From: a virus
Strand: one strand, 5' to 3'
Virus record (IMG/VR): IMGVR_UViG_3300005532_000006
Span: 26,868 to 90,867 of that record
Length of the DNA stretch: 64,000 nucleotides
Shown here: positions 1-64,000 of the stretch, in pieces
Layout: each line of letters opens with the position of its first letter
Numbering within the stretch: the first letter of the stretch is position 1
Made by a program: the position numbers and the translations under genes
Notes under the pieces: generated by a model
Told to the model about the DNA's origin: nothing
Database searches by the model: none
What the model saw: only the letters and a program-made list of their open reading frames with translations

Positions 1-128
1 GTTGGGCAAGAAATGCGATACCCGGTAATAAGGCCGGGAATCAAATCACCGTTCTCATCCCTGATCTCAGTATCTCGCCCGATCAGAATGCTATCTTGCG
101 CCTTCGCCTTGATGCTCAACCTCATCAT
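1..128 (-). CDS. Truncated phage protein (5' part only), probable tail/baseplate gene
   Basis: The first 42 or so codons of a leftward gene run off the left edge of the window. It opens with a double ATG (MMRLSIKAKAQD) preceded by a TCGGAG Shine-Dalgarno about 8 bases upstream. It follows the spike gene by 12 bases, so it belongs to the same late tail operon. The fragment is too short to assign a family; from position it should be a baseplate or tail-end component. Confidence 0.6.
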   Translation of the reverse strand, partial: MMRLSIKAKAQDSILIGRDTEIRDENGDLIPGLITGYRISCP

Positions 129-140
129 GGTAGCTCCGAT

Positions 141-740
141 TTACTGTGCAAACAGTACGGTGGAATTGGACCCGTCAGCGAGCTTGACCGGCTGCGTCGA
201 GCCGCCGTTCTTGAAGGTCGCGTTGGGCGTGTTCGTCGTCCACGTATTCTGAGCCGTGTGCGTGTAATCGGGCGCCGACGTGACGATCTTGACCTTCCCT
301 TGCAGGGTCAGCGAGCCGTCCTTCGTCATCGAATACATCGACCCCTGCTTATCGATCAGCATCAGTTCTCCAGCCTGTAGCTGCTTCACGGCGTCGGGGA
401 TTTTCTTGCGCGCATCCCAGGCGCGGGTGACGCCGAAGCCCTCGTTGGCCCCGAACTGCGGGAAGGCGTGGAAAATCTGGTCGCCCTGATCCGGCCCCAC
501 GGCGGGCGGGGCAAAGAAGCCGTAACCGTCGCCCACCCACGGCGCGTGCATCGGCGACCACCCGGTGACGACGCCCTCCGGCTGGATCGCGTACTTGGCC
601 GACCAGGTCTTCGGGTCGAACGCGTTGACGAGCGAGTGCCGGGCTGTCGGCTGCAAGCGGATCACCCGCTCGACCTCGTCGCGCACGAGGTCCTGGACGC
701 GGCGCACGATCGCCTCGAAGAAATGATCGAAGGCCGACAT
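141..740 (-). CDS. Baseplate assembly protein / tail spike, gpV (Mu gp45-like)
   Basis: This 199-residue protein fits the phage baseplate assembly protein V family, the membrane-piercing spike at the tip of contractile tails. The N-terminal half carries the OB-fold-like region (a GWSPMHAPWVGDGYGF stretch around residues 60-75). The C-terminal part (about 125-170) has short polar beta repeats (GKVKIVTSAPDYTH) typical of the spike beta-helix. It begins right after the stop of the hub gene, the usual D-V gene order of P2- and Mu-type phages. The assignment is from sequence pattern and synteny; the tip metal-binding motif was not identified with certainty. Confidence 0.75.
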   Translation of the reverse strand: MSAFDHFFEAIVRRVQDLVRDEVERVIRLQPTARHSLVNAFDPKTWSAKYAIQPEGVVTGWSPMHAPWVGDGYGFFAPPAVGPDQGDQIFHAFPQFGANEGFGVTRAWDARKKIPDAVKQLQAGELMLIDKQGSMYSMTKDGSLTLQGKVKIVTSAPDYTHTAQNTWTTNTPNATFKNGGSTQPVKLADGSNSTVLFAQ

Positions 741-1928
741 CTAGCTGCTCTCCGCCGACCCGACCGAGCCTTGGCTGTCCTTGTCGCGTGCCGTGACGTG
801 CATCGTGTAGCCCGACCGCACGTCGAACGAATGGGTGATCTCGTTGACGTGGTAGGGCTGGTCGAACGCCGTCCCGGTGCCGGACAGGGTGACGGTGAAC
901 TTTGGCGTCAGGCTCGGGTCGCCCGGCAGGTGGAAGGAAATTTCCTTCTCGAATTTCGACAGCTGGTCGGCCTTGTTGCGCGCGTGCTTCCCCGACTGCG
1001 ACTTGGTCATGCCGGGGATGTTGTGGTGGTAGGCCAGCGGCTTGTTCGAGTGCCGGCCGCGGTATTTGCTCAGCGAGGTGTGCGACTTGCCGGTCTTGGC
1101 GTGGAAGCTCTGAACCTTGCTGTCGATCCCTTTCGAGACCTGCAGGTCGCGCGTCAGGGTCAGCGACTCAACATTGGCCGAGGCCGGGCTGAACGAACCC
1201 GAAGTGCCTTGGCTGATCCGCGGCGGCGAGTAGTAGACCTTGAAGTCGCTGCCGGCGTCTGCGGCATCGGGTGGGGCCAGGGTGATGTTTTTGCCCTGCA
1301 CCGTGATGTCGAGCGCCTCGTGGTCGGCGATCCCGGTCAGCACATCCCATTCCGAGCGGTTCAGAAACAGCCGATGCTGGTCCTGGTTGTACGGGTCCCC
1401 CACGGCGTCGCCGCCATCGTCGCCCGCCCCCTGGATCGAGATGTTCAGCTCGGGATGGTTCTGCTGGATTTTGCCGATGATCTGCTGGTTCGAGACGGGG
1501 TTGCCCTCGAAACCCTCGTCCATCCGCGAGTCGATCAGCTGCCCGGCATAGTCGCGGCCGGTGATGACGAGCTTTGCCTCGTGGCCGGCGTGGCCGCCTT
1601 CGTGCTCGCCCCCGCCCTCGCCGGCGAGCGGCGTCAGGGTTTGCTTCTCGACCGGCCCGGTGATCAGCGAGGTCCACTGGCCGCCGCCGTCATTGCTGGC
1701 GTTCTGGGCCAACGAAATGGAGATTTCGATCTCTATCTCGGCCTGTTCCGACCACCATTTCCAGTCGAATGGCGCCTTGGCGTCGAACAGCGGCAACTCG
1801 ACGGTGAAATGGTCGCTCTTGTGGTTCGAGGTCTTGGTAACGTGGAACGACTCGAAGCGCAGCGGCGTGCCGTTCGCGGTGACCCGCCCCAGCGGTCGGC
1901 GGACCTGCGACTGGACGTTAGACGACAG
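741..1928 (-). CDS. Baseplate hub protein, late control gpD / Mu gp44-like
   Basis: The protein is about 395 residues if translation starts near 1928; an internal TTG at 1796 would give only 351. The frame is open upstream of 1796 and encodes a family-typical N-terminus (GRVTANGTPLRFESF, SDHFTVELPL). A GGGAGG Shine-Dalgarno lies 5 bases before a CTG at 1926-1928, overlapping the end of the LysM gene, so a non-ATG start is likely but unproven. The middle contains the hub-type motif LVITGRDYAGQLIDSRMDEG, characteristic of gpD/gp44 proteins that form the cylinder joining spike and tail tube. Its place between tail protein X and the spike agrees. Confidence 0.8.
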   Translation of the reverse strand: MSSNVQSQVRRPLGRVTANGTPLRFESFHVTKTSNHKSDHFTVELPLFDAKAPFDWKWWSEQAEIEIEISISLAQNASNDGGGQWTSLITGPVEKQTLTPLAGEGGGEHEGGHAGHEAKLVITGRDYAGQLIDSRMDEGFEGNPVSNQQIIGKIQQNHPELNISIQGAGDDGGDAVGDPYNQDQHRLFLNRSEWDVLTGIADHEALDITVQGKNITLAPPDAADAGSDFKVYYSPPRISQGTSGSFSPASANVESLTLTRDLQVSKGIDSKVQSFHAKTGKSHTSLSKYRGRHSNKPLAYHHNIPGMTKSQSGKHARNKADQLSKFEKEISFHLPGDPSLTPKFTVTLSGTGTAFDQPYHVNEITHSFDVRSGYTMHVTARDKDSQGSVGSAESS

Positions 1929-2148
1929 GCTGGCCTCCCGTGTCGAGCTTCGACGGGATCAGCAAAGTCACGGACCCCTGAATCCACGGGTCGGTCAGGC
2001 CGTTCAGCACCGCGATCCGATCCCATTGCGTCGCGTCGCCGAGTTCGTCGAGCGCGATGCGGAACAGGTTGCCGCCGATGACGCGGAGCGTCTTCTGCGG
2101 CGCCGGCGCGAGCACGCCGCCGTTGACGAGGGCGACCCCGGCCATCAC
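1918..2148 (-). CDS. LysM-domain tail protein X
   Basis: The 76-residue protein is almost entirely one LysM-like domain (GGNLFRIALDELGDATQW, then IAVLNGLTDPWI and TLLIPS), matching the small tail protein X/XkdP-type family found beside gpD in contractile-tailed phages. It starts with ATG at 2148 (a second ATG follows) and overlaps the upstream gene by ATGA, so it is translationally coupled. Such proteins are thought to link the hub to the tape measure end or to bind peptidoglycan. Confidence 0.8.
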   Translation of the reverse strand: MMAGVALVNGGVLAPAPQKTLRVIGGNLFRIALDELGDATQWDRIAVLNGLTDPWIQGSVTLLIPSKLDTGGQPVV

Positions 2149-2480
2149 ACGGCCCCGGCCTCAAGGTTGATCGCCATGCGGTTGAGGTAGGACTGCATGT
2201 CGATGAGGTCGGGCGCCTGATCGGCGGTGGACTGATAGGCAAGGAAGGCGGCGGCGTTGACCGCACCGTCCACGCCGGAGACGACCCCCGCGACGGTATC
2301 ACCGATCATCTGCGTCTCGGCCTGCGCCAGCGCGCTCTCGACATCGCCGATGCAGCTGTCGAGCGCGGCGATGACAGGCGCCATGCCGGCCTGGCTCTCG
2401 CCGACGAACGGGCCGTTGGCCTGAACCGTCTGGCGCAGCGTCGTCAGATCGGTGGCGAGCTGCGTCAGATCGATCGTCAT
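2145..2480 (-). CDS. Tail-region hypothetical protein
   Basis: A 111-residue protein of unrecognised family, mainly helical, with leucine- and alanine-rich stretches that could form a short coiled coil. The start at 2480 is chosen because it is preceded by a GGAACGG-type Shine-Dalgarno; a longer open frame upstream has an unlikely composition. The stop overlaps the LysM gene start by ATGA. Position between tape measure and hub suggests an accessory baseplate or tail-hub component. Confidence 0.6.
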   Translation of the reverse strand: MTIDLTQLATDLTTLRQTVQANGPFVGESQAGMAPVIAALDSCIGDVESALAQAETQMIGDTVAGVVSGVDGAVNAAAFLAYQSTADQAPDLIDMQSYLNRMAINLEAGAV

Positions 2481-2505
2481 GGCTTGCTGCCGTTCCGCGA
2501 TGCGC

Positions 2506-2577
2506 TCAGCGGTCCCGATGCTGCTCGTAGTGATCGACCGCGACACTGACCAGCGCGATCAGCACCAGCTTCTGCAT
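2506..2577 (-). CDS. Very short hydrophobic peptide in tail operon
   Basis: A 23-residue ORF with one short hydrophobic segment (MQKLVLIALVSVAVDHY). It has an excellent AAGGAG Shine-Dalgarno 8 bases before its ATG, which is the main reason to list it. It lies in the gap between two tail genes, in frame with neither. It may be a real micro-protein or a translational leader for the next gene. Confidence 0.4.
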   Translation of the reverse strand: MQKLVLIALVSVAVDHYEQHRDR

Positions 2578-2600
2578 TTTGGCGGCTCCTTTTTTTGGGC

Positions 2601-3149
2601 CTATCCGTTCCACGTGATCGCCTGATTGGCCGGCTGCGCCGAGCCGAAGGAGGCGGAGAACGGCGACGGCATCGCGCTCGGCACGGTCATGTTGAGCTGT
2701 GTCGCCGAGTTCAGCGTGTTGGTCATGTCGCCGGCGACCAGGGTATCGAGGTCGCCCGTGCCGTTCTGATCGGCAGGCGACTGCGGATCGTCGATGACCT
2801 TGATGACCATCTCGAACGGCACCCGCGAGACGAATTCGAACTCCGGTTTGAAGTGCGCGATGACGACCGTATAGGAAAGCACATCCCACGACAGCGTGAC
2901 CGGGGTGCCGGTCTGCCGCATCTGGTCGATTTCCAACGCCGCCGCGACGGCGTCGCCGACATCGTCGGAATAGAGCGTGCCCTTCCAGTGGATGTCGTCG
3001 TCGCTCGGCCCCATCACGTCGACGATACGCACGCCGCCCGGCAATTGGTGGACGCCGAGCCGCTGCGCGCCGCCGAAGTTGATGTTCTTGTCGGGGACTG
3101 AGCCGCCGCGGGCCGTGAACTGCCCGATCTGGACGGGAAAAAGCTCCAT
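2601..3149 (-). CDS. Tail/baseplate protein, unassigned
   Basis: This 182-residue protein lies between the tape measure and the LysM/hub genes. It shows a conserved-looking stretch (MGPSDDDIHWKGTLYSDD, residues 47-64) that recurs in small proteins encoded just after the tape measure in several alphaproteobacterial myophages. Composition is beta-rich with a low-complexity C-terminus (MPSPFSASFGSAQPANQ). From position it probably contributes to the tail hub or baseplate core. Function is inferred only from synteny. Confidence 0.6.
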   Translation of the reverse strand: MELFPVQIGQFTARGGSVPDKNINFGGAQRLGVHQLPGGVRIVDVMGPSDDDIHWKGTLYSDDVGDAVAAALEIDQMRQTGTPVTLSWDVLSYTVVIAHFKPEFEFVSRVPFEMVIKVIDDPQSPADQNGTGDLDTLVAGDMTNTLNSATQLNMTVPSAMPSPFSASFGSAQPANQAITWNG

Positions 3150-3158
3150 GGCGGAGAA

Positions 3159-3338
3159 TTACCGCCGCGCGCGATCGACGATCGTCGTGCCCAAGCAAAG
3201 CATCGGCTGGACCTCGATCGACAGCGTCTTTGCGGCGTACTCGCAGTCCTGCTGCTGCGCGTAGTAGCGGATCAGATCGGCCTCGACGTGACCCGAACTC
3301 AGCCACACCGCGACGAGCGCCCACGCCATCGTATTCAT
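3159..3338 (-). CDS. Small secreted or membrane-anchored protein
   Basis: A 59-residue ORF with an N-terminal hydrophobic segment (MNTMAWALVAVWLSSG) followed by a polar region with two cysteines (QQQDCEYAAK and MLCLGTT). An AGAGGG Shine-Dalgarno precedes the ATG at 3338 by about 9 bases, and the gene fills the gap between tape measure and the next tail gene. Family not recognised. The two cysteines beyond the signal-like segment suggest an exported, disulfide-bearing product. Confidence 0.5.
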   Translation of the reverse strand: MNTMAWALVAVWLSSGHVEADLIRYYAQQQDCEYAAKTLSIEVQPMLCLGTTIVDRARR

Positions 3339-3481
3339 GATCGGGGACCCTCTTGGGAAATCAGTTCGGCGACGGCCGCGCCGAACCGCCGGACGTGTCG
3401 GGCCGCGCGAAATCCAGCTTGTCAGGCACCATTGCGGCCACTACGCTTACTCCTATCGCGTAAAGTTTGGAGCAACAGCCC

Positions 3482-3739
3482 GTGACGCCGGAAGAGGGCA
3501 CTCCCTTTACTAAAGAGCAGTTGACTATAATGGCAGGTGCGCTTGAGAAATTGCCAGATCACGTGATGCTTGTGGTCGAGTTTTTGATGAAGTCACTATT
3601 GGACAAAAATATTTTATCGGAGGCAGACATCGCGGGATGGATCGAAAAGCTTGGCACATCGACTTATCCACCCGCAGTCACCGCCGTGGAAAAGCTCAAA
3701 GCTTTTTTAGTTCGGACTGGGTTTGACCGAACCGCCTGA
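3482..3739 (+). CDS. Plus-strand moron, small hypothetical protein
   Basis: An 85-residue acidic, helical protein encoded against the direction of the surrounding tail genes. The GTG at 3482 is preferred because GGAG lies 9 bases upstream; an upstream TTG at 3467 has no Shine-Dalgarno. The segment is visibly more A/T-rich than its neighbours, as expected for a recently acquired moron. It overlaps the 3' end of the tape-measure gene by 33 bases in antiparallel orientation. No family recognised. Confidence 0.55.
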   Translation: MTPEEGTPFTKEQLTIMAGALEKLPDHVMLVVEFLMKSLLDKNILSEADIAGWIEKLGTSTYPPAVTAVEKLKAFLVRTGFDRTA

Positions 3740-6331
3740 GTAGTCAGGCCGGGCACCGCCAGCAGCCTTGCCGCCGCCGGACAAGGCTTGTGCGACACCC
3801 TTGGCGGCCAAGGCCGCGATCTGCGAGCCAAGTTGGCCCATGTTGATGTTGACGTTGCCGGTCAGGGTCGCGGTGCCTTGCAGCTGCACGGCCCGGCTCG
3901 CGGTCGCCTGGATGGCTGCGGCCGCGGCCTGAAGGGCCGCCACCGCTCCCGCTAGAGCGCCCGCCACGGCACCGGCGCCTGCGGGGTTGTGTCCCTCGCC
4001 CCCGGCCATGCCGCCGTGGACCCCGCCGACGGTGCCGAGCGCGTACGAAGCGCCTTCGGCTTCGTGAGCAGCCGTCCGAGCCACGGGCATCGTGTGTAAA
4101 TCGAGGCCCAGCGCCTTGCGCTCCGCAGGTGTGGGGACAAACCCGGGGATTTCTCCAGCCATCGTGCCAGCGCGCCGGATGAACGGCGGCATGGTCCGGT
4201 TGTGAGCATCCAAATTTAGCGGTGCTTTGTATCCAGGAAGCGCTTCGGCCAGTTCCGGAGTTAGCTCAGGATCAAGGCCAACAAGCGCCCGAACGTAGTC
4301 TGAAATCGTCTGCCACATCTCGGCCTGGCCGATCTTCTGCGAAGACCAGCCCTTTTTCCGCAATTGTGGCTCTATCTTGTTAAACTTCTCCCAGTCGATG
4401 CTATTCAAGTAGTCGTATGCAAGGAATCCAGCGCCCGCTGTGCCAAGTGCGGCACCGAACGCTCCAAAACGCCGTAGGACGCGACTTGCTTTCGAGACTG
4501 CTGCCCCAGCACCGGCGCCGGCTGCGGCCTTGGCGGGGCCGCCGGTTATAGTGCTCCCCGTTAACCGGCCCGCGGCCGCCGAGAGCTGGCCCGCCGCCAA
4601 GGAGAGCCTTCCGGCGGCACCAGTAAGAGCAGGGCCTGCCGTCAGTAGGCGATAAGCTGCCCATCCGCCGGCCAAGCCTATGCCCCCGATCCCGCCGATC
4701 TCTGTGGCGCGGGCAATGCTCGGATGTGCAGCGCGCTTCTCTGCAATCCAGCTCAGCGCATCCGTCGCCAGATTGACAACACCCAGATTGTCGGTGACTA
4801 AGCCAATCGTTGAGGCGAGCGAGTCGAGTTGTTGCCGGAATGCCTGAAGCGCCTGTTTCGGATCGGAGCGGTCATAGTCGGTGCCGACCTGGTTAACCAT
4901 TTCTGATGTCCGAACCATGTTCGGATATTGCGCCAGGAGTTCTTCGACGAACTGTACGGCCTTGCGATCGCTGAAAGCCATGTTCAACGCGCGCATCGCC
5001 TTCGCGCGCTCGTTGATGTCTCCGGCTTTGGCCTTCCCCCAATCTATGCCGAGGTTAGAAAGGGCCGGCAGGAGATCTTTGACGACCCATTTCAGCGGCT
5101 CGTTCATCTTGAGCAGTTCGTCTTTCCAAGCACCAGCCTCAATTTTCACGTGGCCGTGCTCTGAGCGCCATTTGTGCGGGTCAAGCAGGCCAAGCTTCGT
5201 TGCAAACTCCATGGATGCGACTGTCCCGCGGCCGAATGTCGAGCGCTGGAAAGTCTGTGCCATAGTGCCGACTTTTGAGCCGCTGCCCATCGCCATAAAC
5301 AGTTCGGGCAGATAGTGGGTGATAAAATCCGGGTCCATCATGTAAGCGGCGGACCCGGCTGTTGACGCGAACTGTGTGAACGCATTCGCGCCCATCTTGC
5401 CGCCGGACGCGATTACGGCACGCATTGCGCCCGTGATGAAGCTGTTGAGGCGTTCCGGGCTCGTATTAAAACCGAGCTGCTCGCCGGCGCGTATTGCGCT
5501 GTAGAACTGGCTGGCTCGCTCTCCGGTCGTGCCGGCGTTCTCTCCCATGCTGTTTGCCAGAACAGCGTTCCACTTGGCCGCTTCCGGAAGCCAGTGCATC
5601 AGCTCCGGCATCGGATCGCCGCCGTGAGACATGCTCATCATGATCGGATAGAGCTCGCGCTCCAGCGCCATGACCGAGGCTGCCGACATGTTCGGGACCT
5701 GCCGGGCCACCCGATAGGCGGCTTGGTTCATCAGGCCCAAGTTGGCTGCGGCGCCCGGACTCGTGCCGAGCATCTGCCGCGCAAGAAATCGTTGATGGCC
5801 GTATTCAACACTCGGTTCGAGGACGGTGCCGGCCATGCTGGCCATCATCTCGATGTCATTCACGGCGTAGAAGCCGCGGCGGGCAAGTTCCCACATGCTG
5901 GCATGTCCACCGCGCGGAGCATGCCCCCCTGAACCGATAGCGGGCGGCCTGCCGCTCGGCGGAACGCTGCCCCCAGTGCCACGCGGCGGCGCGCGGAGCG
6001 TCGAAAGCAATTTCGACAAAGCCGACGCTTCACTCCTGGCCGCCTTCAAATCGCCAGCCAATGTCTGGACACCGCTGGCTGCGCCGGAATTCAGCCGGAC
6101 TGTCCGAAGCGTCTCCCCAAGCTCCCTTGACGATTTTGCTGCTATCGCGGCAGTGCGCGACAACAGTTCCATATCCTTGGCCGCTCGGCCGACGCCGAGG
6201 GTACTAAAGGACTTACCGAACTCCTTCTCAAGCCGGCCGATCTTCTCAAACATTGCTCCGATTTCGCGGAGCCGCCGCGTGGCGCGGTCATTCAAAACAA
6301 GATCGGCTTCAACCAAAAAGCGAGCACCCAT
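3707..6331 (-). CDS. Tail tape measure protein
   Basis: An 874-residue protein with the architecture of phage tape measures: an N-terminal charged, coiled-coil-prone region (LREIGAMFEKIGRLEKEF near residues 20-45), a long helical middle, and hydrophobic Gly/Ala-rich segments around residues 545-570 and 620-645 that could enter the host membrane. The C-terminus is Ala/Gly-rich. Tape-measure length sets tail length, so this size implies a tail of moderate length. It follows the chaperone genes in transcription order, although here the 6.8-11.7 kb accessory island separates them. Confidence 0.9.
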   Translation of the reverse strand: MGARFLVEADLVLNDRATRRLREIGAMFEKIGRLEKEFGKSFSTLGVGRAAKDMELLSRTAAIAAKSSRELGETLRTVRLNSGAASGVQTLAGDLKAARSEASALSKLLSTLRAPPRGTGGSVPPSGRPPAIGSGGHAPRGGHASMWELARRGFYAVNDIEMMASMAGTVLEPSVEYGHQRFLARQMLGTSPGAAANLGLMNQAAYRVARQVPNMSAASVMALERELYPIMMSMSHGGDPMPELMHWLPEAAKWNAVLANSMGENAGTTGERASQFYSAIRAGEQLGFNTSPERLNSFITGAMRAVIASGGKMGANAFTQFASTAGSAAYMMDPDFITHYLPELFMAMGSGSKVGTMAQTFQRSTFGRGTVASMEFATKLGLLDPHKWRSEHGHVKIEAGAWKDELLKMNEPLKWVVKDLLPALSNLGIDWGKAKAGDINERAKAMRALNMAFSDRKAVQFVEELLAQYPNMVRTSEMVNQVGTDYDRSDPKQALQAFRQQLDSLASTIGLVTDNLGVVNLATDALSWIAEKRAAHPSIARATEIGGIGGIGLAGGWAAYRLLTAGPALTGAAGRLSLAAGQLSAAAGRLTGSTITGGPAKAAAGAGAGAAVSKASRVLRRFGAFGAALGTAGAGFLAYDYLNSIDWEKFNKIEPQLRKKGWSSQKIGQAEMWQTISDYVRALVGLDPELTPELAEALPGYKAPLNLDAHNRTMPPFIRRAGTMAGEIPGFVPTPAERKALGLDLHTMPVARTAAHEAEGASYALGTVGGVHGGMAGGEGHNPAGAGAVAGALAGAVAALQAAAAAIQATASRAVQLQGTATLTGNVNINMGQLGSQIAALAAKGVAQALSGGGKAAGGARPDYSGGSVKPSPN

Positions 6332-6778
6332 TTACTTGGCCCCCGTAAAGACGTGCTCGAATTTTCTTGCCATTTCTTGCTCGACCGGCTTTTGACTGAG
6401 CTTCATCGCCGGCTCCATTACCGGCCGCGGCGGTATTCCGCGCGACGTGCCTAGTTCCTGAAACAGGTCAATCAGATCATTGCTGCCAACTGAAAATTCG
6501 CGCTCGCCAGCGACCACAGACTCGACGCTGTCGCGGATCGCGCCGCTGCGCAGCAAAGGACTGGGCGAAGGCCAGCCGTGCCGCGCCTTGTCTTCCAAGG
6601 TCGAAGCCGCCAGCCCAGGCCAACCCGCGCCAGCGCCATTGCCGTACAAGCTTTGCGCCCGCTTTTTGACGATCTCGGCGCCCTCTTTGAGCATCCGCCG
6701 CTTGGCCTCCGGCATATGGCCGGCGCAGCGCTGGAGAAACTCGCCGAACTCGGCGAGGCTCTTGAAGGTGCGGGTCAT
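6332..6778 (-). CDS. Phage virion morphogenesis / HK97-gp10-like tail completion protein
   Basis: A 148-residue protein with the pattern of small neck/tail completion proteins: a helical N-terminus (MTRTFKSLAEFGEFLQRCA), the WPGLAASTLEDKARHGWP region and a C-terminal LFQELGTSRGIPPRPVMEP motif. The last, of the form Q-x-x-T-x-x-x-PPRPF/V, is the hallmark of the virion morphogenesis (Mu gpG, HK97 gp10) group. It directly abuts the tape-measure gene, an unusual place for a neck protein, which suggests rearrangement when the accessory island entered. Confidence 0.75.
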   Translation of the reverse strand: MTRTFKSLAEFGEFLQRCAGHMPEAKRRMLKEGAEIVKKRAQSLYGNGAGAGWPGLAASTLEDKARHGWPSPSPLLRSGAIRDSVESVVAGEREFSVGSNDLIDLFQELGTSRGIPPRPVMEPAMKLSQKPVEQEMARKFEHVFTGAK

Positions 6779-6821
6779 CGGTGTCTACTTTTTGGTTTGC
6801 GGCGTAGATGGGGAGGGAGTG

Positions 6822-7196
6822 GTGCGCTACCTCGTTCTCATCGTGATCATTCTGATCTTCATTTTCCCGACCTCGCGCGAAGCCACGCTCGCGGTAATCG
6901 CGGGGCTGATGCACCAAGCAAGGGATCTTGGACAGTCGGGGTTGCCCGAGTGTGACAGTCCTCGGGCGCGCGAAGAAGTTGACGACACGATCTCCCGCGC
7001 TCCCCTAGGGAAGATCTACGGGATATCGGTTATTGAATACGACGCAGTTGAGACAGTTTCCCAATCAGCCTCTTTGGTGGAATGCAAGGCGACAGTTGTG
7101 CTCAACAACGACACGTCGCATCCCGCGACTTACAGCTTCACGCTCAAGGGCGATCAGCAGTTTGTGCGCTTCCGGATCATAGGATTGGGCGACTAA
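6822..7196 (+). CDS. Plus-strand moron: secreted or membrane-anchored protein
   Basis: A 124-residue protein with a strongly hydrophobic N-terminus (VRYLVLIVIILIFIFP) that acts as signal anchor, followed by a soluble domain of about 95 residues. The GTG at 6822 is preceded by a GGGGAGGGAG purine run. Composition is less GC-rich than the flanking genes. It lies antisense to the structural operon beside another signal-peptide protein, so the pair looks like a lysogenic-conversion cassette. Family not recognised. Confidence 0.6.
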   Translation: MRYLVLIVIILIFIFPTSREATLAVIAGLMHQARDLGQSGLPECDSPRAREEVDDTISRAPLGKIYGISVIEYDAVETVSQSASLVECKATVVLNNDTSHPATYSFTLKGDQQFVRFRIIGLGD

Positions 7197-7198
7197 CC

Positions 7199-7417
7199 AT
7201 GCAAACCATGAAGCAGCGGCGCGGCCACTTCAGGCGCCCAGTTATCCTGGCGCTTCTATCCATATTGCTCACGCTCAGCCCCATGGCAGACAGCGCCGCT
7301 CGCGGTCATCGCGGCGGCATCTACGGCTTCCGCTCCAGCCCGTGCAAAAGCTCATCGTGCTGGTCGAAGCACCCGAGCGGGTCGTGGACGCACCCGCTGA
7401 CGCGGCGGAGGCGGTAG
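7199..7417 (+). CDS. Small secreted Cys-containing protein
   Basis: A 72-residue protein with a twin-arginine-like basic start and a clear signal peptide (RRPVILALLSILLTLSPMADSA). The mature region of about 40 residues contains the pattern CKSSSCWSKHPSGSWTHP, which recurs in short exported proteins of alphaproteobacteria whose role is unknown. The gene starts 3 bases after its upstream neighbour ends, so the two are likely co-transcribed. Its stop faces the antitoxin gene tail to tail. Confidence 0.55.
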   Translation: MQTMKQRRGHFRRPVILALLSILLTLSPMADSAARGHRGGIYGFRSSPCKSSSCWSKHPSGSWTHPLTRRRR

Positions 7418-7419
7418 GA

Positions 7420-7764
7420 TCAGGCCATCGCCAGTTGGCGGTCGGTCTCCGGCTCCGCCTCCCGGTCCTCGAATTCGATTACCAGCCGCTTGCCGACTGC
7501 GAGGGCCGCACGGTCGAGCGTATCGATTGTTATGCCGGCACCGTTGGGGTCGAGAAGCCTGTCTACGGCGGTGCGGCTGGTGTGCATGCGGCGGGCCATC
7601 TCGGCCTTCGTGATGCCCGATAGCCGGATCCAGTCTGCCACCATGTAGGCGATCACCTTGCGCCACGCCTGATCGACCACGACTGCATCAATCCCCTCTT
7701 CGACGAGGAAATCGTCGAAATCGCTGCCGATATGAGGATTTGTCTTTCCAGTGTTTGCGGTCAT
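7420..7764 (-). CDS. HigA-like antitoxin, XRE-family
   Basis: A 114-residue protein with the layout of HigA/XRE antitoxins that follow RelE-type toxins: FDDFLVEEGI near residue 16, then a helix-turn-helix (GITKAEMARRMHTSRTAVDRLL, residues 51-72). Start at 7764 is fixed by the ATGA overlap with the toxin gene stop; the longer frame upstream is the toxin region in another frame. It would bind and neutralise the toxin and repress the common promoter. Confidence 0.85.
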   Translation of the reverse strand: MTANTGKTNPHIGSDFDDFLVEEGIDAVVVDQAWRKVIAYMVADWIRLSGITKAEMARRMHTSRTAVDRLLDPNGAGITIDTLDRAALAVGKRLVIEFEDREAEPETDRQLAMA

Positions 7765-8120
7765 TTTGCTTTTTCCATTCGGCGTTTGCGCGCACGCGCC
7801 AGGTTGATGTCCGATTGAGGGGTTTTCTGCTGCTTCTTGATGAAGCCATGCAACAGCAGCATGCGACCCTCGTAGACGCTGAAGATCACCCGCGCGATGC
7901 GCGTCGGCAACTCGGTCCGCACCTCCCATAGCCCATTGCCCAGAGGCCGGCACAGCGGCAACCCGACTGGCCACCCGTACTCTGCCGCCTTGATGTCTCT
8001 CCCGATCGCAATCCGCTCATTCTCAGGCAAACCCTTGAGCCAATCCCTTACCGGCTCCGCTCCCGCCGCGGTCCTGTAGAACGAGACCGGGAGCTTTTTC
8101 CCTGACCCAGGCTGTACCAA
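7761..8120 (-). CDS. HigB/RelE-like toxin of a type II toxin-antitoxin pair
   Basis: About 119 residues if started at the TTG at 8118-8120; the exact start is uncertain because no good Shine-Dalgarno is present. The family pattern is clear: VSFYRTAAGAEPVRDWLKGLP, then RPLGNGLWEVRTELP, RIARVIF and the C-terminal MLLLHGFIKKQQKTP motif. These are typical of the phage-derived Gp49/HigB group of mRNA-cleaving toxins. The toxin gene precedes the antitoxin, as in hig systems, with ATGA coupling. In a temperate phage such pairs serve stabilisation or exclusion of other phages. Confidence 0.85.
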   Translation of the reverse strand: MVQPGSGKKLPVSFYRTAAGAEPVRDWLKGLPENERIAIGRDIKAAEYGWPVGLPLCRPLGNGLWEVRTELPTRIARVIFSVYEGRMLLLHGFIKKQQKTPQSDINLARARKRRMEKAK

Positions 8121-8194
8121 ATTTGGTGCGCCAGTGCCAGGGATTAAATCGCTCCGCCCAGATAAAGGTTCCGTTACCGGCGAGCTCTTCGTCC

Positions 8195-8398
8195 TCACTC
8201 GCTCGCTTTCCCTCGCGGCTTCGGCCGGTGCACCGGTATCTCGTCCCGCGACAGCCCGCGCTCGATAAGTTGGCGGATCGCTTCCGCCTCTGTGGGTATG
8301 CGGTGCGCGAACCGGAAATCCTCTATCGCCTTCGCCTGCTCCGTCGTCAGTGCGACGAGCTTCTTGACGGGGTAAATCACTGCTGAGTAGCGCGCCAT
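8195..8398 (-). CDS. Small ribbon-helix-helix-like protein
   Basis: A 67-residue protein with a beta-strand start (YSAVIYPVKKLVALTTEQAKAIEDF) and two helices (TEAEAIRQLIERGLSRDE), the arrangement of CopG/Arc-type DNA-binding proteins. It lies upstream of the toxin gene and is transcribed from a promoter that is divergent to the 8.5-10.5 kb operon, so it could regulate either. The ATG at 8398 lies only 10 bases after the -10 box, giving almost no leader. Confidence 0.6.
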   Translation of the reverse strand: MARYSAVIYPVKKLVALTTEQAKAIEDFRFAHRIPTEAEAIRQLIERGLSRDEIPVHRPKPRGKASE

Positions 8399-8407
8399 CG
8401 CCTGGCA

Positions 8408-8458
8408 AAAATAGTCGATATTGACGCTATTGACAAGAGCGCCTATAGGCTATATGTT
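8408..8458. promoter_or_regulatory. Divergent promoters with GCCTATAGGC palindrome
   Basis: Rightward: TTGACA at 8430-8435, a 17-base spacer, TATGTT at 8453-8458, leading to the operon at 8534. Leftward: TTGTCA (complement of 8431-8436), a 17-base spacer, TATTTT (complement of 8408-8413), leading to the gene at 8398. The two -35 boxes overlap, so the promoters should compete. The rightward spacer contains a perfect 10-base palindrome GCCTATAGGC (8441-8450), a candidate operator for the small DNA-binding protein. Based on sequence match only. Confidence 0.65.
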
Positions 8459-8533
8459 CAATGCGTTCAATAGCGGCCCGACCGAGAGCTGGAACCTCCC
8501 GACCGGGCCTAACCCCAGCCAAGGAGATGGCCC

Positions 8534-8866
8534 ATGGCTACGGCTACTGCCACACTTACCACATCCTCTCTGCACAATCTGCCCGTTGGCGACATCGTCG
8601 ATGAACTCGGCGCACTGAAAGCCAGTATCGCGGACCTCGAAGCCCGCGAGAAGCGGCTGCGCGACGAGCTGGTCGCCCGCGGCGTCGGTGAGGCCGAGGG
8701 TGCGCTGTTCCGCGCCACCGTCTCCGAGGCGATCCGTTGGACGCTCGACAGTTCCTTGGTCAAGGAGCGGATGGGCCACGATTGGTGGAACCAACACTGC
8801 CGCACTGCCAGCGTGACGACGGTCAAGGTCTGCGCCCGCACCGGCTCCTTCAAGGCGGCGGCGTGA
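8534..8866 (+). CDS. Hypothetical protein with N-terminal coiled coil
   Basis: A 110-residue protein that opens the rightward island operon. It has a Thr/Ala start and a charged heptad region (IVDELGALKASIADLEAREKRL, residues 18-39) that should form a coiled coil, then a C-terminal TLDSSLVKERMGHDWW segment. An AAGGAG Shine-Dalgarno lies just upstream. Such short coiled-coil proteins occur in phage early operons next to single-strand-annealing or replication genes. Function unknown. Confidence 0.65.
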   Translation: MATATATLTTSSLHNLPVGDIVDELGALKASIADLEAREKRLRDELVARGVGEAEGALFRATVSEAIRWTLDSSLVKERMGHDWWNQHCRTASVTTVKVCARTGSFKAAA

Positions 8867-8867
8867 G

Positions 8868-9410
8868 ATGGCCGCGACCAATCCCGCTGCCGGCGTTCGC
8901 CGGCGCAAGCCGCGCGCACGCCTCTACCGGCGGATCGATCTGCGCCGCCGGCGGCGGCGCGTTCATCCCCCGACGATCACCGCGGAAGCCGCACTGCATC
9001 TGCTGATGGAAGAGGCGGATATCTTCGCAGTCGGCCGCAGCCGCTATCTCGTTGCGTGGATCGATGCCGACGTACTGGAAACCCTGATCGTCGCCGCGGG
9101 CGCCACCGAAGACCGCGAAGAGAACGGCGACGACGAGCCGGATAGCGATCGCGAGCCGGATGTGGACGACGAGCCATCGGTCGGAGCCGATGATCTCGAA
9201 AGCGATGGTCTCGACGACGAGGGCGGCGAACGGACCGACGAAGACGTGCTGCCTTCTCCAAGACCGCGGCCGCCCATCCTCGACGGCGGTCTCGTCGAAG
9301 TCAGCTACGACCCCGTGAACGGCCAGAAGGTTTTCACTGTCGTCCGCGCGTTGCGGGTCGATCTCGCCAGCCCCGAGCCGCCGCTCGTCGCACCGACAGG
9401 AGCACGCTAA
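8868..9410 (+). CDS. Hypothetical protein with highly acidic middle
   Basis: A 180-residue protein with a very basic N-terminus (Arg-rich, residues 10-33), a small ordered part (LLMEEADIFAVGRSRYLVAWID), and an acidic, probably disordered segment of Asp/Glu (residues 80-125). A C-terminal strand-rich end follows (GGLVEVSYDPVNGQKVF). It begins 2 bases after the previous stop and ends where the RAMP-like gene begins (TAATG overlap), so it is a strict operon member. Family unknown; the acidic stretch could mimic DNA or RNA. Confidence 0.6.
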   Translation: MAATNPAAGVRRRKPRARLYRRIDLRRRRRRVHPPTITAEAALHLLMEEADIFAVGRSRYLVAWIDADVLETLIVAAGATEDREENGDDEPDSDREPDVDDEPSVGADDLESDGLDDEGGERTDEDVLPSPRPRPPILDGGLVEVSYDPVNGQKVFTVVRALRVDLASPEPPLVAPTGAR

Positions 9411-10057
9411 TGGCAAAGAGCACAAAAGCGAAGGATGAGGCACCAAGCGCGATCGTCGTGATCGAACCGCCGAAGTTCCAGCGGGCCGTGATCCGGATCG
9501 TGGGCACGTCGCCCTACGTGCAGAATAAATTCAGCCAGAAGGCGCGCGAGCAGATGGAGGCGAAACAGCGCGCCGGATCGCAGGCGACAAAGGGCCGCAA
9601 ACGCGAGCCCAAGGACTTCGACGCGGTCTACGAAGGGGCGCTGCACGTCAGCCGCGAGGGTTGGTACGGCATTCCGGCGCCCGCCTTCCGCAACGCGATG
9701 ATCTCCGCGTGCCGGGTCGTTGGATTTCGCATGACGCTCGCAAAGCTGAGCGTCTTCATTGAGGCCGATGGGTTCGACCGTGACGACGGTACTCCCCTGG
9801 TCAAGATCGAGGGTGCTCCAAGGCCCTTTCATATGACTGCCCGTAACGAGACGGGTGTAGCGGACGTTCGGGTGCGGCCGATCTGGGATGACTGGTCCGC
9901 CAATGTGCGGGTACGCTGGGACGCGGATCAGTTCTCCGCGACAGACATCATGAACCTGCTGGCGCGCGCCGGCATGCAGGTCGGCGTTGGCGAAGGTCGG
10001 CCGGACAGCAGAAACAGCAACGGCCTCGGTTGGGGCCTTTGGGAGGTGGCAGGATGA
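9410..10057 (+). CDS. Conserved phage protein with RAMP/Cas7-like features (function unknown)
   Basis: A 215-residue protein. Visible features: a strand-rich N-terminus (AVIRIVGTSPYVQNKFS), the block YGIPAPAFRNAMISACRVVG around residues 86-105, and a glycine-rich C-terminus (NLLARAGMQVGVGEGRP then NGLGWGLW, residues 183-211). The family is widespread in phages as an unnamed protein, usually with a VGVGE-R-P end. The ferredoxin-like strand pattern plus glycine-rich loop resembles RAMP proteins of the Cas7/Cas5/Cas6 superfamily; that is an inference from pattern, not a proven homology. An alternative is a single-strand DNA-binding or annealing protein. It is coupled to both neighbours by start/stop overlap. 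Confidence 0.6.
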   Translation: MAKSTKAKDEAPSAIVVIEPPKFQRAVIRIVGTSPYVQNKFSQKAREQMEAKQRAGSQATKGRKREPKDFDAVYEGALHVSREGWYGIPAPAFRNAMISACRVVGFRMTLAKLSVFIEADGFDRDDGTPLVKIEGAPRPFHMTARNETGVADVRVRPIWDDWSANVRVRWDADQFSATDIMNLLARAGMQVGVGEGRPDSRNSNGLGWGLWEVAG

Positions 10058-10521
10058 GAACCAAATCGACAGTCGCCGGGGAACTTCTGGCGCTCGCGTC
10101 GCAGATCAACACCGGCGACAAATTGCAGGCGCAACAGGTAGTCGATTGGGCGCGCTCGCACCCGAAATCGGCGCTCTACGCTGCCCTGTGTCCGCTTGGC
10201 ACCGACGGGAAGTGGGATCTTGTCAAGGCCGCCGAAGAATATTTGTTGCATCAGGCCCGGCGGCTCATTGCGGTCCACATTGTGGACGAAGCGGGAGCGC
10301 GCAAGGTCGTATCACTCAGCGTTGACCGCGTCTCTGGCGGCGGCTATCGGCGCGTCAAAGACGTGCTGATGGATGTGGAACTGACCGCCGTCATGCTCAA
10401 GGACGCGCTGGCAGAACTTCAGAGGGTGCGGCTGAAGTACGAGACGGTTCAGGCTCTCGCCGGTGTGTGGCGCGAACTGGACCGGGTCAAAGAGCAGTAC
10501 CGCAACGAGGACGCTGCTTAG
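10054..10521 (+). CDS. Hypothetical protein downstream of RAMP-like gene
   Basis: A 155-residue protein starting at 10054 by ATGA overlap with the previous gene. It has a helical N-terminus (LLALASQINTGDKLQAQQVVDWAR), a strand pair (HIVDEAGARKVVSLSVDR) and a C-terminal coiled region (LQRVRLKYETVQALAGVWRELD). The family was not recognised. It ends just before the degenerate G-rich repeat tract and is the last member of the rightward operon. Confidence 0.6.
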   Translation: MRTKSTVAGELLALASQINTGDKLQAQQVVDWARSHPKSALYAALCPLGTDGKWDLVKAAEEYLLHQARRLIAVHIVDEAGARKVVSLSVDRVSGGGYRRVKDVLMDVELTAVMLKDALAELQRVRLKYETVQALAGVWRELDRVKEQYRNEDAA

Positions 10522-10544
10522 GTTCAGGACAGTATCATGAGTTC

Positions 10545-10776
10545 GGGCACGGATGGGCTAGGCGCAGCTGGGCAAGGCCAGGCCCGGCACCGCAGGCGTG
10601 GCAAGGCACAGCGAGGGATGGCGGGGCATGGCGAGGCTGGGTTGGGCAACGCAACACACGGCAGGCATGGCGACGTGTGGCTAGGCCAGGCGAGGCATCG
10701 CGGGTCACGGCTCGGCACCGCAGGCGAGGCAACGGAACTGGCTTGGCGAGGCAGGGCAAACCATGGCAGGGCCAAG
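10545..10776 (+). repeat. Degenerate pentanucleotide (RGGCN) repeat tract
   Basis: About 230 bases are built from imperfect 5-base units of the form AGGCN/GGGCN (for example GGGCA AGGCC AGGCC CGGCA, later GGCAT GGCGA GGCTG). The strand bias is extreme: G-rich on plus, C-rich on minus. Open frames across it encode only monotonous Gly/Ala/Arg or Pro/Ser/Cys strings and are not genes. The tract lies directly downstream of the island operon and before a GC hairpin. Similar GGCATGGC-like tracts are known near small phage operons, with no established role. Confidence 0.75.
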
Positions 10777-10777
10777 G

Positions 10778-10797
10778 GGGCGGCTTTCGGGCCGCCT
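10778..10797 (+). terminator. GC-rich hairpin after repeat tract
   Basis: The sequence contains GGGCGGC-TTTCGG-GCCGCC, a 6-7 base stem with a UUCG-like loop. It has no downstream T-run (CTCTCCGCG follows), so it is at best a weak or Rho-assisted terminator for the rightward operon, or a 3' end stabiliser of its mRNA. Confidence 0.45.
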
Positions 10798-10830
10798 CTC
10801 CGCGTTCTGTAGCATTCTATGGAACCGTAG

Positions 10831-10862
10831 TTGACAGCCTCCGTTGGCGTATCATATTGATA
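10831..10862 (+). promoter_or_regulatory. Promoter with TATCA-TAT-TGATA operator for the 10.9-11.7 kb gene pair
   Basis: TTGACA (10831-10836) is followed after 18 bases by TATTGA (10855-10860). A perfect 13-base palindrome TATCA-TAT-TGATA (10850-10862) covers the -10 region, the classical layout for autorepression by an antitoxin. The toxin-like gene begins 29 bases downstream. Confidence 0.65.
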
Positions 10863-10891
10863 CAGCCAGCTAGGGCTGTTGGCGCGGATGA

Positions 10892-11239
10892 ATGGCCGAT
10901 CCCATACCGTTCAAACGGCCCGTCAACTGGGCCAGGCTTCGCGCCGACCAAGCCGAAGCGATCGTCCGCGAGCGCGCCAAGACCGAGGTCAACGTCATCT
11001 TCGGCGATCATGCGTTCGACCGTATCGACGACCGCTCGATCCTCGCCGAAGACGCCTACTGGATTTTGCAGACTGGGTTTGTCGAGGGGCAGCCGGAGTA
11101 TGTGGGCGAAGGCGAGTGGAAGGTCATCATGGTTCGCCGCATGCCCGGATGCCGCGAGGCGGGTGTCGTCACAATCATTGTCTCAAGCAACGATGAGGTC
11201 TTCGTAAAAACCGTGGAATGGATGGATTGGCTCAGATGA
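10892..11239 (+). CDS. DUF4258-like toxin candidate (MqsR/RelE-like)
   Basis: A 115-residue protein with the DUF4258 pattern: FGDHAFDRIDDRSILAEDAYWILQTG (residues 37-62), then an EGEWKVIMVRRMPGCREAGVVTIIV strand region. This is the compact fold shared with MqsR- and RelE-type RNase toxins. It is the first gene after an autoregulated-looking promoter and is ATGA-coupled to an MqsA-like gene, which strongly suggests a toxin-antitoxin pair. Toxicity is inferred from family and context. Confidence 0.75.
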   Translation: MADPIPFKRPVNWARLRADQAEAIVRERAKTEVNVIFGDHAFDRIDDRSILAEDAYWILQTGFVEGQPEYVGEGEWKVIMVRRMPGCREAGVVTIIVSSNDEVFVKTVEWMDWLR

Positions 11240-11715
11240 CCGACCAGATGACCGAACTGCACCATTACACGAACTGCGGCCTGGACTATGTCTACCTGCG
11301 CAACGGCTTTGTGGTGCGAGAGACGCGCCATGGCCGCGGGATCGCGATCCACGACGCCGCAGCGCTGCACGAGGCCATCGCGCGCGTCGTGATTACGCGA
11401 CCGCAGCGTTTGCGCGGCCAGGAAGTGCGCTTTCTGCGCTCGCTGCTCAAGCTTTCGCAGGATGGACTGGCTCGCATTCTGCGCACGAGGCGTGTTTCGG
11501 TGGCGCGTTGGGAAGCGCGGCCGAACCATCCCATACCGGGCGCCGCCGACTCGGCCCTGCGCTTGTTCTACGCGTTGAAGCTCGAGAAGCACGGTCTTGC
11601 CCAGCAGATTTGCGAAATCCTGGCCGAGCTGGACGATTTGGAGCATTCGTTGCATGTGATGAGCGACATCAGGCTGCGCGAAACCGAGCGCGGCTGGCAG
11701 CGAGAGGCAGCCTGA
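11236..11715 (+). CDS. MqsA/XRE-like antitoxin candidate
   Basis: A 159-residue protein (or 155 from a second ATG at 11248). The N-terminus (HHYTNCGLDYVYLRNGFVVRE) resembles the MqsA-type start but lacks the zinc-binding CxxC pairs. The C-terminal part holds a helix-turn-helix (FLRSLLKLSQDGLARILRTRRVSVARWE, residues 76-103), matching antitoxins paired with DUF4258/MqsR toxins. Its stop lies 20 bases from the end of the frameshifted chaperone gene encoded on the opposite strand. Confidence 0.75.
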   Translation: MTDQMTELHHYTNCGLDYVYLRNGFVVRETRHGRGIAIHDAAALHEAIARVVITRPQRLRGQEVRFLRSLLKLSQDGLARILRTRRVSVARWEARPNHPIPGAADSALRLFYALKLEKHGLAQQICEILAELDDLEHSLHVMSDIRLRETERGWQREAA

Positions 11716-11734
11716 CGGCACGGGAATCTGGTCT

Positions 11735-12345
11735 TCAGCTATCGAATAACCCTTTCTCGCCGGCCAGCTTCTTGAAGGCGTGAATGAAGGCGAGGCGCCG
11801 CGCCCGCGACATCGTCATCGCAACGTCGTACGCGATCCCGTTCTTTATCAGGCAGGCAACCTCATAGAGGGCTGCCTGCCGGGTCAGTTTTTTGCGATCG
11901 CCTCGTCGCTGTCGGCATTGTCGATCTGGCTCTCAAGGTGCTCCCGCACGGCGCGGACTCCAGAGCGATCCACCATCTGGAACATGCTGCGGAGTTGGAC
12001 CCCGTTTCTCGGAAAGGGCACTTTGGCGCCGTCGATCTCGGCCACTCGCGCGGCCAGGACGAGCTGGACCATCCAGGATCCATTCTCAGTACGGGCACCC
12101 GCAAGTTCCAGCAGGTCCAATTCGTCGAGATAAGACAGCTCCCGCAGCCTCAGCCGTCGCCCCTTCTCGTCAATCAGCAGCCCGTCCGGCGTGATCTTAG
12201 GCCGCGGCGTCGGCGCTTCGGGCGCTACCGGCGCAACCGCAATCGGCTCCGGTTCCGGCGTTCCGCCGATCGGCTGCTGCACGACGGCGGGCGCCTCTGC
12301 GGCGGGGCCGGCATAGGCGATGGTCGGCCCGATGGCGTCGGACAT
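11735..12345 (-). CDS. Tail assembly chaperone, frameshifted long form (gpG-GT type)
   Basis: A -1 frameshift at A-AAA-AAC would join the 153-residue short form to 50 further residues, giving a product of 203 residues. The extension (LTRQAALYEVACLIKNGIAY, then MTMSRARRLAFIHAFKKLAG) is a helical T-like domain, open only in the -1 frame and closed by TGA at 11735-11737. Long forms of such chaperones recruit the tube protein to the tape measure. The ratio to the short form is set by the frameshift frequency. The window has the slippery heptamer, a 6-base spacer and an 8-base-pair hairpin in the textbook order. Confidence 0.85.
11851..11893 (-). promoter_or_regulatory. Programmed -1 ribosomal frameshift signal
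   Basis: On the minus strand the heptamer A-AAA-AAC (11887-11893) sits in the proper phase (GCA AAA AAC TGA) one codon before the 0-frame stop. After 6 bases a perfect 8-base-pair hairpin follows (GGCAGGCA at 11873-11880 complement, TGCCTGCC at 11851-11858 complement) with a 14-base loop. Slippage by -1 reads AAA AAA CTG ACC and opens the 50-codon extension. Confidence 0.88.
11884..12345 (-). CDS. Tail assembly chaperone, short form (gpG type)
   Basis: The 0-frame product is 153 residues. It has a Pro/Ala-rich N-terminal 50 residues (likely disordered) and a conserved C-terminal half (LRLRELSYLDELDLLELAGARTENG, then MVQLVLAARVAEIDG). This matches myophage tail assembly chaperones encoded between tube and tape measure. 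It starts with ATG at 12345. The adjoining tape measure is displaced by the accessory island to 6331, so the usual chaperone-tape measure adjacency is broken. Confidence 0.85.
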   Translation of the reverse strand: MSDAIGPTIAYAGPAAEAPAVVQQPIGGTPEPEPIAVAPVAPEAPTPRPKITPDGLLIDEKGRRLRLRELSYLDELDLLELAGARTENGSWMVQLVLAARVAEIDGAKVPFPRNGVQLRSMFQMVDRSGVRAVREHLESQIDNADSDEAIAKN

Positions 12346-12428
12346 GGTGGGTTCTCTTCTGTTGTGGAGGGGCGTTGTGCGCGGTCCTGCGCTCGGCGCA
12401 GACTGCTCGAAAGCTGGGGGAGGCGGCG

Positions 12429-12704
12429 ATGGCAGAGACACCGCAGCGCGGGTTATTCGCGCTCGGCTTCACCGTGATCGGCATGCAAGATTTCGCGGCC
12501 AAGCTGCTGCGGGCTGCGCTGAACGACGAGCCGCTTGACGAGGCCGCGCTGGCCGCGATCCAGGCGAGCTGCATCCGCGATTTGAAAGACGCGTATCCGG
12601 TTGGTCTGACGATCGAGGACGAGGCCGCAATCATCGGGCAGGCGATCCAGAACCTCGAAGAGCACATGCGCCTCGCAATCCAGCGAGCGCGGCAACGGGA
12701 CTGA
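12429..12704 (+). CDS. Small hypothetical protein on the opposite strand (moron)
   Basis: A 91-residue helical protein (LGFTVIGMQDFAAKLLRAALND, EDEAAIIGQAIQNLEEHMRLAI) with a strong GGGGGAGG Shine-Dalgarno 5 bases before the ATG at 12429. It is encoded opposite to the tail genes in the gap between tube and chaperone, where no leftward gene is present. Its well-balanced composition, in contrast to the alternative frames, supports coding. Family not recognised. Confidence 0.6.
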   Translation: MAETPQRGLFALGFTVIGMQDFAAKLLRAALNDEPLDEAALAAIQASCIRDLKDAYPVGLTIEDEAAIIGQAIQNLEEHMRLAIQRARQRD

Positions 12705-12787
12705 GCGCAGGCTTCCGTCCAAGCCGATCACGCTCACCTGTCGGGCATCGACAATAAGCATCGCCTGATCCACCGAACGATGATCGC

Positions 12788-13234
12788 CTACGACAGCTGC
12801 GTCCGGGTCGATGCTCGGCCCTGGACCCGCATCTTGATCATGTCGTCGGCCTTCACGTCGCCGATGTCTTCGCAGGTCAACATGAGGCCGCTGAACAGGA
12901 AAACGTGCACCGCGCCAGTGTCGGCGTCGATGATCGTCTCGGTGATCGTGCCGGCGTTGATCGCGCCGCCCTGGTAGTAGGTCGATTCCAGGTTGGCGAA
13001 GAACGTATCGACGCCGGCGTTCTGGCGGTCGAGTTCGAAGTCGAGTTCCCAGCCGGCGATGATCGGCACGAACTTCGGCGGCCCGTTGATCGGCCGCGAC
13101 ACGCGATGGTCGTAGAGGCCGCGGCGCCGGAACGACTGCGTGATGTCGAGGCTGAGGAGCCCGGCGTCGGTGACGATGTTGAACGATACGTCGCGGCCGG
13201 TATTGACCTGGTTGATGCCACCAAGCTGCGCCAT
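12788..13234 (-). CDS. Tail tube protein
   Basis: A 148-residue beta-rich protein directly after the sheath gene in transcription order, as the tube gene is in almost all contractile phages. Visible features are NTGRDVSFNIVTDAG, GLYDHRVSRPINGPPKFVPIIAGWELDFELDR and a C-terminal strand region (TGAVHVFLFSGLMLTCEDIGDVKADD). The length matches the usual 110-170 residues. A strong terminator lies between sheath and tube genes, so tube levels may be set separately. Confidence 0.8.
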   Translation of the reverse strand: MAQLGGINQVNTGRDVSFNIVTDAGLLSLDITQSFRRRGLYDHRVSRPINGPPKFVPIIAGWELDFELDRQNAGVDTFFANLESTYYQGGAINAGTITETIIDADTGAVHVFLFSGLMLTCEDIGDVKADDMIKMRVQGRASTRTQLS

Positions 13235-13251
13235 GGCGGTGTGCTCCCGTC

Positions 13252-13282
13252 AAAAGAAAAGCGGCGCCGGTTGAGGCGCCGC
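13252..13282 (-). terminator. Leftward intrinsic terminator between sheath and tube genes
   Basis: On the minus strand GCGGCGCC-TCAACC-GGCGCCGC is a perfect 8-base-pair stem followed by TTTTCTTTT. It lies 30 bases after the sheath stop and 18 bases before the tube ATG. It should terminate or attenuate late transcription here. Confidence 0.8.
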
Positions 13283-13311
13283 CACGTGTGAAGAGGGAAA
13301 AGGGGAGCGGG

Positions 13312-15216
13312 CTAGCTCCGGGCGAAGGCCGGCGGCGTCTGCGAGACGTTGACCTGGACGGTCTGGCCGCCCATCAGGTTGACGACGAACCAGCGGATGA
13401 CCGCGAGATACTGGACCCGCACCGCGGCGATTTCGTAGCCGAGCGCGGCCATGTTCGGCGGCGTCGTGGTGTCGTCGATCTCCACCGACCAGGGCGGCAC
13501 GCCGATGCCGTTGGCGCTGTCGGCGTTGCCGATCATGCCCTCCTGCCACATGTCGTTGAAGAAGTCGTCCATGACGGCCTTCGCCGCCTTGCGCTGGTCC
13601 GGCGTCTGCAGCAGGCCGATGTTCTTGCCCGCCCACAGCCCGATCGAGCGGGCGATGAAGTCCGTCATCATCGCGTAGTTGTCGCCGTTGATCGCGGCGT
13701 TCGACGACGTGTTGATGCCGTTGTTGGCGGCCCAGTACTGGCCGCCCGGCGGGTTGTTGCAGATGAGGTCGAGCCGGTAGGAGTAGAGCGCGTCCTTGTC
13801 GGCGTCCGACCAGACGCCGCCGGTCAGCGTCTTCTGCGACCCGATGATGCCGTTGATGATCTTGTTCAGGGTCGAGTTCTGTGGCGCCTGCTGAGCCCGC
13901 ATCGCGGCCATGAACGTAGCCGGGGCCAGGACCCGCTCCGTCTGGTTCGTCGTGTCGTACCAGTAGAGCCAGTCGCCGAAAGTGACGCGCAGCGCATAGT
14001 TGTCGACGCCGGCCGTCGCCAGTTCGGTGGCGGCGTTGGTCAAGGTATCGGCGCTCGGGGTCGAAGTCTCGACGAGGATGCCCTCGGACTGGCCGAACGC
14101 GGCGAAATTGGTCCAGTAGGTCGAGACCGAGGCGTCCACCGGGCAGGCGATGCCGACGCCCTGCGCGCGCAGCGCGTAGAGCCCCTTGCGCGGCACCACA
14201 TCGACGCCGAGGAGCGTCGCGTCGGTGATGCCGGACCAGCCGTCGGTGCCGCCCGTCATCGGGACGGTCGTGGCGGCGTTCGGGGCGGCGGCGGCGCCCG
14301 TTCCGGCGGAGGCGACGCACAATTGCGACGGGCCGCGCAGCGCCGAGTTGCCGTTGTTGACGGCATTGGCGATGTTCGCCCACAGAAGGTTGCCGGTGCC
14401 GGTGAGGTTGTCGAACTTCTCGGCGACGAAGCCGGGCCGCGCCAGGACCAGCGCGGTCGAGCCGGCGAGGGTGCCCGGCTGCAATGAGGCGAGCAGGCCG
14501 TTGCCGACGGTGCCGGTGTAGAGCGCCGTCAGGGTGAGCTTCACGGTCGCCGCGGTCGAGGTGCCGGCGGTGAAGGTCGTCGTCGGGCTGGAGCCGCCGA
14601 CCGAGGGCGTGATCGAGGTCCATCCCGTGCCCGGAGCGGTGCCGCCGGGGCAGTAGACCGAGATGACCGCGCCGGCGACCGAGAAGGCGAAACCCGCGGC
14701 TTGCAGCTGCGTATTGGCGCTGAGCAGCGCCGCCAGCGAGGCGGCCACCGCCGAGGCCGTAGGCGGACCCGCGGGGACGGTGTAGCTGACGACGATCGGC
14801 GAACCGGCGGTCGGAGTGAAGGTCAGGGTCGGGATGTCGCCGGCCTTGACGGTGCCGGCGATCGTCTCGGTCGCGAAGGTCTCGCTCGTCGAGTACGTGC
14901 CGGTCGCCGCCGTGTCGGTGCCGTCGCTGACGCGCACGTTCTTGAAGCTCGACACGTAGTTCTCGACCGCGACCGCGACCGCGCTGGAGAGGTCGAACTT
15001 GCGGTTGGTGACCGGTCCGAACGTGGCGACCTGCTCGTCGTTGCCGCCCACCACCATCGGGATGTTGACCGGACCCCATGAGGCGGCGCCGATGTAGCCG
15101 AGGATGTTGACCGGAACCCCGGTGACCGGCGGCGTCGGGGTTTGAATCTGAACCACCGCCTTCGGTGCGCCGAGCGCGAGGACGTTGGTGGTGCCGGCTT
15201 GCACGATCTGCGTCAT
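13312..15216 (-). CDS. Contractile tail sheath protein
   Basis: A 634-residue protein. The N-terminus (ILGYIGAASWGPVNIPMVVGGNDEQVATFGP) and C-terminus (GYEIAAVRVQYLAVIRWFVVNLMGGQTVQVN) are typical of phage sheath (Mu gpL/P2 FI-like) proteins, as is the NNPPGGQYWAANNGINTSS region near residue 470. An inserted Ig-like expansion domain is visible around residues 115-240 (TLTFTPTAGSPIVVSYTVP, then ASAVAASLAALLSANTQLQ). It is flanked by intrinsic terminators on both sides, suggesting its own transcription unit. Confidence 0.92.
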   Translation of the reverse strand: MTQIVQAGTTNVLALGAPKAVVQIQTPTPPVTGVPVNILGYIGAASWGPVNIPMVVGGNDEQVATFGPVTNRKFDLSSAVAVAVENYVSSFKNVRVSDGTDTAATGTYSTSETFATETIAGTVKAGDIPTLTFTPTAGSPIVVSYTVPAGPPTASAVAASLAALLSANTQLQAAGFAFSVAGAVISVYCPGGTAPGTGWTSITPSVGGSSPTTTFTAGTSTAATVKLTLTALYTGTVGNGLLASLQPGTLAGSTALVLARPGFVAEKFDNLTGTGNLLWANIANAVNNGNSALRGPSQLCVASAGTGAAAAPNAATTVPMTGGTDGWSGITDATLLGVDVVPRKGLYALRAQGVGIACPVDASVSTYWTNFAAFGQSEGILVETSTPSADTLTNAATELATAGVDNYALRVTFGDWLYWYDTTNQTERVLAPATFMAAMRAQQAPQNSTLNKIINGIIGSQKTLTGGVWSDADKDALYSYRLDLICNNPPGGQYWAANNGINTSSNAAINGDNYAMMTDFIARSIGLWAGKNIGLLQTPDQRKAAKAVMDDFFNDMWQEGMIGNADSANGIGVPPWSVEIDDTTTPPNMAALGYEIAAVRVQYLAVIRWFVVNLMGGQTVQVNVSQTPPAFARS

Positions 15217-15292
15217 CGGGCGAGTTCCTTCAAAGGGACGGCGGCGCTATCCAGCGGCGCGCGGCGCTTGCCCAAGGCGCTTTCCGGGCAAC

Positions 15293-15313
15293 AAAAAGCC
15301 CCCTCGCGGGGGC
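15293..15313 (-). terminator. Leftward intrinsic terminator upstream of sheath gene
   Basis: On the minus strand GCCCCC-GCGA-GGGGGC is followed directly by TTTTT. It lies 28 bases after the stop of the 112-residue gene and about 77 bases before the sheath ATG, and should separate the head/neck transcripts from the sheath transcript. Confidence 0.85.
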
Positions 15314-15340
15314 GCGGTTCACGTGGTGGAGGGTGCGGTT

Positions 15341-15679
15341 CTACGCCGGTTCGGCGGCTCCCTCAGGAGCGCTATCGCGGCGGCGAGATGGTGCCGCCGG
15401 CGTCGCATGGGGCGCAGCAGCGATGGCGCGCGCGAGCCGCACAGGGTGGCCCTCCGGCAGCGCCGCGAGCGCGGGATGGCCGTCTGACAGATGCGGCAGT
15501 ACCGCATCGTGGTCGTCGGGCAACTGCATGTTGTGGCCGTGCGCCGCGTGCTCGCTGTCGCGGATGTCGGCGAGCCGCTCCGGGTGCGCGACGATGTCGC
15601 CCTTCTTGTACTCGACAAGCTCCCCGGTGATGGGGCACTTGCGCGAGAACGGCACGCGCACGATGAACGAATTCGTCAT
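15341..15679 (-). CDS. Hypothetical virion-region protein
   Basis: A 112-residue protein with an ordered N-terminus (FIVRVPFSRKCPITGELVEYKKGDIVAHPE) and a His/Pro/Ala-rich C-terminus. The ATG at 15679 is preferred because of the GAGGAG Shine-Dalgarno 9 bases upstream. A single exposed CPITGE turn resembles small zinc-less ribbon folds. It is the last gene before the terminator and sheath. No family assigned. Confidence 0.6.
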   Translation of the reverse strand: MTNSFIVRVPFSRKCPITGELVEYKKGDIVAHPERLADIRDSEHAAHGHNMQLPDDHDAVLPHLSDGHPALAALPEGHPVRLARAIAAAPHATPAAPSRRRDSAPEGAAEPA

Positions 15680-15696
15680 GGAGAGCTTCTCCTCAG

Positions 15697-16032
15697 TTAC
15701 GCCGCCACCCGGCAAGGGATGTGCGAGTAGGCCGACAGGACGCGGGGCGGTGTGTCGGTGGTCGTGACCGTCACCCGGAACAGGTAGATCACCCCGTCAA
15801 GGCAGTTGCCGACATCCTGGCTGACCGTCGTGATGCCGTTGGCTGTGGCGTGGTTCGCGCTGCCGATCAGACGCGAGGCCGGCGCGTTGTCGGTCGCGGT
15901 GCCGAACGGCGTGGCCAGAAGCTCGACATCGACCGAGGCGATCGTCGAGACGCCGAGCATTGCGGTTACGTCGAAGGTGAAGGTATCGACGTCGCCCGGC
16001 TCGATCGGAGAGAAGTCGTTGCCGACAAACAT
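15697..16032 (-). CDS. Hypothetical virion-associated protein
   Basis: A 111-residue protein with Thr/Val-rich beta character (DTFTFDVTAMLGVSTIASVDVELL, VIYLFRVTVTTTDTPPRVLSAYSHIP), similar to Ig-like or fibre-associated folds found among virion surface proteins. Located among secreted and fibre-like genes downstream of the neck genes. Function unassigned. Confidence 0.6.
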   Translation of the reverse strand: MFVGNDFSPIEPGDVDTFTFDVTAMLGVSTIASVDVELLATPFGTATDNAPASRLIGSANHATANGITTVSQDVGNCLDGVIYLFRVTVTTTDTPPRVLSAYSHIPCRVAA

Positions 16033-16046
16033 GCGCGGCCCCTCCT

Positions 16047-16283
16047 CTACTGCGCGAGCAGTCCGCCGATAGCGCCGCCGACGGCGAGGCCGCCGGTCAC
16101 GATGTTGCCGCTGAACAGCCCGGAACCGCTGATCACGGTCGTCCCTTGCGGCTGCGCCACCTGGCAGAACGACAGGCCGCCGTCGTGGCACTTCGCCATG
16201 ACCTCTCCGGTAACCGGGTCTTTGACGGTGTAGGTGCAGCCGGCGAGGGCGAGGAAGCCCGCGAGAGCAAGAGCGTGTTGCAA
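16047..16283 (-). CDS. Small lipoprotein
   Basis: A 78-residue protein with a bacterial lipoprotein signal: a hydrophobic start followed by the lipobox LAGC (LALAGFLALAGCTYTV), so Cys16 would be lipidated. It starts with TTG at 16283, supported by GGGAGG about 9 bases upstream. The mature part has two more cysteines and a Gly-rich C-terminus. In the late operon it could be a spanin-like outer membrane lipoprotein or a superinfection-exclusion protein; neither is shown. Confidence 0.65.
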   Translation of the reverse strand: MQHALALAGFLALAGCTYTVKDPVTGEVMAKCHDGGLSFCQVAQPQGTTVISGSGLFSGNIVTGGLAVGGAIGGLLAQ

Positions 16284-16294
16284 GTTGCCTCCCG

Positions 16295-16399
16295 CTACCG
16301 CGGCGCACCCAGCAGCCAGAACAGGATCAGCCCTTCGACGACGGCGCTGAAGACGCCCGCGGCAAAGCCGGCCATCACGCCGTCGATGAACTTGCGCAT
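16295..16399 (-). CDS. Short membrane protein, possible holin-like
   Basis: A 34-residue ORF, MRKFIDGVMAGFAAG followed by a hydrophobic helix (FSAVVEGLILFWLLG), overlapping the 3' end of the LamG gene by 25 bases. Together with the lipoprotein 11 bases downstream it resembles a compact lysis or membrane cassette. The role is a guess from topology; no endolysin was recognised in the window. Confidence 0.45.
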   Translation of the reverse strand: MRKFIDGVMAGFAAGVFSAVVEGLILFWLLGAPR

Positions 16400-18204
16400 C
16401 GGACCGCCCGTGTTGGGCCGGGCGCGACGACGCGCCGGCCGCTTGCTGGCACGGCCACCGTTCGGCCTGCTCCGATCGCCTTCAGGGTCCGGTTGGCATT
16501 CGCCTGAACCGCCGAGGCGAGGACGCCGAGAATGCCGGCGATGCCCATCGCCGCGACGCCGGTCAGCGGCACAGCATTGGTCGGCACCTGCACGGTGATC
16601 GTGCCAGCCGCGCCGAAAGCCGCTTCGCGTACCAGCGAGGCGACGACGCTGTCGATGATCGACGAAACCGACGCCGTAGCACTCGCCGAGCCGAGTGACC
16701 CATTCCACGAGGCCGAGGCTGCCCCCGCGGTGCCCATAGCCGCGGTTCCAGCGATAGGAATCTGTTCTGCCCTTGCCACTCCCCCGGCAGCGCCAGACGC
16801 GCTTACAGAGCCTCCTACGGCCTCTGGCGAGCCTTCTACCGATCCGGCTCCCGTCGCAGCGGTCGCTGCCGGCAGGGTGAAGGCGTTCGCGAAGCCGAGG
16901 GTTCCCGCTGCCGTCGAGACGCTCGCGCCGGTCAGATCTACTGACGCCGAGCCGCCGGCATCCACATTCAGAACGCCAACGGCGGCCGAAGCCGTGGCCG
17001 CCGGGAGCGTGACAGACTCGGCAGGACCGAATATTCCGCTCGCGCCCAATCCGGTTGCGCCCGATAAGCTATTGCTTGCCGCATCGGAGAGCGAACCCAC
17101 CGCACCCGCCCCGGATTGTCCGGCCAGAGCATTGGCGGCAGATTCGCTCAGCGTACCTGCCGCGCCCGACCCGGCAACGGCTGAGAGGCTGTGCTGGTCG
17201 GCGTCGGCGATGGCCCCAAATGCCCCGGAACCCGCGGCGCTATTGAGTGCTACGGACCCGGCCGTTACGACCGACCCGGCGGCACTGGACCCGCTCGCGC
17301 CCGCGAAGCTGGCGATCTCGGAGAGGCTAAGAGGTTGCGCCGCGGCCGACGCCGACACGGTACCAAGATTGATCAAGACCGACGGGACGAGGCCGCCTAC
17401 CGCACCTGCCGCCGCTACCCCGGTCAGCGGAAAGCTGATAAGCGAGGGTGCCGCAGCACCTAAGATCGACGAAACAACGTCGTCCGGGAATATCAGAAAC
17501 CGGGTCGGGTCCCGCGAGAGTTCTTGCGCGGCCGAGGCCGGGATAGCAACATTGTAGAGAGCGGCAAGCGCCATGGCGTAATCGCCGTCGCCAGCCGACG
17601 AGCCGCCGATGTACATCGTGCCGGCGGTATAGGCGATCGTTCCCGCGACCGCTGTGCCGCTCGATACGGGCGCGCCCTTGTTGTACCAGTTGACCGCGCC
17701 GCCCATCGTCAGGGTGACGACCATCGAGACCACATCGCCGTTCGACGGATTCGGTCCGGAAGTAAAGGCTTCGAATGCCGAACCGTTGTTGTATCCCAGC
17801 TGAATATCCGGGGTGCCATCGTAGATGGTCAACGCGGTAAAGGGAGACGCGTTGGTCGGGTTCGGGTCGAGGCCGAAGATGCGAAAATTGCTGAAGCTCC
17901 GGGCCAGGATGCGGCCAGAGTACAGCAGTGTTCCCTGCGTCGTGACCTGCCACGTCGGCAGGGCGGCCAGAGACCAGTAACCCGTTCCGGCGCTGTTGGC
18001 TTCGACGCCCTCCGGCCCGAGGCTCCGGGATACGGTTCCTGTTGGCGTCAGGTAGACGCCGGACACAAGATCGATAATCTTGTTCCCGACCGGGAAGAAG
18101 CACGCAACCAGCCCCTTCGTAAGCGGGTTGCTCCAGTCGATCTTCGGGACCCCAGGCCGCATCCCTCCGGCGCGGCGCGATTTGAGGGCCAGCGGCGCGA
18201 ACAT
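16375..18204 (-). CDS. LamG-like virion protein with Ala/Gly/Ser repeats (fibre candidate)
   Basis: A 609-residue protein. Residues about 20-245 form a concanavalin/LamG-like domain (TQGTLLYSGRILARSFSNFRIFG, GDVVSMVVTLTMGGAVNWYNKG, AALYNVAIPASAAQELSRDP), typical of carbohydrate-binding virion proteins. Residues about 250-540 are imperfect 25-30-residue Ala/Gly/Ser repeats, a stalk-like region. The C-terminus is basic. Most likely a head or tail surface fibre that contacts host polysaccharide. Confidence 0.7.
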   Translation of the reverse strand: MFAPLALKSRRAGGMRPGVPKIDWSNPLTKGLVACFFPVGNKIIDLVSGVYLTPTGTVSRSLGPEGVEANSAGTGYWSLAALPTWQVTTQGTLLYSGRILARSFSNFRIFGLDPNPTNASPFTALTIYDGTPDIQLGYNNGSAFEAFTSGPNPSNGDVVSMVVTLTMGGAVNWYNKGAPVSSGTAVAGTIAYTAGTMYIGGSSAGDGDYAMALAALYNVAIPASAAQELSRDPTRFLIFPDDVVSSILGAAAPSLISFPLTGVAAAGAVGGLVPSVLINLGTVSASAAAQPLSLSEIASFAGASGSSAAGSVVTAGSVALNSAAGSGAFGAIADADQHSLSAVAGSGAAGTLSESAANALAGQSGAGAVGSLSDAASNSLSGATGLGASGIFGPAESVTLPAATASAAVGVLNVDAGGSASVDLTGASVSTAAGTLGFANAFTLPAATAATGAGSVEGSPEAVGGSVSASGAAGGVARAEQIPIAGTAAMGTAGAASASWNGSLGSASATASVSSIIDSVVASLVREAAFGAAGTITVQVPTNAVPLTGVAAMGIAGILGVLASAVQANANRTLKAIGAGRTVAVPASGRRVVAPGPTRAVRCASSSTA

Positions 18205-18211
18205 CGCTGGC

Positions 18212-18709
18212 CTAGTTGTTCAGGTTGACGTTCTCGGTGATGAACTTCATCACGTTGTTACCCGCAGTACCGGAGAACGTGAGCCCGGTGAAGTTGCCCA
18301 AGATCCACAGGAAGTTCCGCGGCGGCAGCAGGATCGCCGAGACGGATCCCATCATCTTCGTCAAGGCGGTGCCGCTCTCGATCGGGATGATCGCGGCCGG
18401 AGCCCAGGGCGGCGTGTAAGCAGCCTGGACGCCGGCGGTCAGCTGGCCGTCGCCGTAGGTCGTGCCGTCTTCCTGGAGCGGGGCAATCCATAGCGCGATA
18501 TAGGCACCGGCCGATGGCGTGGACGATGCGATCGTGATTTCGACCGACGCGTCGGCGAACATATCAAGGTTCGCGCCGTTCGCGATGGCCGCTCCAGAAG
18601 ACAGCACCACGTCGCCCGAAGGCAGGCTGGTCAGATCGGCGGCGCCGAAACCGCTGGTCCAGGTCAGGCCAGCGCCGTTCCCTGCTGTCCATGCGGTTCG
18701 ATTCGCCAT
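18212..18709 (-). CDS. Virion surface protein, unassigned
   Basis: A 165-residue beta-rich protein (DMFADASVEITIASSTPSAGAYIALWIAP, SAILLPPRNFLWILGNFTGLTFSG) of the type found among decoration and fibre proteins. No charged catalytic motifs. It lies in the block of surface proteins between neck and sheath genes. Confidence 0.55.
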   Translation of the reverse strand: MANRTAWTAGNGAGLTWTSGFGAADLTSLPSGDVVLSSGAAIANGANLDMFADASVEITIASSTPSAGAYIALWIAPLQEDGTTYGDGQLTAGVQAAYTPPWAPAAIIPIESGTALTKMMGSVSAILLPPRNFLWILGNFTGLTFSGTAGNNVMKFITENVNLNN

Positions 18710-18712
18710 GAC

Positions 18713-19237
18713 TTAGGCCCCGTAAGTTCCCAGAGGGATGAGTCCAGCCGCTTCCAGGTCCATGATCGTGATCGGGTCCGCGTAGCCGTTAGCGACGCGC
18801 CACAGCACTGTCGTGTCCGCCATCGCGAGCAATGCCGTGACGTCGGCCGCAACAATCCCGCTGGCGCTATCCGCGGCGAGCGCGTTCAGAAAGTTCTCGA
18901 CCGCGGTACCAGTGGCCGGGTTCGACATCTGAAACGAGGTTATGCTCGGGGTCGAGAGCAGCGTCAGAAGCTCTTTTGCCGCGACCAGCGACTGCGGCTG
19001 CTGCCCGGTCCCGGCGACATAGGTCTGCAACCCCGTCAGTTTGCCCTGGAGGGCGAGATAGGCGATGACCGATCCGATCGGCACATCGACCTTCGATCCG
19101 GCCACGACCCATCCGTTAATGGCATCGGCCTTCTGCTGGTTCGTCATCGAACCAATGAGCGCTGTACCGGTGACCCCGGAAGGTGGCTGCGTCGATGAGT
19201 TCCACGCAGTCTTGAGGGCCGTGTAATCGCGCGGCAT
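18713..19237 (-). CDS. Hypothetical structural-region protein
   Basis: A 174-residue, mostly helical protein (MTNQQKADAINGWVVAG, LVAAKELLTLLSTPSITSF, AVENFLNALAADSASGIVAADVTALLAMADTTV). Its ATG overlaps the upstream stop (TAATG), so it is coupled to the 221-residue protein. Family not recognised. Confidence 0.6.
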   Translation of the reverse strand: MPRDYTALKTAWNSSTQPPSGVTGTALIGSMTNQQKADAINGWVVAGSKVDVPIGSVIAYLALQGKLTGLQTYVAGTGQQPQSLVAAKELLTLLSTPSITSFQMSNPATGTAVENFLNALAADSASGIVAADVTALLAMADTTVLWRVANGYADPITIMDLEAAGLIPLGTYGA

Positions 19238-19902
19238 TAGTTGATCCGCAAGATCGCGCTTGACGAATTGTTGGTCGGCAGCACCAGGGTCAGGGTGCCG
19301 GCGGTGACCTTCTGCTCGCCGCCGAAGTCGCCGACATACACCGCGCGGCCCGCAGCGCCCGCTCGCGTCGAATTGTTGTAGAACATGCAGCCCTGGACAT
19401 CGAGGGTCGCCGAGGCCCAGGACGGGTTCGTGCTCCACGACCAGAACGCCGTGGTTCCCGAAGTCGCCGGGGTGGTGTTGGCGGTCAGCGTCTGGCCGCC
19501 GGCCGTGTATCCGGCACCGGTTGCCTCGTCAGAATTGCCGGTGATGTTCGAATAGTTCGTGGAGGCGGCGCCGTACGTGCCGGCACAGCCGTTCTTGATC
19601 AGCGCGACATTGAACGTGTCGCCGGCGCAGGTCAGCGTCGTGCCGCTGTTGGTCGCGGTCGCGGCCTGCGACAGGGTGAGGGTCGTCGAGGTCGGGAGGT
19701 CGGCGATGAACGTGTTCGCCGGGATGCCCGTGCCGGAAATCGCCATGCCGCGGCAGAGATTGGCCGGCGACGACAGCGACGTTACCCCGGTGCTCGTGTT
19801 CGTCGTGTTGCCCGTCGGGGTTTGCGACCCGGTAAAGCAGTGCATGCCTTGGGCAAGTTCCTGCTTGAAGCTGGTCGGGAAAGCGGTGGTCGTTCCGGCC
19901 AT
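19237..19902 (-). CDS. Virion protein with Thr/Ser-rich beta structure
   Basis: A 221-residue Thr/Ser/Asn-rich protein (SGTGIPANTFIADLPTSTTLTLSQ, TLTLVLPTNNSSSAILRIN). The block GMAISGTGIPANTFIA is a common motif of phage fibre and head-fibre proteins. It follows directly on the 189-residue gene and is coupled to its downstream neighbour by TAATG. Likely a surface or adaptor component. Confidence 0.6.
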   Translation of the reverse strand: MAGTTTAFPTSFKQELAQGMHCFTGSQTPTGNTTNTSTGVTSLSSPANLCRGMAISGTGIPANTFIADLPTSTTLTLSQAATATNSGTTLTCAGDTFNVALIKNGCAGTYGAASTNYSNITGNSDEATGAGYTAGGQTLTANTTPATSGTTAFWSWSTNPSWASATLDVQGCMFYNNSTRAGAAGRAVYVGDFGGEQKVTAGTLTLVLPTNNSSSAILRIN

Positions 19903-20472
19903 TTACGCCTCCGCCGCAGAGGGATGGGCGCCCGGATGGCGCGCCGCCTTGAAGGCGAGGACGCTTGGGTGCCGTGGATCGTGGTCCGGGTTCGGAACGG
20001 CCCTACCGTCGGCAGCGATGTTGTGCCCGTTGGCGTGCCAGTCGCGCTCGATATCGACGACGGAGGAAAAGTCCATCAGCAATCGATCGCGCAGCATCGC
20101 CCGCACCTCTTCCTTGTCGAAGTGCGCGAACAGATCAGGATGAAGCTTGGCCTCATCCACGACAGCCTCAACGCACGCATCGACGTCGATGTGGTCGTGC
20201 ACCGCCGCGTGCGGCGCACCGTCGAGCCGGGCATGACCGTGCTCTGCCACTGCGGCGCGCTCTTTGTCCTGCACGGTTTGGTGATGGCTCTTCAGCACCT
20301 TGTAGAGATTGCGCTCCAGGTCGTCCCGGGCCTCGCGGATCTCGATCGCCTTGGCCAACGCGCTCTTCTCGTCGACCTCGATCAGGTGGTTGGCGATCAT
20401 CCAAGCCGTCATCCGCGCCCATTTTTCGGGCGGGTGCGGGCCGTAATCCGTGGTCAGGACGCCGACTTGCAT
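19903..20472 (-). CDS. Hypothetical protein, His/Asp-rich
   Basis: A 189-residue protein, helical and charged (WARMTAWMIANHLIEVDEKSALAKAIEIREARDDLERNLYK) with an unusually His-rich middle (residues 75-95 and 140-185). Its N-terminus MQVGVLTTDYGPHPPEKWA is conserved-looking. Possibly a metal-binding or internal virion protein. No family recognised. Confidence 0.55.
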   Translation of the reverse strand: MQVGVLTTDYGPHPPEKWARMTAWMIANHLIEVDEKSALAKAIEIREARDDLERNLYKVLKSHHQTVQDKERAAVAEHGHARLDGAPHAAVHDHIDVDACVEAVVDEAKLHPDLFAHFDKEEVRAMLRDRLLMDFSSVVDIERDWHANGHNIAADGRAVPNPDHDPRHPSVLAFKAARHPGAHPSAAEA

Positions 20473-20481
20473 GGTCTGGCC

Positions 20482-21387
20482 TCAATTGGTGAAGGTGATC
20501 GAGGGTGCCGTACCGAGGGTGCTGTTGCCCATCTCGGTCTGGCTTTCCATGACGATGATCTCCGCCGCCGCTATCGTTTGCGTCGTGGCGTAGTCGCACT
20601 CGACCCCGATGATGCGGCGATAAAGGTTCGCCTTTTCCGGATCGTCGAGCCAGTGGTCGGCGCCCATCGTGATGCGCATGCCGGAGCCGTCGGCGAGGGT
20701 CACCCACTCGATGCAGCCGGCGGTGAATTGCGCACTCAGTGCCTGCCGGAGCGGGATGCCGATCTGGTCGCGCAAGGCGGGGGTCGGGGTCCACACGTGC
20801 AGGTCGACCATCTGCGCCTGGCGCGAGATTTCGCGGATCGCGGTGCCGGTCACGCCGATGCGGCCGATGATCGAAAACGCGGCCGGGATCGTGATGACCT
20901 CTCCCACTGCGGACGCGGGAGTGGCGGCGTTGATGAGAGCCGCGAGGGAAGCGGCGATGGTGTTCAGCGTATCGGATGGGGTCGTCTGGTAGACGAAGCC
21001 CTGATAGGCGGTGCCGAACCCGACGATGGCGGCGACGTTCTGAACAGCGCCGTTCGCTCCCGGCGCCGCGCCGCCGATGGTCAGCGTATCGCCCGCGACG
21101 GTGATCGTCAGCGTCGCGGTTGGGCGCGACAGTTCCTGCCACTTGGCTGGGTTGCGGGTGAGGTTCCGGAACCCGTTCGGGACTGGGTAGATCGAGATCA
21201 GCGCCTGTGGGTTGGCGGCGCTGTAGCTGGCGGCGATGCCGTTGAGGGTCGCTTCCGTGGGCCAGCCGTTGCCGATCGCAATCAGGGTGTTCGGCACGAC
21301 CGTCGAAAGACCGCCGCCGCTGGGGATGCCCAATGCCGTCAGCGCGATCGATTTGAGCGCGTTGCAGACATCGACGAGGTCTGCCAT
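20482..21387 (-). CDS. Tail terminator-like neck protein with inserted Ig-like domain
   Basis: A 301-residue protein. The N-terminus (MADLVDVCNALKSIALTAL) and C-terminus (LYRRIIGVECDYATTQTIAA) follow the pattern of neck proteins that cap tails. The middle (about 88-175) holds the expansion domain seen in many phage virion proteins (ATLTITVAGDTLTIGG, then DTLNTIAASLAALINAATPA). The same type of insert is present in the sheath protein of this phage. It lies between head-tail connectors and surface genes, which fits a tail terminator. Confidence 0.6.
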   Translation of the reverse strand: MADLVDVCNALKSIALTALGIPSGGGLSTVVPNTLIAIGNGWPTEATLNGIAASYSAANPQALISIYPVPNGFRNLTRNPAKWQELSRPTATLTITVAGDTLTIGGAAPGANGAVQNVAAIVGFGTAYQGFVYQTTPSDTLNTIAASLAALINAATPASAVGEVITIPAAFSIIGRIGVTGTAIREISRQAQMVDLHVWTPTPALRDQIGIPLRQALSAQFTAGCIEWVTLADGSGMRITMGADHWLDDPEKANLYRRIIGVECDYATTQTIAAAEIIVMESQTEMGNSTLGTAPSITFTN

Positions 21388-21402
21388 GCGCGCTCCGTCA
21401 CG

Positions 21403-21765
21403 TTACGCGGTCAGCAGCTCGGCCCGAATGTCGTAGCCGAGGGCGGTCCAGTAAGGCGCCTCGATCTGGTAGCGCAGCCCCTGATCGTCGGTCACGACAT
21501 CAGTTTGTCGAAGCGACCCGAGGGGAAGCGCAGGGGTGACCGGAAGAAAGATTTTCCACAGGGTGCGGCCCTCGGCATCCGAGGGGACGCGCGCATCGGG
21601 TCGGGTACCGTGCCGGTCGAACTGGATGCTCGCCGGGATGTTGCTGGCGATGACCGTCTCGTTGGCCTCTTCGAGGCCGAGATAGCCGGCGTCGCCCGAG
21701 GTCGTGGCAAGCGCCGGCCGGGTGATCGTGACGGTGCGGTCGTAGAGCGCCTGCGGGTCGGCCAC
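21403..21765 (-). CDS. Head-tail stopper-like protein
   Basis: A 120-residue protein with the pattern of stopper/joining proteins: MADPQALYDRTVTITRP at the N-terminus, GRTLWKIFLPVTPALPLG in the middle and QTDVVTDDQGLRYQIEAPYWT at the end, the last being the common V-x-D-x-G-x-R-Y-x-V strand pair. It follows the connector gene and precedes the terminator-like gene, the canonical neck order. Confidence 0.65.
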   Translation of the reverse strand: MADPQALYDRTVTITRPALATTSGDAGYLGLEEANETVIASNIPASIQFDRHGTRPDARVPSDAEGRTLWKIFLPVTPALPLGSLRQTDVVTDDQGLRYQIEAPYWTALGYDIRAELLTA

Positions 21766-22227
21766 TTATTCGACCTCGTCGATCTCGGCCTGGGTTTCCG
21801 GTCCTACGGGTGCCACCGGGAGAAAATCGTCCGTCATGCCGATGTTGAAGTTCGGCGGCACGCGATCGCTGTCCTGCGTCTGCTGCGCCTTGTCGGAAAT
21901 GCTGATGCCGCCGGCGTACGGCATGCCGCCCCCGCGGGCTGCCGCGAGGTTCTTGTATTCGGCGGCCATGGCGCGGTAGGCCTTTGCGCGCTGGCTGTAG
22001 GCGATTTTCGTTTGCCCCGCCGACTGATCGGCAAGCGAGGAGAATTTTGCGGCCACTTGGGAGCAGGCCATCGCGGCGGCGCCGTACACCGTCGGCACCT
22101 GCGTCAGATCGAATGCGATCTCTTCATCCTGCAGCAGCGGATTTGTCGAGTTGGTGTCGCCGATCAGCAGGCGCACTTGGTCTTTCTGCGACGAACCGAC
22201 CCCAACCGCATTGTAGGACCAAGTCAT
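21766..22227 (-). CDS. Head-tail connector (gp6/adaptor-like) protein
   Basis: A 153-residue, largely helical protein (KDQVRLLIGDTNSTNPLLQDEEIAFDLTQ, residues 15-43; AAAMACSQVAAKFSSLADQSAG, residues 50-71). Resemblance to connector adaptors lies in the pattern DxVRxLIGDTD-x-x-x-x-LLxDEEI. It stands right after the large secreted beta-helix gene. The C-terminus is acidic. Confidence 0.75.
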   Translation of the reverse strand: MTWSYNAVGVGSSQKDQVRLLIGDTNSTNPLLQDEEIAFDLTQVPTVYGAAAMACSQVAAKFSSLADQSAGQTKIAYSQRAKAYRAMAAEYKNLAAARGGGMPYAGGISISDKAQQTQDSDRVPPNFNIGMTDDFLPVAPVGPETQAEIDEVE

Positions 22228-24696
22228 CTACTGAAAATTCCCGATGACGCAAAGCTGGCCGGCCGCGCCATTGCCGCCGGCACCACCGGTCGCGCTGTAG
22301 CCGCCGGCTCCGCCGCCGCCGCCGTAATTCCCGCCAACACCGCCGTTGCCGCCGGTCGCCGAGTTCTGCACGCCGCCGCCGCCGCCGCCGCCGCCGCCGG
22401 GGCTGATCGCCGTTGTGCCGCCGACACCATTGCCGCCAGCGCCACCGGTGCCGCCGGTCACCGCAGCCGTCGAGCCGCCGCCACCGCCGCCGCCCGATCC
22501 GTGCGAACCAGAACCGCCCGCGGTTGGGGAAGCGCCGCCGGTTCCGCCAGTGCCGCCCGCAGTGCTGTCCTGCGCCGCGCCGCCAGCCTGACCGTTGATG
22601 CCGCTGCCGGCCGTCCCGACGCTACCGCCATCGGATGCGCCGCCGCCAGCGCCGCCTTGATTGGAGCCGGATTGGGCACCGCCGGCCGCGCCCGCGCCAT
22701 GCGGACCGCCAGCACCGCCAGCACCGGCCGCGGCATAGCCGACCTGATCGTTGGTCCCGCCCGATCCGCCATTGTGGCCGGTCGTTCCGGTGCCGCCGGA
22801 ACCGCCAGATCCCGCAGCGCCTGCCGCTGTCCCGCCGCCGCCGCCATTGGCGACAACGACGGTGCTGTCCCATGTCGTTGCGCCGCCAGCCGTCCCGTTC
22901 CCGGACGGGGCTCCCCCAGCCCCGCCGCTGCCGATGACGATGGCCTTGCTGGTGCCTGAGGCATACGCGAGCGACGCGGCGCGGTACTCGCCGCCGCCGC
23001 CCGGCCCGCCGATAGAAACGCCGCCGTTCGAGCCGGCTCCGCCGCCGCCGCCGCCAATCGCCTCGACGGTGATGTTCGAGCCGTCGCTGTTCTTGTTGAA
23101 CGTCGCCGAGGAGGTAAAGCACACCGTCTGGCGCGTGTAGCCGAGGAAAGGACCGCCGCCGCCGAACAGGGAGATCATGCCGCCGCTCGACAGCGGGGTG
23201 CCGCCGCTTGCGAACTCGACCGCGCCCATCGCCGTTGGGCTGCTGCGCGTCGTGCCGAAGAAATCGACGCTCGGTGCCGCGAACCCGCCCGCTGCGCCAA
23301 TCGCCGGCGATCCTGCCTGAAGATGGAAATTCGCCACGCTGGTGAAGCCGGGGCTGGTCAGCTTCGGGTCGCCGGTAATGTCGTTCGCGCCCGTGACCGC
23401 TGCGCCCGCCCCCTGGAAACGGTCGTTGTAATTGCCGCCGAGAGTGCCGGTCCCGAGCGAACCTATCGTGTAATTGTCGGTAGTGTTCTTCGAATAAAGG
23501 ATATTCGCGAAGTAGCGGGCCGAGTTGTTGTTGCTGTCCACTTCGCCGTTGGCCGAGCACGGCGCGGCGCAGCCGGATTGCAGCGCGCCCGTCCCGTTCG
23601 GCGACTGCTGGTTCTCATAGACCGTATTGTAGACGAGATCGCAGGCGGCGGGCGCGCCGGATACCGCCGTCACGTTGATGCAGTGCGCCCCGTCGCCGGA
23701 GTTTCCGGTCAGGATGTTGTTCATGATCAGGACCGACCCGGTATAGGTCGAGGTCCCGCCGATGATGATGCCGTTGCCATCCGAACGATGGCCGGTCTGC
23801 GTCTCGGTGACCTGCTCGTTGTTGTTGTACGACCAGTTGCCGACGACGCAGATGTGATAGAGGTTGCCCGACGTATCGTCCGGGCAGGTCATGCCGGGAC
23901 TGCTGTCGAGCGCCAAGGGGAGAGATGAAATCCCGGAGCCGCCTGCCGGCGAATAGTAGGCGTTGTCGTGCGCCGCGTTGTAGGCGTAGATCAGGTAGTC
24001 CTGCGGCGCGCCACCACCGTTGGACGCTCCCTCGATGCCCGAGGAGCCGTGAAAGTAGACCTCGACCCCTTCAACCGTGATGTGGTGCCCGTAGGCGCCA
24101 ACGGCGTTGCCGTTGCAGATGAAGGCCGAGGGGTTGGCGACGCACGCCGCGAGATTGTCGGCATAGCCGCCGCCGAGGATCGTATTCGCCTGATCGTCGC
24201 CGCCGTAGATTTTCCAGCAGCTCGACACGCAGGTCGGGCCGTGCAGCGGGTTGCCGAGGATCGAGATATAATTCACGCCCTCGACTTCTATGCCGTAGAA
24301 GAGGACGTGGTTGTTGCTGGCGCTCGGGCCGTTGAGGCGGGAAATCGTGACGACGTTGCCGCCGGCACAGCCATCGGCGGCGCGTACGGAAAGCTTGATC
24401 GGGTTGCCGGATGTCCCGCTTGGCGAGCCTGAGCTGCCGCCGAAATGCACGACGCGCTGATCCGAAGCCCCGCCGGTCTGGCCGTTTTCGAACGTCCCGT
24501 CATACGTCGCGGTGTCATCGACGCACACCGTATCGCCCGCGACCGCGGCCGAGATGCCTTTCCAGATGTGTTGGAACGGGCTTCCGGAGGTGCCGGGGTT
24601 GCTGTCGGAGCCGGTCTGCTGGACGTGGTAGACCGTCGCCCAGGCCGGGCTCGACACCAGCGCGAAGAGCGCGGCGGCGAGAACGATGCGCCGCAT
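22228..24696 (-). CDS. Secreted right-handed beta-helix protein with polyglycine C-terminus
   Basis: An 822-residue protein with a signal peptide (MRRIVLAAALFALVSSPAWA). Residues about 25-510 form a parallel beta-helix (repeats such as HITVEGVEVYFHGSSGIEG and VLIMNNILTGNSGDG), as in pectate-lyase-like depolymerases and adhesins. Residues about 520-822 are strongly Gly-rich (GGxGG, GGAGG runs) and should pack as polyglycine helices like T-even gp38-type adhesin tips. A signal peptide on such a protein inside a virion operon is odd; it may be a lysogenic-conversion surface protein. The ATG at 24696 overlaps the upstream stop. Confidence 0.7.
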   Translation of the reverse strand: MRRIVLAAALFALVSSPAWATVYHVQQTGSDSNPGTSGSPFQHIWKGISAAVAGDTVCVDDTATYDGTFENGQTGGASDQRVVHFGGSSGSPSGTSGNPIKLSVRAADGCAGGNVVTISRLNGPSASNNHVLFYGIEVEGVNYISILGNPLHGPTCVSSCWKIYGGDDQANTILGGGYADNLAACVANPSAFICNGNAVGAYGHHITVEGVEVYFHGSSGIEGASNGGGAPQDYLIYAYNAAHDNAYYSPAGGSGISSLPLALDSSPGMTCPDDTSGNLYHICVVGNWSYNNNEQVTETQTGHRSDGNGIIIGGTSTYTGSVLIMNNILTGNSGDGAHCINVTAVSGAPAACDLVYNTVYENQQSPNGTGALQSGCAAPCSANGEVDSNNNSARYFANILYSKNTTDNYTIGSLGTGTLGGNYNDRFQGAGAAVTGANDITGDPKLTSPGFTSVANFHLQAGSPAIGAAGGFAAPSVDFFGTTRSSPTAMGAVEFASGGTPLSSGGMISLFGGGGPFLGYTRQTVCFTSSATFNKNSDGSNITVEAIGGGGGGAGSNGGVSIGGPGGGGEYRAASLAYASGTSKAIVIGSGGAGGAPSGNGTAGGATTWDSTVVVANGGGGGTAAGAAGSGGSGGTGTTGHNGGSGGTNDQVGYAAAGAGGAGGPHGAGAAGGAQSGSNQGGAGGGASDGGSVGTAGSGINGQAGGAAQDSTAGGTGGTGGASPTAGGSGSHGSGGGGGGGSTAAVTGGTGGAGGNGVGGTTAISPGGGGGGGGGVQNSATGGNGGVGGNYGGGGGAGGYSATGGAGGNGAAGQLCVIGNFQ

Positions 24697-25409
24697 CAGT
24701 TGACCGTCCAGGAGCCGGTCAGGGCGCCGATCTGGTAGTGCGTTGCGTCGCGGCCGGTGAGGCAAACCCGGTCACCCAGGGCACCGGCGCTGACCATCGT
24801 ACCGGTGCCGGCAGTTCCGTAGCCGGAGTGGTCGGTCTTTTCGTACGCATCGCTGCCGCCGAGCGCGGCCAAAGTGATGGCGGTTGAAACCCCGGTGTCG
24901 TTGTAGACGCAATATTCGGCGGCGGCCGCCGGGGTCGGCAGGGTGATCGTGCAGGCCCCGGTGCAGACGAAATACGCGGCGGTGCCCGAGAGGGTGTGAG
25001 CGCCGGAGCCGGCCGAGAGAGTCGGAGCGCTGCCGCCTCCGGCCGGCGCGGCCCAGGTTCCGTCGGCGCGCAGGTAATTCGTGGTGCCGCCGCCCGAGGC
25101 TGGGACAAGGCCCTGGAGAGAAGATGAGAACTGGTTCAGGGCTGCGGTGAGCACCGCCGCGGTCAACGATCCGCCAAGGCCGACGGCTTGGCCGGCGATC
25201 GTCAGCGAGTTCGCAAGACCGCCAAAGCTTCCGGCGTTGTTGTATTGAATCTGGCCGTTGGTGCCGCCCGGCGGGGTCGATCCGCCACCGCCGCCGCTGC
25301 TGCCACCGCCAATGTCGGCCCAAGCCGTTCCGGCCAATAGGCCGAGCGTGAACGCTCCTGCTGCAGCGCGTCTCGCGATGGCGGCGATCCGTGTTCCGAG
25401 CGGCGTCAT
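24696..25409 (-). CDS. Signal-peptide-bearing tail fibre-like protein
   Basis: A 237-residue protein starting with MTPLGTR and a signal peptide (AAAGAFTLGLLAGTAWA). The mature part has the common phage fibre motif GGTTNYLRADGTWAAPAGG (about residues 122-140) and a low-complexity Gly/Ser linker (GGGSSGGGGGS). Two cysteine pairs (FVCTGACTI, EYCVYND) suggest export. The TGATG junction couples it to the beta-helix gene, so both form a secreted surface cassette. Confidence 0.65.
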   Translation of the reverse strand: MTPLGTRIAAIARRAAAGAFTLGLLAGTAWADIGGGSSGGGGGSTPPGGTNGQIQYNNAGSFGGLANSLTIAGQAVGLGGSLTAAVLTAALNQFSSSLQGLVPASGGGTTNYLRADGTWAAPAGGGSAPTLSAGSGAHTLSGTAAYFVCTGACTITLPTPAAAAEYCVYNDTGVSTAITLAALGGSDAYEKTDHSGYGTAGTGTMVSAGALGDRVCLTGRDATHYQIGALTGSWTVN

Positions 25410-25414
25410 CGGGA

Positions 25415-25825
25415 TCACCAGGAGTGCGCGCCGACGAAGCTGCCGGCCGTCCCAAAAACGCGAATCCGCCCGGTATGCGGCATCCCGGCCATATCCATCC
25501 ATGAGCCGATGCCGTTCAGACCCAAGGGCAAGATCGTGCATTTTCCGGGGGTACAGTTCGTTCCCGTGTCTGTTCCGTCATCCAGCGTCACGTAGTAGGC
25601 GACGCTCGACGAGACGACGATGAGGTAACCGAGCCGGTGGCCACCAGCGGCTGGGATTGTCGTCAGCAACGTCAGCCCGGAAAGCGATGGCGGGTTGACG
25701 CTGTAGTCCGAGCCGTTGATGCCGGACGCGTATTCCGGTTGCACGGCCGCCGCATTCGCGACAGATGCAACCAGCAATATCGAGGCGAGGACCAGGAGAA
25801 GGCGAGACAGCCAGGCGCGCATCAT
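25415..25825 (-). CDS. Secreted protein of the surface cassette
   Basis: A 136-residue protein with a signal peptide (MMRAWLSRLLLVLASILLVASVANA). The mature part is beta-rich (LTLLTTIPAAGGHRLGYLIVVSSSVAYYVTLDDG) with one cysteine pair (NCTPGKC). It is ATGA-coupled to the 25-residue membrane peptide upstream and is followed by two further signal-peptide proteins. Confidence 0.6.
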   Translation of the reverse strand: MMRAWLSRLLLVLASILLVASVANAAAVQPEYASGINGSDYSVNPPSLSGLTLLTTIPAAGGHRLGYLIVVSSSVAYYVTLDDGTDTGTNCTPGKCTILPLGLNGIGSWMDMAGMPHTGRIRVFGTAGSFVGAHSW

Positions 25826-25899
25826 CGCCCTCCACGCAGGAACAGCACGAACAGGATGAGAAGGCCGCCGGCGACCAGAGCGGTCGCGAGGGCCTCCAT
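25822..25899 (-). CDS. 25-residue single-helix membrane peptide
   Basis: The ORF MEALATALVAGG-LLILFVLFLRGGR is one transmembrane helix with a basic C-terminus. Its stop overlaps the next ATG (ATGATG). There is no strong Shine-Dalgarno, but the gene fills the only gap in a tightly packed cassette. Confidence 0.45.
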   Translation of the reverse strand: MEALATALVAGGLLILFVLFLRGGR

Positions 25900-25917
25900 C
25901 AGTGCAATCAGGACCGT

Positions 25918-26460
25918 CTAGTCCGAAGCTACGACGTACCAGCCGTTGAGGGTCACATCGTTCGCCGCCGCCGTCCCGGTCTGGCCGGTGACCTTGAGCG
26001 TAATGGCCGACGTATCGGTTTCGGTGCCGCTCTGGTTGACGACGCCGCCATGCGTGGCTCCGGTGATCAGCTGGCCGCTGATGACCTGCGAGTTGGCGCC
26101 GGCTTTGGCGATGACCATTTCGAGGGCCCAGCCGACATTGGCGCCGGTCTGCGCGCCGGTCGAAACGACCTCCGACCCGAAATACAGCTTCGCGGTCTTC
26201 GAGTGCGCGTTGTTGGCGAGCATGCCCCACGCGTAGATGTAGAGCATGCGGCCGACGACATCGAGGGAATTGGCCGGCAGCGAGAAGCTGTCGAGCGTGT
26301 CTTCGGTCGTGTCGTTGCCATTGCCGAGGCCGGCCGCGGACAGCTTCGAATAGATGTTGCCGGATGCGCCGAACGTCGCGCCGGACTTGCCGAACTGGAA
26401 CAGGCTTCCGGCAGGAACGAGGATCTTGCCCTTGAAGCGCTGGATGAAGCCATTAGCCAT
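25918..26460 (-). CDS. Virion structural protein, unassigned
   Basis: A 180-residue beta-rich protein starting MANGFIQRFKGKILVPAGSLFQ. Features: TLDSFSLPANSLDVVGRMLYIYAWG and a final TLNGWYVVASD strand. The pattern (oligomer-like virion protein of about 180 residues downstream of the capsid gene) suggests a head-fibre or minor capsid protein. The family is not named here. Confidence 0.6.
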   Translation of the reverse strand: MANGFIQRFKGKILVPAGSLFQFGKSGATFGASGNIYSKLSAAGLGNGNDTTEDTLDSFSLPANSLDVVGRMLYIYAWGMLANNAHSKTAKLYFGSEVVSTGAQTGANVGWALEMVIAKAGANSQVISGQLITGATHGGVVNQSGTETDTSAITLKVTGQTGTAAANDVTLNGWYVVASD

Positions 26461-26516
26461 GGGTGATGTTCCTTCTCAGGGACGGCCGGCGTCATCCCGA
26501 CGCGGGCATTGTAATT

Positions 26517-26873
26517 TCAGCCGGCCGCCAGCGCCTGCGCCGCTTCGCGCGTCATCGGCTCGGCGGTGATCCGCCAGCCTTCGACCACACCGAATTCGCC
26601 CTTGCCGAGCGACACGACGAACTTCCGCGCCGGGCCTCGGTTCTCTGCCGGATCGGGATCCCGCGGGAATGGCGCGATATAGCGGTTGTTGACCAGCGCC
26701 CGCAGGTTCGACGCCGGAATAGCGAGCAGCGTCTCGCGCGGCAGGCGGTCGCCCTTGCGGAAGGTTTGGGCGCCGACCGTGAAGGGCCGGAAGACTTGCG
26801 CGCCGCCCATCTCTGCGGCATCGACGATGCCGATCAGGCGCGGGGGCGAAAACGGGACGCGGGCGGCTTCCAT
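26517..26873 (-). CDS. Small protein downstream of major capsid gene
   Basis: A 118-residue protein preceded by AGAGGAAG, 10 bases before ATG at 26873. It has two related beta segments (VFRPFTVGAQTFRKGDRLPRETLLAI and KFVVSLGKGEFGVVEGWRIT), probably a small SH3-like or sticker fold. It could be a head completion or capsid-associated protein by position. No family assigned. Confidence 0.55.
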   Translation of the reverse strand: MEAARVPFSPPRLIGIVDAAEMGGAQVFRPFTVGAQTFRKGDRLPRETLLAIPASNLRALVNNRYIAPFPRDPDPAENRGPARKFVVSLGKGEFGVVEGWRITAEPMTREAAQALAAG

Positions 26874-26939
26874 TTTTTGGACTTCCTCTGATCGAAAGAT
26901 GGTGGGCGGGGCCGATTGGTCCCGGCCGCACTGGTGGCT

Positions 26940-26959
26940 CCCCCCGCCGGAGCGGGGGG
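26940..26959 (-). terminator. GC hairpin after the major capsid gene
   Basis: CCCCCCGC-CGGA-GCGGGGGG is a perfect 8-base-pair stem with a 4-base loop, 24 bases after the capsid gene stop. On the minus strand it is not followed by a T-run, so it may act as an mRNA-stability or pausing element rather than an intrinsic terminator. Confidence 0.5.
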
Positions 26960-26983
26960 CCGTCACTCAGGGGTTCGCGGCGG

Positions 26984-27979
26984 CTACTGGACGATGCCGC
27001 TGAAGAAGTAGCCGAGGTCGCTCCCGACCACCTGCATGTCGAAGGACATTTCGCCCTCGATGCGCACGGTGTTGTTGCCGCGCCACGGCATCGGGATTTC
27101 CAGGATGCGGACGCCCATGTTGTTGAGGCCGGTGTAGCCTTCCCACGGGAAGATGTAGCCGGCCGAGGCGACCATCAGGCCCGGCGCATCGGCGCGGTGG
27201 CAGAGCAATGCGCTCTTGCCCATCGTGAAGCTGTAGGACCCGGCGATGCCTTCCGATGCGGTGTTGTAGACCGCCTTCGAGACCAGCACCTCCTCCACGT
27301 CGAACGCCGCGGCGAGCAGCTGCGGGGTGATCGACTTGGCGTCCGCCTGCATCGTGTACTTGATGCGGTCGACGACGAGCGGGTGCTTGCGCAGCGCCGC
27401 ATACACCGGATAGGACAGCACGAGGATGTTGGCCTCGTGGCCGGTGTTCTGCAGGATCGTGCTCTGGCCGACTTCGACATCGGTGAACGGATCGCCGCCG
27501 GCATCGTCGTTCCAGAAGGCCGGGGTCGTGGTGCCCGGCGTGCCGCCGGCGGTGCCGGTGTTGTCCGTGCCCCAGACGCCGGTCGTCATGTACTTCGCCA
27601 TGAAGAACCGCTCGCGGCGGATCAGCAGGCGCTGCATGACAAACTTCGTGGCGGCGACATCGATGTCGAGCGCCGGATCGGCGTTGCGGCGGGTCTGGTC
27701 GCCGATGTCCTTGTGGAACGCCCACACGGAGGCCGAATAGCTATTGGTCGAAAGCGTGAAGCCGCCGCCGGCCGACTCCTCGGCGTCGGCGCGCAACTGC
27801 GCTTCGTCACGGAAGTAATCGTCCTTCGAGAAGACGAAATACTTGTCGGACTGATGCACGACCGGCACGGTCGGGAACACCTTGTCGGCGACGTAGTGGG
27901 CCTCGTCCTGGAGGTACGCGACCGAGATGTCGGTCAGGGCCGCGTTGACATGGACGTCCGAGTTTGAAGGTTGCGGCAT
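26984..27979 (-). CDS. Major capsid protein
   Basis: A 331-residue protein with the pattern of E-type/HK97-fold capsid proteins of Rhizobiales phages: N-terminus NAALTDISVAYLQDEAHYVADKVFP, a middle WAFHKDIGDQTRRNADPALDIDVAATKFVMQRLLIRRERFF block, and C-terminal MPWRGNNTVRIEGEMSFDMQVVGSDLGYFF. It lies after the decoration protein and scaffold genes in transcription order. The length is usual for this family. Confidence 0.9.
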   Translation of the reverse strand: MPQPSNSDVHVNAALTDISVAYLQDEAHYVADKVFPTVPVVHQSDKYFVFSKDDYFRDEAQLRADAEESAGGGFTLSTNSYSASVWAFHKDIGDQTRRNADPALDIDVAATKFVMQRLLIRRERFFMAKYMTTGVWGTDNTGTAGGTPGTTTPAFWNDDAGGDPFTDVEVGQSTILQNTGHEANILVLSYPVYAALRKHPLVVDRIKYTMQADAKSITPQLLAAAFDVEEVLVSKAVYNTASEGIAGSYSFTMGKSALLCHRADAPGLMVASAGYIFPWEGYTGLNNMGVRILEIPMPWRGNNTVRIEGEMSFDMQVVGSDLGYFFSGIVQ

Positions 27980-28112
27980 AGTGCCATCTCCATCAATGGG
28001 ATCGCGCGCCTCTCGGCGGGCTTTTCCGCAGGGTTTACGTGGACAGCAGCCGCACGCGGCCCGCGATCCTTCGGAGACGAAGGGGCGGCGGTCTCACGAC
28101 CCTGCGGCGGTG

Positions 28113-28144
28113 GGCCTTGCCCAAGGGCCAGACGGGGCAAGGCC
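28113..28144. other. Inverted repeat in the capsid-decoration gap
   Basis: GGCCTTGCCC (28113-28122) and GGGCAAGGCC (28135-28144) form a perfect 10-base-pair stem with a 12-base loop. It lies in the 204-base gap between the decoration gene and the capsid gene, and no T-run follows in the leftward direction. It could set the decoration-to-capsid expression ratio. The rest of the gap holds nothing recognisable. Confidence 0.5.
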
Positions 28145-28182
28145 GGCACCCGAGGGCACCGGCCTATGGAGTGAGCGGCCGA

Positions 28183-28560
28183 TCAGGTCACGGTGCCGAT
28201 CGGGCGCAGGAACACGGTCACGATCTGGCCGGCCTGGGTGGCGGCTTCGAGAGCGCTCGCGACGCGATGGTTGGTCGAGGTGGCGGCGATCAACCTTCCC
28301 GACGTATCGGTCATCAGCTGTGCGCCCGCCGAGAACGCGGCGCCGGCGACAGCCTTGCAGATACCGTAGAGCGCAACGTCGGCGACTTGGCCGGAGGTTG
28401 GCTTGTTCTGCAGCACGCCATAGATGTCTTCGCCGCCGGCGCTGGCCAAATTGACTTGGCGCGCGCCGGTCAGCTTGACGGCGTAGAACTGGTTGCTGGA
28501 AAGATCGGCGGCCGCAGTGGTCTGCGCGCCGTCCGCAAGGAATGGGCCTTCTGTAGCCAT
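28183..28560 (-). CDS. Head decoration protein, DUF2190-like
   Basis: A 125-residue protein with the DUF2190/capsid-cement pattern: an N-terminal TEGPFLADGAQTTAAADLS, a central YGVLQNKPTSGQVADVALYGICKAVAG and a C-terminal VASALEAATQAGQIVTVFL. These small trimeric proteins stabilise expanded capsids. It is encoded directly before the capsid gene, as usual. Confidence 0.85.
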   Translation of the reverse strand: MATEGPFLADGAQTTAAADLSSNQFYAVKLTGARQVNLASAGGEDIYGVLQNKPTSGQVADVALYGICKAVAGAAFSAGAQLMTDTSGRLIAATSTNHRVASALEAATQAGQIVTVFLRPIGTVT

Positions 28561-28658
28561 GGGGCATACTCCGTCTGTGGGACAGCCGGCGCCTCTCGGC
28601 GCGGGCGAAAAGAAGGGCGCCTGACGCTCTCCCTTCGGGTGCGGGCGATGACGGCCTC

Positions 28659-30134
28659 TTAGGCGCCGCGCTTGCCCTGCGTGGCCGCCTTGTAGGCGTA
28701 CCAGAGGTCACGGTGCTCCGGCATGGTCGCGATCTTGGCGATCGCCTTCGCCTTGCTGAGCTTCCCATCGGACTTCTGCAGTTCGGCGACGACCGCACCG
28801 ACCTTGCCGACCGGGTCATCGACCGAGACCGATCCGCGGGCACCGAACTCCTTGAACACCTCGCCGGCCTTCACCTGCGCGGCAAGCGCCTCAAGCTGCT
28901 TCTGGATTTCGGCATAGGCTTCCGGCGCGGCCTTGTGCAACGCGATCATGTGCGGCACGAGGTCATTACCGAGGCCCATGTCCGACGCGCGCTTTGCGAA
29001 TTCGGTCGCCACCGCCTCGTCAGCGAGCTTCTGCACCTGTTCGGCTGCCGCCTTGCCGGCCTCAAGCGCCTTCCGGACGCTCTCCGGCAGCGAGGCGATC
29101 CGCTTCTCGGTCTTCTCGGCGATCGGGTGCGCCTTGATGAACTCGTCCCGCTCCGACGCGGACTTGTTGACGAACGCCACCTTCTCGGTGACGGTCATGT
29201 CCTGGTCAGGATGGTTCATGTAGTCGCGATGCGCGACCGGCATTTCGAGTGACGCATGGAGCGCCTTCTCGATGCTCTCTTTCTCCCTGGCGGCCATCTC
29301 GCGGGCGGCCTTTTCGTCGTCCATATCCTTGCGGGCCTTGGCGAGTGCCGCCTCGGTCTCCGCAAGCTTCTTCTCCAGATCGGTCATGCGATCCTCCTGC
29401 TTGTGCACGGCGCCTTGCGGGTTGATCGTGTAGCCATCCGCCACTAGCGCCGCTGCGGCCATGGCCGTCTCTATGCCCTCGGGCACGATGCCCTGGACGT
29501 GTTCCTGGAATTGCCCGAACGTCTCGTCGAGCGCCGCCTGTTTGTCGGTCAGCTCGTCGTCGCACATGATCGAGTTCACCGACTCGCGCAGGGAGCCGAC
29601 CGCCTCGCAGATTTCCTGAAGCATGCCGCAGGCGTATTCCCGGGCCTCGACTGCGGCCTGGACCGTATCGAAGTCGTGACCATCCTTGGCGACACCGAAG
29701 ACGGCGAAGAATTTCTCCAGCACCGCCGGCAGCGCCCGCTTTTTGACGTTCCAATCGTCGGGCAGCATGCTGGTCGCGCCCAACGCGCGGGCCCGGGCGA
29801 TGATGTGTCGCCGGATCGCTTCGTGAGAATTGTTCCTGCCGCGGCCGACCGCGTGAATGGCTCGCTCAAGGTCCGCTCGGTTGGCGATCGGGTAGGAGCC
29901 GTCCTTCATTGCGACGCCGCTGCGGGCGTACTCGCGCCGCTGCTGTGCCGTGAAGGTGCGCTTGATGACGGGGTCTGCTTCGCCGGCCGCGTCGATCTTG
30001 GCGAGCGCGGCGTCGATCTGAATATCCATGGTTTTTTCATCCCGCTTCATCAGCACGACCTTGACGCCTTCGCCGGCCCCGCGATCGACAGACGACACCT
30101 CGGTGATTCGGAGATTGCGCAAGATCTTCGCCAT
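28659..30134 (-). CDS. Capsid scaffold / maturation-associated protein
   Basis: A 491-residue protein. The N-terminal motif LRITEVSSVDRGAGEGV (residues 7-23) is shared with XkdF/prohead-protease-associated proteins. The central and C-terminal two thirds are helical and charged: a coiled coil around residues 245-320 (MTDLEKKLAETEAALAKARKDMDDEKAA) and further helices to the end. This is typical of scaffold proteins that are cut by the phage protease. It stands between the protease gene and the decoration/capsid genes. Start at ATG 30134. Confidence 0.75.
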   Translation of the reverse strand: MAKILRNLRITEVSSVDRGAGEGVKVVLMKRDEKTMDIQIDAALAKIDAAGEADPVIKRTFTAQQRREYARSGVAMKDGSYPIANRADLERAIHAVGRGRNNSHEAIRRHIIARARALGATSMLPDDWNVKKRALPAVLEKFFAVFGVAKDGHDFDTVQAAVEAREYACGMLQEICEAVGSLRESVNSIMCDDELTDKQAALDETFGQFQEHVQGIVPEGIETAMAAAALVADGYTINPQGAVHKQEDRMTDLEKKLAETEAALAKARKDMDDEKAAREMAAREKESIEKALHASLEMPVAHRDYMNHPDQDMTVTEKVAFVNKSASERDEFIKAHPIAEKTEKRIASLPESVRKALEAGKAAAEQVQKLADEAVATEFAKRASDMGLGNDLVPHMIALHKAAPEAYAEIQKQLEALAAQVKAGEVFKEFGARGSVSVDDPVGKVGAVVAELQKSDGKLSKAKAIAKIATMPEHRDLWYAYKAATQGKRGA

Positions 30135-30171
30135 CGCGATCACCCGGAAAAGGTTGTTCTGGACGTGAAGA

Positions 30172-30501
30172 TCAGTCGGCCGCGGCCGGCTCGATCGTCT
30201 TTGCCTCTGCCTTTGCAGCGGCCTTCTTCGGTGCCGCCGCAGCTGCGCGCGCATCAAGCCATTGACCCAGTTCGTCGCCGAAGCGCGCCAAGAGCGCACC
30301 CATCAGGCTGTAGCCGGTCACCTTCTTCCCGGCCGGGTCAACATCCGGAAGCGGTGGCGAGAAGGACAACCCGTTGCCGTCGGGGTAGGCCGCGACGAAC
30401 TCGCCGGTGACGACGTATCCCGGCGTCAGGTTGGTCGGGTTCTGCTCCGCCTGGTGGCGGACGATGCGTCCGTCCGGGGTCTGTATCTCAAAAAACCGCA
30501 T
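30172..30501 (-). CDS. Hypothetical head-region protein
   Basis: A 109-residue protein with a beta-strand N-terminus (MRFFEIQTPDGRIVRHQAEQ) and an Ala/Lys-rich C-terminal tail (AAAAAPKKAAAKAEAKT), probably disordered and basic. Preceded by GGAG. Its location between protease and scaffold suggests a head-assembly role. Family unknown. Confidence 0.55.
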   Translation of the reverse strand: MRFFEIQTPDGRIVRHQAEQNPTNLTPGYVVTGEFVAAYPDGNGLSFSPPLPDVDPAGKKVTGYSLMGALLARFGDELGQWLDARAAAAAPKKAAAKAEAKTIEPAAAD

Positions 30502-30516
30502 GATGGTCTCCTTGCA

Positions 30517-31110
30517 TTACCGCGGCTCATTGCGCAGCGCGTGATGGCGCAGCGCCTCGCGGATCGCGTCCTCGACTTCGCCGACCGGGATCTTCCGATT
30601 GCCGACAACAGCGGTGTCGTCAGACAGAAAAATCACCTCGATGCCGGCGCCCCAGGCTTCCTTGACCACCTGGTCAAAGAGGCGCGGAATGCCGATCGGC
30701 CTGGCTGCCTGTTTCAGGTCCTCGTCGAGCTCGTCGTTCGGCGGCAAGCCGTCATCTGCTGCGGTGGATTGCGGCCCGCTTGCTTTTCGGCCCTGCCGCT
30801 GGGATTTCGGTAGCCGCGCCAGGATCGCGCCGCCATCGGCCCGCCAGACCAGCGGCAAGTTCCGACACGGCGGCGGCGCATTGTCGAACAGCGCCAAAGG
30901 AACTGTGACGGCGGTGGGGGTTGGATTGCCGATCGTGCCGTCCCGACTGAAACGAACCCAACCTGCGTGCTCACCATCGCCGAGCTGCACTCTTATCCCC
31001 CCGGCACCAGCCAATGGAGGCGTACAATCCGATCCGATGCGGAATCGGGCCGTCTTCGGGGCGACCGTGAGCGTCACGCCATCGGCGCTGGGCAGATCCT
31101 GCCAGCTCAT
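30517..31110 (-). CDS. Hypothetical head-region protein
   Basis: A 197-residue protein. The N-terminal half is beta-rich (GVTLTVAPKTARFRIGSDCTPP, GIRVQLGDGEHAGWVRFSRDG). A Pro/Gln linker follows. The C-terminal part (LFDQVVKEAWGAGIEVIFLSDDTAVVGNRKIPVGEVEDAIREALRHHAL) looks like a small alpha/beta DNA- or protein-binding fold. No catalytic signature seen. Confidence 0.55.
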   Translation of the reverse strand: MSWQDLPSADGVTLTVAPKTARFRIGSDCTPPLAGAGGIRVQLGDGEHAGWVRFSRDGTIGNPTPTAVTVPLALFDNAPPPCRNLPLVWRADGGAILARLPKSQRQGRKASGPQSTAADDGLPPNDELDEDLKQAARPIGIPRLFDQVVKEAWGAGIEVIFLSDDTAVVGNRKIPVGEVEDAIREALRHHALRNEPR

Positions 31111-31139
31111 TTCGTTTCCATTCGAGTTGCTTGCGGTGC

Positions 31140-32255
31140 TCAGGCTTCCTGCGAAACGGCCATGCCGCCAATCGAGAACTCAGGGCGCTCGCCTTGCTTG
31201 TGGGCGGCCCAGACGCCGGGGTCATCGACCTTGAAGCCGATCCACCAGCCTTCGATCTGGCGGCCCGCCTCGTCTTTCACGACGATGCCGAGAGCGTCCT
31301 GCTTTTCCTTCGTAAAGACCATCGACTCGATCATGCGGCCGACGCCCACCTTCTCGTGCATGTCGCCCTGAGCGCGGCTGTACAGCACGAACTCGTAGGC
31401 CGCCTTTTCAAGCTCGGCCGGTTCGATCACGTCCTGCTGCTTGTCGACCACAAGCTCGCCGTTCTTGGTGACGACCGAGGCCCAACCGAAGATCAGCTGC
31501 TGCTCCGGCTCGGCCTTCCGCACCTCGAACGGAAGGCGCCAACCCGCATCGCGCTTCACCGCGTTGTTCATGGGGGTCAGGTCGAGGTAGTGCACCTCGG
31601 CCGCGTCATGCCCATCGACGTAGTCCGCCGCCAGACGATGATGCCCATCGGCGATATAGTCTCGGTCGTTCCAGCGGATGACCATTGGCTTGGTCTTGCC
31701 CCGCATGGCGCCGCGGCGCATGCGCTCGACCTTTTCGGGATCGACCCGGTTCTGGATCGCGTGGAGCGACTTCAGGTCTACGTGACGCGTCGGGTGCGCG
31801 CCGGGGTTCGTGACAGCGCCAAGGAAGCGCGGAATCTGGTCATGCCGCAGCGAGCCGAGCGCGTTTGCATCGTACGGGAAGGGCGTATGCGCCATCCCGT
31901 CTTCGAAGGGCTTGAGCGCGCGGTCTGCCGCCTTTGCGGTCTTTGCCTGCCAATGCCGGCAATGGCCGTCGGGCCTGATCAAGCCCATAACCAACGTGCA
32001 GCGGCCGGGTGCGCGGAACATTGAGCATGCGGAACACTGATGGCCGCCTACTGGATGCTCCACGTAGCCGGCGTGCTCTTTCGTCTCGGTAGCGAGCTTT
32101 TGCGTCACCTCAGTCGGCTCGTTCGAACCGCCGGTGATGGCGCTGAACAGCCGATAACGGCGGCGCCGGGTGCTGTTGCCGACGGCCGTCGTGGCATGGA
32201 CATCGCCGACCGTGGGCGCATCCTTCCGGATCTCGTTGAAGAGGCGAGCCTTCAT
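31140..32255 (-). CDS. XkdF-type head maturation protease fused to ParB-like and Cys-rich domains
   Basis: A 371-residue protein of three parts. Residues 70-101 carry four cysteines (C74, C77, C86, C99) in a compact HxCxxCxMF pattern, probably binding metal or Fe-S. Residues about 140-230 resemble a ParB/sulfiredoxin-like fold (VDPEKVERMRRGAM, DRDYIADGHHRLAAD). Residues about 250-371 form the XkdF-like serine protease domain (LIFGWASVVTKNGELVVDKQQDVIEPAELEKAAYEF, then GRQIEGWWIGFKVDDP). The ADGHHR triplet is the expected ParB-type nucleotide-binding motif. Placed directly upstream of head genes, it should process the scaffold. Confidence 0.8.
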   Translation of the reverse strand: MKARLFNEIRKDAPTVGDVHATTAVGNSTRRRRYRLFSAITGGSNEPTEVTQKLATETKEHAGYVEHPVGGHQCSACSMFRAPGRCTLVMGLIRPDGHCRHWQAKTAKAADRALKPFEDGMAHTPFPYDANALGSLRHDQIPRFLGAVTNPGAHPTRHVDLKSLHAIQNRVDPEKVERMRRGAMRGKTKPMVIRWNDRDYIADGHHRLAADYVDGHDAAEVHYLDLTPMNNAVKRDAGWRLPFEVRKAEPEQQLIFGWASVVTKNGELVVDKQQDVIEPAELEKAAYEFVLYSRAQGDMHEKVGVGRMIESMVFTKEKQDALGIVVKDEAGRQIEGWWIGFKVDDPGVWAAHKQGERPEFSIGGMAVSQEA

Positions 32256-32342
32256 GCTTGAGCCTCTCCCAACATCTCGTCAGCCCCTCCGGCCGTAGCA
32301 TCTCGGCTTTGGCGGGGCGGGAAATCGCCCCCAAGCCGGTTG

Positions 32343-32618
32343 TCAGCCGATCGGTCGCAGCTTGTTCAAGGTCTCCGGGCCGGCCGCCACGAGTGCCGCT
32401 TTGCGAGCCTGCGGCACGCCAGCGTGCAGTACAGCCAGATTGTCGGGCCTCACCTCGAGGCGGAACGGAAGATCGCTGGGCACATCTTCAACGCGGATCG
32501 ATACCGCTCCTCCCGCAGCCATCACCAAGCGATGAAGCAGCGCCGCCATGATGTTTTCGGCGGTGATCTGCTGTTGCGCCGTCACCGGCGTGCGCTTATC
32601 GCGATCAGGCAGAATCAC
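32343..32618 (-). CDS. Small head-region hypothetical protein
   Basis: A 91-residue protein (TAENIMAALLHRLVMAAGGAVSIRVEDVPSDLPFRLEV). It overlaps the upstream gene by ATGA. The single alpha-beta pattern recalls small phage DNA-packaging accessory proteins; no family recognised. Confidence 0.55.
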   Translation of the reverse strand: MILPDRDKRTPVTAQQQITAENIMAALLHRLVMAAGGAVSIRVEDVPSDLPFRLEVRPDNLAVLHAGVPQARKAALVAAGPETLNKLRPIG

Positions 32619-33169
32619 TTGGCGGCTCCACGCGTCATCGCTGCCGCATAGGCCATTCTGGCTCGGTCCACCGCCGGATCTTCGTCGCCCTGCAGGGCGG
32701 GGTGGCGCAGGAGGTTGCCTAGAGCCTCGGCCGCGTCGAGATAGGCCGGGAGGCTCTCAATCGCCGACCGGGCGCGCCTTGCCTTGTCGCTGCCGTCAAG
32801 TGCGGCGATTGCTGTCGTCTCGTCGCGATAGCCGATCACCAAGACCGGTCCGTTCGGCTCGCCGTTGAACTCTTCGATGCGCCAACTCGATTTTTCGGCC
32901 GTGGTCAGTGTGGCGCGGGTGACATAGACCGGCTCGGACAGGACGATCGGGAGGTTCTCCTCGCCACCGATCCGGCGCCAATGGAAGCCGCCGAAGCCGC
33001 CGCCGAGGATGATCTCGCCGATGATATGCCGCGGATCGGCCAAGCCGGTGTTGCCCAGCTCGCGCTGCTCGGCCGCCAGCGCCGAAGCGGTCGTGTCGTA
33101 GACCTGGGTTCCGCCGTCTTCCGAGTTCACCGTGACGGTGATGTCCATATCGGGCTGCTCGCCGGTCAT
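32615..33169 (-). CDS. Hypothetical protein downstream of portal
   Basis: A 184-residue protein, ATGA-coupled to the portal gene. An N-terminal ITVTVNSEDGGTQVYDTTASALAAEQREL is followed by a strand-rich middle (LPIVLSEPVYVTRATLTTAEKSSWRIEEFN) and a helical end. Possibly a head-completion or portal-associated protein. Family not recognised. Confidence 0.55.
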   Translation of the reverse strand: MTGEQPDMDITVTVNSEDGGTQVYDTTASALAAEQRELGNTGLADPRHIIGEIILGGGFGGFHWRRIGGEENLPIVLSEPVYVTRATLTTAEKSSWRIEEFNGEPNGPVLVIGYRDETTAIAALDGSDKARRARSAIESLPAYLDAAEALGNLLRHPALQGDEDPAVDRARMAYAAAMTRGAAK

Positions 33170-34725
33170 GTCACGGTCACCGAGGCGATCGGCTTGCGCC
33201 CTTTTCGCTTGCGTTGCGCCTCTCGCAGCGCCATGCGGACCAGTGCTTTTGCGGTGTTGCGCGCCGGCGAGTCATCGGCGGGATCGTCATCGTCGGTCAG
33301 GCCGCTGGCGCCGTTGCCGTCGCCCCGCCGCGCCTCCCCTTCGCGATCCGCGGCGTCGCGCTCGGCGCCCAGTTCGTCCTCCTCTTCGGAGACTTCCGGG
33401 AGTCCTGCGGCGCCGCGAAGGTACTGCCGCGTCTCGGGGTCGTCGAAGAGGTGCACGCCCGCCCTTGATAGGTTGAGAACAAAATTGCCGATCGCGTCGA
33501 TGTCGATCCGATCCGGCATGTCCGGGCTGATTTGCGGCAGCAGGTCGGGATCGAAGCGGTTCAGCTCCCAAAGCCGCGGCAGACCGTGCTGGTTGAGCAC
33601 TGCCGCCATGCTGTCGAGCCAGCCCTCGATGCCGGCGTAAAACATGTCGACCTTGGAGATCGCGAGATTTTGCGTTCCCCGCGCTTGGTGGCCGAGATCG
33701 ATGAAGTCGGCCAGCACCGTCTTCAGGATGTTGAGACTGTGCCGGGTGACGATCTCGTGCGACCGCACGCCTGACTGCGTTCCTTGCGGCGTCAGCAGTT
33801 CAAGCGTGTACCGCGGCACGTTGCTGGGTCCGTCCGCCCCCTCGTACGTGTCGGAGGGCATCATGACGCCCATCTGCTCGTCGACCCGGATGTTGGTCAC
33901 GAGCTTTTTATAGGCGGCCACCTGCGCCGTGGCGGTAGCGTCACCGGTCGCGGCCGCCTCAAGGAGGGCGCTCGGCACCTTGACCACCGGGAGGCCGGCG
34001 AAACGCTCCATCAGGATCGCCTCCATCTCCTCCATGCGCTTTACCAGGTAGTAGCTGCGATACGCAGTCCTGAGAATGCTACGCCCTTCAGGGTTGTTCT
34101 TGTGGCTCGACGGCCGGAACAGCAGGAACTTCTCGATCGGCAAATCGATCAGCCGCCCCACCCACGGCTGTTGCGTCACGCCCTTTATTTGGCCGTTGGC
34201 ATCGAAGAACCACTTGAGGATCGTGTCCTGGGAGCGGATCGGCAAGCGGCGCCAGCCGATCTTGCCGTCGTTGTATTTGCTCGACGCATCGGCACCGTCC
34301 TTCGGCTTGCGGCCGAGGCGGCGTTTGTAGACGACCTCGTTTATGGCGTAGCCGTAGCCGAGCATCGACAGCGCCTCGACGACGAAGCCGGGCCACGTGT
34401 GCGACATGTCGTCCATCAGGCCATGGACAAACTCGGCCGCCTCTTCCGCTTCCGGTGTGTCGGCCGCAGGAATGACCCGCCAGTCGACCCTGCGCATCGT
34501 CTGCATGATCGCGAACATCACCGCGCCCACGGTGGCGGAGTTGTCCATCATCTCGCGATAGGCGCGGGCGGCGAGCCGGCCTTGCAGGTCGGGAAGAAAT
34601 TCCTCGCGGACCCAACCGGAAAACTGCCGCAGACCGTAGGAGCCGACGTCCTTGAACGTCATTCCATGGTCGAATACCGGCAGCTGCCAGCCGCCCGACC
34701 CATCCGTGTACGGATCAGTCGCCAT
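33166..34725 (-). CDS. Portal protein (DUF935/Mu gp29-like)
   Basis: A 519-residue protein following the large terminase gene. Typical features: RAYREMMDNSATVGAVMFAIMQTMRRVDWRVIPA near residues 50-85, LSMLGYGYAINEVVYKRRLGR near 118-138, FLLFRPSSHKNNPEGRSILR, and a long C-terminal region with an acidic disordered tail (EEEDELGAERD). This fits the DUF935-type portal. The dodecameric portal is the packaging channel. Confidence 0.9.
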   Translation of the reverse strand: MATDPYTDGSGGWQLPVFDHGMTFKDVGSYGLRQFSGWVREEFLPDLQGRLAARAYREMMDNSATVGAVMFAIMQTMRRVDWRVIPAADTPEAEEAAEFVHGLMDDMSHTWPGFVVEALSMLGYGYAINEVVYKRRLGRKPKDGADASSKYNDGKIGWRRLPIRSQDTILKWFFDANGQIKGVTQQPWVGRLIDLPIEKFLLFRPSSHKNNPEGRSILRTAYRSYYLVKRMEEMEAILMERFAGLPVVKVPSALLEAAATGDATATAQVAAYKKLVTNIRVDEQMGVMMPSDTYEGADGPSNVPRYTLELLTPQGTQSGVRSHEIVTRHSLNILKTVLADFIDLGHQARGTQNLAISKVDMFYAGIEGWLDSMAAVLNQHGLPRLWELNRFDPDLLPQISPDMPDRIDIDAIGNFVLNLSRAGVHLFDDPETRQYLRGAAGLPEVSEEEDELGAERDAADREGEARRGDGNGASGLTDDDDPADDSPARNTAKALVRMALREAQRKRKGRKPIASVTVT

Positions 34726-34745
34726 GCCAGCCTCTGCCTATCCGG

Positions 34746-36113
34746 TCATCGCCGCGGCGCCGTCATCACGATCGGTATCGCGCGGCCATGATCCTGCTGC
34801 GGCCCCAGGGCGAGGTCGGTCAACGCCCAGATCAGCGCGTCCGCTCGGTTGGGTGACCGCGCGCCCTGGTAGCCGAACACCGAGAAATTGAGCAGTTCGT
34901 CTTCGAGCTCGGGGAACTGGCCGGCATGCCGCACCTTGTCGCCGATCCAGGCGCCGTCCTGCTCGTGACCGTAAAGAGCCGAAACCGGCTCGGCGCGTGC
35001 CGCCTTGCCGCGCGACGCCGTGACCACCTTTACGGGGATCGCGGCGTTGGCGGCCTTGATGACAAACCGGACCATCGCCCCGCCGAAGTTCGTCTCGGCG
35101 ACGACGCGATCCGCCTTCCACTTGTCGAACATGAACGCAACCCGCCGGCCCCAGCCTTCCGGGGGAAGATTGCAGGTCGCGTCCTCCAGCAGATATGCCG
35201 TGCCGTCCATCGCGAGGCCGGCCGCGACGATGCCGACGGCGTCGGATCGGGTTTCCTCGTTGCCTTCGGTCCCGGAGGGATCGACCGCGATGATGACCCG
35301 GCGCAATGTGGTTGGCACGTCGGCACTATCGCAGCGCGCATGCTCCAGCGTTTCCACTGTCCATAACGCGCCGTCGATGTCGGAGACGTATTGCCCGAGA
35401 AAGAACCGCTTGCGTTGCCGCTCCGGCAGGCTGCGATACACCCGGAGGGTTTGTTCCGGCAGGTTGTCGGCGTTGTCTTCGGGGTTAATCGTGCCGTACC
35501 GGTAGAGTGCCCTGTCGGCTTCCGACAATCGGGTTCGGCTGATCGGGTCGATCCCGTCGATCCATAGCTGATATGTCCAGTGGCGCGTGCCGGCCGGGTT
35601 CAGGTCGTAATATGCGCGCAGCGGCAGTCCGATGTTCTGCGCCAGACGGGTCTGGGCCACGAGCACCGAGCTGTACGGTATCTGCGAGCACTCGTTGAAG
35701 TAGATGCCGGCAAATTCCTGACCGAGGATTTTCTCGACTCGGTCCTTCTCGTCGAGACCGCCGAACCAGATTTGCGACCCGTTGTCGATCTCGACAAAGC
35801 CGTCTTGACGATGATCCCTGATCTCCAGATCGGGAAAGCACAACCTGGTCACCTTCGGCAGCGTGTCTAACCATATCGAAGACCGAACCGCATTGCCGCG
35901 CAACCTGACGATGGCGTGCCGCGATCCCGCGGCTCGAACCGCGCGGATCAGGATCGACCGCACGATTAGGAAGGTTTTCCCGGATCGGCCGCCGCCGTAG
36001 ATCAGCGTGTGAAGTTGCGGTCCGCTGAGAAGATTGCGCAGCTCGCGCTGCTTTTGGGTCAGCCTAAAGGTCGGCGTCTTCGGGGCTGATGCGGATGACG
36101 ATCGGCCGGCCAT
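34746..36113 (-). CDS. terL: Terminase large subunit
   Basis: A 455-residue packaging motor with both domains visible. The ATPase has Walker A GGGRSGKT (residues 40-47) and Walker B FAGIYFNE with Glu141. The RNase H-like nuclease has IIAVDPSGTE with Asp278, AETNFGG and C-terminal NRADALIWAL. The length is usual. It overlaps the small-subunit gene by 50 bases, which hints that the true start may be somewhat downstream of 36113. It hydrolyses ATP to pump DNA and cuts concatemers at the packaging end. Confidence 0.95.
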   Translation of the reverse strand: MAGRSSSASAPKTPTFRLTQKQRELRNLLSGPQLHTLIYGGGRSGKTFLIVRSILIRAVRAAGSRHAIVRLRGNAVRSSIWLDTLPKVTRLCFPDLEIRDHRQDGFVEIDNGSQIWFGGLDEKDRVEKILGQEFAGIYFNECSQIPYSSVLVAQTRLAQNIGLPLRAYYDLNPAGTRHWTYQLWIDGIDPISRTRLSEADRALYRYGTINPEDNADNLPEQTLRVYRSLPERQRKRFFLGQYVSDIDGALWTVETLEHARCDSADVPTTLRRVIIAVDPSGTEGNEETRSDAVGIVAAGLAMDGTAYLLEDATCNLPPEGWGRRVAFMFDKWKADRVVAETNFGGAMVRFVIKAANAAIPVKVVTASRGKAARAEPVSALYGHEQDGAWIGDKVRHAGQFPELEDELLNFSVFGYQGARSPNRADALIWALTDLALGPQQDHGRAIPIVMTAPRR

Positions 36114-36417
36114 CCTTGCCCGTGTGTTCGTTGAGGGTGGTTTCCTTCCAGCCGGCGCGGGTCTTGAGCCAGAATATCTGCGCCGTCACCCGCGCCCGCG
36201 GATCCTTGCCTGCCGTCGCCTCCTGATAGAGACCCTCGGCAACTTTGGCCGTCGCTACCGTGGTGCCGGTGTCGAGCTCGTCGCGGCACGCGCTGCGCAA
36301 TGTCTTCGGTGCGACGCCGAGCACGCGCGCGATATCGTCTTGCGGGATGCCGTAAGCCGCCATCGCCTGCACCTGCCGGCGCTCGGCGGCGTCCGGCACC
36401 CATTTCTGCCGCGCCAT
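36064..36417 (-). CDS. terS: Terminase small subunit
   Basis: A 117-residue DNA-recognition protein with a helix-turn-helix near the N-terminus (YGIPQDDIARVLGVAPKTLRSACR, residues 22-45) and a helical oligomerisation region. The end is ETTLNEHTGKDGRPIVIRIS, common in small terminases of this phage type. It directly precedes terL. ATG at 36417 is chosen because the longer frame adds an Arg-rich stretch without a start signal. Confidence 0.85.
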   Translation of the reverse strand: MARQKWVPDAAERRQVQAMAAYGIPQDDIARVLGVAPKTLRSACRDELDTGTTVATAKVAEGLYQEATAGKDPRARVTAQIFWLKTRAGWKETTLNEHTGKDGRPIVIRISPEDADL

Positions 36418-36539
36418 CCCGTGCTCCCGCGCCCTTGCAACCCTCGTGCGGGGCGCCGCGCCGAAGCTCTGCGTCCCTCGCAATGCGGCTCCAGGACCGC
36501 CCTAGAGCTTCGATCCTTGCTTTGGCGCGATGGCGAGCT

Positions 36540-37088
36540 TCACGCGATCGATCCCCGGCACGTGCGGCCCTCGGCCTGCAGGCGTTGGATCAAATCGACC
36601 TGATCGGCCTCGCTGGCACAGTCGACCACGACGACGTAGCCCTCGGGCGTGGCGTCTACCGCGGCGTCGCCGCCGGCGCCGAGGCCGCCGAGGCCGTTCA
36701 ATTCGGTCGCAGAGAAACCCGTGAGGGAGAGATCGAAGCCGTCCTCGCCGAGCCGCCCGAGTTCGATCGCCAGAAGCTCGTCGTTCCAGCTTGCGTTCAG
36801 CGCCAGCTTGTTGTCGGCGATGACGTAGGCTCGCCGTTGCGCCTCTGTCAGATACTTGAGTTCGATCGTCGGGACTTCCTCGATCCCGATCTTCTGCGCC
36901 GCCAGCACACGACCGTGACCGGCGATGATGCCGCCGTCTGCATCGACGAGGACCGGATTGGTAAATCCGAACTCCTTTATCGACGCGGCGATCTGGCCGA
37001 TCTGGGCGGGGCTGTGCTCGCGGCTATTGTTCGCGTAGGGGATCAGCGATGCGACGGCGCGCATCACGATCTTGTCGGCGATGTTCAT
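36540..37088 (-). CDS. ParB/Srx-like N-terminal domain protein
   Basis: A 182-residue protein with the ParB nuclease-like fold: LIPYANNSREHSPAQIGQIAASIKEFGFTNPVLVDADGGIIAGHGRVLAAQKIG (residues 15-68), then EVPTIELKYLTEAQRRAYVIADNKLA. The GIIAGHGR motif is the ParB-type nucleotide-binding box. Such genes lie next to terminases in many phages and are often annotated with adjacent methyltransferases; here no methylase domain follows. Confidence 0.85.
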   Translation of the reverse strand: MNIADKIVMRAVASLIPYANNSREHSPAQIGQIAASIKEFGFTNPVLVDADGGIIAGHGRVLAAQKIGIEEVPTIELKYLTEAQRRAYVIADNKLALNASWNDELLAIELGRLGEDGFDLSLTGFSATELNGLGGLGAGGDAAVDATPEGYVVVVDCASEADQVDLIQRLQAEGRTCRGSIA

Positions 37089-37131
37089 CCTGCCGCAGGC
37101 CCTGTTTTATAGCCGGTAGATTTGCGAAAGA

Positions 37132-37329
37132 TCAGCAGTTGCCGGCGAACTCGCCGTGCAATTCCGGCCGGATCAGTTCATTGATCAGCGCCAGCGCGGC
37201 GTTGCCGCCGTCGGCGACGCTCAGGATGCGCTCGGCCTTGTCGGTGACGAGATGGACGCCCAGGGCGCAGGCGTTCCAGCCGAGATATTTAGGATACTCC
37301 GCGATCCCCGAGGCGCGCTGTCCGTCCAC
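37132..37329 (-). CDS. Hypothetical protein upstream of packaging genes
   Basis: A 65-residue protein starting with GTG at 37329, backed by a GGGGG Shine-Dalgarno. Sequence: IAEYPKYLGWNACALGVHLVTDKAERILSV. Composition is balanced, but the family is unknown. The upstream gene stop lies 2 bases before its start. Confidence 0.5.
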   Translation of the reverse strand: MDGQRASGIAEYPKYLGWNACALGVHLVTDKAERILSVADGGNAALALINELIRPELHGEFAGNC

Positions 37330-37331
37330 GC

Positions 37332-37559
37332 TCAATCCCCCGCGCACGTCTTCCGCAGCCGCCGCTGCCTCAGCATTGAAGCGAGCCGCTCGATGCTCGC
37401 CCCGAGATCGGGGCAGCCGGCCTCGCGCAGGATTTCGTCGGCGATAATGCGCTGGTGGCGCGGGTCGCCGGCGCACACGCGGTGCGCCTTTTCGGCCGCG
37501 AGCATGCCGGCCAGGTCGGCGAGGTCGGTCGCCGGACCCGCCCTGACGAACGCTGCCAT
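37332..37559 (-). CDS. Hypothetical small protein
   Basis: A 75-residue helical, cysteine-containing protein (LADLAGMLAAEKAHRVCAGDPRHQRIIADEILREAGC). It sits in a compact series of short leftward genes between recombinase and terminase. Not recognised. Confidence 0.5.
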   Translation of the reverse strand: MAAFVRAGPATDLADLAGMLAAEKAHRVCAGDPRHQRIIADEILREAGCPDLGASIERLASMLRQRRLRKTCAGD

Positions 37560-37602
37560 GCGGCTTTCCCCTCTGGCGGTTCGAGATGCCCGTAACGCGG
37601 CG

Positions 37603-37818
37603 TCAAGCGCTGCGCTGATCGTAGGCGTCGAGGTGGCGCGACACGATCCCGGCCCATGGCTCGCGCATCGCTTCCAGCCGCACGAGATGGGCGGGAGAGA
37701 TCGTGCCGCCGCTCAGCTGGTGGCGGCGGATGATGTCCTCGATCAGTTCGTCGACGAGCTGCGCCGACGTGGCGGCTTTGGCGACGGGCCGCGTGAGGCT
37801 CGCCGGCAGCGCTTTCAT
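37603..37818 (-). CDS. Hypothetical small protein
   Basis: A 71-residue protein (ATSAQLVDELIEDIIRRHQLSGGTISPAHLVRLEAMREPWAGIVSRH). Helical, possibly a DNA-binding accessory factor. Start at ATG 37818. Family unknown. Confidence 0.5.
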   Translation of the reverse strand: MKALPASLTRPVAKAATSAQLVDELIEDIIRRHQLSGGTISPAHLVRLEAMREPWAGIVSRHLDAYDQRSA

Positions 37819-37843
37819 GGTTGCGGCCCCCTGCGCTGCGCGG

Positions 37844-38008
37844 CTAGGCGCGCGCGACTTCTGGCTCGGCGCCGCCCTCGCCGCAGGCTTCGACGAAGGC
37901 GCGTCTGGCGCGCTCGACCTCCGCATGGGAAGCGGCGGTATCCTCTTCGCGGCAGCGCAGGATCGCCAGGCGCAGCCGTTCCCACGCCTCGTTTTCGCTG
38001 AGTTCCAT
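37844..38008 (-). CDS. Hypothetical micro-protein
   Basis: A 54-residue ORF (MELSENEAWERLRLAILRCREEDTAASHAEVERA, then an alpha-helical end) that fills the gap between two larger genes. It is acidic, helical and in good composition. It ends with TAG. Family unknown. Confidence 0.45.
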   Translation of the reverse strand: MELSENEAWERLRLAILRCREEDTAASHAEVERARRAFVEACGEGGAEPEVARA

Positions 38009-38062
38009 GCCGAACCTCGCGCTGCTTCCCCGCGCTTTGCACGCGAACGACAGCGCGGCCGA

Positions 38063-38248
38063 TCACTCCCGCCGCGGCTCGACCTCGGCGGCGGCGTTCT
38101 TGATGTAGCGGACATCGCCGAAGGCGCCGACGATGTAGGCTGGGCGATCCGGGTGTGTGACGAGGTATTCGCCGCCGGAGAGCGCCAGCACGTGGCTGCC
38201 GGCCGGCGCGGCGCGCACGACCTCCGACCGACTCGGCATCGCGTTCAT
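38063..38248 (-). CDS. Hypothetical small protein
   Basis: A 61-residue protein (SHVLALSGGEYLVTHPDRPAYIVGAFGDVRYIK), probably a small beta fold. Start at 38248 is fixed by ATGA overlap with the membrane peptide gene. Family unknown. Confidence 0.5.
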   Translation of the reverse strand: MNAMPSRSEVVRAAPAGSHVLALSGGEYLVTHPDRPAYIVGAFGDVRYIKNAAAEVEPRRE

Positions 38249-38373
38249 CGGCGCTTCTCCGGCAGGTTGATCAGCGTCAGCGCGACGATGCAGGCGAGCA
38301 GCGCCAGCATCAGCATGCCGATCGCGATGCCGACATGCGGCTCGAACACGATTCGCGGCATGTCATCGCTCAT
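38245..38373 (-). CDS. Single-pass membrane protein, 42 residues
   Basis: The ORF MSDDMPRIVFEPHVGIAIG is followed by a hydrophobic segment (MLMLALLACIVALTLI) and a basic end (NLPEKRR). It overlaps both neighbours by ATGA, which is the strongest evidence that it is translated. Function unknown. Confidence 0.6.
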   Translation of the reverse strand: MSDDMPRIVFEPHVGIAIGMLMLALLACIVALTLINLPEKRR

Positions 38374-39131
38374 GCGCCACCTGCCCGCAGCATGATCCGG
38401 CGCACCTGTTCGGCGCGCCACTCGCTCTTGCCCCGCGGCGTCTTGATCCCGCGCGCCGTCAGCGCCGCCGCCAGTTCGTCCAGCGAGCGGCAGCCGGCTT
38501 TTTGCGCCGCGGCGATGTACGGCATGATGTCAGACGCCGTGGCCTCGGCCTTCGCCGCCGCAGCCCGGCTCGCAGCACGCGCCGAGGCGCGGTTGCCCTG
38601 CGGCGGGTTGGTGTTGCCGAGCCGCGTGATTGCCCGGCCTGACCGCCGCGATAGCCACGTGCCGTGCTCGGCGATGTGGCGTCGCACGACAGCGAGCGCC
38701 GCTTTGGTGCGCTCCGATGTGCGCTCGCGCTCGTCCTGCGCCACCGCCGCGAGGATGCGGATCGTCAGCTTGGTGGCGTGCGGGTTGTCGCACGCCACGA
38801 ACTCGACCTCGCTCTCCATCAAGTTGGCGAGGAACGCGAAGTTGCGCGACAGGCGGTCGAGCTTGGCGATGATGAGAACCGCCCGGCGGGCGCGGCAGGC
38901 GGCCAGCGCCGCCGCCAGTTGCGGCCGGTCGTTGCGCTTGCCGCTCTCGACCTCGCGGTATTCGGCGACGAGCTTGCCGCCGGTCCCGGCGAGATAGCGT
39001 TCTATCGCTGCCCGCTGCGCTTCCAGGCCCAGCCCGGAGGCGCCCTGTGCGTCGGTCGAGACGCGGACATAAGAAACATGGGGTCTGACGGCAGGCTCGC
39101 CAGAGGCCTCCGCAGGGCGTTTGCGGGCCAT
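38370..39131 (-). CDS. Serine recombinase (resolvase/invertase family)
   Basis: A 253-residue protein with the resolvase catalytic domain: YVRVSTDAQ with the nucleophile Ser25, EYREVESGKRNDRPQL and KLDRLSRNFAFLANLM. A C-terminal region has an HTH-like IKTPRGKSEWRAEQVRRIM. The length is short for large phage integrases (about 450-550) but fits DNA invertases/resolvases with extension. An inverted repeat of 8 bases flanks the promoter region of the gene (39143-39194). It could integrate the phage, resolve dimers, or invert a segment; which is not settled here. Confidence 0.85.
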   Translation of the reverse strand: MARKRPAEASGEPAVRPHVSYVRVSTDAQGASGLGLEAQRAAIERYLAGTGGKLVAEYREVESGKRNDRPQLAAALAACRARRAVLIIAKLDRLSRNFAFLANLMESEVEFVACDNPHATKLTIRILAAVAQDERERTSERTKAALAVVRRHIAEHGTWLSRRSGRAITRLGNTNPPQGNRASARAASRAAAAKAEATASDIMPYIAAAQKAGCRSLDELAAALTARGIKTPRGKSEWRAEQVRRIMLRAGGA

Positions 39132-39142
39132 TCTGGCGTCCT

Positions 39143-39194
39143 CACAATCCGCAACGCCGCACTACGTCTCGCTACGCTCGTATGATGGATTGTG
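39143..39194. repeat. Inverted 8-base repeat upstream of recombinase gene
   Basis: CACAATCC (39143-39150) and GGATTGTG (39187-39194) are exact inverted copies 36 bases apart, with a TACG...CGTA element between them. They lie just upstream of the recombinase start at 39131. Candidate binding site for the recombinase or a promoter operator. Confidence 0.45.
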
Positions 39195-39318
39195 ACGCGG
39201 CGCCCGCCGCCATCGAAGAGGGGCACGCCCGCGCAAACGTCGCCGCTCGGCTCCTCGCCGGAGGGGGGAAGCGGCGGGGGCCGGCGCATCGCTCGCGCGA
39301 GCGTGTTCGGATGTCGGG

Positions 39319-39549
39319 TTACGCTGGTGCGGCAGGGGTCGTTTCGGCCGCCGCCGACGCGTGCTCGCCGCGGCGGATCGTGTCGCGGCAGGTCCGGCAG
39401 AATTTCGGCTTGCCGAAATGCCCGAGGCGGCGGTGCAGTTCGGCCAGCTCGCGGCGTTCCTGTTCGCGCTGCGCAGCGGCAGCGGCGAGCGCGCCTCGAT
39501 CGGGTTCGTCTTCGAGACCCTCGGGCATGGGTAGCGGCCGGCGCATCAA
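39319..39549 (-). CDS. Hypothetical protein with CxxC motif
   Basis: A 76-residue protein. The N-terminus is Pro/Arg-rich, the middle helical (AQREQERRELAELHRRLGHF), and the end has a single CRTCRDTI pair that could bind metal with a partner. ATG at 39549 overlaps the winged-helix gene stop. Composition is biased, so confidence is moderate. The 188 bases between this gene and the recombinase hold nothing else identified beyond the inverted repeat. Confidence 0.45.
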   Translation of the reverse strand: MMRRPLPMPEGLEDEPDRGALAAAAAQREQERRELAELHRRLGHFGKPKFCRTCRDTIRRGEHASAAAETTPAAPA

Positions 39550-40061
39550 CGGCCGGCCATCAATCGGCTGCGCGGCGCCGGCGCCACAAACCGGCAGATG
39601 GCTGCATCGATCAGCGATACTTCCCGCTCCGCGGCCGGAGGCTCGGGGCCATCGTAGCCCTCAAGGAAGACCCCGGTACGAAACACGGTGCGGATCGGCC
39701 ACGGGCAGTGCTTTCGCAGCTTTGAGAGGTAAATATCGATGGTCTTGATGTTGGCGCCCCCACAGGGATCGCGCCAATAGAGGTCGCGGTGCAGCGTTTC
39801 ACGGGAAACGACTTTGCCCCTGGCTTTGACCAGCGCTTCGAATACGCGCCATTCCATCGCCGGGATGCGGTGCCAGCGCCCGTCTCTCCACAGACGGCGG
39901 AGCTGCCAATCTATCGGGACGGCGGGTGTCCGGGCCGGCGCAGCCGAGGCGCCCTCAAGACGCTCCGCTGCCGCCTTGGCTATTTCGATGATCTCGCGGT
40001 GCTGGCTCGGCCAGCGCAGGATGTAGGGGATGCGCCGGAGCCGCTCGACGAGATCGTCCAT
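39546..40061 (-). CDS. Stand-alone OmpR/PhoB-type winged-helix regulator
   Basis: A 171-residue protein whose residues about 50-145 form a winged helix of the trans_reg_C family (LRRLWRDGRWHRIPAMEWRVFEALVKARGKVVSRETLHRDLYW, then IKTIDIYLSKLRKHCP). The N-terminal receiver domain is missing. The pattern MEWRVFEALVKARGKVVSRE corresponds to the output domain of CtrA/PhoB-like regulators. A receiver-only protein is encoded 1.5 kb away, so the two could form a split response regulator. Confidence 0.8.
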   Translation of the reverse strand: MDDLVERLRRIPYILRWPSQHREIIEIAKAAAERLEGASAAPARTPAVPIDWQLRRLWRDGRWHRIPAMEWRVFEALVKARGKVVSRETLHRDLYWRDPCGGANIKTIDIYLSKLRKHCPWPIRTVFRTGVFLEGYDGPEPPAAEREVSLIDAAICRFVAPAPRSRLMAGR

Positions 40062-40076
40062 GCTTCTCTTGAGCAG

Positions 40077-41069
40077 TCAGCCCTCTGGCGGGCGCCAGGC
40101 CCTGATGCGCGGCCGGCGCCCGTCGTCCTCGAGATGGAAGAACTCGACCAGCGCACCGAGGCCTCGGATGAGCCGCGCCCGGAAGATGTCGTTCATCTGC
40201 CAGGCGCCGGCGCCGTCTTTGGGCCAACCGGGCGGAATTTCGTCGATGACGACGTGATCGACCGCCATCACGCAGACGCCCATCGCCTTGCGCGCTTCCC
40301 ACAAGCGCGCGGCGATGCCGGTGCGCCGCTTCTCGCGCTCGGCGGTGTCCTGATAGTCCTCGGTGCCGACGATCGAGACGACGATTTTGGAGAGATGGCT
40401 CGGGATGCGCCGCCGCTGAATGCCGGTGCGGCCGACGCCTTCAAGCTCGCGCACGTCCTCCGGCGACAGGGCCTCGGCCACGTCCTGGCGCAACCCGCCC
40501 CAGAAGGCGCAGTGCAGTCCTGCGTAATAGAGCCCGGCCTGATGCAGCGCGTAGGCGCGGCGGGCGACGGGATCGTCGTCGGCGTCCGCCGGTTCCGGAA
40601 TGCCGGGATCGCCGGCCCGCGCGAGGTCGCCGCGCGCGTAGAGGACGCCGAGGGGATAGGAGAGGCGCTGGTCCTTGCTCGACCCCTGTGCGGTCGTGAT
40701 GAGAGCGGACAGCTCGTTGAGTCGGTTTTTGACCCGGTTGCGTTCCGCCGGATGGAGGGTGCTGTCGCTGAGCCGGTAGGTGAGGACGGCGAATTCGTTC
40801 AGTGCCGCTAGGAGCCGTTCGCCGATGTCGGGGCGGCCCGTGAGCTGGCGCTGCGCCACCGTATAGGCTGTGCCGGGGTCCTTGGTGTTCCAGTCCCGGA
40901 AATTGCTCGACTTGGCCTTGCCGGAGGCGCTCCGCTTCAAGTCCGGGTCGCGGTGCCGGCCGGGGCGCTTTTTTGCCAAGCCGACCCCCGCCGCCAGAAA
41001 CGGAAAAACCGCCTCGGCCTCGGGCCGGGCGGCTACACGAATTCCAATTTCTATTTGTCCCGATACCAC
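40077..41069 (-). CDS. Hypothetical protein of unknown family
   Basis: A 330-residue protein starting with GTG at 41069. Visible: a basic N-terminus (VGLAKKRPGRHRDPDLKRSASGKAK), a helical centre (LLAALNEFAVLTYRLSDSTLHPAERNRVKNRLNEL), a mid C-terminal strand region (LSKIVVSIVGTEDYQDTAEREKRR) and an ending ARLIRGLGALVEFFHLEDDGRR. No motif of a known enzyme was found. It follows the XRE regulator gene and precedes the winged-helix regulator gene. Confidence 0.5.
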   Translation of the reverse strand: MVSGQIEIGIRVAARPEAEAVFPFLAAGVGLAKKRPGRHRDPDLKRSASGKAKSSNFRDWNTKDPGTAYTVAQRQLTGRPDIGERLLAALNEFAVLTYRLSDSTLHPAERNRVKNRLNELSALITTAQGSSKDQRLSYPLGVLYARGDLARAGDPGIPEPADADDDPVARRAYALHQAGLYYAGLHCAFWGGLRQDVAEALSPEDVRELEGVGRTGIQRRRIPSHLSKIVVSIVGTEDYQDTAEREKRRTGIAARLWEARKAMGVCVMAVDHVVIDEIPPGWPKDGAGAWQMNDIFRARLIRGLGALVEFFHLEDDGRRPRIRAWRPPEG

Positions 41070-41158
41070 AGCGGCGTCCCCTCGTCAAGCTCGCGCCGCG
41101 CCGTAGACCGCAGCAGCTTGATGTGTCGGGGAGGCCTCCGGGATTGCCAAGAACGCTG

Positions 41159-41197
41159 AGCGCCATCTGGTGGCGCTGAGCGCCATCCGGTGGCGCT
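41159..41197. repeat. Tandem pair of near-identical 19-base hairpins
   Basis: The 20-base unit beginning AGCGCCATCTGGTGGCGCT is repeated with one mismatch (AGCGCCATCCGGTGGCGCT) at 41159-41177 and 41179-41197. Each copy folds on itself with a 7-base stem (AGCGCCA/TGGCGCT) and a 5-base loop. They overlap the end of the XRE gene and probably form a paired 3' structure; no T-run follows. Confidence 0.6.
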
Positions 41198-41447
41198 AGA
41201 CCAGACCGTCGCCGCCGTGATTTGAGGCGCGCCGGATCGCGTCGCGGCCGTCGGCACACCGGACGAACCGGACGCCCATCCGCTGCAGCGCCTCCCGGAT
41301 CGCGAGGCAGTGGTTGATATGCACCGGCTCGCCCGCCTCGAAATTGCGGATCGTATTGACGCCGACATGCGCCTCGCGCGCCAAGTCTTCCTGGGTGACG
41401 TCGACCAGGGCGCGCGCCGCGATACAAAGGCGACGATCTACAAACAC
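41196..41447 (-). CDS. XRE-family transcriptional regulator
   Basis: An 83-residue protein started from GTG at 41447. It contains a helix-turn-helix (LVDVTQEDLAREAHVGVNTIRNFEAGE) and a C-terminal KGV-like block (AIREALQRMGVRFVRCADGRDAIRRAS). The GTG lies 7 bases after a -10 box, so the mRNA is leaderless or nearly so. An ATG-initiated longer frame (41498) would overlap the promoter itself, so it is rejected. Confidence 0.75.
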   Translation of the reverse strand: MFVDRRLCIAARALVDVTQEDLAREAHVGVNTIRNFEAGEPVHINHCLAIREALQRMGVRFVRCADGRDAIRRASNHGGDGLV

Positions 41448-41453
41448 TTGGAG

Positions 41454-41483
41454 TATATAGTAAATCGCTTCGCCGACAGACAA
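41454..41483 (-). promoter_or_regulatory. Promoter of XRE regulator, leaderless
   Basis: On the minus strand TTGTCT (complement of 41478-41483), an 18-base spacer and TATATA (complement of 41454-41459). The GTG start is 7 bases further, at the expected transcription start point. Confidence 0.6.
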
Positions 41484-41514
41484 TCGTCGGTCGAGCACCT
41501 TGGGGGCGGCGCCG

Positions 41515-41877
41515 ATGGCTCGGGTGCTGTGCGTGGACGACGATCCGCTGGTCCTGGATATCGTCGTGCTGACGCTGCGTGAACTCGGTCATGACGCCGT
41601 CGGCGCCGCATCGGCCGCCGAAGCGCGGGCGTCGCTCGCCGCAGCACCATTCGATTTGGTGCTGACCGACTGCGCGATGCCGGGCGGCCCGACCGAACAG
41701 GGCGAGGCGCTGGCGGATTACGCTGCGGCGCGGGGTATCGCGGCGGTGCTGATGAGCGGCAACCCGGCATGGCTGCGCTCGCTCGCTGCTGGCGATCTCT
41801 CCCGATACCCGATCCTGCGAAAGCCGTTCCGCCAGGCCGACCTGGCAGCGATCATCGAGGAGGCGCTGCGGCGGTAG
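41515..41877 (+). CDS. Receiver-only response regulator
   Basis: A 120-residue CheY-like protein with all key residues: the acidic pair D9/D10 (LCVDDDP), phospho-acceptor D52 (LVLTDCAMPG), S81 (LMSGNP) and K103 (LRKPF). There is no output domain. Start at ATG 41515, preceded by GGGGGCGG. It could donate or sense phosphate for the stand-alone winged-helix protein, or hijack a host sensor kinase. Confidence 0.9.
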   Translation: MARVLCVDDDPLVLDIVVLTLRELGHDAVGAASAAEARASLAAAPFDLVLTDCAMPGGPTEQGEALADYAAARGIAAVLMSGNPAWLRSLAAGDLSRYPILRKPFRQADLAAIIEEALRR

Positions 41878-42115
41878 CCCCGCTTTTGCGCGGCCGTCCC
41901 CGCCGCGGCCGCTCCGCCGCCACCCCGAGCGCGGCGAGCCACGTCATGCGCTGCTGCGGGGTCATGACCTCCCACGCCGTCAGCACGGCGCGCACGCGCC
42001 CCTGGGGACGCGCGCCGTCAAGCTCCCGATAGACGATCGAGGGGGCGGCATCGAGCATCGCCGCCAGCGTCATCGGCGGCAGCCCGGCCGCCTCGGCTCT
42101 CTCTCTCAGGCTCAT
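41852..42115 (-). CDS. Small HTH regulator, divergent from the Acr-containing operon
   Basis: An 87-residue protein with an N-terminal HTH-like pattern (LRERAEAAGLPPMTLAAMLDAAPSIVYREL) and a basic AT-hook-like end (RPRRGRPRKSG). It is leaderless: the start coincides with the predicted start point of its own promoter. It faces the promoter of the 42-46 kb operon, the position of anti-CRISPR-associated (Aca) regulators, though no Aca family match is claimed. It overlaps the receiver gene by 26 bases tail to tail. Confidence 0.65.
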   Translation of the reverse strand: MSLRERAEAAGLPPMTLAAMLDAAPSIVYRELDGARPQGRVRAVLTAWEVMTPQQRMTWLAALGVAAERPRRGRPRKSGATAAAPPR

Positions 42116-42121
42116 GCGGGG

Positions 42122-42186
42122 AGCTTATAAATTTTTCTCCCGTTGGTCAATATTTATCTTGACTCGTCCGCGCGCGGTGCTAATAT
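42122..42186. promoter_or_regulatory. Back-to-back promoters of HTH gene and Acr operon
   Basis: Rightward: TTGACT (42159-42164), a 16-base spacer, TAATAT (42181-42186), about 58 bases before the gene at 42244. Leftward: TTGACC (complement of 42145-42150), a 17-base spacer, TAAGCT (complement of 42122-42127), with the ATG at 42115 at its expected start point. The -35 boxes are only 8 bases apart, allowing regulation of both by one bound protein. The region is A/T-rich compared with its surroundings. Confidence 0.7.
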
Positions 42187-42243
42187 CCGTCGCGTCAACG
42201 GATGTGCCCCGGCGCTGCGGCGGATGGGGCCTAGGAGGACACA

Positions 42244-42729
42244 ATGGATCGCACTACCATCGCCCTCGCCCGCTCCATTCCGCGCCCGGCGCGGGTGGCT
42301 CAGGGCTGCTCCCAGATCCGTCAGATGGCGGAGTTGATCGCTCAGCGCCGCAGCGAGCGCGCGGCGCGGGCCAAGGCCGCGCGCACCGCCAACAGGCACG
42401 GCATGGGCCGGCGGGTGTGGAAGGAGCGCATCCACGCGCTCCAGGCTATCATCGACGCCCGTCCCGATCTGCGGCGGGATGCGCGCCGGGCCGCCGGGCT
42501 CTTGGCGCACGACAGCCGCCCGGTTGTCGTGTCGGCGTCGGTATACCGCCGCGGCCGGCGCGCCTATACCCCGACCGAGCTCGGCTCCGGGTACGATTTC
42601 CGCTGGCGCGGTCAGTGGAAAACTGCGCCGGGGAGCTACATCCCGTCCGACCGGCGCGTCGCGGTGCCGGCGGGCTGGCTGGCGCTGCGCCTCCTGCGCG
42701 AGGCCGAGCGGATGGAGGCGGCGCAATGA
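42244..42729 (+). CDS. Hypothetical protein, first gene of the rightward operon
   Basis: A 161-residue, highly basic helical protein (QIRQMAELIAQRRSERAARAKAARTANRHG, then WKERIHALQAIIDARPDLRRDARRAAGLL). The AGGAGG Shine-Dalgarno lies 8 bases upstream of ATG. Possible nucleic-acid binding by charge. It is followed by an ATGA junction to the next gene. Family not recognised. Confidence 0.6.
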   Translation: MDRTTIALARSIPRPARVAQGCSQIRQMAELIAQRRSERAARAKAARTANRHGMGRRVWKERIHALQAIIDARPDLRRDARRAAGLLAHDSRPVVVSASVYRRGRRAYTPTELGSGYDFRWRGQWKTAPGSYIPSDRRVAVPAGWLALRLLREAERMEAAQ

Positions 42730-43883
42730 GCCGCCTCGATACCGCCATCGCGGCGGCGGCCGGACGAATCGCCGCGCCGCCGGCGCCTATCGACGTGCGG
42801 GAAATCCTCTACCGCGGGGTGCGCATCGTCGCGCACTACCGCGGCAAGCGGCCCCTCGGCTACGGCCCCGTGCGGGAGTTCCGCTCGCGGCGGCAGGCGG
42901 CGCTGGCGGTGCTGCTCGCGCGGCCGAAGGTGCGCACCTTGCCGGGCGGCATCGCCGTTCGCCGGCGAGGGCGGTGGGGCCGGCCGGTCTGGGCATGCGA
43001 TGGCGACTGGTCCGCATCCAGCTACAGCGAGATCGCGCGGGCGGCCGCGATACCGTATTGGCTCGACCGCGCGGCGACAGGGGGTATCGCGGTACCGGAC
43101 GCGCTGCACAACCTCGTGCGGCGCCGCCGCCGCGAGATCGAGACGCTGCGCAAGGAGCGGGCGGCGCGCAAAGCCGTCGCCCCGCGCCAGCGCAGGGCCA
43201 GCGGCCGTTACCGCGGCGTGCCAGTCACGGCGCGTCTGTGCCCAGACGGGCGCGTCGAGTGGGCATGCGGAGAGGCCGCCGCCAAAACCGCGCGCAAAGC
43301 GGTGCGCCTGATACTGGCGGCCCGCCGCGTGACCCGCGACATCGATGGGGTGACGCTCAGGCGCGTCGTTTCGCTCGACGGCGGCCCGCGGATCGTCGGC
43401 TGGATGGGGCCCGGGAACCCCACCACGCTGCCGTTTGCCGAGGCGGCGCGGCGGGCGCGGGCCATCGCGCCCGATCCGCAGGCGCCGCGCAACCTCGGCT
43501 GGCGAGTGTGGTACTGGTCCGGCCAGCGCCTCGTCTCGCCGCAGCAGCGGACGGCCTGGCCGGAGGACGGCATCCTGCGGGCGGAAAATTGGTCCGACGC
43601 CGCGGCGGTGCGCGGCGAGGCCGGCATTCATGCGCGCCGGCTGCCGCGCGACTGGCGGCTGGCAGATCCGTTCTACGACCCCGAGCTCGCCACGTACGGC
43701 ATCAGCCGCAACTCGGTGGTCGGCGTCGTCGAGGGCTGGGGCCGCATGCTGTACGGCTCCGAGGGCTGGCGCGCCGAGTATGCGCGCATCCTCGCGGTGC
43801 GGGCGCCGAGCACGGAAATCGGCCTTGAGATCGAGCGGGCCTACCCCTCGATCGAGGTCTACTACGACGATCGGGAGGCGTGA
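42726..43883 (+). CDS. Hypothetical protein
   Basis: A 385-residue protein coupled by ATGA to the preceding gene. Patterns: AHYRGKRPLGYGPVREF, ALAVLLARPKVRTLPGGIAV, and a second similar half (RYRGVPVTARLCPDGRVEWACGEAAAKTARKAVRLILAARR), which suggests internal duplication of a beta-alpha unit. The C-terminus is acidic and tyrosine-rich (YPSIEVYYDD). The family is unknown; it is absent from anything recognisable here. Confidence 0.5.
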   Translation: MSRLDTAIAAAAGRIAAPPAPIDVREILYRGVRIVAHYRGKRPLGYGPVREFRSRRQAALAVLLARPKVRTLPGGIAVRRRGRWGRPVWACDGDWSASSYSEIARAAAIPYWLDRAATGGIAVPDALHNLVRRRRREIETLRKERAARKAVAPRQRRASGRYRGVPVTARLCPDGRVEWACGEAAAKTARKAVRLILAARRVTRDIDGVTLRRVVSLDGGPRIVGWMGPGNPTTLPFAEAARRARAIAPDPQAPRNLGWRVWYWSGQRLVSPQQRTAWPEDGILRAENWSDAAAVRGEAGIHARRLPRDWRLADPFYDPELATYGISRNSVVGVVEGWGRMLYGSEGWRAEYARILAVRAPSTEIGLEIERAYPSIEVYYDDREA

Positions 43884-43886
43884 GAG

Positions 43887-44024
43887 ATGAAGATCGGGAT
43901 CCCAGAGCAACAGGTGATCGAGGTGCCGGCGCCGGTGGCGGTGCCGGCGATCCCGCCGGCCCGCAAGGAGCCGCGCCGCGCGCCCGCCAGGGAGCCGGCC
44001 CGCAAGGAGCCGGTGCCGGCATGA
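43887..44024 (+). CDS. Proline/alanine-rich short protein
   Basis: A 45-residue ORF (MKIGIPEQQVIEVPAPVAVPAIPPARKEPRR) rich in Pro, Ala, Arg and Glu, probably disordered. It starts 4 bases after the previous stop, and its own stop overlaps the next start by ATGA, which supports translation. Confidence 0.45.
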   Translation: MKIGIPEQQVIEVPAPVAVPAIPPARKEPRRAPAREPARKEPVPA

Positions 44025-44476
44025 CCGACAAGCGCATCCGGATCGTCGCCGGGGCGCCGCTCAAGGCGGCGCTACGCGCGACGGCCGGCGAGGAATACCC
44101 GACCGGCCGGGTCAACTCCATCGCCGAGCGTTATCTCGACATTGTCGAGGAGGCGCGCCCCGCCTTCGCGCGCGCCGAGTGGTGCGCGGTCTGCGACGCC
44201 AACAACGGCGCCGGCTCGTTCGACGAGCTGGAGATCGCCGGGGCGCCGGAATGGATGGTGCTCGCGGCCAACGTCGCCGATACCCCCGGCCTCGGAGCCA
44301 AGTGGGATATCGACCAGCGCGATCTGGTGCGGCGGCTCGACGGGCTGCCGCGCGCCGGCAAGATCGCCGTGCTCGAAACCGCGCAGCGCTTCTGGGCGCT
44401 GACGGAATTGCCGACGGAGGAGGCGCTCGACCTCGCCACCAGCCACCCGGCGACGTGGCCGGAGATTGATCGGTGA
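44021..44476 (+). CDS. Hypothetical protein upstream of HNH gene
   Basis: A 151-residue protein (VAGAPLKAALRATAGEEYPTGRVNSIAERYLDIVEEAR, then EWCAVCDANNGAGSFDELEIAGAP). The CAVC pair could bind metal. It is ATGA-coupled on both sides. Small proteins of this kind occur with the AcrVA2-like gene as part of accessory operons; role unknown. Confidence 0.55.
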   Translation: MTDKRIRIVAGAPLKAALRATAGEEYPTGRVNSIAERYLDIVEEARPAFARAEWCAVCDANNGAGSFDELEIAGAPEWMVLAANVADTPGLGAKWDIDQRDLVRRLDGLPRAGKIAVLETAQRFWALTELPTEEALDLATSHPATWPEIDR

Positions 44477-44709
44477 GACGCCCCGGCCGCGCCGCGCGCC
44501 GGACCCTGATGCGCGCGCTGCTGGCGCGCGACAACGGCCGCTGCCGGCTCTGCGGCCGTGCGGTCGCGCCGGGAGCGCCGGCGCCGGAGGACCGCGCGAC
44601 GATCGGCCATATCTGGCCGCACGCGCTCGGCGGCGAGGCGAGCCTCGCCAACACGCGGATTGAGTGCGCGGCGTGCAACGAGGTGCACGGCCTGCTGCCC
44701 CGATGGTAA
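44473..44709 (+). CDS. Small HNH endonuclease
   Basis: A 78-residue protein started from GTG at 44473. The HNH core has C24-x2-C27, then HIWPHALGG with catalytic H46, followed by N60 and C65-x2-C68. The two CxxC pairs bind the structural zinc. Such minimal HNH proteins occur in phage genomes near packaging or accessory genes and nick or cleave DNA. Confidence 0.8.
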   Translation: MRRPGRAARRTLMRALLARDNGRCRLCGRAVAPGAPAPEDRATIGHIWPHALGGEASLANTRIECAACNEVHGLLPRW

Positions 44710-45758
44710 GCGGCATCATCCCCTCGCCGCGGCTGCGGCTTGAGGAATGGGGCCGGGCGATCCCCGGCCTCTGGCACGCGGTCGAAGCGCAGCGCGCCGA
44801 ACGGCGGCCGGACAGCGTCGAGTGGCCGGCGCCGGTGTTCCTGCCGCTGGAGCGCGCCGGTGCCGCGACCCTGGCGGCCATCCTCGCCGCGGGGCAGCGC
44901 CCGCCGGACGGTCCCGCCGAGCTGTCGGCGCCGGCCTGCACGACGCAGTGCCTCGCCGCCTGGCGCATGACACAGGGCATCTACCGCATCGACCCGACGC
45001 TGTACGAGGCGCTGATCGCGACGCCGATCGCCGGCGACATTCCGGCCGACGTGCTGCTCTACCTGCCGGAGTGGTGCGTCTATATCGAGACGCCCGGCAT
45101 GACGGCACCCGCCGCGGATCGCGAGCCGCTGCCGGTGGCGGGGCTGTGGTACTGGCTCGATAGCGGCCCCGGCCGCGAGATGGCGCTGTGCATCGGCATC
45201 GATCTCGGGCGGCGGCCGCCGATCCCGGTGCAGCATGTCCCGCTGATCGGCACGCTCGACGCGGCGCTCAATGCGACCGTGCGGGAATGGGCCGATGCGG
45301 TCGAGCGCGGCAACGCGGCGCGGCCGCCGCCACCCGGCTACCGGGAGGCGGCCCGCGCTTGGCTGCCGGCCGCACTGTCGCTCGTGCTGTATCTGTGCAG
45401 CCGCGCGGCCGACATCGACGGCCGGCCCGGCAACCCGGCCGCGACGCGGACGCGACGCGGCGAGCGGCTGTTCCCGGCCAGCGGGCCGCGGCGCTGGGAG
45501 GTCGGCGTCAGGCTCGGCGCCGCGCTGCGGGCCGCCTGGGACGCCGCCGCGGAAAGCAGCGGCTCGGACGCAACCGGCGCCCGCCGCCCGGTGCGCCCGC
45601 ACGTGCGCGGCGCGCACTGGCACACCTACCTGCGCGGGCCGCGCAAGGACGTGCCGGCGGACAGCCGCCCGCGCGAGCTGCGCTGGCTGCCGCCGATCCC
45701 GGTCGCGGTCGAGGATTACGATGCGCTCCCGGCGGTGGTTCGGCCGGTAAAACCATGA
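44703..45758 (+). CDS. acrVA2: AcrVA2-family anti-CRISPR protein homologue
   Basis: A 351-residue protein that follows the AcrVA2 pattern along its length: GIYRIDPTLYEAL (92-104), DVLLYLPEWCVYIET (116-130), LWYWLDS (148-154), LPAALSLVLYLCSRAADI (221-238), a WEVGVRLGAALR block (265-276), RPHVRGAHWHTYLRGPR (298-314) and a closing RWLPPIPV (327-334). The family inhibits type V-A (Cas12a), acting on its production at the mRNA/nascent-peptide level in published work. Homologues are widespread on plasmids and phages, where their target is often untested. It lies tail to tail with a type IV-B csf1 gene. Confidence 0.78.
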   Translation: MVSGIIPSPRLRLEEWGRAIPGLWHAVEAQRAERRPDSVEWPAPVFLPLERAGAATLAAILAAGQRPPDGPAELSAPACTTQCLAAWRMTQGIYRIDPTLYEALIATPIAGDIPADVLLYLPEWCVYIETPGMTAPAADREPLPVAGLWYWLDSGPGREMALCIGIDLGRRPPIPVQHVPLIGTLDAALNATVREWADAVERGNAARPPPPGYREAARAWLPAALSLVLYLCSRAADIDGRPGNPAATRTRRGERLFPASGPRRWEVGVRLGAALRAAWDAAAESSGSDATGARRPVRPHVRGAHWHTYLRGPRKDVPADSRPRELRWLPPIPVAVEDYDALPAVVRPVKP

Positions 45759-45847
45759 GACCCGCATCCTTCCCGGCGCCGCAGCGGGGTCAGGGCCTCC
45801 GACGCTACCGGGGCAATCCGCCGGCACTGCGGCCACTCACGCGATGA
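45755..45847 (+). CDS. Short basic ORF at end of the Acr operon
   Basis: A 30-residue ORF (MRPASFPAPQRGQGLRRYRG) coupled by ATGA to the AcrVA2-like gene. It overlaps the last 11 bases of csf1 on the other strand. Composition is Arg/Pro-rich and may not reflect a functional protein. Confidence 0.3.
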   Translation: MRPASFPAPQRGQGLRRYRGNPPALRPLTR

Positions 45848-46550
45848 GCACCGCGATCGTCAATTCGACGCTGCCGCGGTGCGGCGCCAGCGCCGCTTCC
45901 AGCGCGGCGGTAGCGGCGAGGCCGAGGCGATCCACCAGCTGCGCCTGTAACCACAATCCATAGAACGCGGCCCGCTTCGTCGCGCCGGCGGCGATTGCGT
46001 CATCGACCGCGGCGATGGCCCGCTCGACCCGCCGCAGATCGAATATCGTCCAGCCGGAAACGTCGTAATCGGGGACGTGCAGGTAGAGGCCGGGCGCGCC
46101 GCAGGTCGCCAGCTGCGCCCGCGGCCACAGCCGCGGTTTCGGATCGCTCGTCAGCACGCCGGTCATCGGCGCGTCGCCGCCGGCCCGGCCGATCTCGCCG
46201 AGGACATGGCGCCACCGCGGTCGGCCCTCGATCTCCTGCGCGATCGTCGGCCACCAGCCGCGATCCCCCACCACGAGACAGCCGCGGTGCGTGCGTTTCG
46301 GATCGCCGTAGAACCAGGCGCAGGCGCGGCAGGCATGCGTGCCCCACCGCGCGAACTCGCCGTGGCCGCTGAAGGTGTCGTTGTCGATCCCGGCGACGCC
46401 GCGGCGCGGCGCGAACGGCACGCCCTCGGCAATCTCGGCGCCGCAGGTGCAGCAGCGGCCGGCCGCCGGCTCGAATTGATATTGCGACCCCGTCTTGCCT
46501 TCGGGCGACCGGCTACCAAAGCCACGCCACATCAGCTCTGCGGCGGTCAA
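45837..46550 (-). CDS. csf1: Csf1, large-subunit (Cas8-like) protein of type IV-B CRISPR-Cas
   Basis: A 237-residue protein beginning with TTG at 46550 (or ATG at 46532). It has the Csf1 zinc-ribbon arrangement: C33-x2-C36 (CCTC) and C74-x2-C77 (CRAC), separated by 37 residues. The rest is helical at the C-terminus (RAAFYGLWLQAQLVDRLGLAATAALEAALAP). Csf1 is the signature subunit of type IV effector complexes that binds near the crRNA 5' end. It is the last gene of the cluster, with no nuclease domain. The start overlaps the stop of the Gly-rich peptide by TTGA. Confidence 0.82.
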   Translation of the reverse strand: MTAAELMWRGFGSRSPEGKTGSQYQFEPAAGRCCTCGAEIAEGVPFAPRRGVAGIDNDTFSGHGEFARWGTHACRACAWFYGDPKRTHRGCLVVGDRGWWPTIAQEIEGRPRWRHVLGEIGRAGGDAPMTGVLTSDPKPRLWPRAQLATCGAPGLYLHVPDYDVSGWTIFDLRRVERAIAAVDDAIAAGATKRAAFYGLWLQAQLVDRLGLAATAALEAALAPHRGSVELTIAVLIA

Positions 46551-46633
46551 CGGCCCTTGCCTCCCTCGCCACCCCCACCGCCGCTACCGCCGCCACCGCC
46601 GCCGCCCTGTCGAGGCCCGCTCGATCGCGCCAT
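46547..46633 (-). CDS. Glycine-rich micro-protein between cysH-like and csf1 genes
   Basis: A 28-residue ORF (MARSSGPRQGGGGGGGSGG) with a textbook GGAGG Shine-Dalgarno 8 bases before the ATG. Its TGA overlaps the TTG start of csf1, so it may act as a translational coupler or leader for csf1. It is one of the few cases in this window of an unusually strong ribosome-binding site on so short an ORF. Confidence 0.5.
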   Translation of the reverse strand: MARSSGPRQGGGGGGGSGGGGGEGGKGR

Positions 46634-46647
46634 TCTTTCGTCCTCCG

Positions 46648-47427
46648 TTACGACCACCGGCTCATCTCGGGAAAAATCTCGATCAGCCGCATCCACACAT
46701 CCGGCCACATATGGCGCAACTCGGCCCAGCGTCCATAACGCGTCGAGGTGTCACCGAGCAGTGTGCCTGTGCGCCTTCGTTCCGGGCTGGTTTCGCCCTC
46801 CCGCAGATAAATCTCGCTGAGCGGCAGATTGTGCGCCAGTGCGTAGGCCATAACGTCTGCGCCAGTCCACCACGCCAAGGGGCAGGCGATCACTGCGCCG
46901 TCGCGGCGCGTCCGGATCGGCCCATAGCGCCGCATCGACATTGCTCGGGGCCGGCTCTCATCCGCGCGCAGACCGAGCAGCGTCACGGGGTAGCCGCGCT
47001 CTCGTATTGCCGCTGCCGGCTCGGTGATCAGGATGCGTTTCCAGTCGCTGCCGGCCCAATGCCATTCGCCCGGCAGCTGCTCCGGTCCGCTGTAGCCGAG
47101 ACCGCCGATCAACTTGAGCATCTCGACGATCGACCGCTCCGGATAGACGGTCTCGATCCGCCAACTGCGCTGCCGTAGCGCCTCGATCACTGCCAGCGCG
47201 GCGGGATGCTCGGCTCCGCTATCGATAAAAAATCCCTCTACGTCATTGCCAAATTCGTGGCGCGCGATGTCACTCAGCACCAGCGAATCCTTGCCGCCGG
47301 AGATCATCAGAGCCGGACGACCCAGCCGGGCCGCCTCGCGCAGCAGGCGTCTGGTTTCGGCGAGGCGCCGCCCATATGCCACGCTCTGCGCATGCGCGAG
47401 ATAGCCCGCTCGCGTCAATGCGTCCAT
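46648..47427 (-). CDS. CysH-like PP-loop (PAPS reductase family) enzyme of the type IV-B cluster
   Basis: A 259-residue protein with the PP-loop motif SGGKDS (residues 43-48), ALMISGGKDSLVL and the later HPAALAVIEALRQRSWRIETVYPE and LLGLRADESRPR blocks typical of the phosphoadenylylsulfate reductase superfamily. CysH-like genes are a hallmark of subtype IV-B loci; their role is unknown, with ideas including sulfur chemistry on a nucleic acid. Start at ATG 47427, 1 base after the csf3 stop. The canonical CysH C-terminal catalytic ECG-type Cys tail is absent. Confidence 0.85.
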   Translation of the reverse strand: MDALTRAGYLAHAQSVAYGRRLAETRRLLREAARLGRPALMISGGKDSLVLSDIARHEFGNDVEGFFIDSGAEHPAALAVIEALRQRSWRIETVYPERSIVEMLKLIGGLGYSGPEQLPGEWHWAGSDWKRILITEPAAAIRERGYPVTLLGLRADESRPRAMSMRRYGPIRTRRDGAVIACPLAWWTGADVMAYALAHNLPLSEIYLREGETSPERRRTGTLLGDTSTRYGRWAELRHMWPDVWMRLIEIFPEMSRWS

Positions 47428-47428
47428 A

Positions 47429-48214
47429 TCAGCCCTGCCGCAGTGCCGTGCGCACCGCCGCCATCGACGCGGGATGCCAGTAGGGCGGCGTCCAGCCGAG
47501 GCGCGGCGACAGGCGTTCGGGTGCCACGGCAAGGCCTTTGGCGGCGAGATAGGCCACCGGGACGTTGCGGTGATCAAGAATATAGTCGGCGTCGATTTCC
47601 GGCGCCGGCTCGATCTGCCACGACAGCACACGGCCGCGCCCGTGCGCGCCTTTGCGGCCGACATGCCAGACGCGGTCGAGCAGCATCGTCACCGCATTGC
47701 GGTCGCCGATGCACCAGCCCTCGACGGCCGCCGTGACGGTGACCGCCAACGGCATGCGCACGTCCTTGTAGCGCCCCGCTTTTGTCGGCGCGGTCTGCCG
47801 CACGGCCAGATCGGCCCGCTCGCTCGGGTAGCGCGAGTGCAGATACGCGCTGCCCCGGGAAGCTGCACCGATCGGGCGCAGATCGCTCGCCAGCCACAGC
47901 GGATCGCCCGCCGGAGATGCCCACGCCAATGCCAGCGGCAGCGGGATAACGTAGCGCTCGATGCCGTCGTCCACGACCGAGGCCCACAGCGAAAGACAGG
48001 CCGCACTCAGGAGGCCGTCGAGATGCAGCGCCCCATCCAGCGGAGCGATGTAGCCGCTGGCGAGCGTCCCGACGATGTGGAGCGGTTCTGCCGGCAGGTG
48101 CTGCCAGCGCCGCCACAACCCGCGCCAGCAGCGTTTCCCGTCACCGTATTCGCGCTCCCGGCACGCGGTCGGGAACCGCTCCACCGGCAGGTCAAGAATA
48201 GGTGCGGGGGTCAT
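47429..48214 (-). CDS. csf3: Csf3, Cas5-like RAMP subunit of type IV-B
   Basis: A 261-residue protein. The N-terminal RAMP strand (LHIVGTLASGYIAPLDGALHLDGLL, residues 45-69) and the glycine-rich loop VGRKGAHGRGRV (185-196) match the Csf3 (Cas5) family, which caps the 5' end of crRNA. ATG at 48214 overlaps the csf2 stop by ATGA. The window has no Cas6, in keeping with IV-B systems, which associate with ncRNA whose origin is debated. Confidence 0.8.
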   Translation of the reverse strand: MTPAPILDLPVERFPTACREREYGDGKRCWRGLWRRWQHLPAEPLHIVGTLASGYIAPLDGALHLDGLLSAACLSLWASVVDDGIERYVIPLPLALAWASPAGDPLWLASDLRPIGAASRGSAYLHSRYPSERADLAVRQTAPTKAGRYKDVRMPLAVTVTAAVEGWCIGDRNAVTMLLDRVWHVGRKGAHGRGRVLSWQIEPAPEIDADYILDHRNVPVAYLAAKGLAVAPERLSPRLGWTPPYWHPASMAAVRTALRQG

Positions 48215-49059
48215 GCCGCGACGGCGCAGAGCGTCTTGTCGGTCCCGAGCGATCCCGACAGGATGCCCTCGCGCATCGCGGCGCGATGCTCGTCGATATG
48301 CGCATCGTAGGCAGCGGGTTCCGGGGCGGGACCGAGCCATCCCAGCCGGCATCGGCCACGGCCCTGCCGCGCCTGGCCGCCGATGTAGCCGTCCTATTGC
48401 GCGAGGCCGCGCCCGGCCGCGGCGGCCGTCGCCGGTGGTGACCAGTCGTCGAGCATCAGTTCGACGGCGATGCGAACGCCCGCCGCCAGCACCTCGTACG
48501 TGTAGAGCATCTGGTTGCCGTGCGACTCGCCGCCGGTACCGCGCGTGCGGGTCTCCTCGCCGATCATGTCATAGGCGCTCGCGGTGCGCGCCTGACCTGC
48601 GAGTTCCGGAAACAGCGCCTCGATCGGCGCGAGGTATTCCTCGGCGACGATCCACGCGGCGAGGCGCAGCCGCGAGCGCGGGATGATGAACGTATCGACG
48701 GCACCCCCGAGCAGGTCGAGCGAAGGGTAGAGCCGCTTGACCATATGCCCGAGCGCGGTTTCGTCGCCGGGGGCGCGGCCCGATCCCATGTTGCCGCCGG
48801 AGTAGAGGAGGTTGAGCACCGGACGCGGCACGACACCGGAGCCGATGGCGAGTGTCGTAAGTAGGTGATCGGCCAGCGGCGTACGCAACAGCACCGAGCG
48901 CAGCGCGTTCTCGCTGACGTGCGGCGTGTAGACGAGGCGGCCGTTGCGGTGCGCCGGCTGGGTCATGAACAACCGCACGTTGGTCGTGTTGTCGATGCCG
49001 GTGCGGGTGTCGAAATGCGCCACCGGCGTCAGGGTTTCGAGCACAAAACGGTAGCGCAT
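48211..49059 (-). CDS. csf2: Csf2, Cas7-like backbone subunit, interrupted by an in-frame amber codon
   Basis: Codons 1-221 (49059 to 48397) encode [21 protein letters not shown] and the TPHVSENALRSVLLR, LLYSGGNMGSG regions typical of Csf2. An in-frame TAG at 48394-48396 is then followed, without any frame change, by 60 more codons (DGYIGGQARQGRGRCRLGWLG, ending LCAVAA) to TGA at 48211-48213. The post-TAG segment carries the IGGxxxxGxG loop that Cas7 proteins use to form the backbone, so the ancestral protein was about 282 codons. ATGA coupling with csf3 uses the full-length stop. Either a knock-out mutation, a read-through site, or a sequencing error. Without suppression the Cas7 is truncated by about one fifth. 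Confidence 0.82.
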
Positions 49060-49514
49060 CAGGCCGCCTCCCCCATTGGATCGCTTGCCGCGACTATCGG
49101 CTCCGCCAGGTCGAATACATCGATCGGATCGGCGAGCGGCACCGTCTGTCCGGCAGATGCCGATGCCGCCGTCGCAATGCGGCCGCGCCGCGCCAGGTGG
49201 CGGGCGATCATGACGCAGCTCTGCGAGCGCTCCGCCAGCGCCCGCAGCACCTCGGGATCGTCGTCCTGCGGCGCGATCAGCGCCAGCACCGCGTCGTCCC
49301 ACTGGCTCGGGCCGATCGTCCACTGCATCGTCCGCGCGGAGAGGTCCCAGCAGCGCCGCACGGTATGGCTGCGCTCGGCGGCAAGCCGCAGCCGCGCCTC
49401 CAGGACGCCGTAGCGCCGCGCGCCGCCGAACAGGCCCTCCCCGCCGTGCATGCGGATCATCAGGCCAACCAGCGCGACCGCTCGTCGCTCAGCCGGCGTT
49501 AGATCATCGATCAT
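49059..49514 (-). CDS. cas11: Small subunit (Cas11-like) of type IV-B complex
   Basis: A 151-residue, mainly helical protein ([66 protein letters not shown]). Size, helicity and position immediately upstream of csf2 (TGATG overlap) fit the Cas11 small subunit encoded in IV-B loci. Sequence conservation in this family is poor, so the assignment rests on context. Start at ATG 49514. Confidence 0.65.
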
Positions 49515-49531
49515 GGCTATCCGTGCCTCCC

Positions 49532-50628
<1,097 letters not shown>

Positions 50629-50629
<1 letters not shown>

Positions 50630-51081
50630 CAGTCGGCCACGTTCCTGATTTCGGCGGGGCTGTATTCGCGCTGCGCCGGACGGCGGTATTTGCCGGCAGG
50701 GATCGCGTGCGCGGTATGCTCCTCGTGGACGAGCGGCGACCACGGCCGCTTCGGTATGACGACGCCGGCGACCTCGTCAATGTCGGCGAGCGCGAACTTG
50801 ACGCGGCCCTGCCGTTCTGTCGTCACCGTCACCGAGGTCTCGTCGCGCTCGACGATGACACCGCCGACGGGGCCGGAGAAGTCGCCGGCGACATCGAGGT
50901 ATTGCTCACCGTCATCCGTCCGCAGCAGTACCGCGCCCTCGGTTTTGATCGCGTGCGCATGGCCCGTCACCTCGCCGTAGGCCAGCACGACTCGGCCGCG
51001 GTCGCGCGGCTGTTTCGCCGCCTTCTTTGGGATGGCCTCAACAGCCACAAGAAAAACATCGCCTTGTCGGTACATCGTCAT
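50629..51081 (-). CDS. Hypothetical phage protein (RQGDV type)
   Basis: A 150-residue protein with MTMYRQGDVFLVAVEAIP at the start, a GHAHAIKTEGAVLLRTDDGEQYLDVAGDF centre and an HEEHTAHAIPAGKYR end. The RQGDV-GHAHA-HEEH pattern is a recurrent phage/plasmid beta-barrel protein of unknown role, often beside DUF6745-like genes. The stop overlaps the following ATG (TGATG). Confidence 0.6.
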
Positions 51082-51094
51082 GCTCTCCTCTGCC

Positions 51095-51367
51095 TCAGGC
51101 GTTGATGCCGTCGCGGATCCGCTTCGCCGGCTTGAATGACACCGCCCGCGATGCCGCGATGTCGATGGCTTCCCCGGTGCGCGGATTGCGGCCCTTCTTC
51201 GCCGGTCGGTCCTTGACCCCGAAGATGCCGAGCGGCGTCGTCACCGTGTCGCCGGCCTTGAGTTGCGTCTGCAGCGTTTCCGACAGCGCCGCCAGCACCT
51301 CGCCGGTCATCTGCTGCGAGCAGACCGCCTTCTCGGCGACGCGCTTGATCAGTTCGGACTGGTTCAT
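51095..51367 (-). CDS. HU/IHF-family DNA-binding protein
   Basis: A 90-residue protein started at MNQSELIKRVAEKA (ATG 51367, overlapping the previous stop by ATGA). It has the HU pattern: an N-terminal helical dimerisation region (LAALSETLQTQLKAGDTVTTPLGIFGVKDRPAKKGRNPRTGEAIDI, residues 27-72) with the GRNPxTGE arm motif, and a C-terminal FKPAKRIRDGIN. It should bend DNA for replication or recombination. Confidence 0.92.
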   Translation of the reverse strand: MNQSELIKRVAEKAVCSQQMTGEVLAALSETLQTQLKAGDTVTTPLGIFGVKDRPAKKGRNPRTGEAIDIAASRAVSFKPAKRIRDGINA

Positions 51368-51684
51368 CGTGCTCTTCCTTCCCCTGGTTCTCCCGCTGTT
51401 GACCCGGCGGGCCGGGCGTTGCATCGGCTGAAGTAATCGGGCGGCAGCGATCCGGCTGGCGTCGTCATCCGCTTCCGAGCATGGCGCTCGAACTGCGCCC
51501 GCGATGTGCGGCTGAGGCTACCGATCGGTCCGCCGCAGCTGCGGCAACGCGGGCCGCCATCTCGACGGCCGCCGCATCCGGCCGGCCCAAGTTCGACCCA
51601 GCACTGCGCGCCGCGGTCGCACTCGATGGGCCTGACCTGCTCCCGCAGCGGACGGGCCGCGTCGATGACCGATTGCGGGGTCAC
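51364..51684 (-). CDS. Zinc-ribbon-like small protein
   Basis: A 106-residue protein started from GTG at 51684 by GTGA overlap with the gene before it. It has a cluster of cysteines (ECDRGAQCWVELG, CGGRRDGGPRCRSCGG), C-x6-C and C-x8-C-x2-C, that could bind zinc, followed by a disordered, basic C-terminus. Family unknown. Confidence 0.55.
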   Translation of the reverse strand: MTPQSVIDAARPLREQVRPIECDRGAQCWVELGPAGCGGRRDGGPRCRSCGGPIGSLSRTSRAQFERHARKRMTTPAGSLPPDYFSRCNARPAGSTAGEPGEGRAR

Positions 51685-51947
51685 GCGGGCACCAATGTCA
51701 GGCCCGCGACTTGCTCGCCACGCGCCAACCGATGCCAGCGTTCCGCCGGCATAATCATTCGCTCGCTGAACCACTCGCCTTTCGGATCGCAGGGGCTCAC
51801 CCGCACGTCTCGGCCGATCCCGAGGTACACGCGCCGAAAGGCGTACACGTCCGCGTGCCACTCCCAGCGCTCGCCCTCGGTAAGGCTCGAATAGCTGACA
51901 TCGAGGCACTTCTTCCGGGTGTCGGCGTACGGGTGCGGGACGCTCAT
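51681..51947 (-). CDS. Hypothetical small protein
   Basis: An 88-residue protein (MSVPHPYADTRKKCLDVSYSSLTEGERWEWHADVYAFRRVYLG, then RDVRVSPCDPKGEWFSERMIMP). It starts by ATGA overlap at 51947 after the DUF1376 gene. Conserved-looking tryptophan-rich beta pattern; no family assigned. Confidence 0.6.
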   Translation of the reverse strand: MSVPHPYADTRKKCLDVSYSSLTEGERWEWHADVYAFRRVYLGIGRDVRVSPCDPKGEWFSERMIMPAERWHRLARGEQVAGLTLVPA

Positions 51948-52825
51948 GCGACCCCCCACATTCGGCGGAGTTCCTCAGGAAGCTCGGGCGGCGGCCCTTT
52001 CGGCCCGCTGCTGCGGGCGGCGGCCTTTTCGGCCAAGCTGACGACCTCCGCAGGCTCATCGAGCCAGCGTTCCTCGGCCAGCCACTTCGCGGGGTTGCAC
52101 CACTGCCGGTCTGGCGGTTTGGTGTCGCCGTAGCGCTTGGCTGACGCGGCGAGCGCTGCCGGAGACGCTCTCTGCGAGGCCAAGACGTAGGCTGCCCTCG
52201 CGGCCGCCTTGCCGACCTTGTGAGGGTAGGCCTCCCAAAATCCGCTAAAACCCCCGTCTCGCGCGCGCGTCTCATGCGAAGCATGAGATGAAGGTGGATG
52301 GTGGATGGTGGATGGTGGGATTTCCGATAACCCATTGTTTTCGGCTGAAGTGGGCAATTCCTGCGGCGTTTCTGAGGCCGCAGGACTGCCGCAGGACTGC
52401 CGCAGGACTGCCGCAGGATCGGCGCAGGGGCGCCGAAAGCGCATCCGCGATCGCGCCCTTTGCAGCTCCTCAGCGCACCGTTTGATGTAGATGCGGCGTC
52501 CGTCCTGTTCGATCTTTCCCTTCTCGACTAGGGCCGCGAGAACGCGACGCAACTGTCGCCAATGGCAGCAGCAGCGCAGCGCCAGTTCGCGCTCGTCCAT
52601 GTCGAGCCAGTCGTCATCGCTGGCGTGCGAATAGATCAGATTGATGATCGTATCGTAGATGCCGCGCTCTTCCGGTTTGAGGCCAGCCACGCCATCGAGC
52701 CAATCGCCGGGATGCCAATCGAACCGTCGCGGTTTCACCGCTCCTCTCCCCGAAGGAATGTTCCACCTTGGTACGCGCCCGCCACTCCCTTCCCCGGCGC
52801 CGGGCCCGTCGCGGATGCGGCTCAT
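51944..52825 (-). CDS. DUF1376 phage replication protein
   Basis: A 293-residue protein started at ATG 52825 by ATGA overlap with the XRE gene. Residues about 32-120 carry the DUF1376 motif (FDWHPGDWLDGVAGLKPEERGIYDTIINLIYSHASDDDW, then LRRVLAALVEKGKIEQDGRRIYI), a winged-helix-type replication initiator domain. The C-terminal part (GGFSGFWEAYPHKVGKAAARAAYVLA) is common in phage replication proteins. A long low-complexity linker of repeats joins the two parts. Confidence 0.85.
   Translation of the reverse strand: MSRIRDGPGAGEGSGGRVPRWNIPSGRGAVKPRRFDWHPGDWLDGVAGLKPEERGIYDTIINLIYSHASDDDWLDMDERELALRCCCHWRQLRRVLAALVEKGKIEQDGRRIYIKRCAEELQRARSRMRFRRPCADPAAVLRQSCGSPAASETPQELPTSAENNGLSEIPPSTIHHPPSSHASHETRARDGGFSGFWEAYPHKVGKAAARAAYVLASQRASPAALAASAKRYGDTKPPDRQWCNPAKWLAEERWLDEPAEVVSLAEKAAARSSGPKGPPPELPEELRRMWGVA
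52293..52320. repeat. GGTGGAT tandem repeats in the DUF1376 linker
   Basis: Three perfect GGTGGAT units plus a partial copy lie in the linker-coding part of the gene, just after a perfect hairpin TCTCATGC-GAA-GCATGAGA (52270-52288). Period 7 is not a multiple of three, so changes in copy number would shift the reading frame. Confidence 0.7.
52380..52418. repeat. 11-base GCAGGACTGCC tandem repeats in the DUF1376 linker
   Basis: Three consecutive units of GCAGGACTGCC (52380-52412) and a partial fourth (GCAGGA). Like the 7-base repeat, the unit length is not a multiple of three, so slippage would change the reading frame between the two domains. Confidence 0.75.
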
Positions 52826-53190
52826 TCCGCCGCCTCCCGCATCTCCACCGTCTCCGGCAGCGCCGCCACGAAATCCCCGAACGCCACAAGCCGATGCACC
52901 GGCATCCGGCCGCACAGCTTGAGGAGCCGTCGCGCGTCTTCACTGAGCGGAAGTGGTTCGATGAACGCCTCCGCTGGCGTGATTCCGACGGCATGGGCGA
53001 AGCGGAGGAGCTGGCCCGCGGTCATCCGCTCGTCGCCGGCCTCGACCTTTTGCCAGAAGCTAGGCGAGCAGCCGGCGTTTTCGGCGGCGTCGGCGATCGT
53101 CATGCCGCGCAGCAGCCGCCAGCGCCTCAGGTTGCGCCCGATCGCGCGGTCGATGTCGCCGATGTGCGGGTTGCCGCGGCGGCCGGTCAT
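52822..53190 (-). CDS. XRE-family regulator
   Basis: A 122-residue protein with an N-terminal helix-turn-helix (LRRWRLLRGMTIADAAENAGCSPSFWQKVEAGDERMTAGQLLRFAHAVG, residues 19-67), then a helical C-terminus rich in acidic residues. It belongs to the Cro/CI-like family and could be a second phage regulator controlling the replication genes. ATGA coupling to both neighbours. Confidence 0.85.
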   Translation of the reverse strand: MTGRRGNPHIGDIDRAIGRNLRRWRLLRGMTIADAAENAGCSPSFWQKVEAGDERMTAGQLLRFAHAVGITPAEAFIEPLPLSEDARRLLKLCGRMPVHRLVAFGDFVAALPETVEMREAAE

Positions 53191-55820
53191 GCCGCTTCGT
53201 CCTGGTCGGGCGCCTCTAACAGCGCGAACAGGGTCGGCGTCTCAGCCTCGGCCTCGGCGGCCTTGAGGTGGGCGATGCCATCGCGCCAGTAATCCTCGGC
53301 GAGCTCGATCCCGATTCCCTTGCGGCCGAGCTTCACCGCGCAGTAGGGCACGCTCATGATGCCGCCGAACGGGTCCAGTACGGTCTCGCCCGGCATCGAT
53401 AACTGGACGATCAGGCGCTCGACGATATCGAGCTGGAGCGCGCAAAGATGTAGCTCCCTGCCCTTCGCATACTGCAATGCGTTCAAGGTCCGCATGCGGG
53501 TGACATCGGTCCACACGTCCGGATGCCACGAGTGCGGCGGCAGCAGCATGAAGGTGGAGGGCAAGAGGCCTTCGTGATCGAGTTCTTCGGCTACCGCGAC
53601 ATGGCTGGCGAAGTCGTAGAGCGCATCGGCCGAACGGTTGCGCCACATCCGGTAGAGCTGCCGGTGCAACTCCTCCCGCTTGACCCCGCCGCCGATCAGC
53701 GCCGCAAGCTCAGCCGAGGAGATCAGCCGGTCACCCGATGAGCGGGCATAGCCGTGCGCATCCATTTGCCAGCGCGCCCGGCTGTAGCCGGTGCCGGGAA
53801 CGGGGTGCCGCCAGTTGCTGTCCGGATCGAACGGCGCCGGAACGCCATGGTCGTCGCACAGGGGCTTTTCCTTGACGACCGGCACGTCGGCGTAGCCATC
53901 CGACAGGTCGCTCGGCGGCTTGCGGAACAGCAGCACGTATTCGGGCACGCCGCAGCCCATGCGGCTGCCGTCCTTGCACTGTTCGGTCCACCCCAGCCGG
54001 TAGGTCTGGTTGTTCTCGCGCACGACATCGGTCGTGATCGTCTTCATGCCGAGAAAGGCGAACCCGTGCCGGCGATAGTGGAAGATCGCCTCGGCGTGGA
54101 ACGGGTTCAGGGTTTGGAACCCGAGGCCGGAGAGGCCGCCCGGCACGATGCGGTCCTTGACGTGCACCGCCATGACCCGGCCGGGCCGCAATACCCGCAG
54201 CAACTCCGGCGACAGGAAATCCATCTGCCGCCAGAAATGGTCGTTGTCGTCGGTGTGCCCGAAATCGCGGAAGCTCGGGGTATACTCGTATTGGGTCGCG
54301 AAGGGGACCGAAGTCACGATGAGGTCGACGCTGTCGCTCGCCACCCGCCGGGCTTCGTCGACGCAATCGTTGTTGATCGCGGTCCAGCGCTGTCCACTCG
54401 CCTCTTTCCGCTCGACCTCCATCGACCGGGACATAGCGCGCGACAACGCGGCGCCAGTCAGACCGTACTCCTGGACGATGCGGCGCATCATCCCGACGAG
54501 TTCGTCGTGGCGCGCCCACTTAGCTTCGAGGCTGCGGCGGATTTCCCGCTCGGCCTCAGTGTAGATCAGGTCGATGCGGACCGGCTTCGTTTGCAGGAAG
54601 CGCTTGATCCTGTGCACTGCTTGCACGAAGTCGTGGAACTTGAATCCGATGCCGAGGAAGATCGCCCAGGCGCAGTGGCGCTGGAAATTGCATCCCGCAC
54701 CCGCGAGAGATGGTTTAGCCGCAAGCTCTGCAATCCGGCCGTCGGAGAAGTCGATGACCCGCCGCTCCCTCTCGTCGAGGTCCTGGCTGCCGTAGATCGT
54801 CACCGCTTCTGGGATCGCCGCTTCGATCGCGCGGCGTTCGGCTTCCAGGTCGTGCCAGATCAGCCGGTGCGCGCCGGGGTCGAGCGCGCGTAGTTCGAGG
54901 AGCTTTTCGATGCGCGCATTAAGGCTGTCGCGCTTCTCGGCCGAGGCCTGCTGCACGCCGATCGCGGCGTTCCGCAAGAGGCGCAGCTGGCCGTCCCGCT
55001 CGGCGCCGGCCGCTTTGTGATCGCTTGGCAATTCGTGCCAGTGGACCTTAAGCGGCGGCAGGTCGTAGTCTTCGTCGGAATAACCGAGATCGCTTGGCCG
55101 GTCGACGAACAGCGCCCAAGAAGCAACCCACAGCCAGAATTCTTGTTGCTTGTGAGGGTAGAGCGTCAGCCGGTCGGCCCGCTCGCTGTCGCGCTTGAAA
55201 AACCTGGTCTTTGCCTGCCCGATGTCCATAACACCGAGGAACCCGGCATAGGCCAGCAGTTCGATGTATTCGTTCGGGCTCGGGGTAGCGGTAGCGACAA
55301 AGCGGTAGCTGCCGCTCCCTTCGAACAGCCCCATCAAGGTGCGGAAGGTGAGCGACCCGCCAAACCCCCGAAGTACAGCGGCTTCGTCCAGACTGACGGC
55401 GGTGAACCGCCGCGGATCGAGACGACCGTCGCGCACGCTCTCGTAGTTGGTCAGGTAGAGCCAGTGATCGCCGTCGCACTCCTCGTTGCGGCGGATGAAC
55501 TTCGGCTCGACCCCGATGAGGCCAGCGTCGCGTCGAAACTCCTGGCGCACCCCGAGGGGGCACACGATGAGGCAGTCACCGCCCTCGCGCTCGTGCACAA
55601 GGCGCAAAATCTCCAACTGCGTGACGCTCTTTCCGAGGCCGAAGCTGGCAAACAGCGCCGCGCGGCCGAGCCGGCAGGCCCAGATCACCATGTCGCGCTG
55701 GTGCGGCTTCAGCGCCGGCGACACCTCTTCAGGCCGCACGGCAAAGCCGCGCACAGGCGCCACGGCCGCCTTCGCCGCGAGGAATTCGCGGTAGGGATCG
55801 GGCGCGGCCTGGTCAAACAT
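53187..55820 (-). CDS. SF2 helicase-DNA methyltransferase fusion
   Basis: An 877-residue protein of two domains. The N-terminal SNF2/SF2 helicase has Walker A SFGLGKS (59-65), DEAA (145-148), TATP (177-180) and motif VI-like QAVHRIKR (400-407). From about residue 470 a DNA methyltransferase follows, with TSVPFA (503-508) in the position of the catalytic TSPPY/DPPY motif and LDPFGG (815-820) as the SAM-binding motif. Tyr is replaced by Phe in the catalytic tetrad, so activity needs testing. Such fusions protect phage DNA or remodel chromosomal DNA. Confidence 0.85.
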   Translation of the reverse strand: MFDQAAPDPYREFLAAKAAVAPVRGFAVRPEEVSPALKPHQRDMVIWACRLGRAALFASFGLGKSVTQLEILRLVHEREGGDCLIVCPLGVRQEFRRDAGLIGVEPKFIRRNEECDGDHWLYLTNYESVRDGRLDPRRFTAVSLDEAAVLRGFGGSLTFRTLMGLFEGSGSYRFVATATPSPNEYIELLAYAGFLGVMDIGQAKTRFFKRDSERADRLTLYPHKQQEFWLWVASWALFVDRPSDLGYSDEDYDLPPLKVHWHELPSDHKAAGAERDGQLRLLRNAAIGVQQASAEKRDSLNARIEKLLELRALDPGAHRLIWHDLEAERRAIEAAIPEAVTIYGSQDLDERERRVIDFSDGRIAELAAKPSLAGAGCNFQRHCAWAIFLGIGFKFHDFVQAVHRIKRFLQTKPVRIDLIYTEAEREIRRSLEAKWARHDELVGMMRRIVQEYGLTGAALSRAMSRSMEVERKEASGQRWTAINNDCVDEARRVASDSVDLIVTSVPFATQYEYTPSFRDFGHTDDNDHFWRQMDFLSPELLRVLRPGRVMAVHVKDRIVPGGLSGLGFQTLNPFHAEAIFHYRRHGFAFLGMKTITTDVVRENNQTYRLGWTEQCKDGSRMGCGVPEYVLLFRKPPSDLSDGYADVPVVKEKPLCDDHGVPAPFDPDSNWRHPVPGTGYSRARWQMDAHGYARSSGDRLISSAELAALIGGGVKREELHRQLYRMWRNRSADALYDFASHVAVAEELDHEGLLPSTFMLLPPHSWHPDVWTDVTRMRTLNALQYAKGRELHLCALQLDIVERLIVQLSMPGETVLDPFGGIMSVPYCAVKLGRKGIGIELAEDYWRDGIAHLKAAEAEAETPTLFALLEAPDQDEAA

Positions 55821-56961
55821 GACGCCGCACCTTTGTGAGATACTGCCGGTAGCCTATCCGGTAGCCTTGCGCCTGCACGCGCGAAATGCCGAACTCGGCG
55901 GCGATTTCCTCATTGCTCGCGCCATCCACCAAACGGCGCCGGATAAGCCGGTTGTCTGGTCGCGGCTGAGCCGGAAACCTGCGGATCTCTGGCCGCTTTG
56001 CGGCTGCGGGTGGCGGCTCTGGATCATCAGCAGTCCGGCGGTAGAGGTTGAGGAGCTTCGCCAGCGCCTCGTACTTCTGGAACCGGATGTCGTGCCGCAG
56101 TTCCGCCCGCAGGCTCTCAAACTCCGCACGAAGCAGCGGCACTATGGCGGGCGCTGAGGGTTGTGCCTTCACGGTGCGGGTGCTCGCGGGCTTGCGGCCT
56201 GCCTGCAGCCCGTGGGTGAGGAAGAACACGGTCTTGTCGCGAGCGCCCTCGGCCCAGCAGGCACCGCAGGTGCCGCAGTAGGCTGTCTCGCCGGTCTGCG
56301 CCGGACAGACGAAGCCCTCGCCCGAGCGGTCGTCGGTGCTGGCGATCGTCACCGCCCGGAATACACCCGGCTCCGTGTGCGACTGCCGGATCGCAAATCG
56401 GCTCGGCTGCGCGGCTACGAGATCATGAACCGCATCGCCGATTTCGGTGCCGGGGCGCCAGGCGGTGAAACCGAAGACGTGAAGCGCCGGATAGAGGTCG
56501 AGCCATCGGCGCCAAGCTTTTACGTACTCGACCGCGTAGAAATCGCCGAGGATATGGAGGCGGACGGCGAAGCCCTGCGGATGTTGCCGCTGCAGCATCG
56601 CCATCTCGCGCGACAGCCCGTCAACCAATTCCTGCCCGTGGCGCAGGCGGCGCGACCAATGCATCGCATTGCCGAAGCAGCTGCGCCAGTGGTGGCAGGA
56701 GCTCGGGCACGTCGCCCGCTCCTCCAGGGTCAGCGCGAAAATCGGGAAGCCGGTCCACGGGCCCTTGGTGATGTGGTCCCCGAGCTTGCGATGATTGCCG
56801 CCCGAGACGAGGAGCCGCGGCGCCTCCTTGGCATTGACGACCGTTGTTGGGAAGAGCGTGCGCGCGTGGACGACGGCCGGGTGTCCGTCCTTCAGTGCCT
56901 TCGCGGCGCCCAGCGGTGGTGCCGTGTTTTCCCGGAAGCGTCGGTAAGGTTCGACGCTCAT
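55813..56961 (-). CDS. GP88-like phage protein with C-terminal HTH
   Basis: A 382-residue protein started at ATG 56961. Residues 50-250 contain Cys-rich blocks (ERATCPSSCHHWRSCFG; CPAQTGETAYCGTCGACW) and the aromatic HILGDFYAVEYVKAWRRWLDLYPALHVFGFTAWRP stretch of the gene product 88 family. The C-terminus has LIRRRLVDGASNEEIAAEFGISRVQAQGY, an HTH. The Cys clusters probably bind an Fe-S cluster or zinc. Role unknown; often near replication genes. Confidence 0.75.
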   Translation of the reverse strand: MSVEPYRRFRENTAPPLGAAKALKDGHPAVVHARTLFPTTVVNAKEAPRLLVSGGNHRKLGDHITKGPWTGFPIFALTLEERATCPSSCHHWRSCFGNAMHWSRRLRHGQELVDGLSREMAMLQRQHPQGFAVRLHILGDFYAVEYVKAWRRWLDLYPALHVFGFTAWRPGTEIGDAVHDLVAAQPSRFAIRQSHTEPGVFRAVTIASTDDRSGEGFVCPAQTGETAYCGTCGACWAEGARDKTVFFLTHGLQAGRKPASTRTVKAQPSAPAIVPLLRAEFESLRAELRHDIRFQKYEALAKLLNLYRRTADDPEPPPAAAKRPEIRRFPAQPRPDNRLIRRRLVDGASNEEIAAEFGISRVQAQGYRIGYRQYLTKVRRHV

Positions 56962-57158
56962 GCCGGCGGCCTCTGCATGGCCTCGTACACCGCAGCGGCG
57001 TCGCGCATATCGGCGATCAGTGCGTGCATCGAGGCGAGCGGCAGATGCGCCGACACGATCGGCAGGCCGGCGCGGTCGTACAGCACCAGCGCGACGGCGC
57101 AGCTGTCGCATTCGAGGGCGCGGATGGTAATCGCCTGCGGCACGTCGGACAGGTTCAT
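56958..57158 (-). CDS. Hypothetical small protein
   Basis: A 66-residue protein (MNLSDVPQAITIRALECDSCAVALVLYDRAGLPIVSAHLP). It has a strand-rich pattern with a CDSC pair. ATGA overlaps on both sides. No family assigned. Confidence 0.55.
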   Translation of the reverse strand: MNLSDVPQAITIRALECDSCAVALVLYDRAGLPIVSAHLPLASMHALIADMRDAAAVYEAMQRPPA

Positions 57159-57661
57159 GCCGCCGCTCCACCGAAAAAGAGCGGCCCGGCGGAGCGGGCG
57201 ATCTTGTCGCGGAAGAACGTCGCCTCGGCCCACAGAAAGACGGCGATCGCGTCCGCCTCATTGTCGTCGGCCGGCTCAAACCCAAGTTGGCGGCAGCGAT
57301 CGATCATCGCCTGTTTTTTGGCGGCGCCGTTGTCGACGAGGAATTTTTTGACCTGCGACGGCTGCACCCGGGCGATGCGCGGGATGTTGCGGCGGGCGCA
57401 CTCCATGACGGTGATGCACGCCATTCCCATCAGGCGCTCGGCGGTGCCGAGGGATGTATGCTTGCCCGTTAGGATTGGAGCTTCCTGGACGATGATCTCG
57501 GGCTGCAGCCGATCAAGCGCGCCGCCGAGCCAGCGCTGGTAATTGAGAAAGAAACCGCCCGCGGCGCCCTCAATGCGTACTGAGCCGGAGACAGGTCGCG
57601 CGCCGGGATCGCCGTGGGCGAAGCCCAAGCGGGTTGCAAGATCGAGGGCAAGCATGCGCAC
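57155..57661 (-). CDS. RuvC-like Holliday junction resolvase
   Basis: A 168-residue protein with the RNase H-like fold of phage RuvC resolvases: D7 in LALDLATRLGFA, E60 in IIVQEAP and D139 in NEADAIAVFLWAE (with E137). Other features are the AAKKQAMIDRCRQLGF helix and a C-terminal FRDKIARSAG. It should resolve recombination intermediates or branched replication products before packaging. Confidence 0.85.
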   Translation of the reverse strand: MRMLALDLATRLGFAHGDPGARPVSGSVRIEGAAGGFFLNYQRWLGGALDRLQPEIIVQEAPILTGKHTSLGTAERLMGMACITVMECARRNIPRIARVQPSQVKKFLVDNGAAKKQAMIDRCRQLGFEPADDNEADAIAVFLWAEATFFRDKIARSAGPLFFGGAAA

Positions 57662-57670
57662 GACCGCGAC

Positions 57671-58540
57671 TCAGCCTAGCGAGGCTTCGGCTTCCGCCGT
57701 CGGTTCCGGCGCGCGGTCGGCGATGCCGATGCTGCGCCCGATCGAGTAGTCGTCGGCGAACGGCGCCTCGCCCTCGTAGAGATCGGCGTGCGTCAACTCG
57801 CTGGAGAAGCCGTCGGCATACCCGGCCTGCAGCGCCTCGTTGACGAAGGGCGCGTCGCGGCCGCGCTTCTGGGCGGCCGCCGCAAGCCAATCCGAACTCC
57901 ACTGCTGGCGCTCGACCGTGCCCAACGGATGCGGGTTCGCCTCGGCGGCGTCGCCCCGCAGTCCAGCGACGTAGCCCTCGCGCTGCGCCGCCGCCTGGAC
58001 CATCGCCTCGCCAGCGAGCGGCAGTTCCGGCTCGTCCCGGCCGAGCGGCAGCCCCGGCTGGTCGGCCTCGATTTTGGCCGGCGCGCGCTCCCCGAAATAC
58101 CGTTCAGGGTCGGAGACGACGATCATGATGCGCTGGCCCTGCGCATCGACGAGGGCGTGCCGGATCGCGGCGTCGACCGCGGCGAAGGTCAGCTTCGCCT
58201 CGATGCCCTTCGGCTTGAAGGCGACCTGCTCGAGTTGGACTCCGATCGTGACCCGGCTGTCGGCGGCGATGATATCGACTGCGCGGCGCACGATGGTCCG
58301 GCAGAGATCGTCGATGCGGTTGCCGAAGAGGCGCTGTTCGCCCTCCGACATCGCCTTGAACTGTTTCGGCTGGTGACGGACGAATTCCAGCACCTCGTCG
58401 CGCATGTCGCCGGAGAGGGTGCGCAATGCCGGCCGGAAGCGGTCGATGATGCGGTCGAGCGCGGCGTCCACCGGCCGCTCGGCCTCGGCGTCACCGTCCA
58501 CGCTGTTGATTTCTATGGTGTCGCTTGCGATATCTGCCAC
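57671..58540 (-). CDS. Hypothetical phage protein with C-terminal Rmf/CrpP-like motif
   Basis: A 289-residue protein starting with GTG at 58540 (AGGGGG 8 bases upstream). The N-terminal 160 residues are alpha/beta (DEVLEFVRHQPKQFKAMSEGEQRLF, ITIVVSDPERYFGE region). Residues 186-222 (QREGYVAGLRGDAAEANPHPLG, then WSSDWLAA) resemble the ribosome modulation factor/CrpP motif that recurs in phage proteins. The role of that motif in phages is unsettled. Confidence 0.6.
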   Translation of the reverse strand: MADIASDTIEINSVDGDAEAERPVDAALDRIIDRFRPALRTLSGDMRDEVLEFVRHQPKQFKAMSEGEQRLFGNRIDDLCRTIVRRAVDIIAADSRVTIGVQLEQVAFKPKGIEAKLTFAAVDAAIRHALVDAQGQRIMIVVSDPERYFGERAPAKIEADQPGLPLGRDEPELPLAGEAMVQAAAQREGYVAGLRGDAAEANPHPLGTVERQQWSSDWLAAAAQKRGRDAPFVNEALQAGYADGFSSELTHADLYEGEAPFADDYSIGRSIGIADRAPEPTAEAEASLG

Positions 58541-58575
58541 GTGACTGATCCCCCTGATGGATCTGTTGCGCCTCT

Positions 58576-58606
58576 GCCGGCCCGCTAGCGACGGGCCGGC
58601 TTTTTT
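58576..58606 (+). terminator. Plus-strand intrinsic terminator between leftward genes
   Basis: GCCGGCCCG (58576-58584), loop CTAGCGA, CGGGCCGGC (58592-58600), then TTTTTT. The T-run follows only in the rightward direction, yet both neighbouring genes are leftward. It would stop transcription entering from the left, for example antisense transcripts. Confidence 0.75.
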
Positions 58607-58608
58607 CT

Positions 58609-59016
58609 CTAGCCGGCAATACCGGTCTGTTGCCGCAGCGCCTCCTCGGCGAGCGCGATGGCCTTGTCGCAGAGATCCACGACCTCGGCCTGCGTGCGGC
58701 CGGGCTGGTCGTTCCACGCGGTCAGATAGGGGGTCGGAATCTCACCGGGCGGCACCGTGATGCCGGTCGCTTGGAGGAAACGCCAAAGGGCGAACCCCTC
58801 CCTAGGCTGGACGCTCTTGATGGCCAATACCGCGCCGACCAGACAGTAGCGGTACGACGTCATCCGCCGTGGGAACGGCAGCAACTGCCAGCGCCTGAGC
58901 TTGATGCAGGCGTAGTTCTGGCACCACCCCTCCGCCAGCTTGGCGCGCGCCTCCCGCAGCACCTCGACGGCATCGGCGAGGTAGCGCAGCTCTGAATCAA
59001 TCCCGTCGAACGGCAT
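58609..59016 (-). CDS. DUF6197-like small protein
   Basis: A 135-residue protein with YCLVGAVLAIKSVQPREG in the middle and TAWNDQPGRTQAEVVDLCDKAIALAEEALRQQ at the end, the WND-PGRT-AEV pattern of the DUF6197 family. Start at ATG 59016, preceded by GGAGG. Unknown role; common in phage early operons. Confidence 0.75.
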   Translation of the reverse strand: MPFDGIDSELRYLADAVEVLREARAKLAEGWCQNYACIKLRRWQLLPFPRRMTSYRYCLVGAVLAIKSVQPREGFALWRFLQATGITVPPGEIPTPYLTAWNDQPGRTQAEVVDLCDKAIALAEEALRQQTGIAG

Positions 59017-59119
59017 CGTCTTTTCCTCCCTCACGCGGCATGACGCGGCGCGCCAGCCGCACCAGAGCCGCCGCCGTTGCCGCGAGCGCCATCGCCAGCG
59101 CCCGGCGTATGCTGTTCAT
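58997..59119 (-). CDS. Small membrane peptide
   Basis: A 40-residue ORF (MNSIRRALAMALAATAAALVRLARRVMP) with an amphipathic or membrane helix, starting by ATGA overlap with the upstream gene and ending inside the next one. The ATGA coupling supports its translation. Confidence 0.55.
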   Translation of the reverse strand: MNSIRRALAMALAATAAALVRLARRVMPREGGKDDAVRRD

Positions 59120-59421
59120 CCGTTGCCACCTTGATCCCCCCGTCGAAGGCACTTGCGCAGGTCGGCGATCTCGGCCTCGATCTCGTCGAAGCGGCAGTGG
59201 ATTTCCGGTGTCGTCGGCAGCCCGAGCAACTGATCGAAGGCAGCGCCGAACTGCATGCTGGCCTGGGCCAAGCGCTCAATCGTCCAGTGTCGACCGGCGC
59301 GGAGATATTTCGCCATCCGCACCGACACGCCGAACCGGCGCGCAATGATCTTGTCCCGGTTTGGCGCCGGGATGAGCCGCGTGAGCGCCAATCCTGCGCG
59401 CTGGCCGTAGTCACTGGTCAT
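59116..59421 (-). CDS. Small HTH-like protein
   Basis: A 101-residue protein (RDKIIARRFGVSVRMAKYLRAGRHWTIERLAQASMQFGAAFDQLLG) with an HTH-like segment and a C-terminal helical part. Start at ATG 59421 by ATGA overlap. Possibly an early regulator. Family not named. Confidence 0.6.
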   Translation of the reverse strand: MTSDYGQRAGLALTRLIPAPNRDKIIARRFGVSVRMAKYLRAGRHWTIERLAQASMQFGAAFDQLLGLPTTPEIHCRFDEIEAEIADLRKCLRRGDQGGNG

Positions 59422-60026
59422 CGCTCCGGGGCAATGTCTTTGCCCTTCTTTGCCCTCCTCGCCGCTCGCCATTCGTCACCGCCGATGCCAGTTTCCGCAG
59501 CGGCATGGCAATGATCGCGAACACAACGAACGGAGGTGAGACGACGGCTTGGCAGAGCATCGGCGCCCTGATCCGGCGCGTGACGCTGCGGTTTGATCGC
59601 GAGCTTCAGGAGGCGCTCGCCACCAGAACCGGCAGAAACGGCGCGCGGACACCCGCAACTGCCACGAAGCAGTGTCCGCGCTCTCCGGCGGCCCTCGCTC
59701 CCGGCCTTTCCCAAGGAACAGGTTGCGAGACCGGAGATGACGATCGGCTCGGGGAGGGCAGCGGCTGCCGCACGCGGCGAGCCGGACCGCCCTCCCCGGA
59801 CACGCCCGGCGCTCGAAAGCGGCCCGGCGATCGGTGAAATCGCTCTTGCTGTTGTCCTGGCGGGCCAGGTGGTGCTGCCGGGCTGCGCGCCGCCTCTCGG
59901 AACGGAAAGGAGGTGATGGCGTTGGCGGCACGGCCCGGAGCGCGGCATTTCCCCCGGCGGCATCCCCCGAGCCGCCGATGCCGCCTCCGGGCCGATCCCG
60001 TCGATATGCCTCGGTGCCGCCGTCAT
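59418..60026 (-). CDS. Uncertain ORF in the small-gene chain
   Basis: A 202-codon frame (MTAAPRHIDGIGPEAASAARG) that joins both neighbours by exact ATGA overlaps (60023-60026 and 59418-59421), which argues for translation. Its Arg/Ala/Gly/Pro-heavy composition looks like a wrong-frame reading, and a plus-strand frame from 59505 (MAMIANTTNGGETTAWQSIG) also starts plausibly. About 600 bases here could therefore be a poorly conserved gene, a plus-strand gene, or a non-coding RNA. Treated as doubtful. Confidence 0.3.
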   Translation of the reverse strand: MTAAPRHIDGIGPEAASAARGMPPGEMPRSGPCRQRHHLLSVPRGGAQPGSTTWPARTTARAISPIAGPLSSAGRVRGGRSGSPRAAAAALPEPIVISGLATCSLGKAGSEGRRRARTLLRGSCGCPRAVSAGSGGERLLKLAIKPQRHAPDQGADALPSRRLTSVRCVRDHCHAAAETGIGGDEWRAARRAKKGKDIAPER

Positions 60027-60085
60027 CGCACCGCCAGCCCGATCGCGAGCGCGAGCCACAGCAGCAGGATCGGCGTTGCGTTCAT
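60023..60085 (-). CDS. 20-residue membrane micro-protein
   Basis: The ORF MNATPILLLWLALAIGLAVR is a single hydrophobic helix with ATGA overlaps at both ends. Its size makes independent function uncertain. Confidence 0.45.
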   Translation of the reverse strand: MNATPILLLWLALAIGLAVR

Positions 60086-60408
60086 GATGCCCGCCGCACC
60101 GTCTTGGGCAGCACACCGGCGGCAGCAAAAGCGCACGCCAATTTGGCAAAAGGTCCGTGGACCGGCGGCGGCCAGTCGAGCCACCACATGCCGTCCCGAT
60201 CCCGGCGCAGTTCCGGTGAGCCGGGCATGCCGAAGCAGCTGGCGATCCCGCCGCTGCTTGCGGTTTTTGGTATTCCGCAGAACCCGCAGCGGTCCGAATC
60301 ATACCGCCAGTCGTGCTCGCCGGCGGCGCAGCGCGCGCCCTGCTCCTGCTCGCGGCGGATTTCCTTGATCCGCTCGGTCAGGTCGCTGTCGGCGATTCGT
60401 TCCCCCAT
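60082..60408 (-). CDS. Hypothetical protein with Cys/His motif
   Basis: A 108-residue protein. The N-terminal SDLTERIKEIRREQEQGARCAAGEHDWRYDSDRCGFCG carries a C-x4-H ... C-x2-C pattern that could bind zinc (residues 26-45). The end is LDWPPPVHGPFAKLACAFAAAGV. Start at ATG 60408. No family assigned. Confidence 0.6.
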   Translation of the reverse strand: MGERIADSDLTERIKEIRREQEQGARCAAGEHDWRYDSDRCGFCGIPKTASSGGIASCFGMPGSPELRRDRDGMWWLDWPPPVHGPFAKLACAFAAAGVLPKTVRRAS

Positions 60409-60419
60409 CGCGCCCGCTC

Positions 60420-60635
60420 CTACTCGGCGGCAGCAGCCATGGCCGGACTGACGGGGCCGCCGCCACGGAGCGGCACGTGCGGCGCCGGCGCGCGTCCGTC
60501 GCGGCGCGCGTCGAAGAGCTTGACGGCGCCGCGGGCGCAGTCCTCGCAGATGCCGGCGCGGTTGCCCGCCGGATCGGTGACGAGAGGCCCCGTCGCCTCG
60601 AGCGGCCGCCCGCAGAAGTGGCAGCAAGGGATCAT
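60420..60635 (-). CDS. ClpX-type zinc-finger micro-protein
   Basis: A 71-residue protein with CCHFCGRPLEATG...AGICEDCARGAV: C-x2-C at residues 4-8 and C-x2-C at about 31-34, the ClpX zinc-binding domain pattern. It overlaps the membrane peptide gene by ATGA. Perhaps an adaptor to host Clp protease. Confidence 0.7.
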   Translation of the reverse strand: MIPCCHFCGRPLEATGPLVTDPAGNRAGICEDCARGAVKLFDARRDGRAPAPHVPLRGGGPVSPAMAAAAE

Positions 60636-60727
60636 CGGCGCCCCGTCATGCCGAACCGAATGAGCCGGCCGACGATCAGGCCGAACGGGATCGAGAAGGC
60701 GATCCAGGCGAGGATGGCGATCGTCAT
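60632..60727 (-). CDS. 31-residue membrane peptide
   Basis: MTIAILAWIAFSIPFGLIVGRLIRFGMTGRR: one hydrophobic helix with a basic C-terminus. It overlaps both neighbours by ATGA. Confidence 0.5.
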   Translation of the reverse strand: MTIAILAWIAFSIPFGLIVGRLIRFGMTGRR

Positions 60728-60909
60728 CGGATCGCCCTCGCGCGCACGCCCGCTTCCAGCACCATCGCGACGATCTGCCGGGCGAGGTCGATCTCGCTGT
60801 CGAGATCAAGTCCGGCCGGCTCGATCAAATCCAGCGCGTGACGGAACAGGACGTTATCGGGATCGGGCTCCGTGAGCGCGATCGGAGCGTGGGAGATGGC
60901 GGCCGCCAT
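60724..60909 (-). CDS. Hypothetical small protein
   Basis: A 61-residue helical protein (MAAAISHAPIALTEPDPDNVLFRHALDLIEPAGLDLDSEIDLARQIVAMVLEAG). TGATG overlap with the Cro-like gene, ATGA overlap with the next. Unknown. Confidence 0.55.
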   Translation of the reverse strand: MAAAISHAPIALTEPDPDNVLFRHALDLIEPAGLDLDSEIDLARQIVAMVLEAGVRARAIR

Positions 60910-61151
60910 CAGGCGGCCTCGTCTTCGGCCCGAAGAAGCCGAGGGTCTTTGAATTCCCCGGTCTCTGCGTATCGCGCCATCTGCTCGCGAGCGCGCTTCA
61001 CTGTCGAGCGGCGGCATTCGCGACCCTCGCGGATCTCAAACACAAAGGTCGGATCGCCCAGGGCATCGCGACCGAAGGCGGTCGGCGTCATCCGATGGGT
61101 GTAGAGAAACGCCTCGACTTCGGCGATCAGCGGGTGGGGAGGCAGGTCCAT
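60909..61151 (-). CDS. Cro-like regulator, first gene of the leftward early operon
   Basis: An 80-residue protein (LIAEVEAFLYTHRMTPTAFGRDALGDPTFVFEIREGRECRRSTVKRAREQM) with the compact helical pattern of lambdoid Cro-like proteins paired with S24 repressors in alphaproteobacterial prophages. It is preceded by a promoter with two operators and has a leader of only a few bases. It should antagonise the CI-like protein at 61243. Confidence 0.75.
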   Translation of the reverse strand: MDLPPHPLIAEVEAFLYTHRMTPTAFGRDALGDPTFVFEIREGRECRRSTVKRAREQMARYAETGEFKDPRLLRAEDEAA

Positions 61152-61160
61152 GAGGGTAGG

Positions 61161-61218
61161 AACATAATAGGTGCGTTCCTATCCGTCAAGCGGGACGTTC
61201 CTATTGGCAATTTCCTAT
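61161..61218 (-). promoter_or_regulatory. Leftward early promoter with two repressor operators
   Basis: Leftward: TTGACG (complement of 61184-61189), a 17-base spacer and TATGTT (complement of 61161-61166). The spacer is almost exactly an operator ATAGG-TGCGTT-CCTAT (61167-61182, plus-strand reading). A second, imperfect operator ATTGG-CAATTT-CCTAT lies at 61203-61218. The same operator type recurs at 63018-63055. For the divergent repressor gene, TTGGCA at 61204-61209 may form a weak promoter, so autoregulation is likely. Confidence 0.8.
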
Positions 61219-61242
61219 TCGGTCCCTGACAATTTGAACCGA

Positions 61243-61935
61243 ATGGACCTTGATCCTCCCCGGCTGCGTCTCCTGGAGTTGATCGGAGACCGCGAGACAG
61301 ATTTGGCGACCGTCTCTCGCGAGATCGGAAAAAATCACGCCTACCTTCAGCAGTATATCAAGAGAGGGACGCCCAGAGAGCTGCCAGAGGGGGCCCGCGA
61401 GGCGCTGGCGAAGTTCTTTCGCGTTGAACCCGACGAGTTCCGCGCCAACACGGCGAAGCGCGACCTGAAAGCAGTTAAAAGCGCAGGCGGCGATCTAATG
61501 ATGATCGGCGGTCAGGAGTTCGCTCTGCTGCCCGTATTTGATCTGCGGCTTTCTGCCGGACCCGGCGCTTGGTTCGACGAAGAAGACAGCGAGCCGCTTT
61601 ATTGGGAGCCGTATCGGCATCAGTGGCTTCGGTCGATATCCAGCGCGGCACCAAGCGAGCTGATCATCGCTCGGGTCGAGGGCGACTCCATGGAAAGCAC
61701 GCTTCACAACGGCGACCAGGTATTGATCGACCGGACGCGACGGCGAGTGAACCGCGACGGTATCTACGGCATCCGGCGCGATGATGATTTGCAGGTAAAG
61801 CGTATCGCCGTCGATCCCCGCAACGGCCTGCTGACGATCATCAGCGACAACCCGCAATATCCGCGGTGGGAGGGCGTCAATCCTGACTCTGTCGCGGTCA
61901 TCGGCCGCGTGATCTGGCTCGGCAGACAGGTCTGA
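61243..61935 (+). CDS. CI-like repressor (S24 peptidase family)
   Basis: A 230-residue repressor. Residues 1-60 hold a helix-turn-helix (LATVSREIGKNHAYLQQYIKRG); the C-terminal half is a LexA/S24 domain with catalytic Ser149 (EGDSME) and Lys186 (DLQVKRI). The Ala-Gly cleavage site expected near residues 82-105 is not evident beyond the SAGG at 80-83 and SAGPG at 104-108. It keeps lytic genes off in lysogeny and would be inactivated through RecA after DNA damage. ATG at 61243. Confidence 0.9.
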   Translation: MDLDPPRLRLLELIGDRETDLATVSREIGKNHAYLQQYIKRGTPRELPEGAREALAKFFRVEPDEFRANTAKRDLKAVKSAGGDLMMIGGQEFALLPVFDLRLSAGPGAWFDEEDSEPLYWEPYRHQWLRSISSAAPSELIIARVEGDSMESTLHNGDQVLIDRTRRRVNRDGIYGIRRDDDLQVKRIAVDPRNGLLTIISDNPQYPRWEGVNPDSVAVIGRVIWLGRQV

Positions 61936-61953
61936 AGAAGGGGGGCATCGATC

Positions 61954-62673
61954 GTGCTGGACGGCCCTTTCTTTATCGTTACCGCCTTCCTTCTTGCTCT
62001 GTATTTACCTGCAAGCGCGGCGACCACGCCGCCCTCGGGTTGGTCCATTACTGCGGACACGTCATGCGAACAACTCGTCGAGCACATCGACAGCGCCGAC
62101 GCCGATGATGTCACCGCTGGGTTCCTTGCGGTGTGGGGCGTCATGCAAAAGATCGACAGGGAGCGGGCGGCGCGGAACCTCGGCAACGTCATGCTGCAAT
62201 GCCATACGCATCCATCATGGACCCTGAGGCAGGCCATAACGGCGGCAGATGATGCACAGCCAGCCGAACAAGCCGGCGCCGCGCCACCGATGCCTAAAGC
62301 AGAAGAGGCACCGATATCGGTCAACCCGGCGGATATCGCCGTGGCTCCGGGCAAGTACGTCGGCAAGTTCATCGAAGTCGGCAAGTTGGTCTGCTACTAC
62401 GCCGGGACTGACGATTACCGATGCACGGCCACTACCCCGCCGATCATGGCGATATTTGCGAAGTCTCTCACCTCCGATGAAGGACAAAAGATCATCACGG
62501 AAGAGTGCGACACCCTCGAAAAGGCATTCAGCGCCACAAACTGCAAGGTCTTTCTCCGCTTGCGTTTTACTGCGGAAGACGTGTCTGACGATATTGTCTC
62601 CGGCTATCAGCGTCGCACTCTCATAACAGTCGAAAGTGCCGAGATCCGTTGGCCTAGCGCACGGCGGCGATAG
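61954..62673 (+). CDS. Secreted protein of unknown function next to the repressor
   Basis: A 239-residue protein starting with GTG at 61954 after a GGGGG Shine-Dalgarno. The signal peptide (FFIVTAFLLALYLPASA) is followed by a mature part with three cysteines in the second half (LVCYYAGTDDYRCTATTPP, TEECDTLEKAFSATNCKVFLRL). Gene content here resembles lysogenic-conversion cargo expressed with the repressor. Family not recognised. Confidence 0.6.
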   Translation: MLDGPFFIVTAFLLALYLPASAATTPPSGWSITADTSCEQLVEHIDSADADDVTAGFLAVWGVMQKIDRERAARNLGNVMLQCHTHPSWTLRQAITAADDAQPAEQAGAAPPMPKAEEAPISVNPADIAVAPGKYVGKFIEVGKLVCYYAGTDDYRCTATTPPIMAIFAKSLTSDEGQKIITEECDTLEKAFSATNCKVFLRLRFTAEDVSDDIVSGYQRRTLITVESAEIRWPSARRR

Positions 62674-62677
62674 CCCC

Positions 62678-62926
62678 ATGAAAGCCATCCTGCTCTCGCT
62701 GCTGATCCTGCTGACGGTGAGCGGCGGCATCGCGCGAGCTTTCGAAGGCAACTGCGGCTACTACACGAACCGCAGCGGCCACGTGGTGCCGCGGCCGTGC
62801 GGCGACTGGCATACGCAGCAGCCGCCTCCCGGCGCCACCGCACGCTGCCGCGACGGCACCTACAGCTTTTCGGAGCACCGGCGCGGGACCTGCTCGCGCC
62901 ACGGCGGCGTCGCCGGTTACCGGTAA
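62678..62926 (+). CDS. DUF3761-like secreted small protein
   Basis: An 82-residue protein with signal peptide (MKAILLSLLILLTVSGGIARA) and a C-terminal block TARCRDGTYSFSEHRRGTCSRHGGVAGY that is the DUF3761 signature, including four cysteines. The family is common among secreted proteins and phage cargo genes. Start at 62678, 4 bases after the previous stop. Confidence 0.85.
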   Translation: MKAILLSLLILLTVSGGIARAFEGNCGYYTNRSGHVVPRPCGDWHTQQPPPGATARCRDGTYSFSEHRRGTCSRHGGVAGYR

Positions 62927-63017
62927 CAGCGAACGGCTCGCGCGATGATCTGATCATCGGGAATTTATACCGCGGGAACTTAAAGCGGCGGGCCGCAGCG
63001 ATCGCCTTGCGCGGGTG

Positions 63018-63061
63018 ATAGGAAAATACCTATTGACGGGTAGGATTGTCCCTATTATCTT
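63018..63061 (+). promoter_or_regulatory. Rightward promoter with two repressor operators
   Basis: TTGACG (63033-63038), a 17-base spacer, TATCTT (63056-63061). Operator 1: ATAGG-AAAATA-CCTAT (63018-63033), just upstream of and touching the -35. Operator 2: GTAGG-ATTGTC-CCTAT (63040-63055), filling the spacer. Layout and sequence mirror the leftward promoter at 61.16-61.22 kb, so both should be silenced by the CI-like protein. Confidence 0.82.
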
Positions 63062-63091
63062 CCTCCCATCCTCAGCGATGGGAGCGCCCCG

Positions 63092-63454
63092 ATGCCGCTA
63101 CCGACTGCCGACGATCCATTCACGCGTATCGAGGCCGGCGAGGCGAAGCCCAACATCCACCAGCCAATAGCAAGGCCCGATCTTCCCCCTCTGGCCGAGT
63201 GTCCGAACGAGGATCTCGCGGAGGGGCTTCGGAGGCGCGGATATCGCGTCATATCCGACGATGACGCTGCCGCCGCGATCGCGGCGGCGCGCGCGTTCCT
63301 GATCGACCAGCTCCCCGGCCGCATTGTCGGCAAGCTCTGCGACGCGCTCGATAAGGACGAGCGCCGGCTCCTCTACGCCGCCGTTGCCCTCTACGGGAGC
63401 CGAGAGCGTGGCGTCGCCATCGAGCGACTGCGCCTGCGGATGGAGGCCGCGTGA
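63092..63454 (+). CDS. Hypothetical protein, first gene of rightward early operon
   Basis: A 120-residue protein (NEDLAEGLRRRGYRVISDDDAAAAIAAARAFLIDQLPGRIVGKLCDALDKDERRLLYAAVALYG). It lies 30 bases after the -10 and is probably transcribed from the operator-controlled promoter. The coiled middle suggests a DNA- or protein-interacting role. Family unknown. Confidence 0.6.
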   Translation: MPLPTADDPFTRIEAGEAKPNIHQPIARPDLPPLAECPNEDLAEGLRRRGYRVISDDDAAAAIAAARAFLIDQLPGRIVGKLCDALDKDERRLLYAAVALYGSRERGVAIERLRLRMEAA

Positions 63455-64000
63455 TGGCCGCCCCCCTCACCGCCGAACAACTCGCGCTGATCGAGCGCGT
63501 CCATCTCGACGAGGGCACGCACGCCAATTTCGAGGCCGGCGTCTGCGCGATGGAGCTGGTCAGCTACCTCGCCGGCGAGCCGTTCTCCGACCATCCGCAA
63601 TGCGTCTGTCCGGTGCTCGGCGCCTTCGTGCGGTCGTGGAACGACGCGCTGCCGGACGACGAGCGCGACGCGCTGCTGAAGCCGCTTCTGCCGAGGCTGA
63701 TCGGCACGCGCGGCAGTGATGCTCTTGCCGAACGCCGCGCCCTGATGGCTGCCGATTGGCTGGTGCGCGTGCATACGCCAGCGTGGCTACGGCTCGCGAA
63801 GCTCAATGCCCAAGCCGACGCGCTGGCTAACCTGCCCGAAATCACGTCGATGGCGCAGATACCGTCCATCCGCGGGCCGATTGAGGCGGCGCAGCGTGAC
63901 GCGGCCGCCGCCTGGGACGCCGCCAGGACCGCCGCCAGGACCGCCGCCTGGGACGCCGCCTGGGACGCCGCCGGGGACGCCGCCTGGGACGCCGCCAGGG
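63454..64000 (+). CDS. Protein with WDAA tandem repeats, truncated by the window edge
   Basis: The first 182 codons of a gene that continues past the right edge. The N-terminal half (HTNFEAGVCAMELVSYLAGEPFSDHPQCVCPVLGAFVRSWNDALPDDERDALLKPLL) matches an unnamed family in which the C-terminus consists of variable WDAA/RDAA repeats. Here the repeats begin around residue 150. TGATG-coupled to the previous gene. Confidence 0.7.
   Translation, partial: MAAPLTAEQLALIERVHLDEGTHANFEAGVCAMELVSYLAGEPFSDHPQCVCPVLGAFVRSWNDALPDDERDALLKPLLPRLIGTRGSDALAERRALMAADWLVRVHTPAWLRLAKLNAQADALANLPEITSMAQIPSIRGPIEAAQRDAAAAWDAARTAARTAAWDAAWDAAGDAAWDAAR
63900..64000. repeat. 12-base tandem repeat (GACGCCGCCTGG-type)
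   Basis: The final 100 bases consist of 12-base units (GACGCCGCCTGG with variants AGGACCGCC and GGGGACGCC) encoding WDAA/RTAA/GDAA tetrads. The array continues beyond the right end of the window. Confidence 0.85.

Follow-up and report, generated by a model that had tools for sequence, protein, structure and literature searches.

The type IV-B operon

The window analysed here is a stretch of 64,000 nucleotides that corresponds to positions 26868-90867 of the 90,867-base virus record IMGVR_UViG_3300005532_000006. The record belongs to a contractile-tailed phage, as indicated by its own tail sheath, portal, terminase large subunit and major head protein (PHROGs). On the minus strand the window holds a compact type IV-B CRISPR-like operon with the gene order cas11-csf2-csf3-cysH-csf1 (Table 1). 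The core genes of type IV-B, csf2, csf3 and csf1, are all recognised by PADLOC (E 1e-22 for csf2), csf2 being interrupted by an in-frame TAG. Internal stops are absent from the remaining genes of the operon and no second csf2 was found elsewhere in the record.

Table 1. Features of the operon, in window coordinates.
Feature	Position	Strand	Remarks
cas11 (small subunit)	49059..49514	-	151 aa; overlaps the csf2 start (TGATG)
csf2 (Cas7), 5' part	48397..49059	-	221 codons; expected product under normal termination
In-frame TAG	48394..48396	-	csf2 codon 222 of 282; TGG (Trp) in 17/17 relatives
csf2, 3' part	48211..48393	-	60 open codons and TGA; contains IGGQARQGRGR, the last predicted strand and two helices
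csf3 (Cas5)	47429..48214	-	intact, 261 aa; PADLOC type IV Cas5, E 2e-29
cysH-like	46648..47427	-	intact; Pfam PF01507, E 2e-17
csf1 (Cas8-like)	45837..46550	-	intact, 237 aa, CxxC zinc-finger motifs; PADLOC typeIV_Cas8, E 3e-7

The small subunit gene has no match among the Pfam or PADLOC models, and cas11 was therefore named from its position and its homology: tblastn matches it, with E 7e-6 to 9e-20, to the csf2-adjacent gene at the equivalent place in 14 relatives. The csf3 product also matches NCBIfam TIGR03116 with E 4e-15, which is under the cut-off of that model, and is 63% identical to its counterpart in the relative L011; for csf1 the identity to L011 is 67%. The cysH-like product has the PP-loop SGGKDS, with no cysteine where the C-terminal catalytic one is usually found. 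A PP-loop without the catalytic cysteine is described for the cysH-like genes of type IV-B (PMC8175902).

The csf1 gene is the 3'-terminal gene of the operon, after cysH, as it is in L011 (csf1 at positions 2648-3367), whereas most of the relatives have csf1 upstream of cas11 and csf2. No CRISPR array was seen at the locus, in keeping with type IV-B: no regularly spaced repeat-spacer family occurs among the repeats listed for positions 44000-53000, those shown being short runs in tandem or pairs due to chance. An array of 9-base repeats at 50248-50460 lies inside a DUF6745 gene (49532-50587, minus strand), where it encodes repeats rich in Ala, Asp, Arg and Trp; the opposite reading is collagen-like (GPxGPx).

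The in-frame amber codon

The csf2 gene starts with the ATG at 49059, and its frame is interrupted by TAG at 48396-48394. The 60 sense codons that follow are closed by a TGA at 48213-48211, which overlaps the ATG of csf3 (48214-48212) in the sequence ATGA (48214-48211). The coordinates thus bear out the sequence-only reading, which had placed an amber codon in the csf2 frame with the frame closing at the csf3 start, and its estimate that about one fifth of the protein is lost corresponds to 60 of 282 codons, or 21%. The first 39 codons after the TAG contain no start codon, so re-initiation could not restore the glycine-rich loop.

A six-frame scan of the whole record singled out this TAG as the only stop of a called gene that is flanked on each side by 60 codons of coding-like sequence and followed by 39 codons free of starts, in agreement with the earlier statement that no further gene has an internal TAG. 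One similar row in the scan, at 54891 on the plus strand, is antisense to a helicase/methyltransferase gene. Three other spots with coding-like sequence beyond a stop (two TGA and one TAG) gave no Pfam match.

Relatives and conservation downstream of the stop

The csf2 column was compared in 17 relatives, consisting of 13 viral contigs and four contigs from bacterial MAGs. A first round gave seven viral relatives with approximately 60% identity, followed by L011 (69%), one further viral contig and the four bacterial MAG contigs (together L011-L023). The last four (L105, L110, L113 and L114) were obtained with a DNA pattern scan that accepted either TAG or TGG at the codon. All 17 relatives have TGG at this column and all have the full-length tail. 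A genuine short Csf2 in close relatives, which would have spoken against a disrupted gene, was looked for and every one of the 17 was full length. Neither INPHARED (phages) nor PLSDB (plasmids) gave a Csf2 match at E 1e-5.

The frame after the TAG is genuine Csf2 sequence. The PADLOC type IV Cas7 models align straight through the TAG (residues 6-265), and the motif W-D-x-[YF]-x-G-G-Q-x-R-Q-G-x-G, whose tryptophan is the position of the stop, is found in 17/17 relatives. The glycine-rich segment DGYIGGQARQGRGR, noted earlier as conserved-looking, has eight invariant residues in 14 sequences (G227, G228, Q229, R231, Q232, G233, G235 and R236). Of the tail columns, 25 are conserved in 80% or more of 12 outgroups; at these there are four changes restricted to L011 and none restricted to the window, and the tail is therefore not decayed. 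Estimates of dN/dS for the tail were too noisy to supplement this count, with dS near or past saturation. Identity of Csf2 to L011 is 71.5% before the stop and 58.6% after it, and the lower identity of the tail is also present between L011 and the remaining relatives. A possible frameshift in the tail (CRLGWLG) was dropped since a matching CRAEWIS is present in L011.

Predicted structure of Csf2

Foldseek matched an AlphaFold model of the read-through Csf2 (mean pLDDT 79, pTM 0.80) to Cas7 chains of type IV complexes (7XG1, 8RC3 and 7JHY), whose fold it shares. In the model the strand 235-241 and the helices 249-257 and 259-268 fall after the stop. In addition to the eight invariant residues of the glycine-rich segment, truncation removes the invariant W222 and D223. 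The solved structure of a type IV-B complex has a helical backbone that Csf2 builds on RNA with Cas11 (PMC7937560), and the Csf2 of 7JHY contains a matching GHLGGRSAAGHGQV segment. The loss of the strand, the glycine-rich loop and the helices would most likely disable the Csf2 subunit.

Stop codon usage and tRNA genes

Gene calling by codon usage gave 92 genes for the record; TAG ends 23 of them (csf2 included), TGA 49 and TAA 20. Beyond most of the TAG ends the extended frame is not coding-like, and where it is, it mostly enters the following gene.

Outside the window, at positions 4582-9104 of the record (locus L001), lies a very large array of tRNA genes. ARAGORN identified 29 tRNA genes, and reading the gaps by eye added about eight more (Tyr, Ile, two Ser, His, Asn, Trp(CCA) and Phe), so that most anticodons are covered in this 91 kb record. 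No tRNA with the anticodon CUA was found in the array with ARAGORN, including its loose setting, with Rfam, with a custom scan of the gaps for CUA arms, which had no positive control, or by eye. Such a tRNA is absent also from the 7.1 kb that a sibling contig adds past the left end of the record. A tRNA-like gene on the minus strand at L001 8845-8940 has a long variable arm (class II shape) and the anticodon loop TTTATAA; its anticodon reads UAU, which is unusual for tRNA-Ile.

The sibling contig

A sibling was sought with the csf1, csf3, cysH and capsid proteins and one was found, IMGVR_UViG_3300027773_000004 (L028/L100). Across 73,704 bases it matches the record with 100% identity and zero mismatches, which indicates that consensus errors are rare here unless the two assemblies share reads. 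The sibling contig ends within cysH, at window position 46837, and so stops 1.56 kb before it would reach the TAG; the TAG base is consequently read in one contig alone. The break may reflect local variation or low coverage. An exact pattern search found no other record with the TAG site.

Origin of the amber codon

The best explanation, to which a probability of about two in three is assigned, is a single recent nonsense mutation from tryptophan to amber in the csf2 gene of an otherwise complete phage type IV-B operon. A codon that is TGG in all of the relatives, each with a full-length product, would have been changed once, and the undecayed tail suggests that this took place recently. Normal termination would give a Csf2 of 221 residues that lacks the IGG...GRG loop, the C-terminal helices and the last of the predicted strands. 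A Cas7 subunit of this kind would probably neither fold nor polymerise on RNA, and the Csf2-Cas11 filament should then not form. The csf3 start overlaps the csf2 stop, so the mutation may also be polar, with csf3 translated less as coupling at the ATGA overlap is lost.

A tail free of decay and a stop that is the sole defect of the operon are also compatible with an error or with read-through. The TAG could be a single-base sequencing or assembly error, or a consensus artefact from a mixed population, in which case the csf2 of the phage is intact. It is one base away from the codon of every relative, no other gene in the record is broken by TAG, and the sibling assembly breaks nearby, for which uneven coverage or local variants may be the cause. 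The agreement of the two assemblies at every shared base speaks against an error, unless both were built from the same reads. The base is regarded as probably real, and an artefact, though less likely, as the leading alternative.

Partial read-through, by near-cognate tRNAs or in a suppressor host, would yield the two forms of Csf2, short and long, in a fixed proportion, and the conserved, open tail speaks for it. Both tRNA-Gln(CUG) and tRNA-Tyr are near-cognate to UAG, and the record encodes a tRNA-Gln (anticodon CTG) and, as read by eye, a tRNA-Tyr-like gene. Against this, the stop is kept in none of the 17 relatives, no CUA tRNA was found, and general suppression would lengthen about 22 other called genes that end with TAG. 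The RNA fold downstream is also ordinary: in the 100 bases around and after the stop no unusual structure was found, the fold being no better than shuffles (z +0.45). Read-through is thus improbable, and a version in which the amber is kept on purpose, supplying a small fixed share of full-length Csf2 while the short form limits filament length, still more so.

That the 221-residue Csf2 is itself a functional short form, such as a filament cap or a regulator, is very hard to sustain. The stop does lie near a domain edge, between the predicted helix 209-221 and the strand 235-241, but every relative is full length and the cut removes W222, D223 and the invariant G, Q and R residues of the loop. 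Lastly, the proposal that TAG is a sense codon in the code of the phage, or in csf2 alone, has nothing but the csf2 stop itself in its favour and can practically be discounted, given that TAG terminates 23 of the 92 called genes, that sequence past most of these ends is not coding-like or runs into the next gene, and that no suppressor tRNA was found; record-wide recoding, already thought unlikely from the sequence, is refuted.

Of the four options left by the sequence-only reading, a knock-out by nonsense mutation is consequently the best supported. Regulated read-through gained no support and recoding was rejected, while a sequencing error keeps a minor share of the probability.

Comparison with known systems

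The operon shares csf1, cas11, csf2 and csf3 with the type IV-B Csf complex of Mycobacterium sp. JS623 (PDB 7JHY; PMC7937560), and its Csf2 aligns with that of 7JHY through the glycine-rich segment. It also has a cysH-like gene, as is general in type IV-B. Unlike the JS623 complex, it is borne by a tailed phage, its csf2 is cut by TAG and its csf1 is 3'-terminal after cysH, as in L011. The type IV-B locus of the Fuxiviridae of Bathyarchaeia is likewise virus-borne and includes a cysH-like gene, according to the available part of the report (PMC10848311), which also cites type IV systems in prophages and lytic phages. That locus differs in belonging to an archaeal virus and in having a two-repeat mini-array, and a broken cas7 is not reported in the same part of the text. 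An in-frame TAG in a conserved phage gene is also a property of gut phages with TAG recoding and suppressor tRNAs; as described in the available portions of, for example, PMC10607447 and PMC10879173, these have TAG in many genes or encode suppressor tRNAs, whereas here a single TAG is present and neither property was seen.

The csf2 stop alone adds no new mechanism. If the stop is real, it provides a natural csf2 null within an otherwise complete phage type IV-B operon, and with it a natural comparison, and it suggests that the filament is dispensable for the phage, at least for now.
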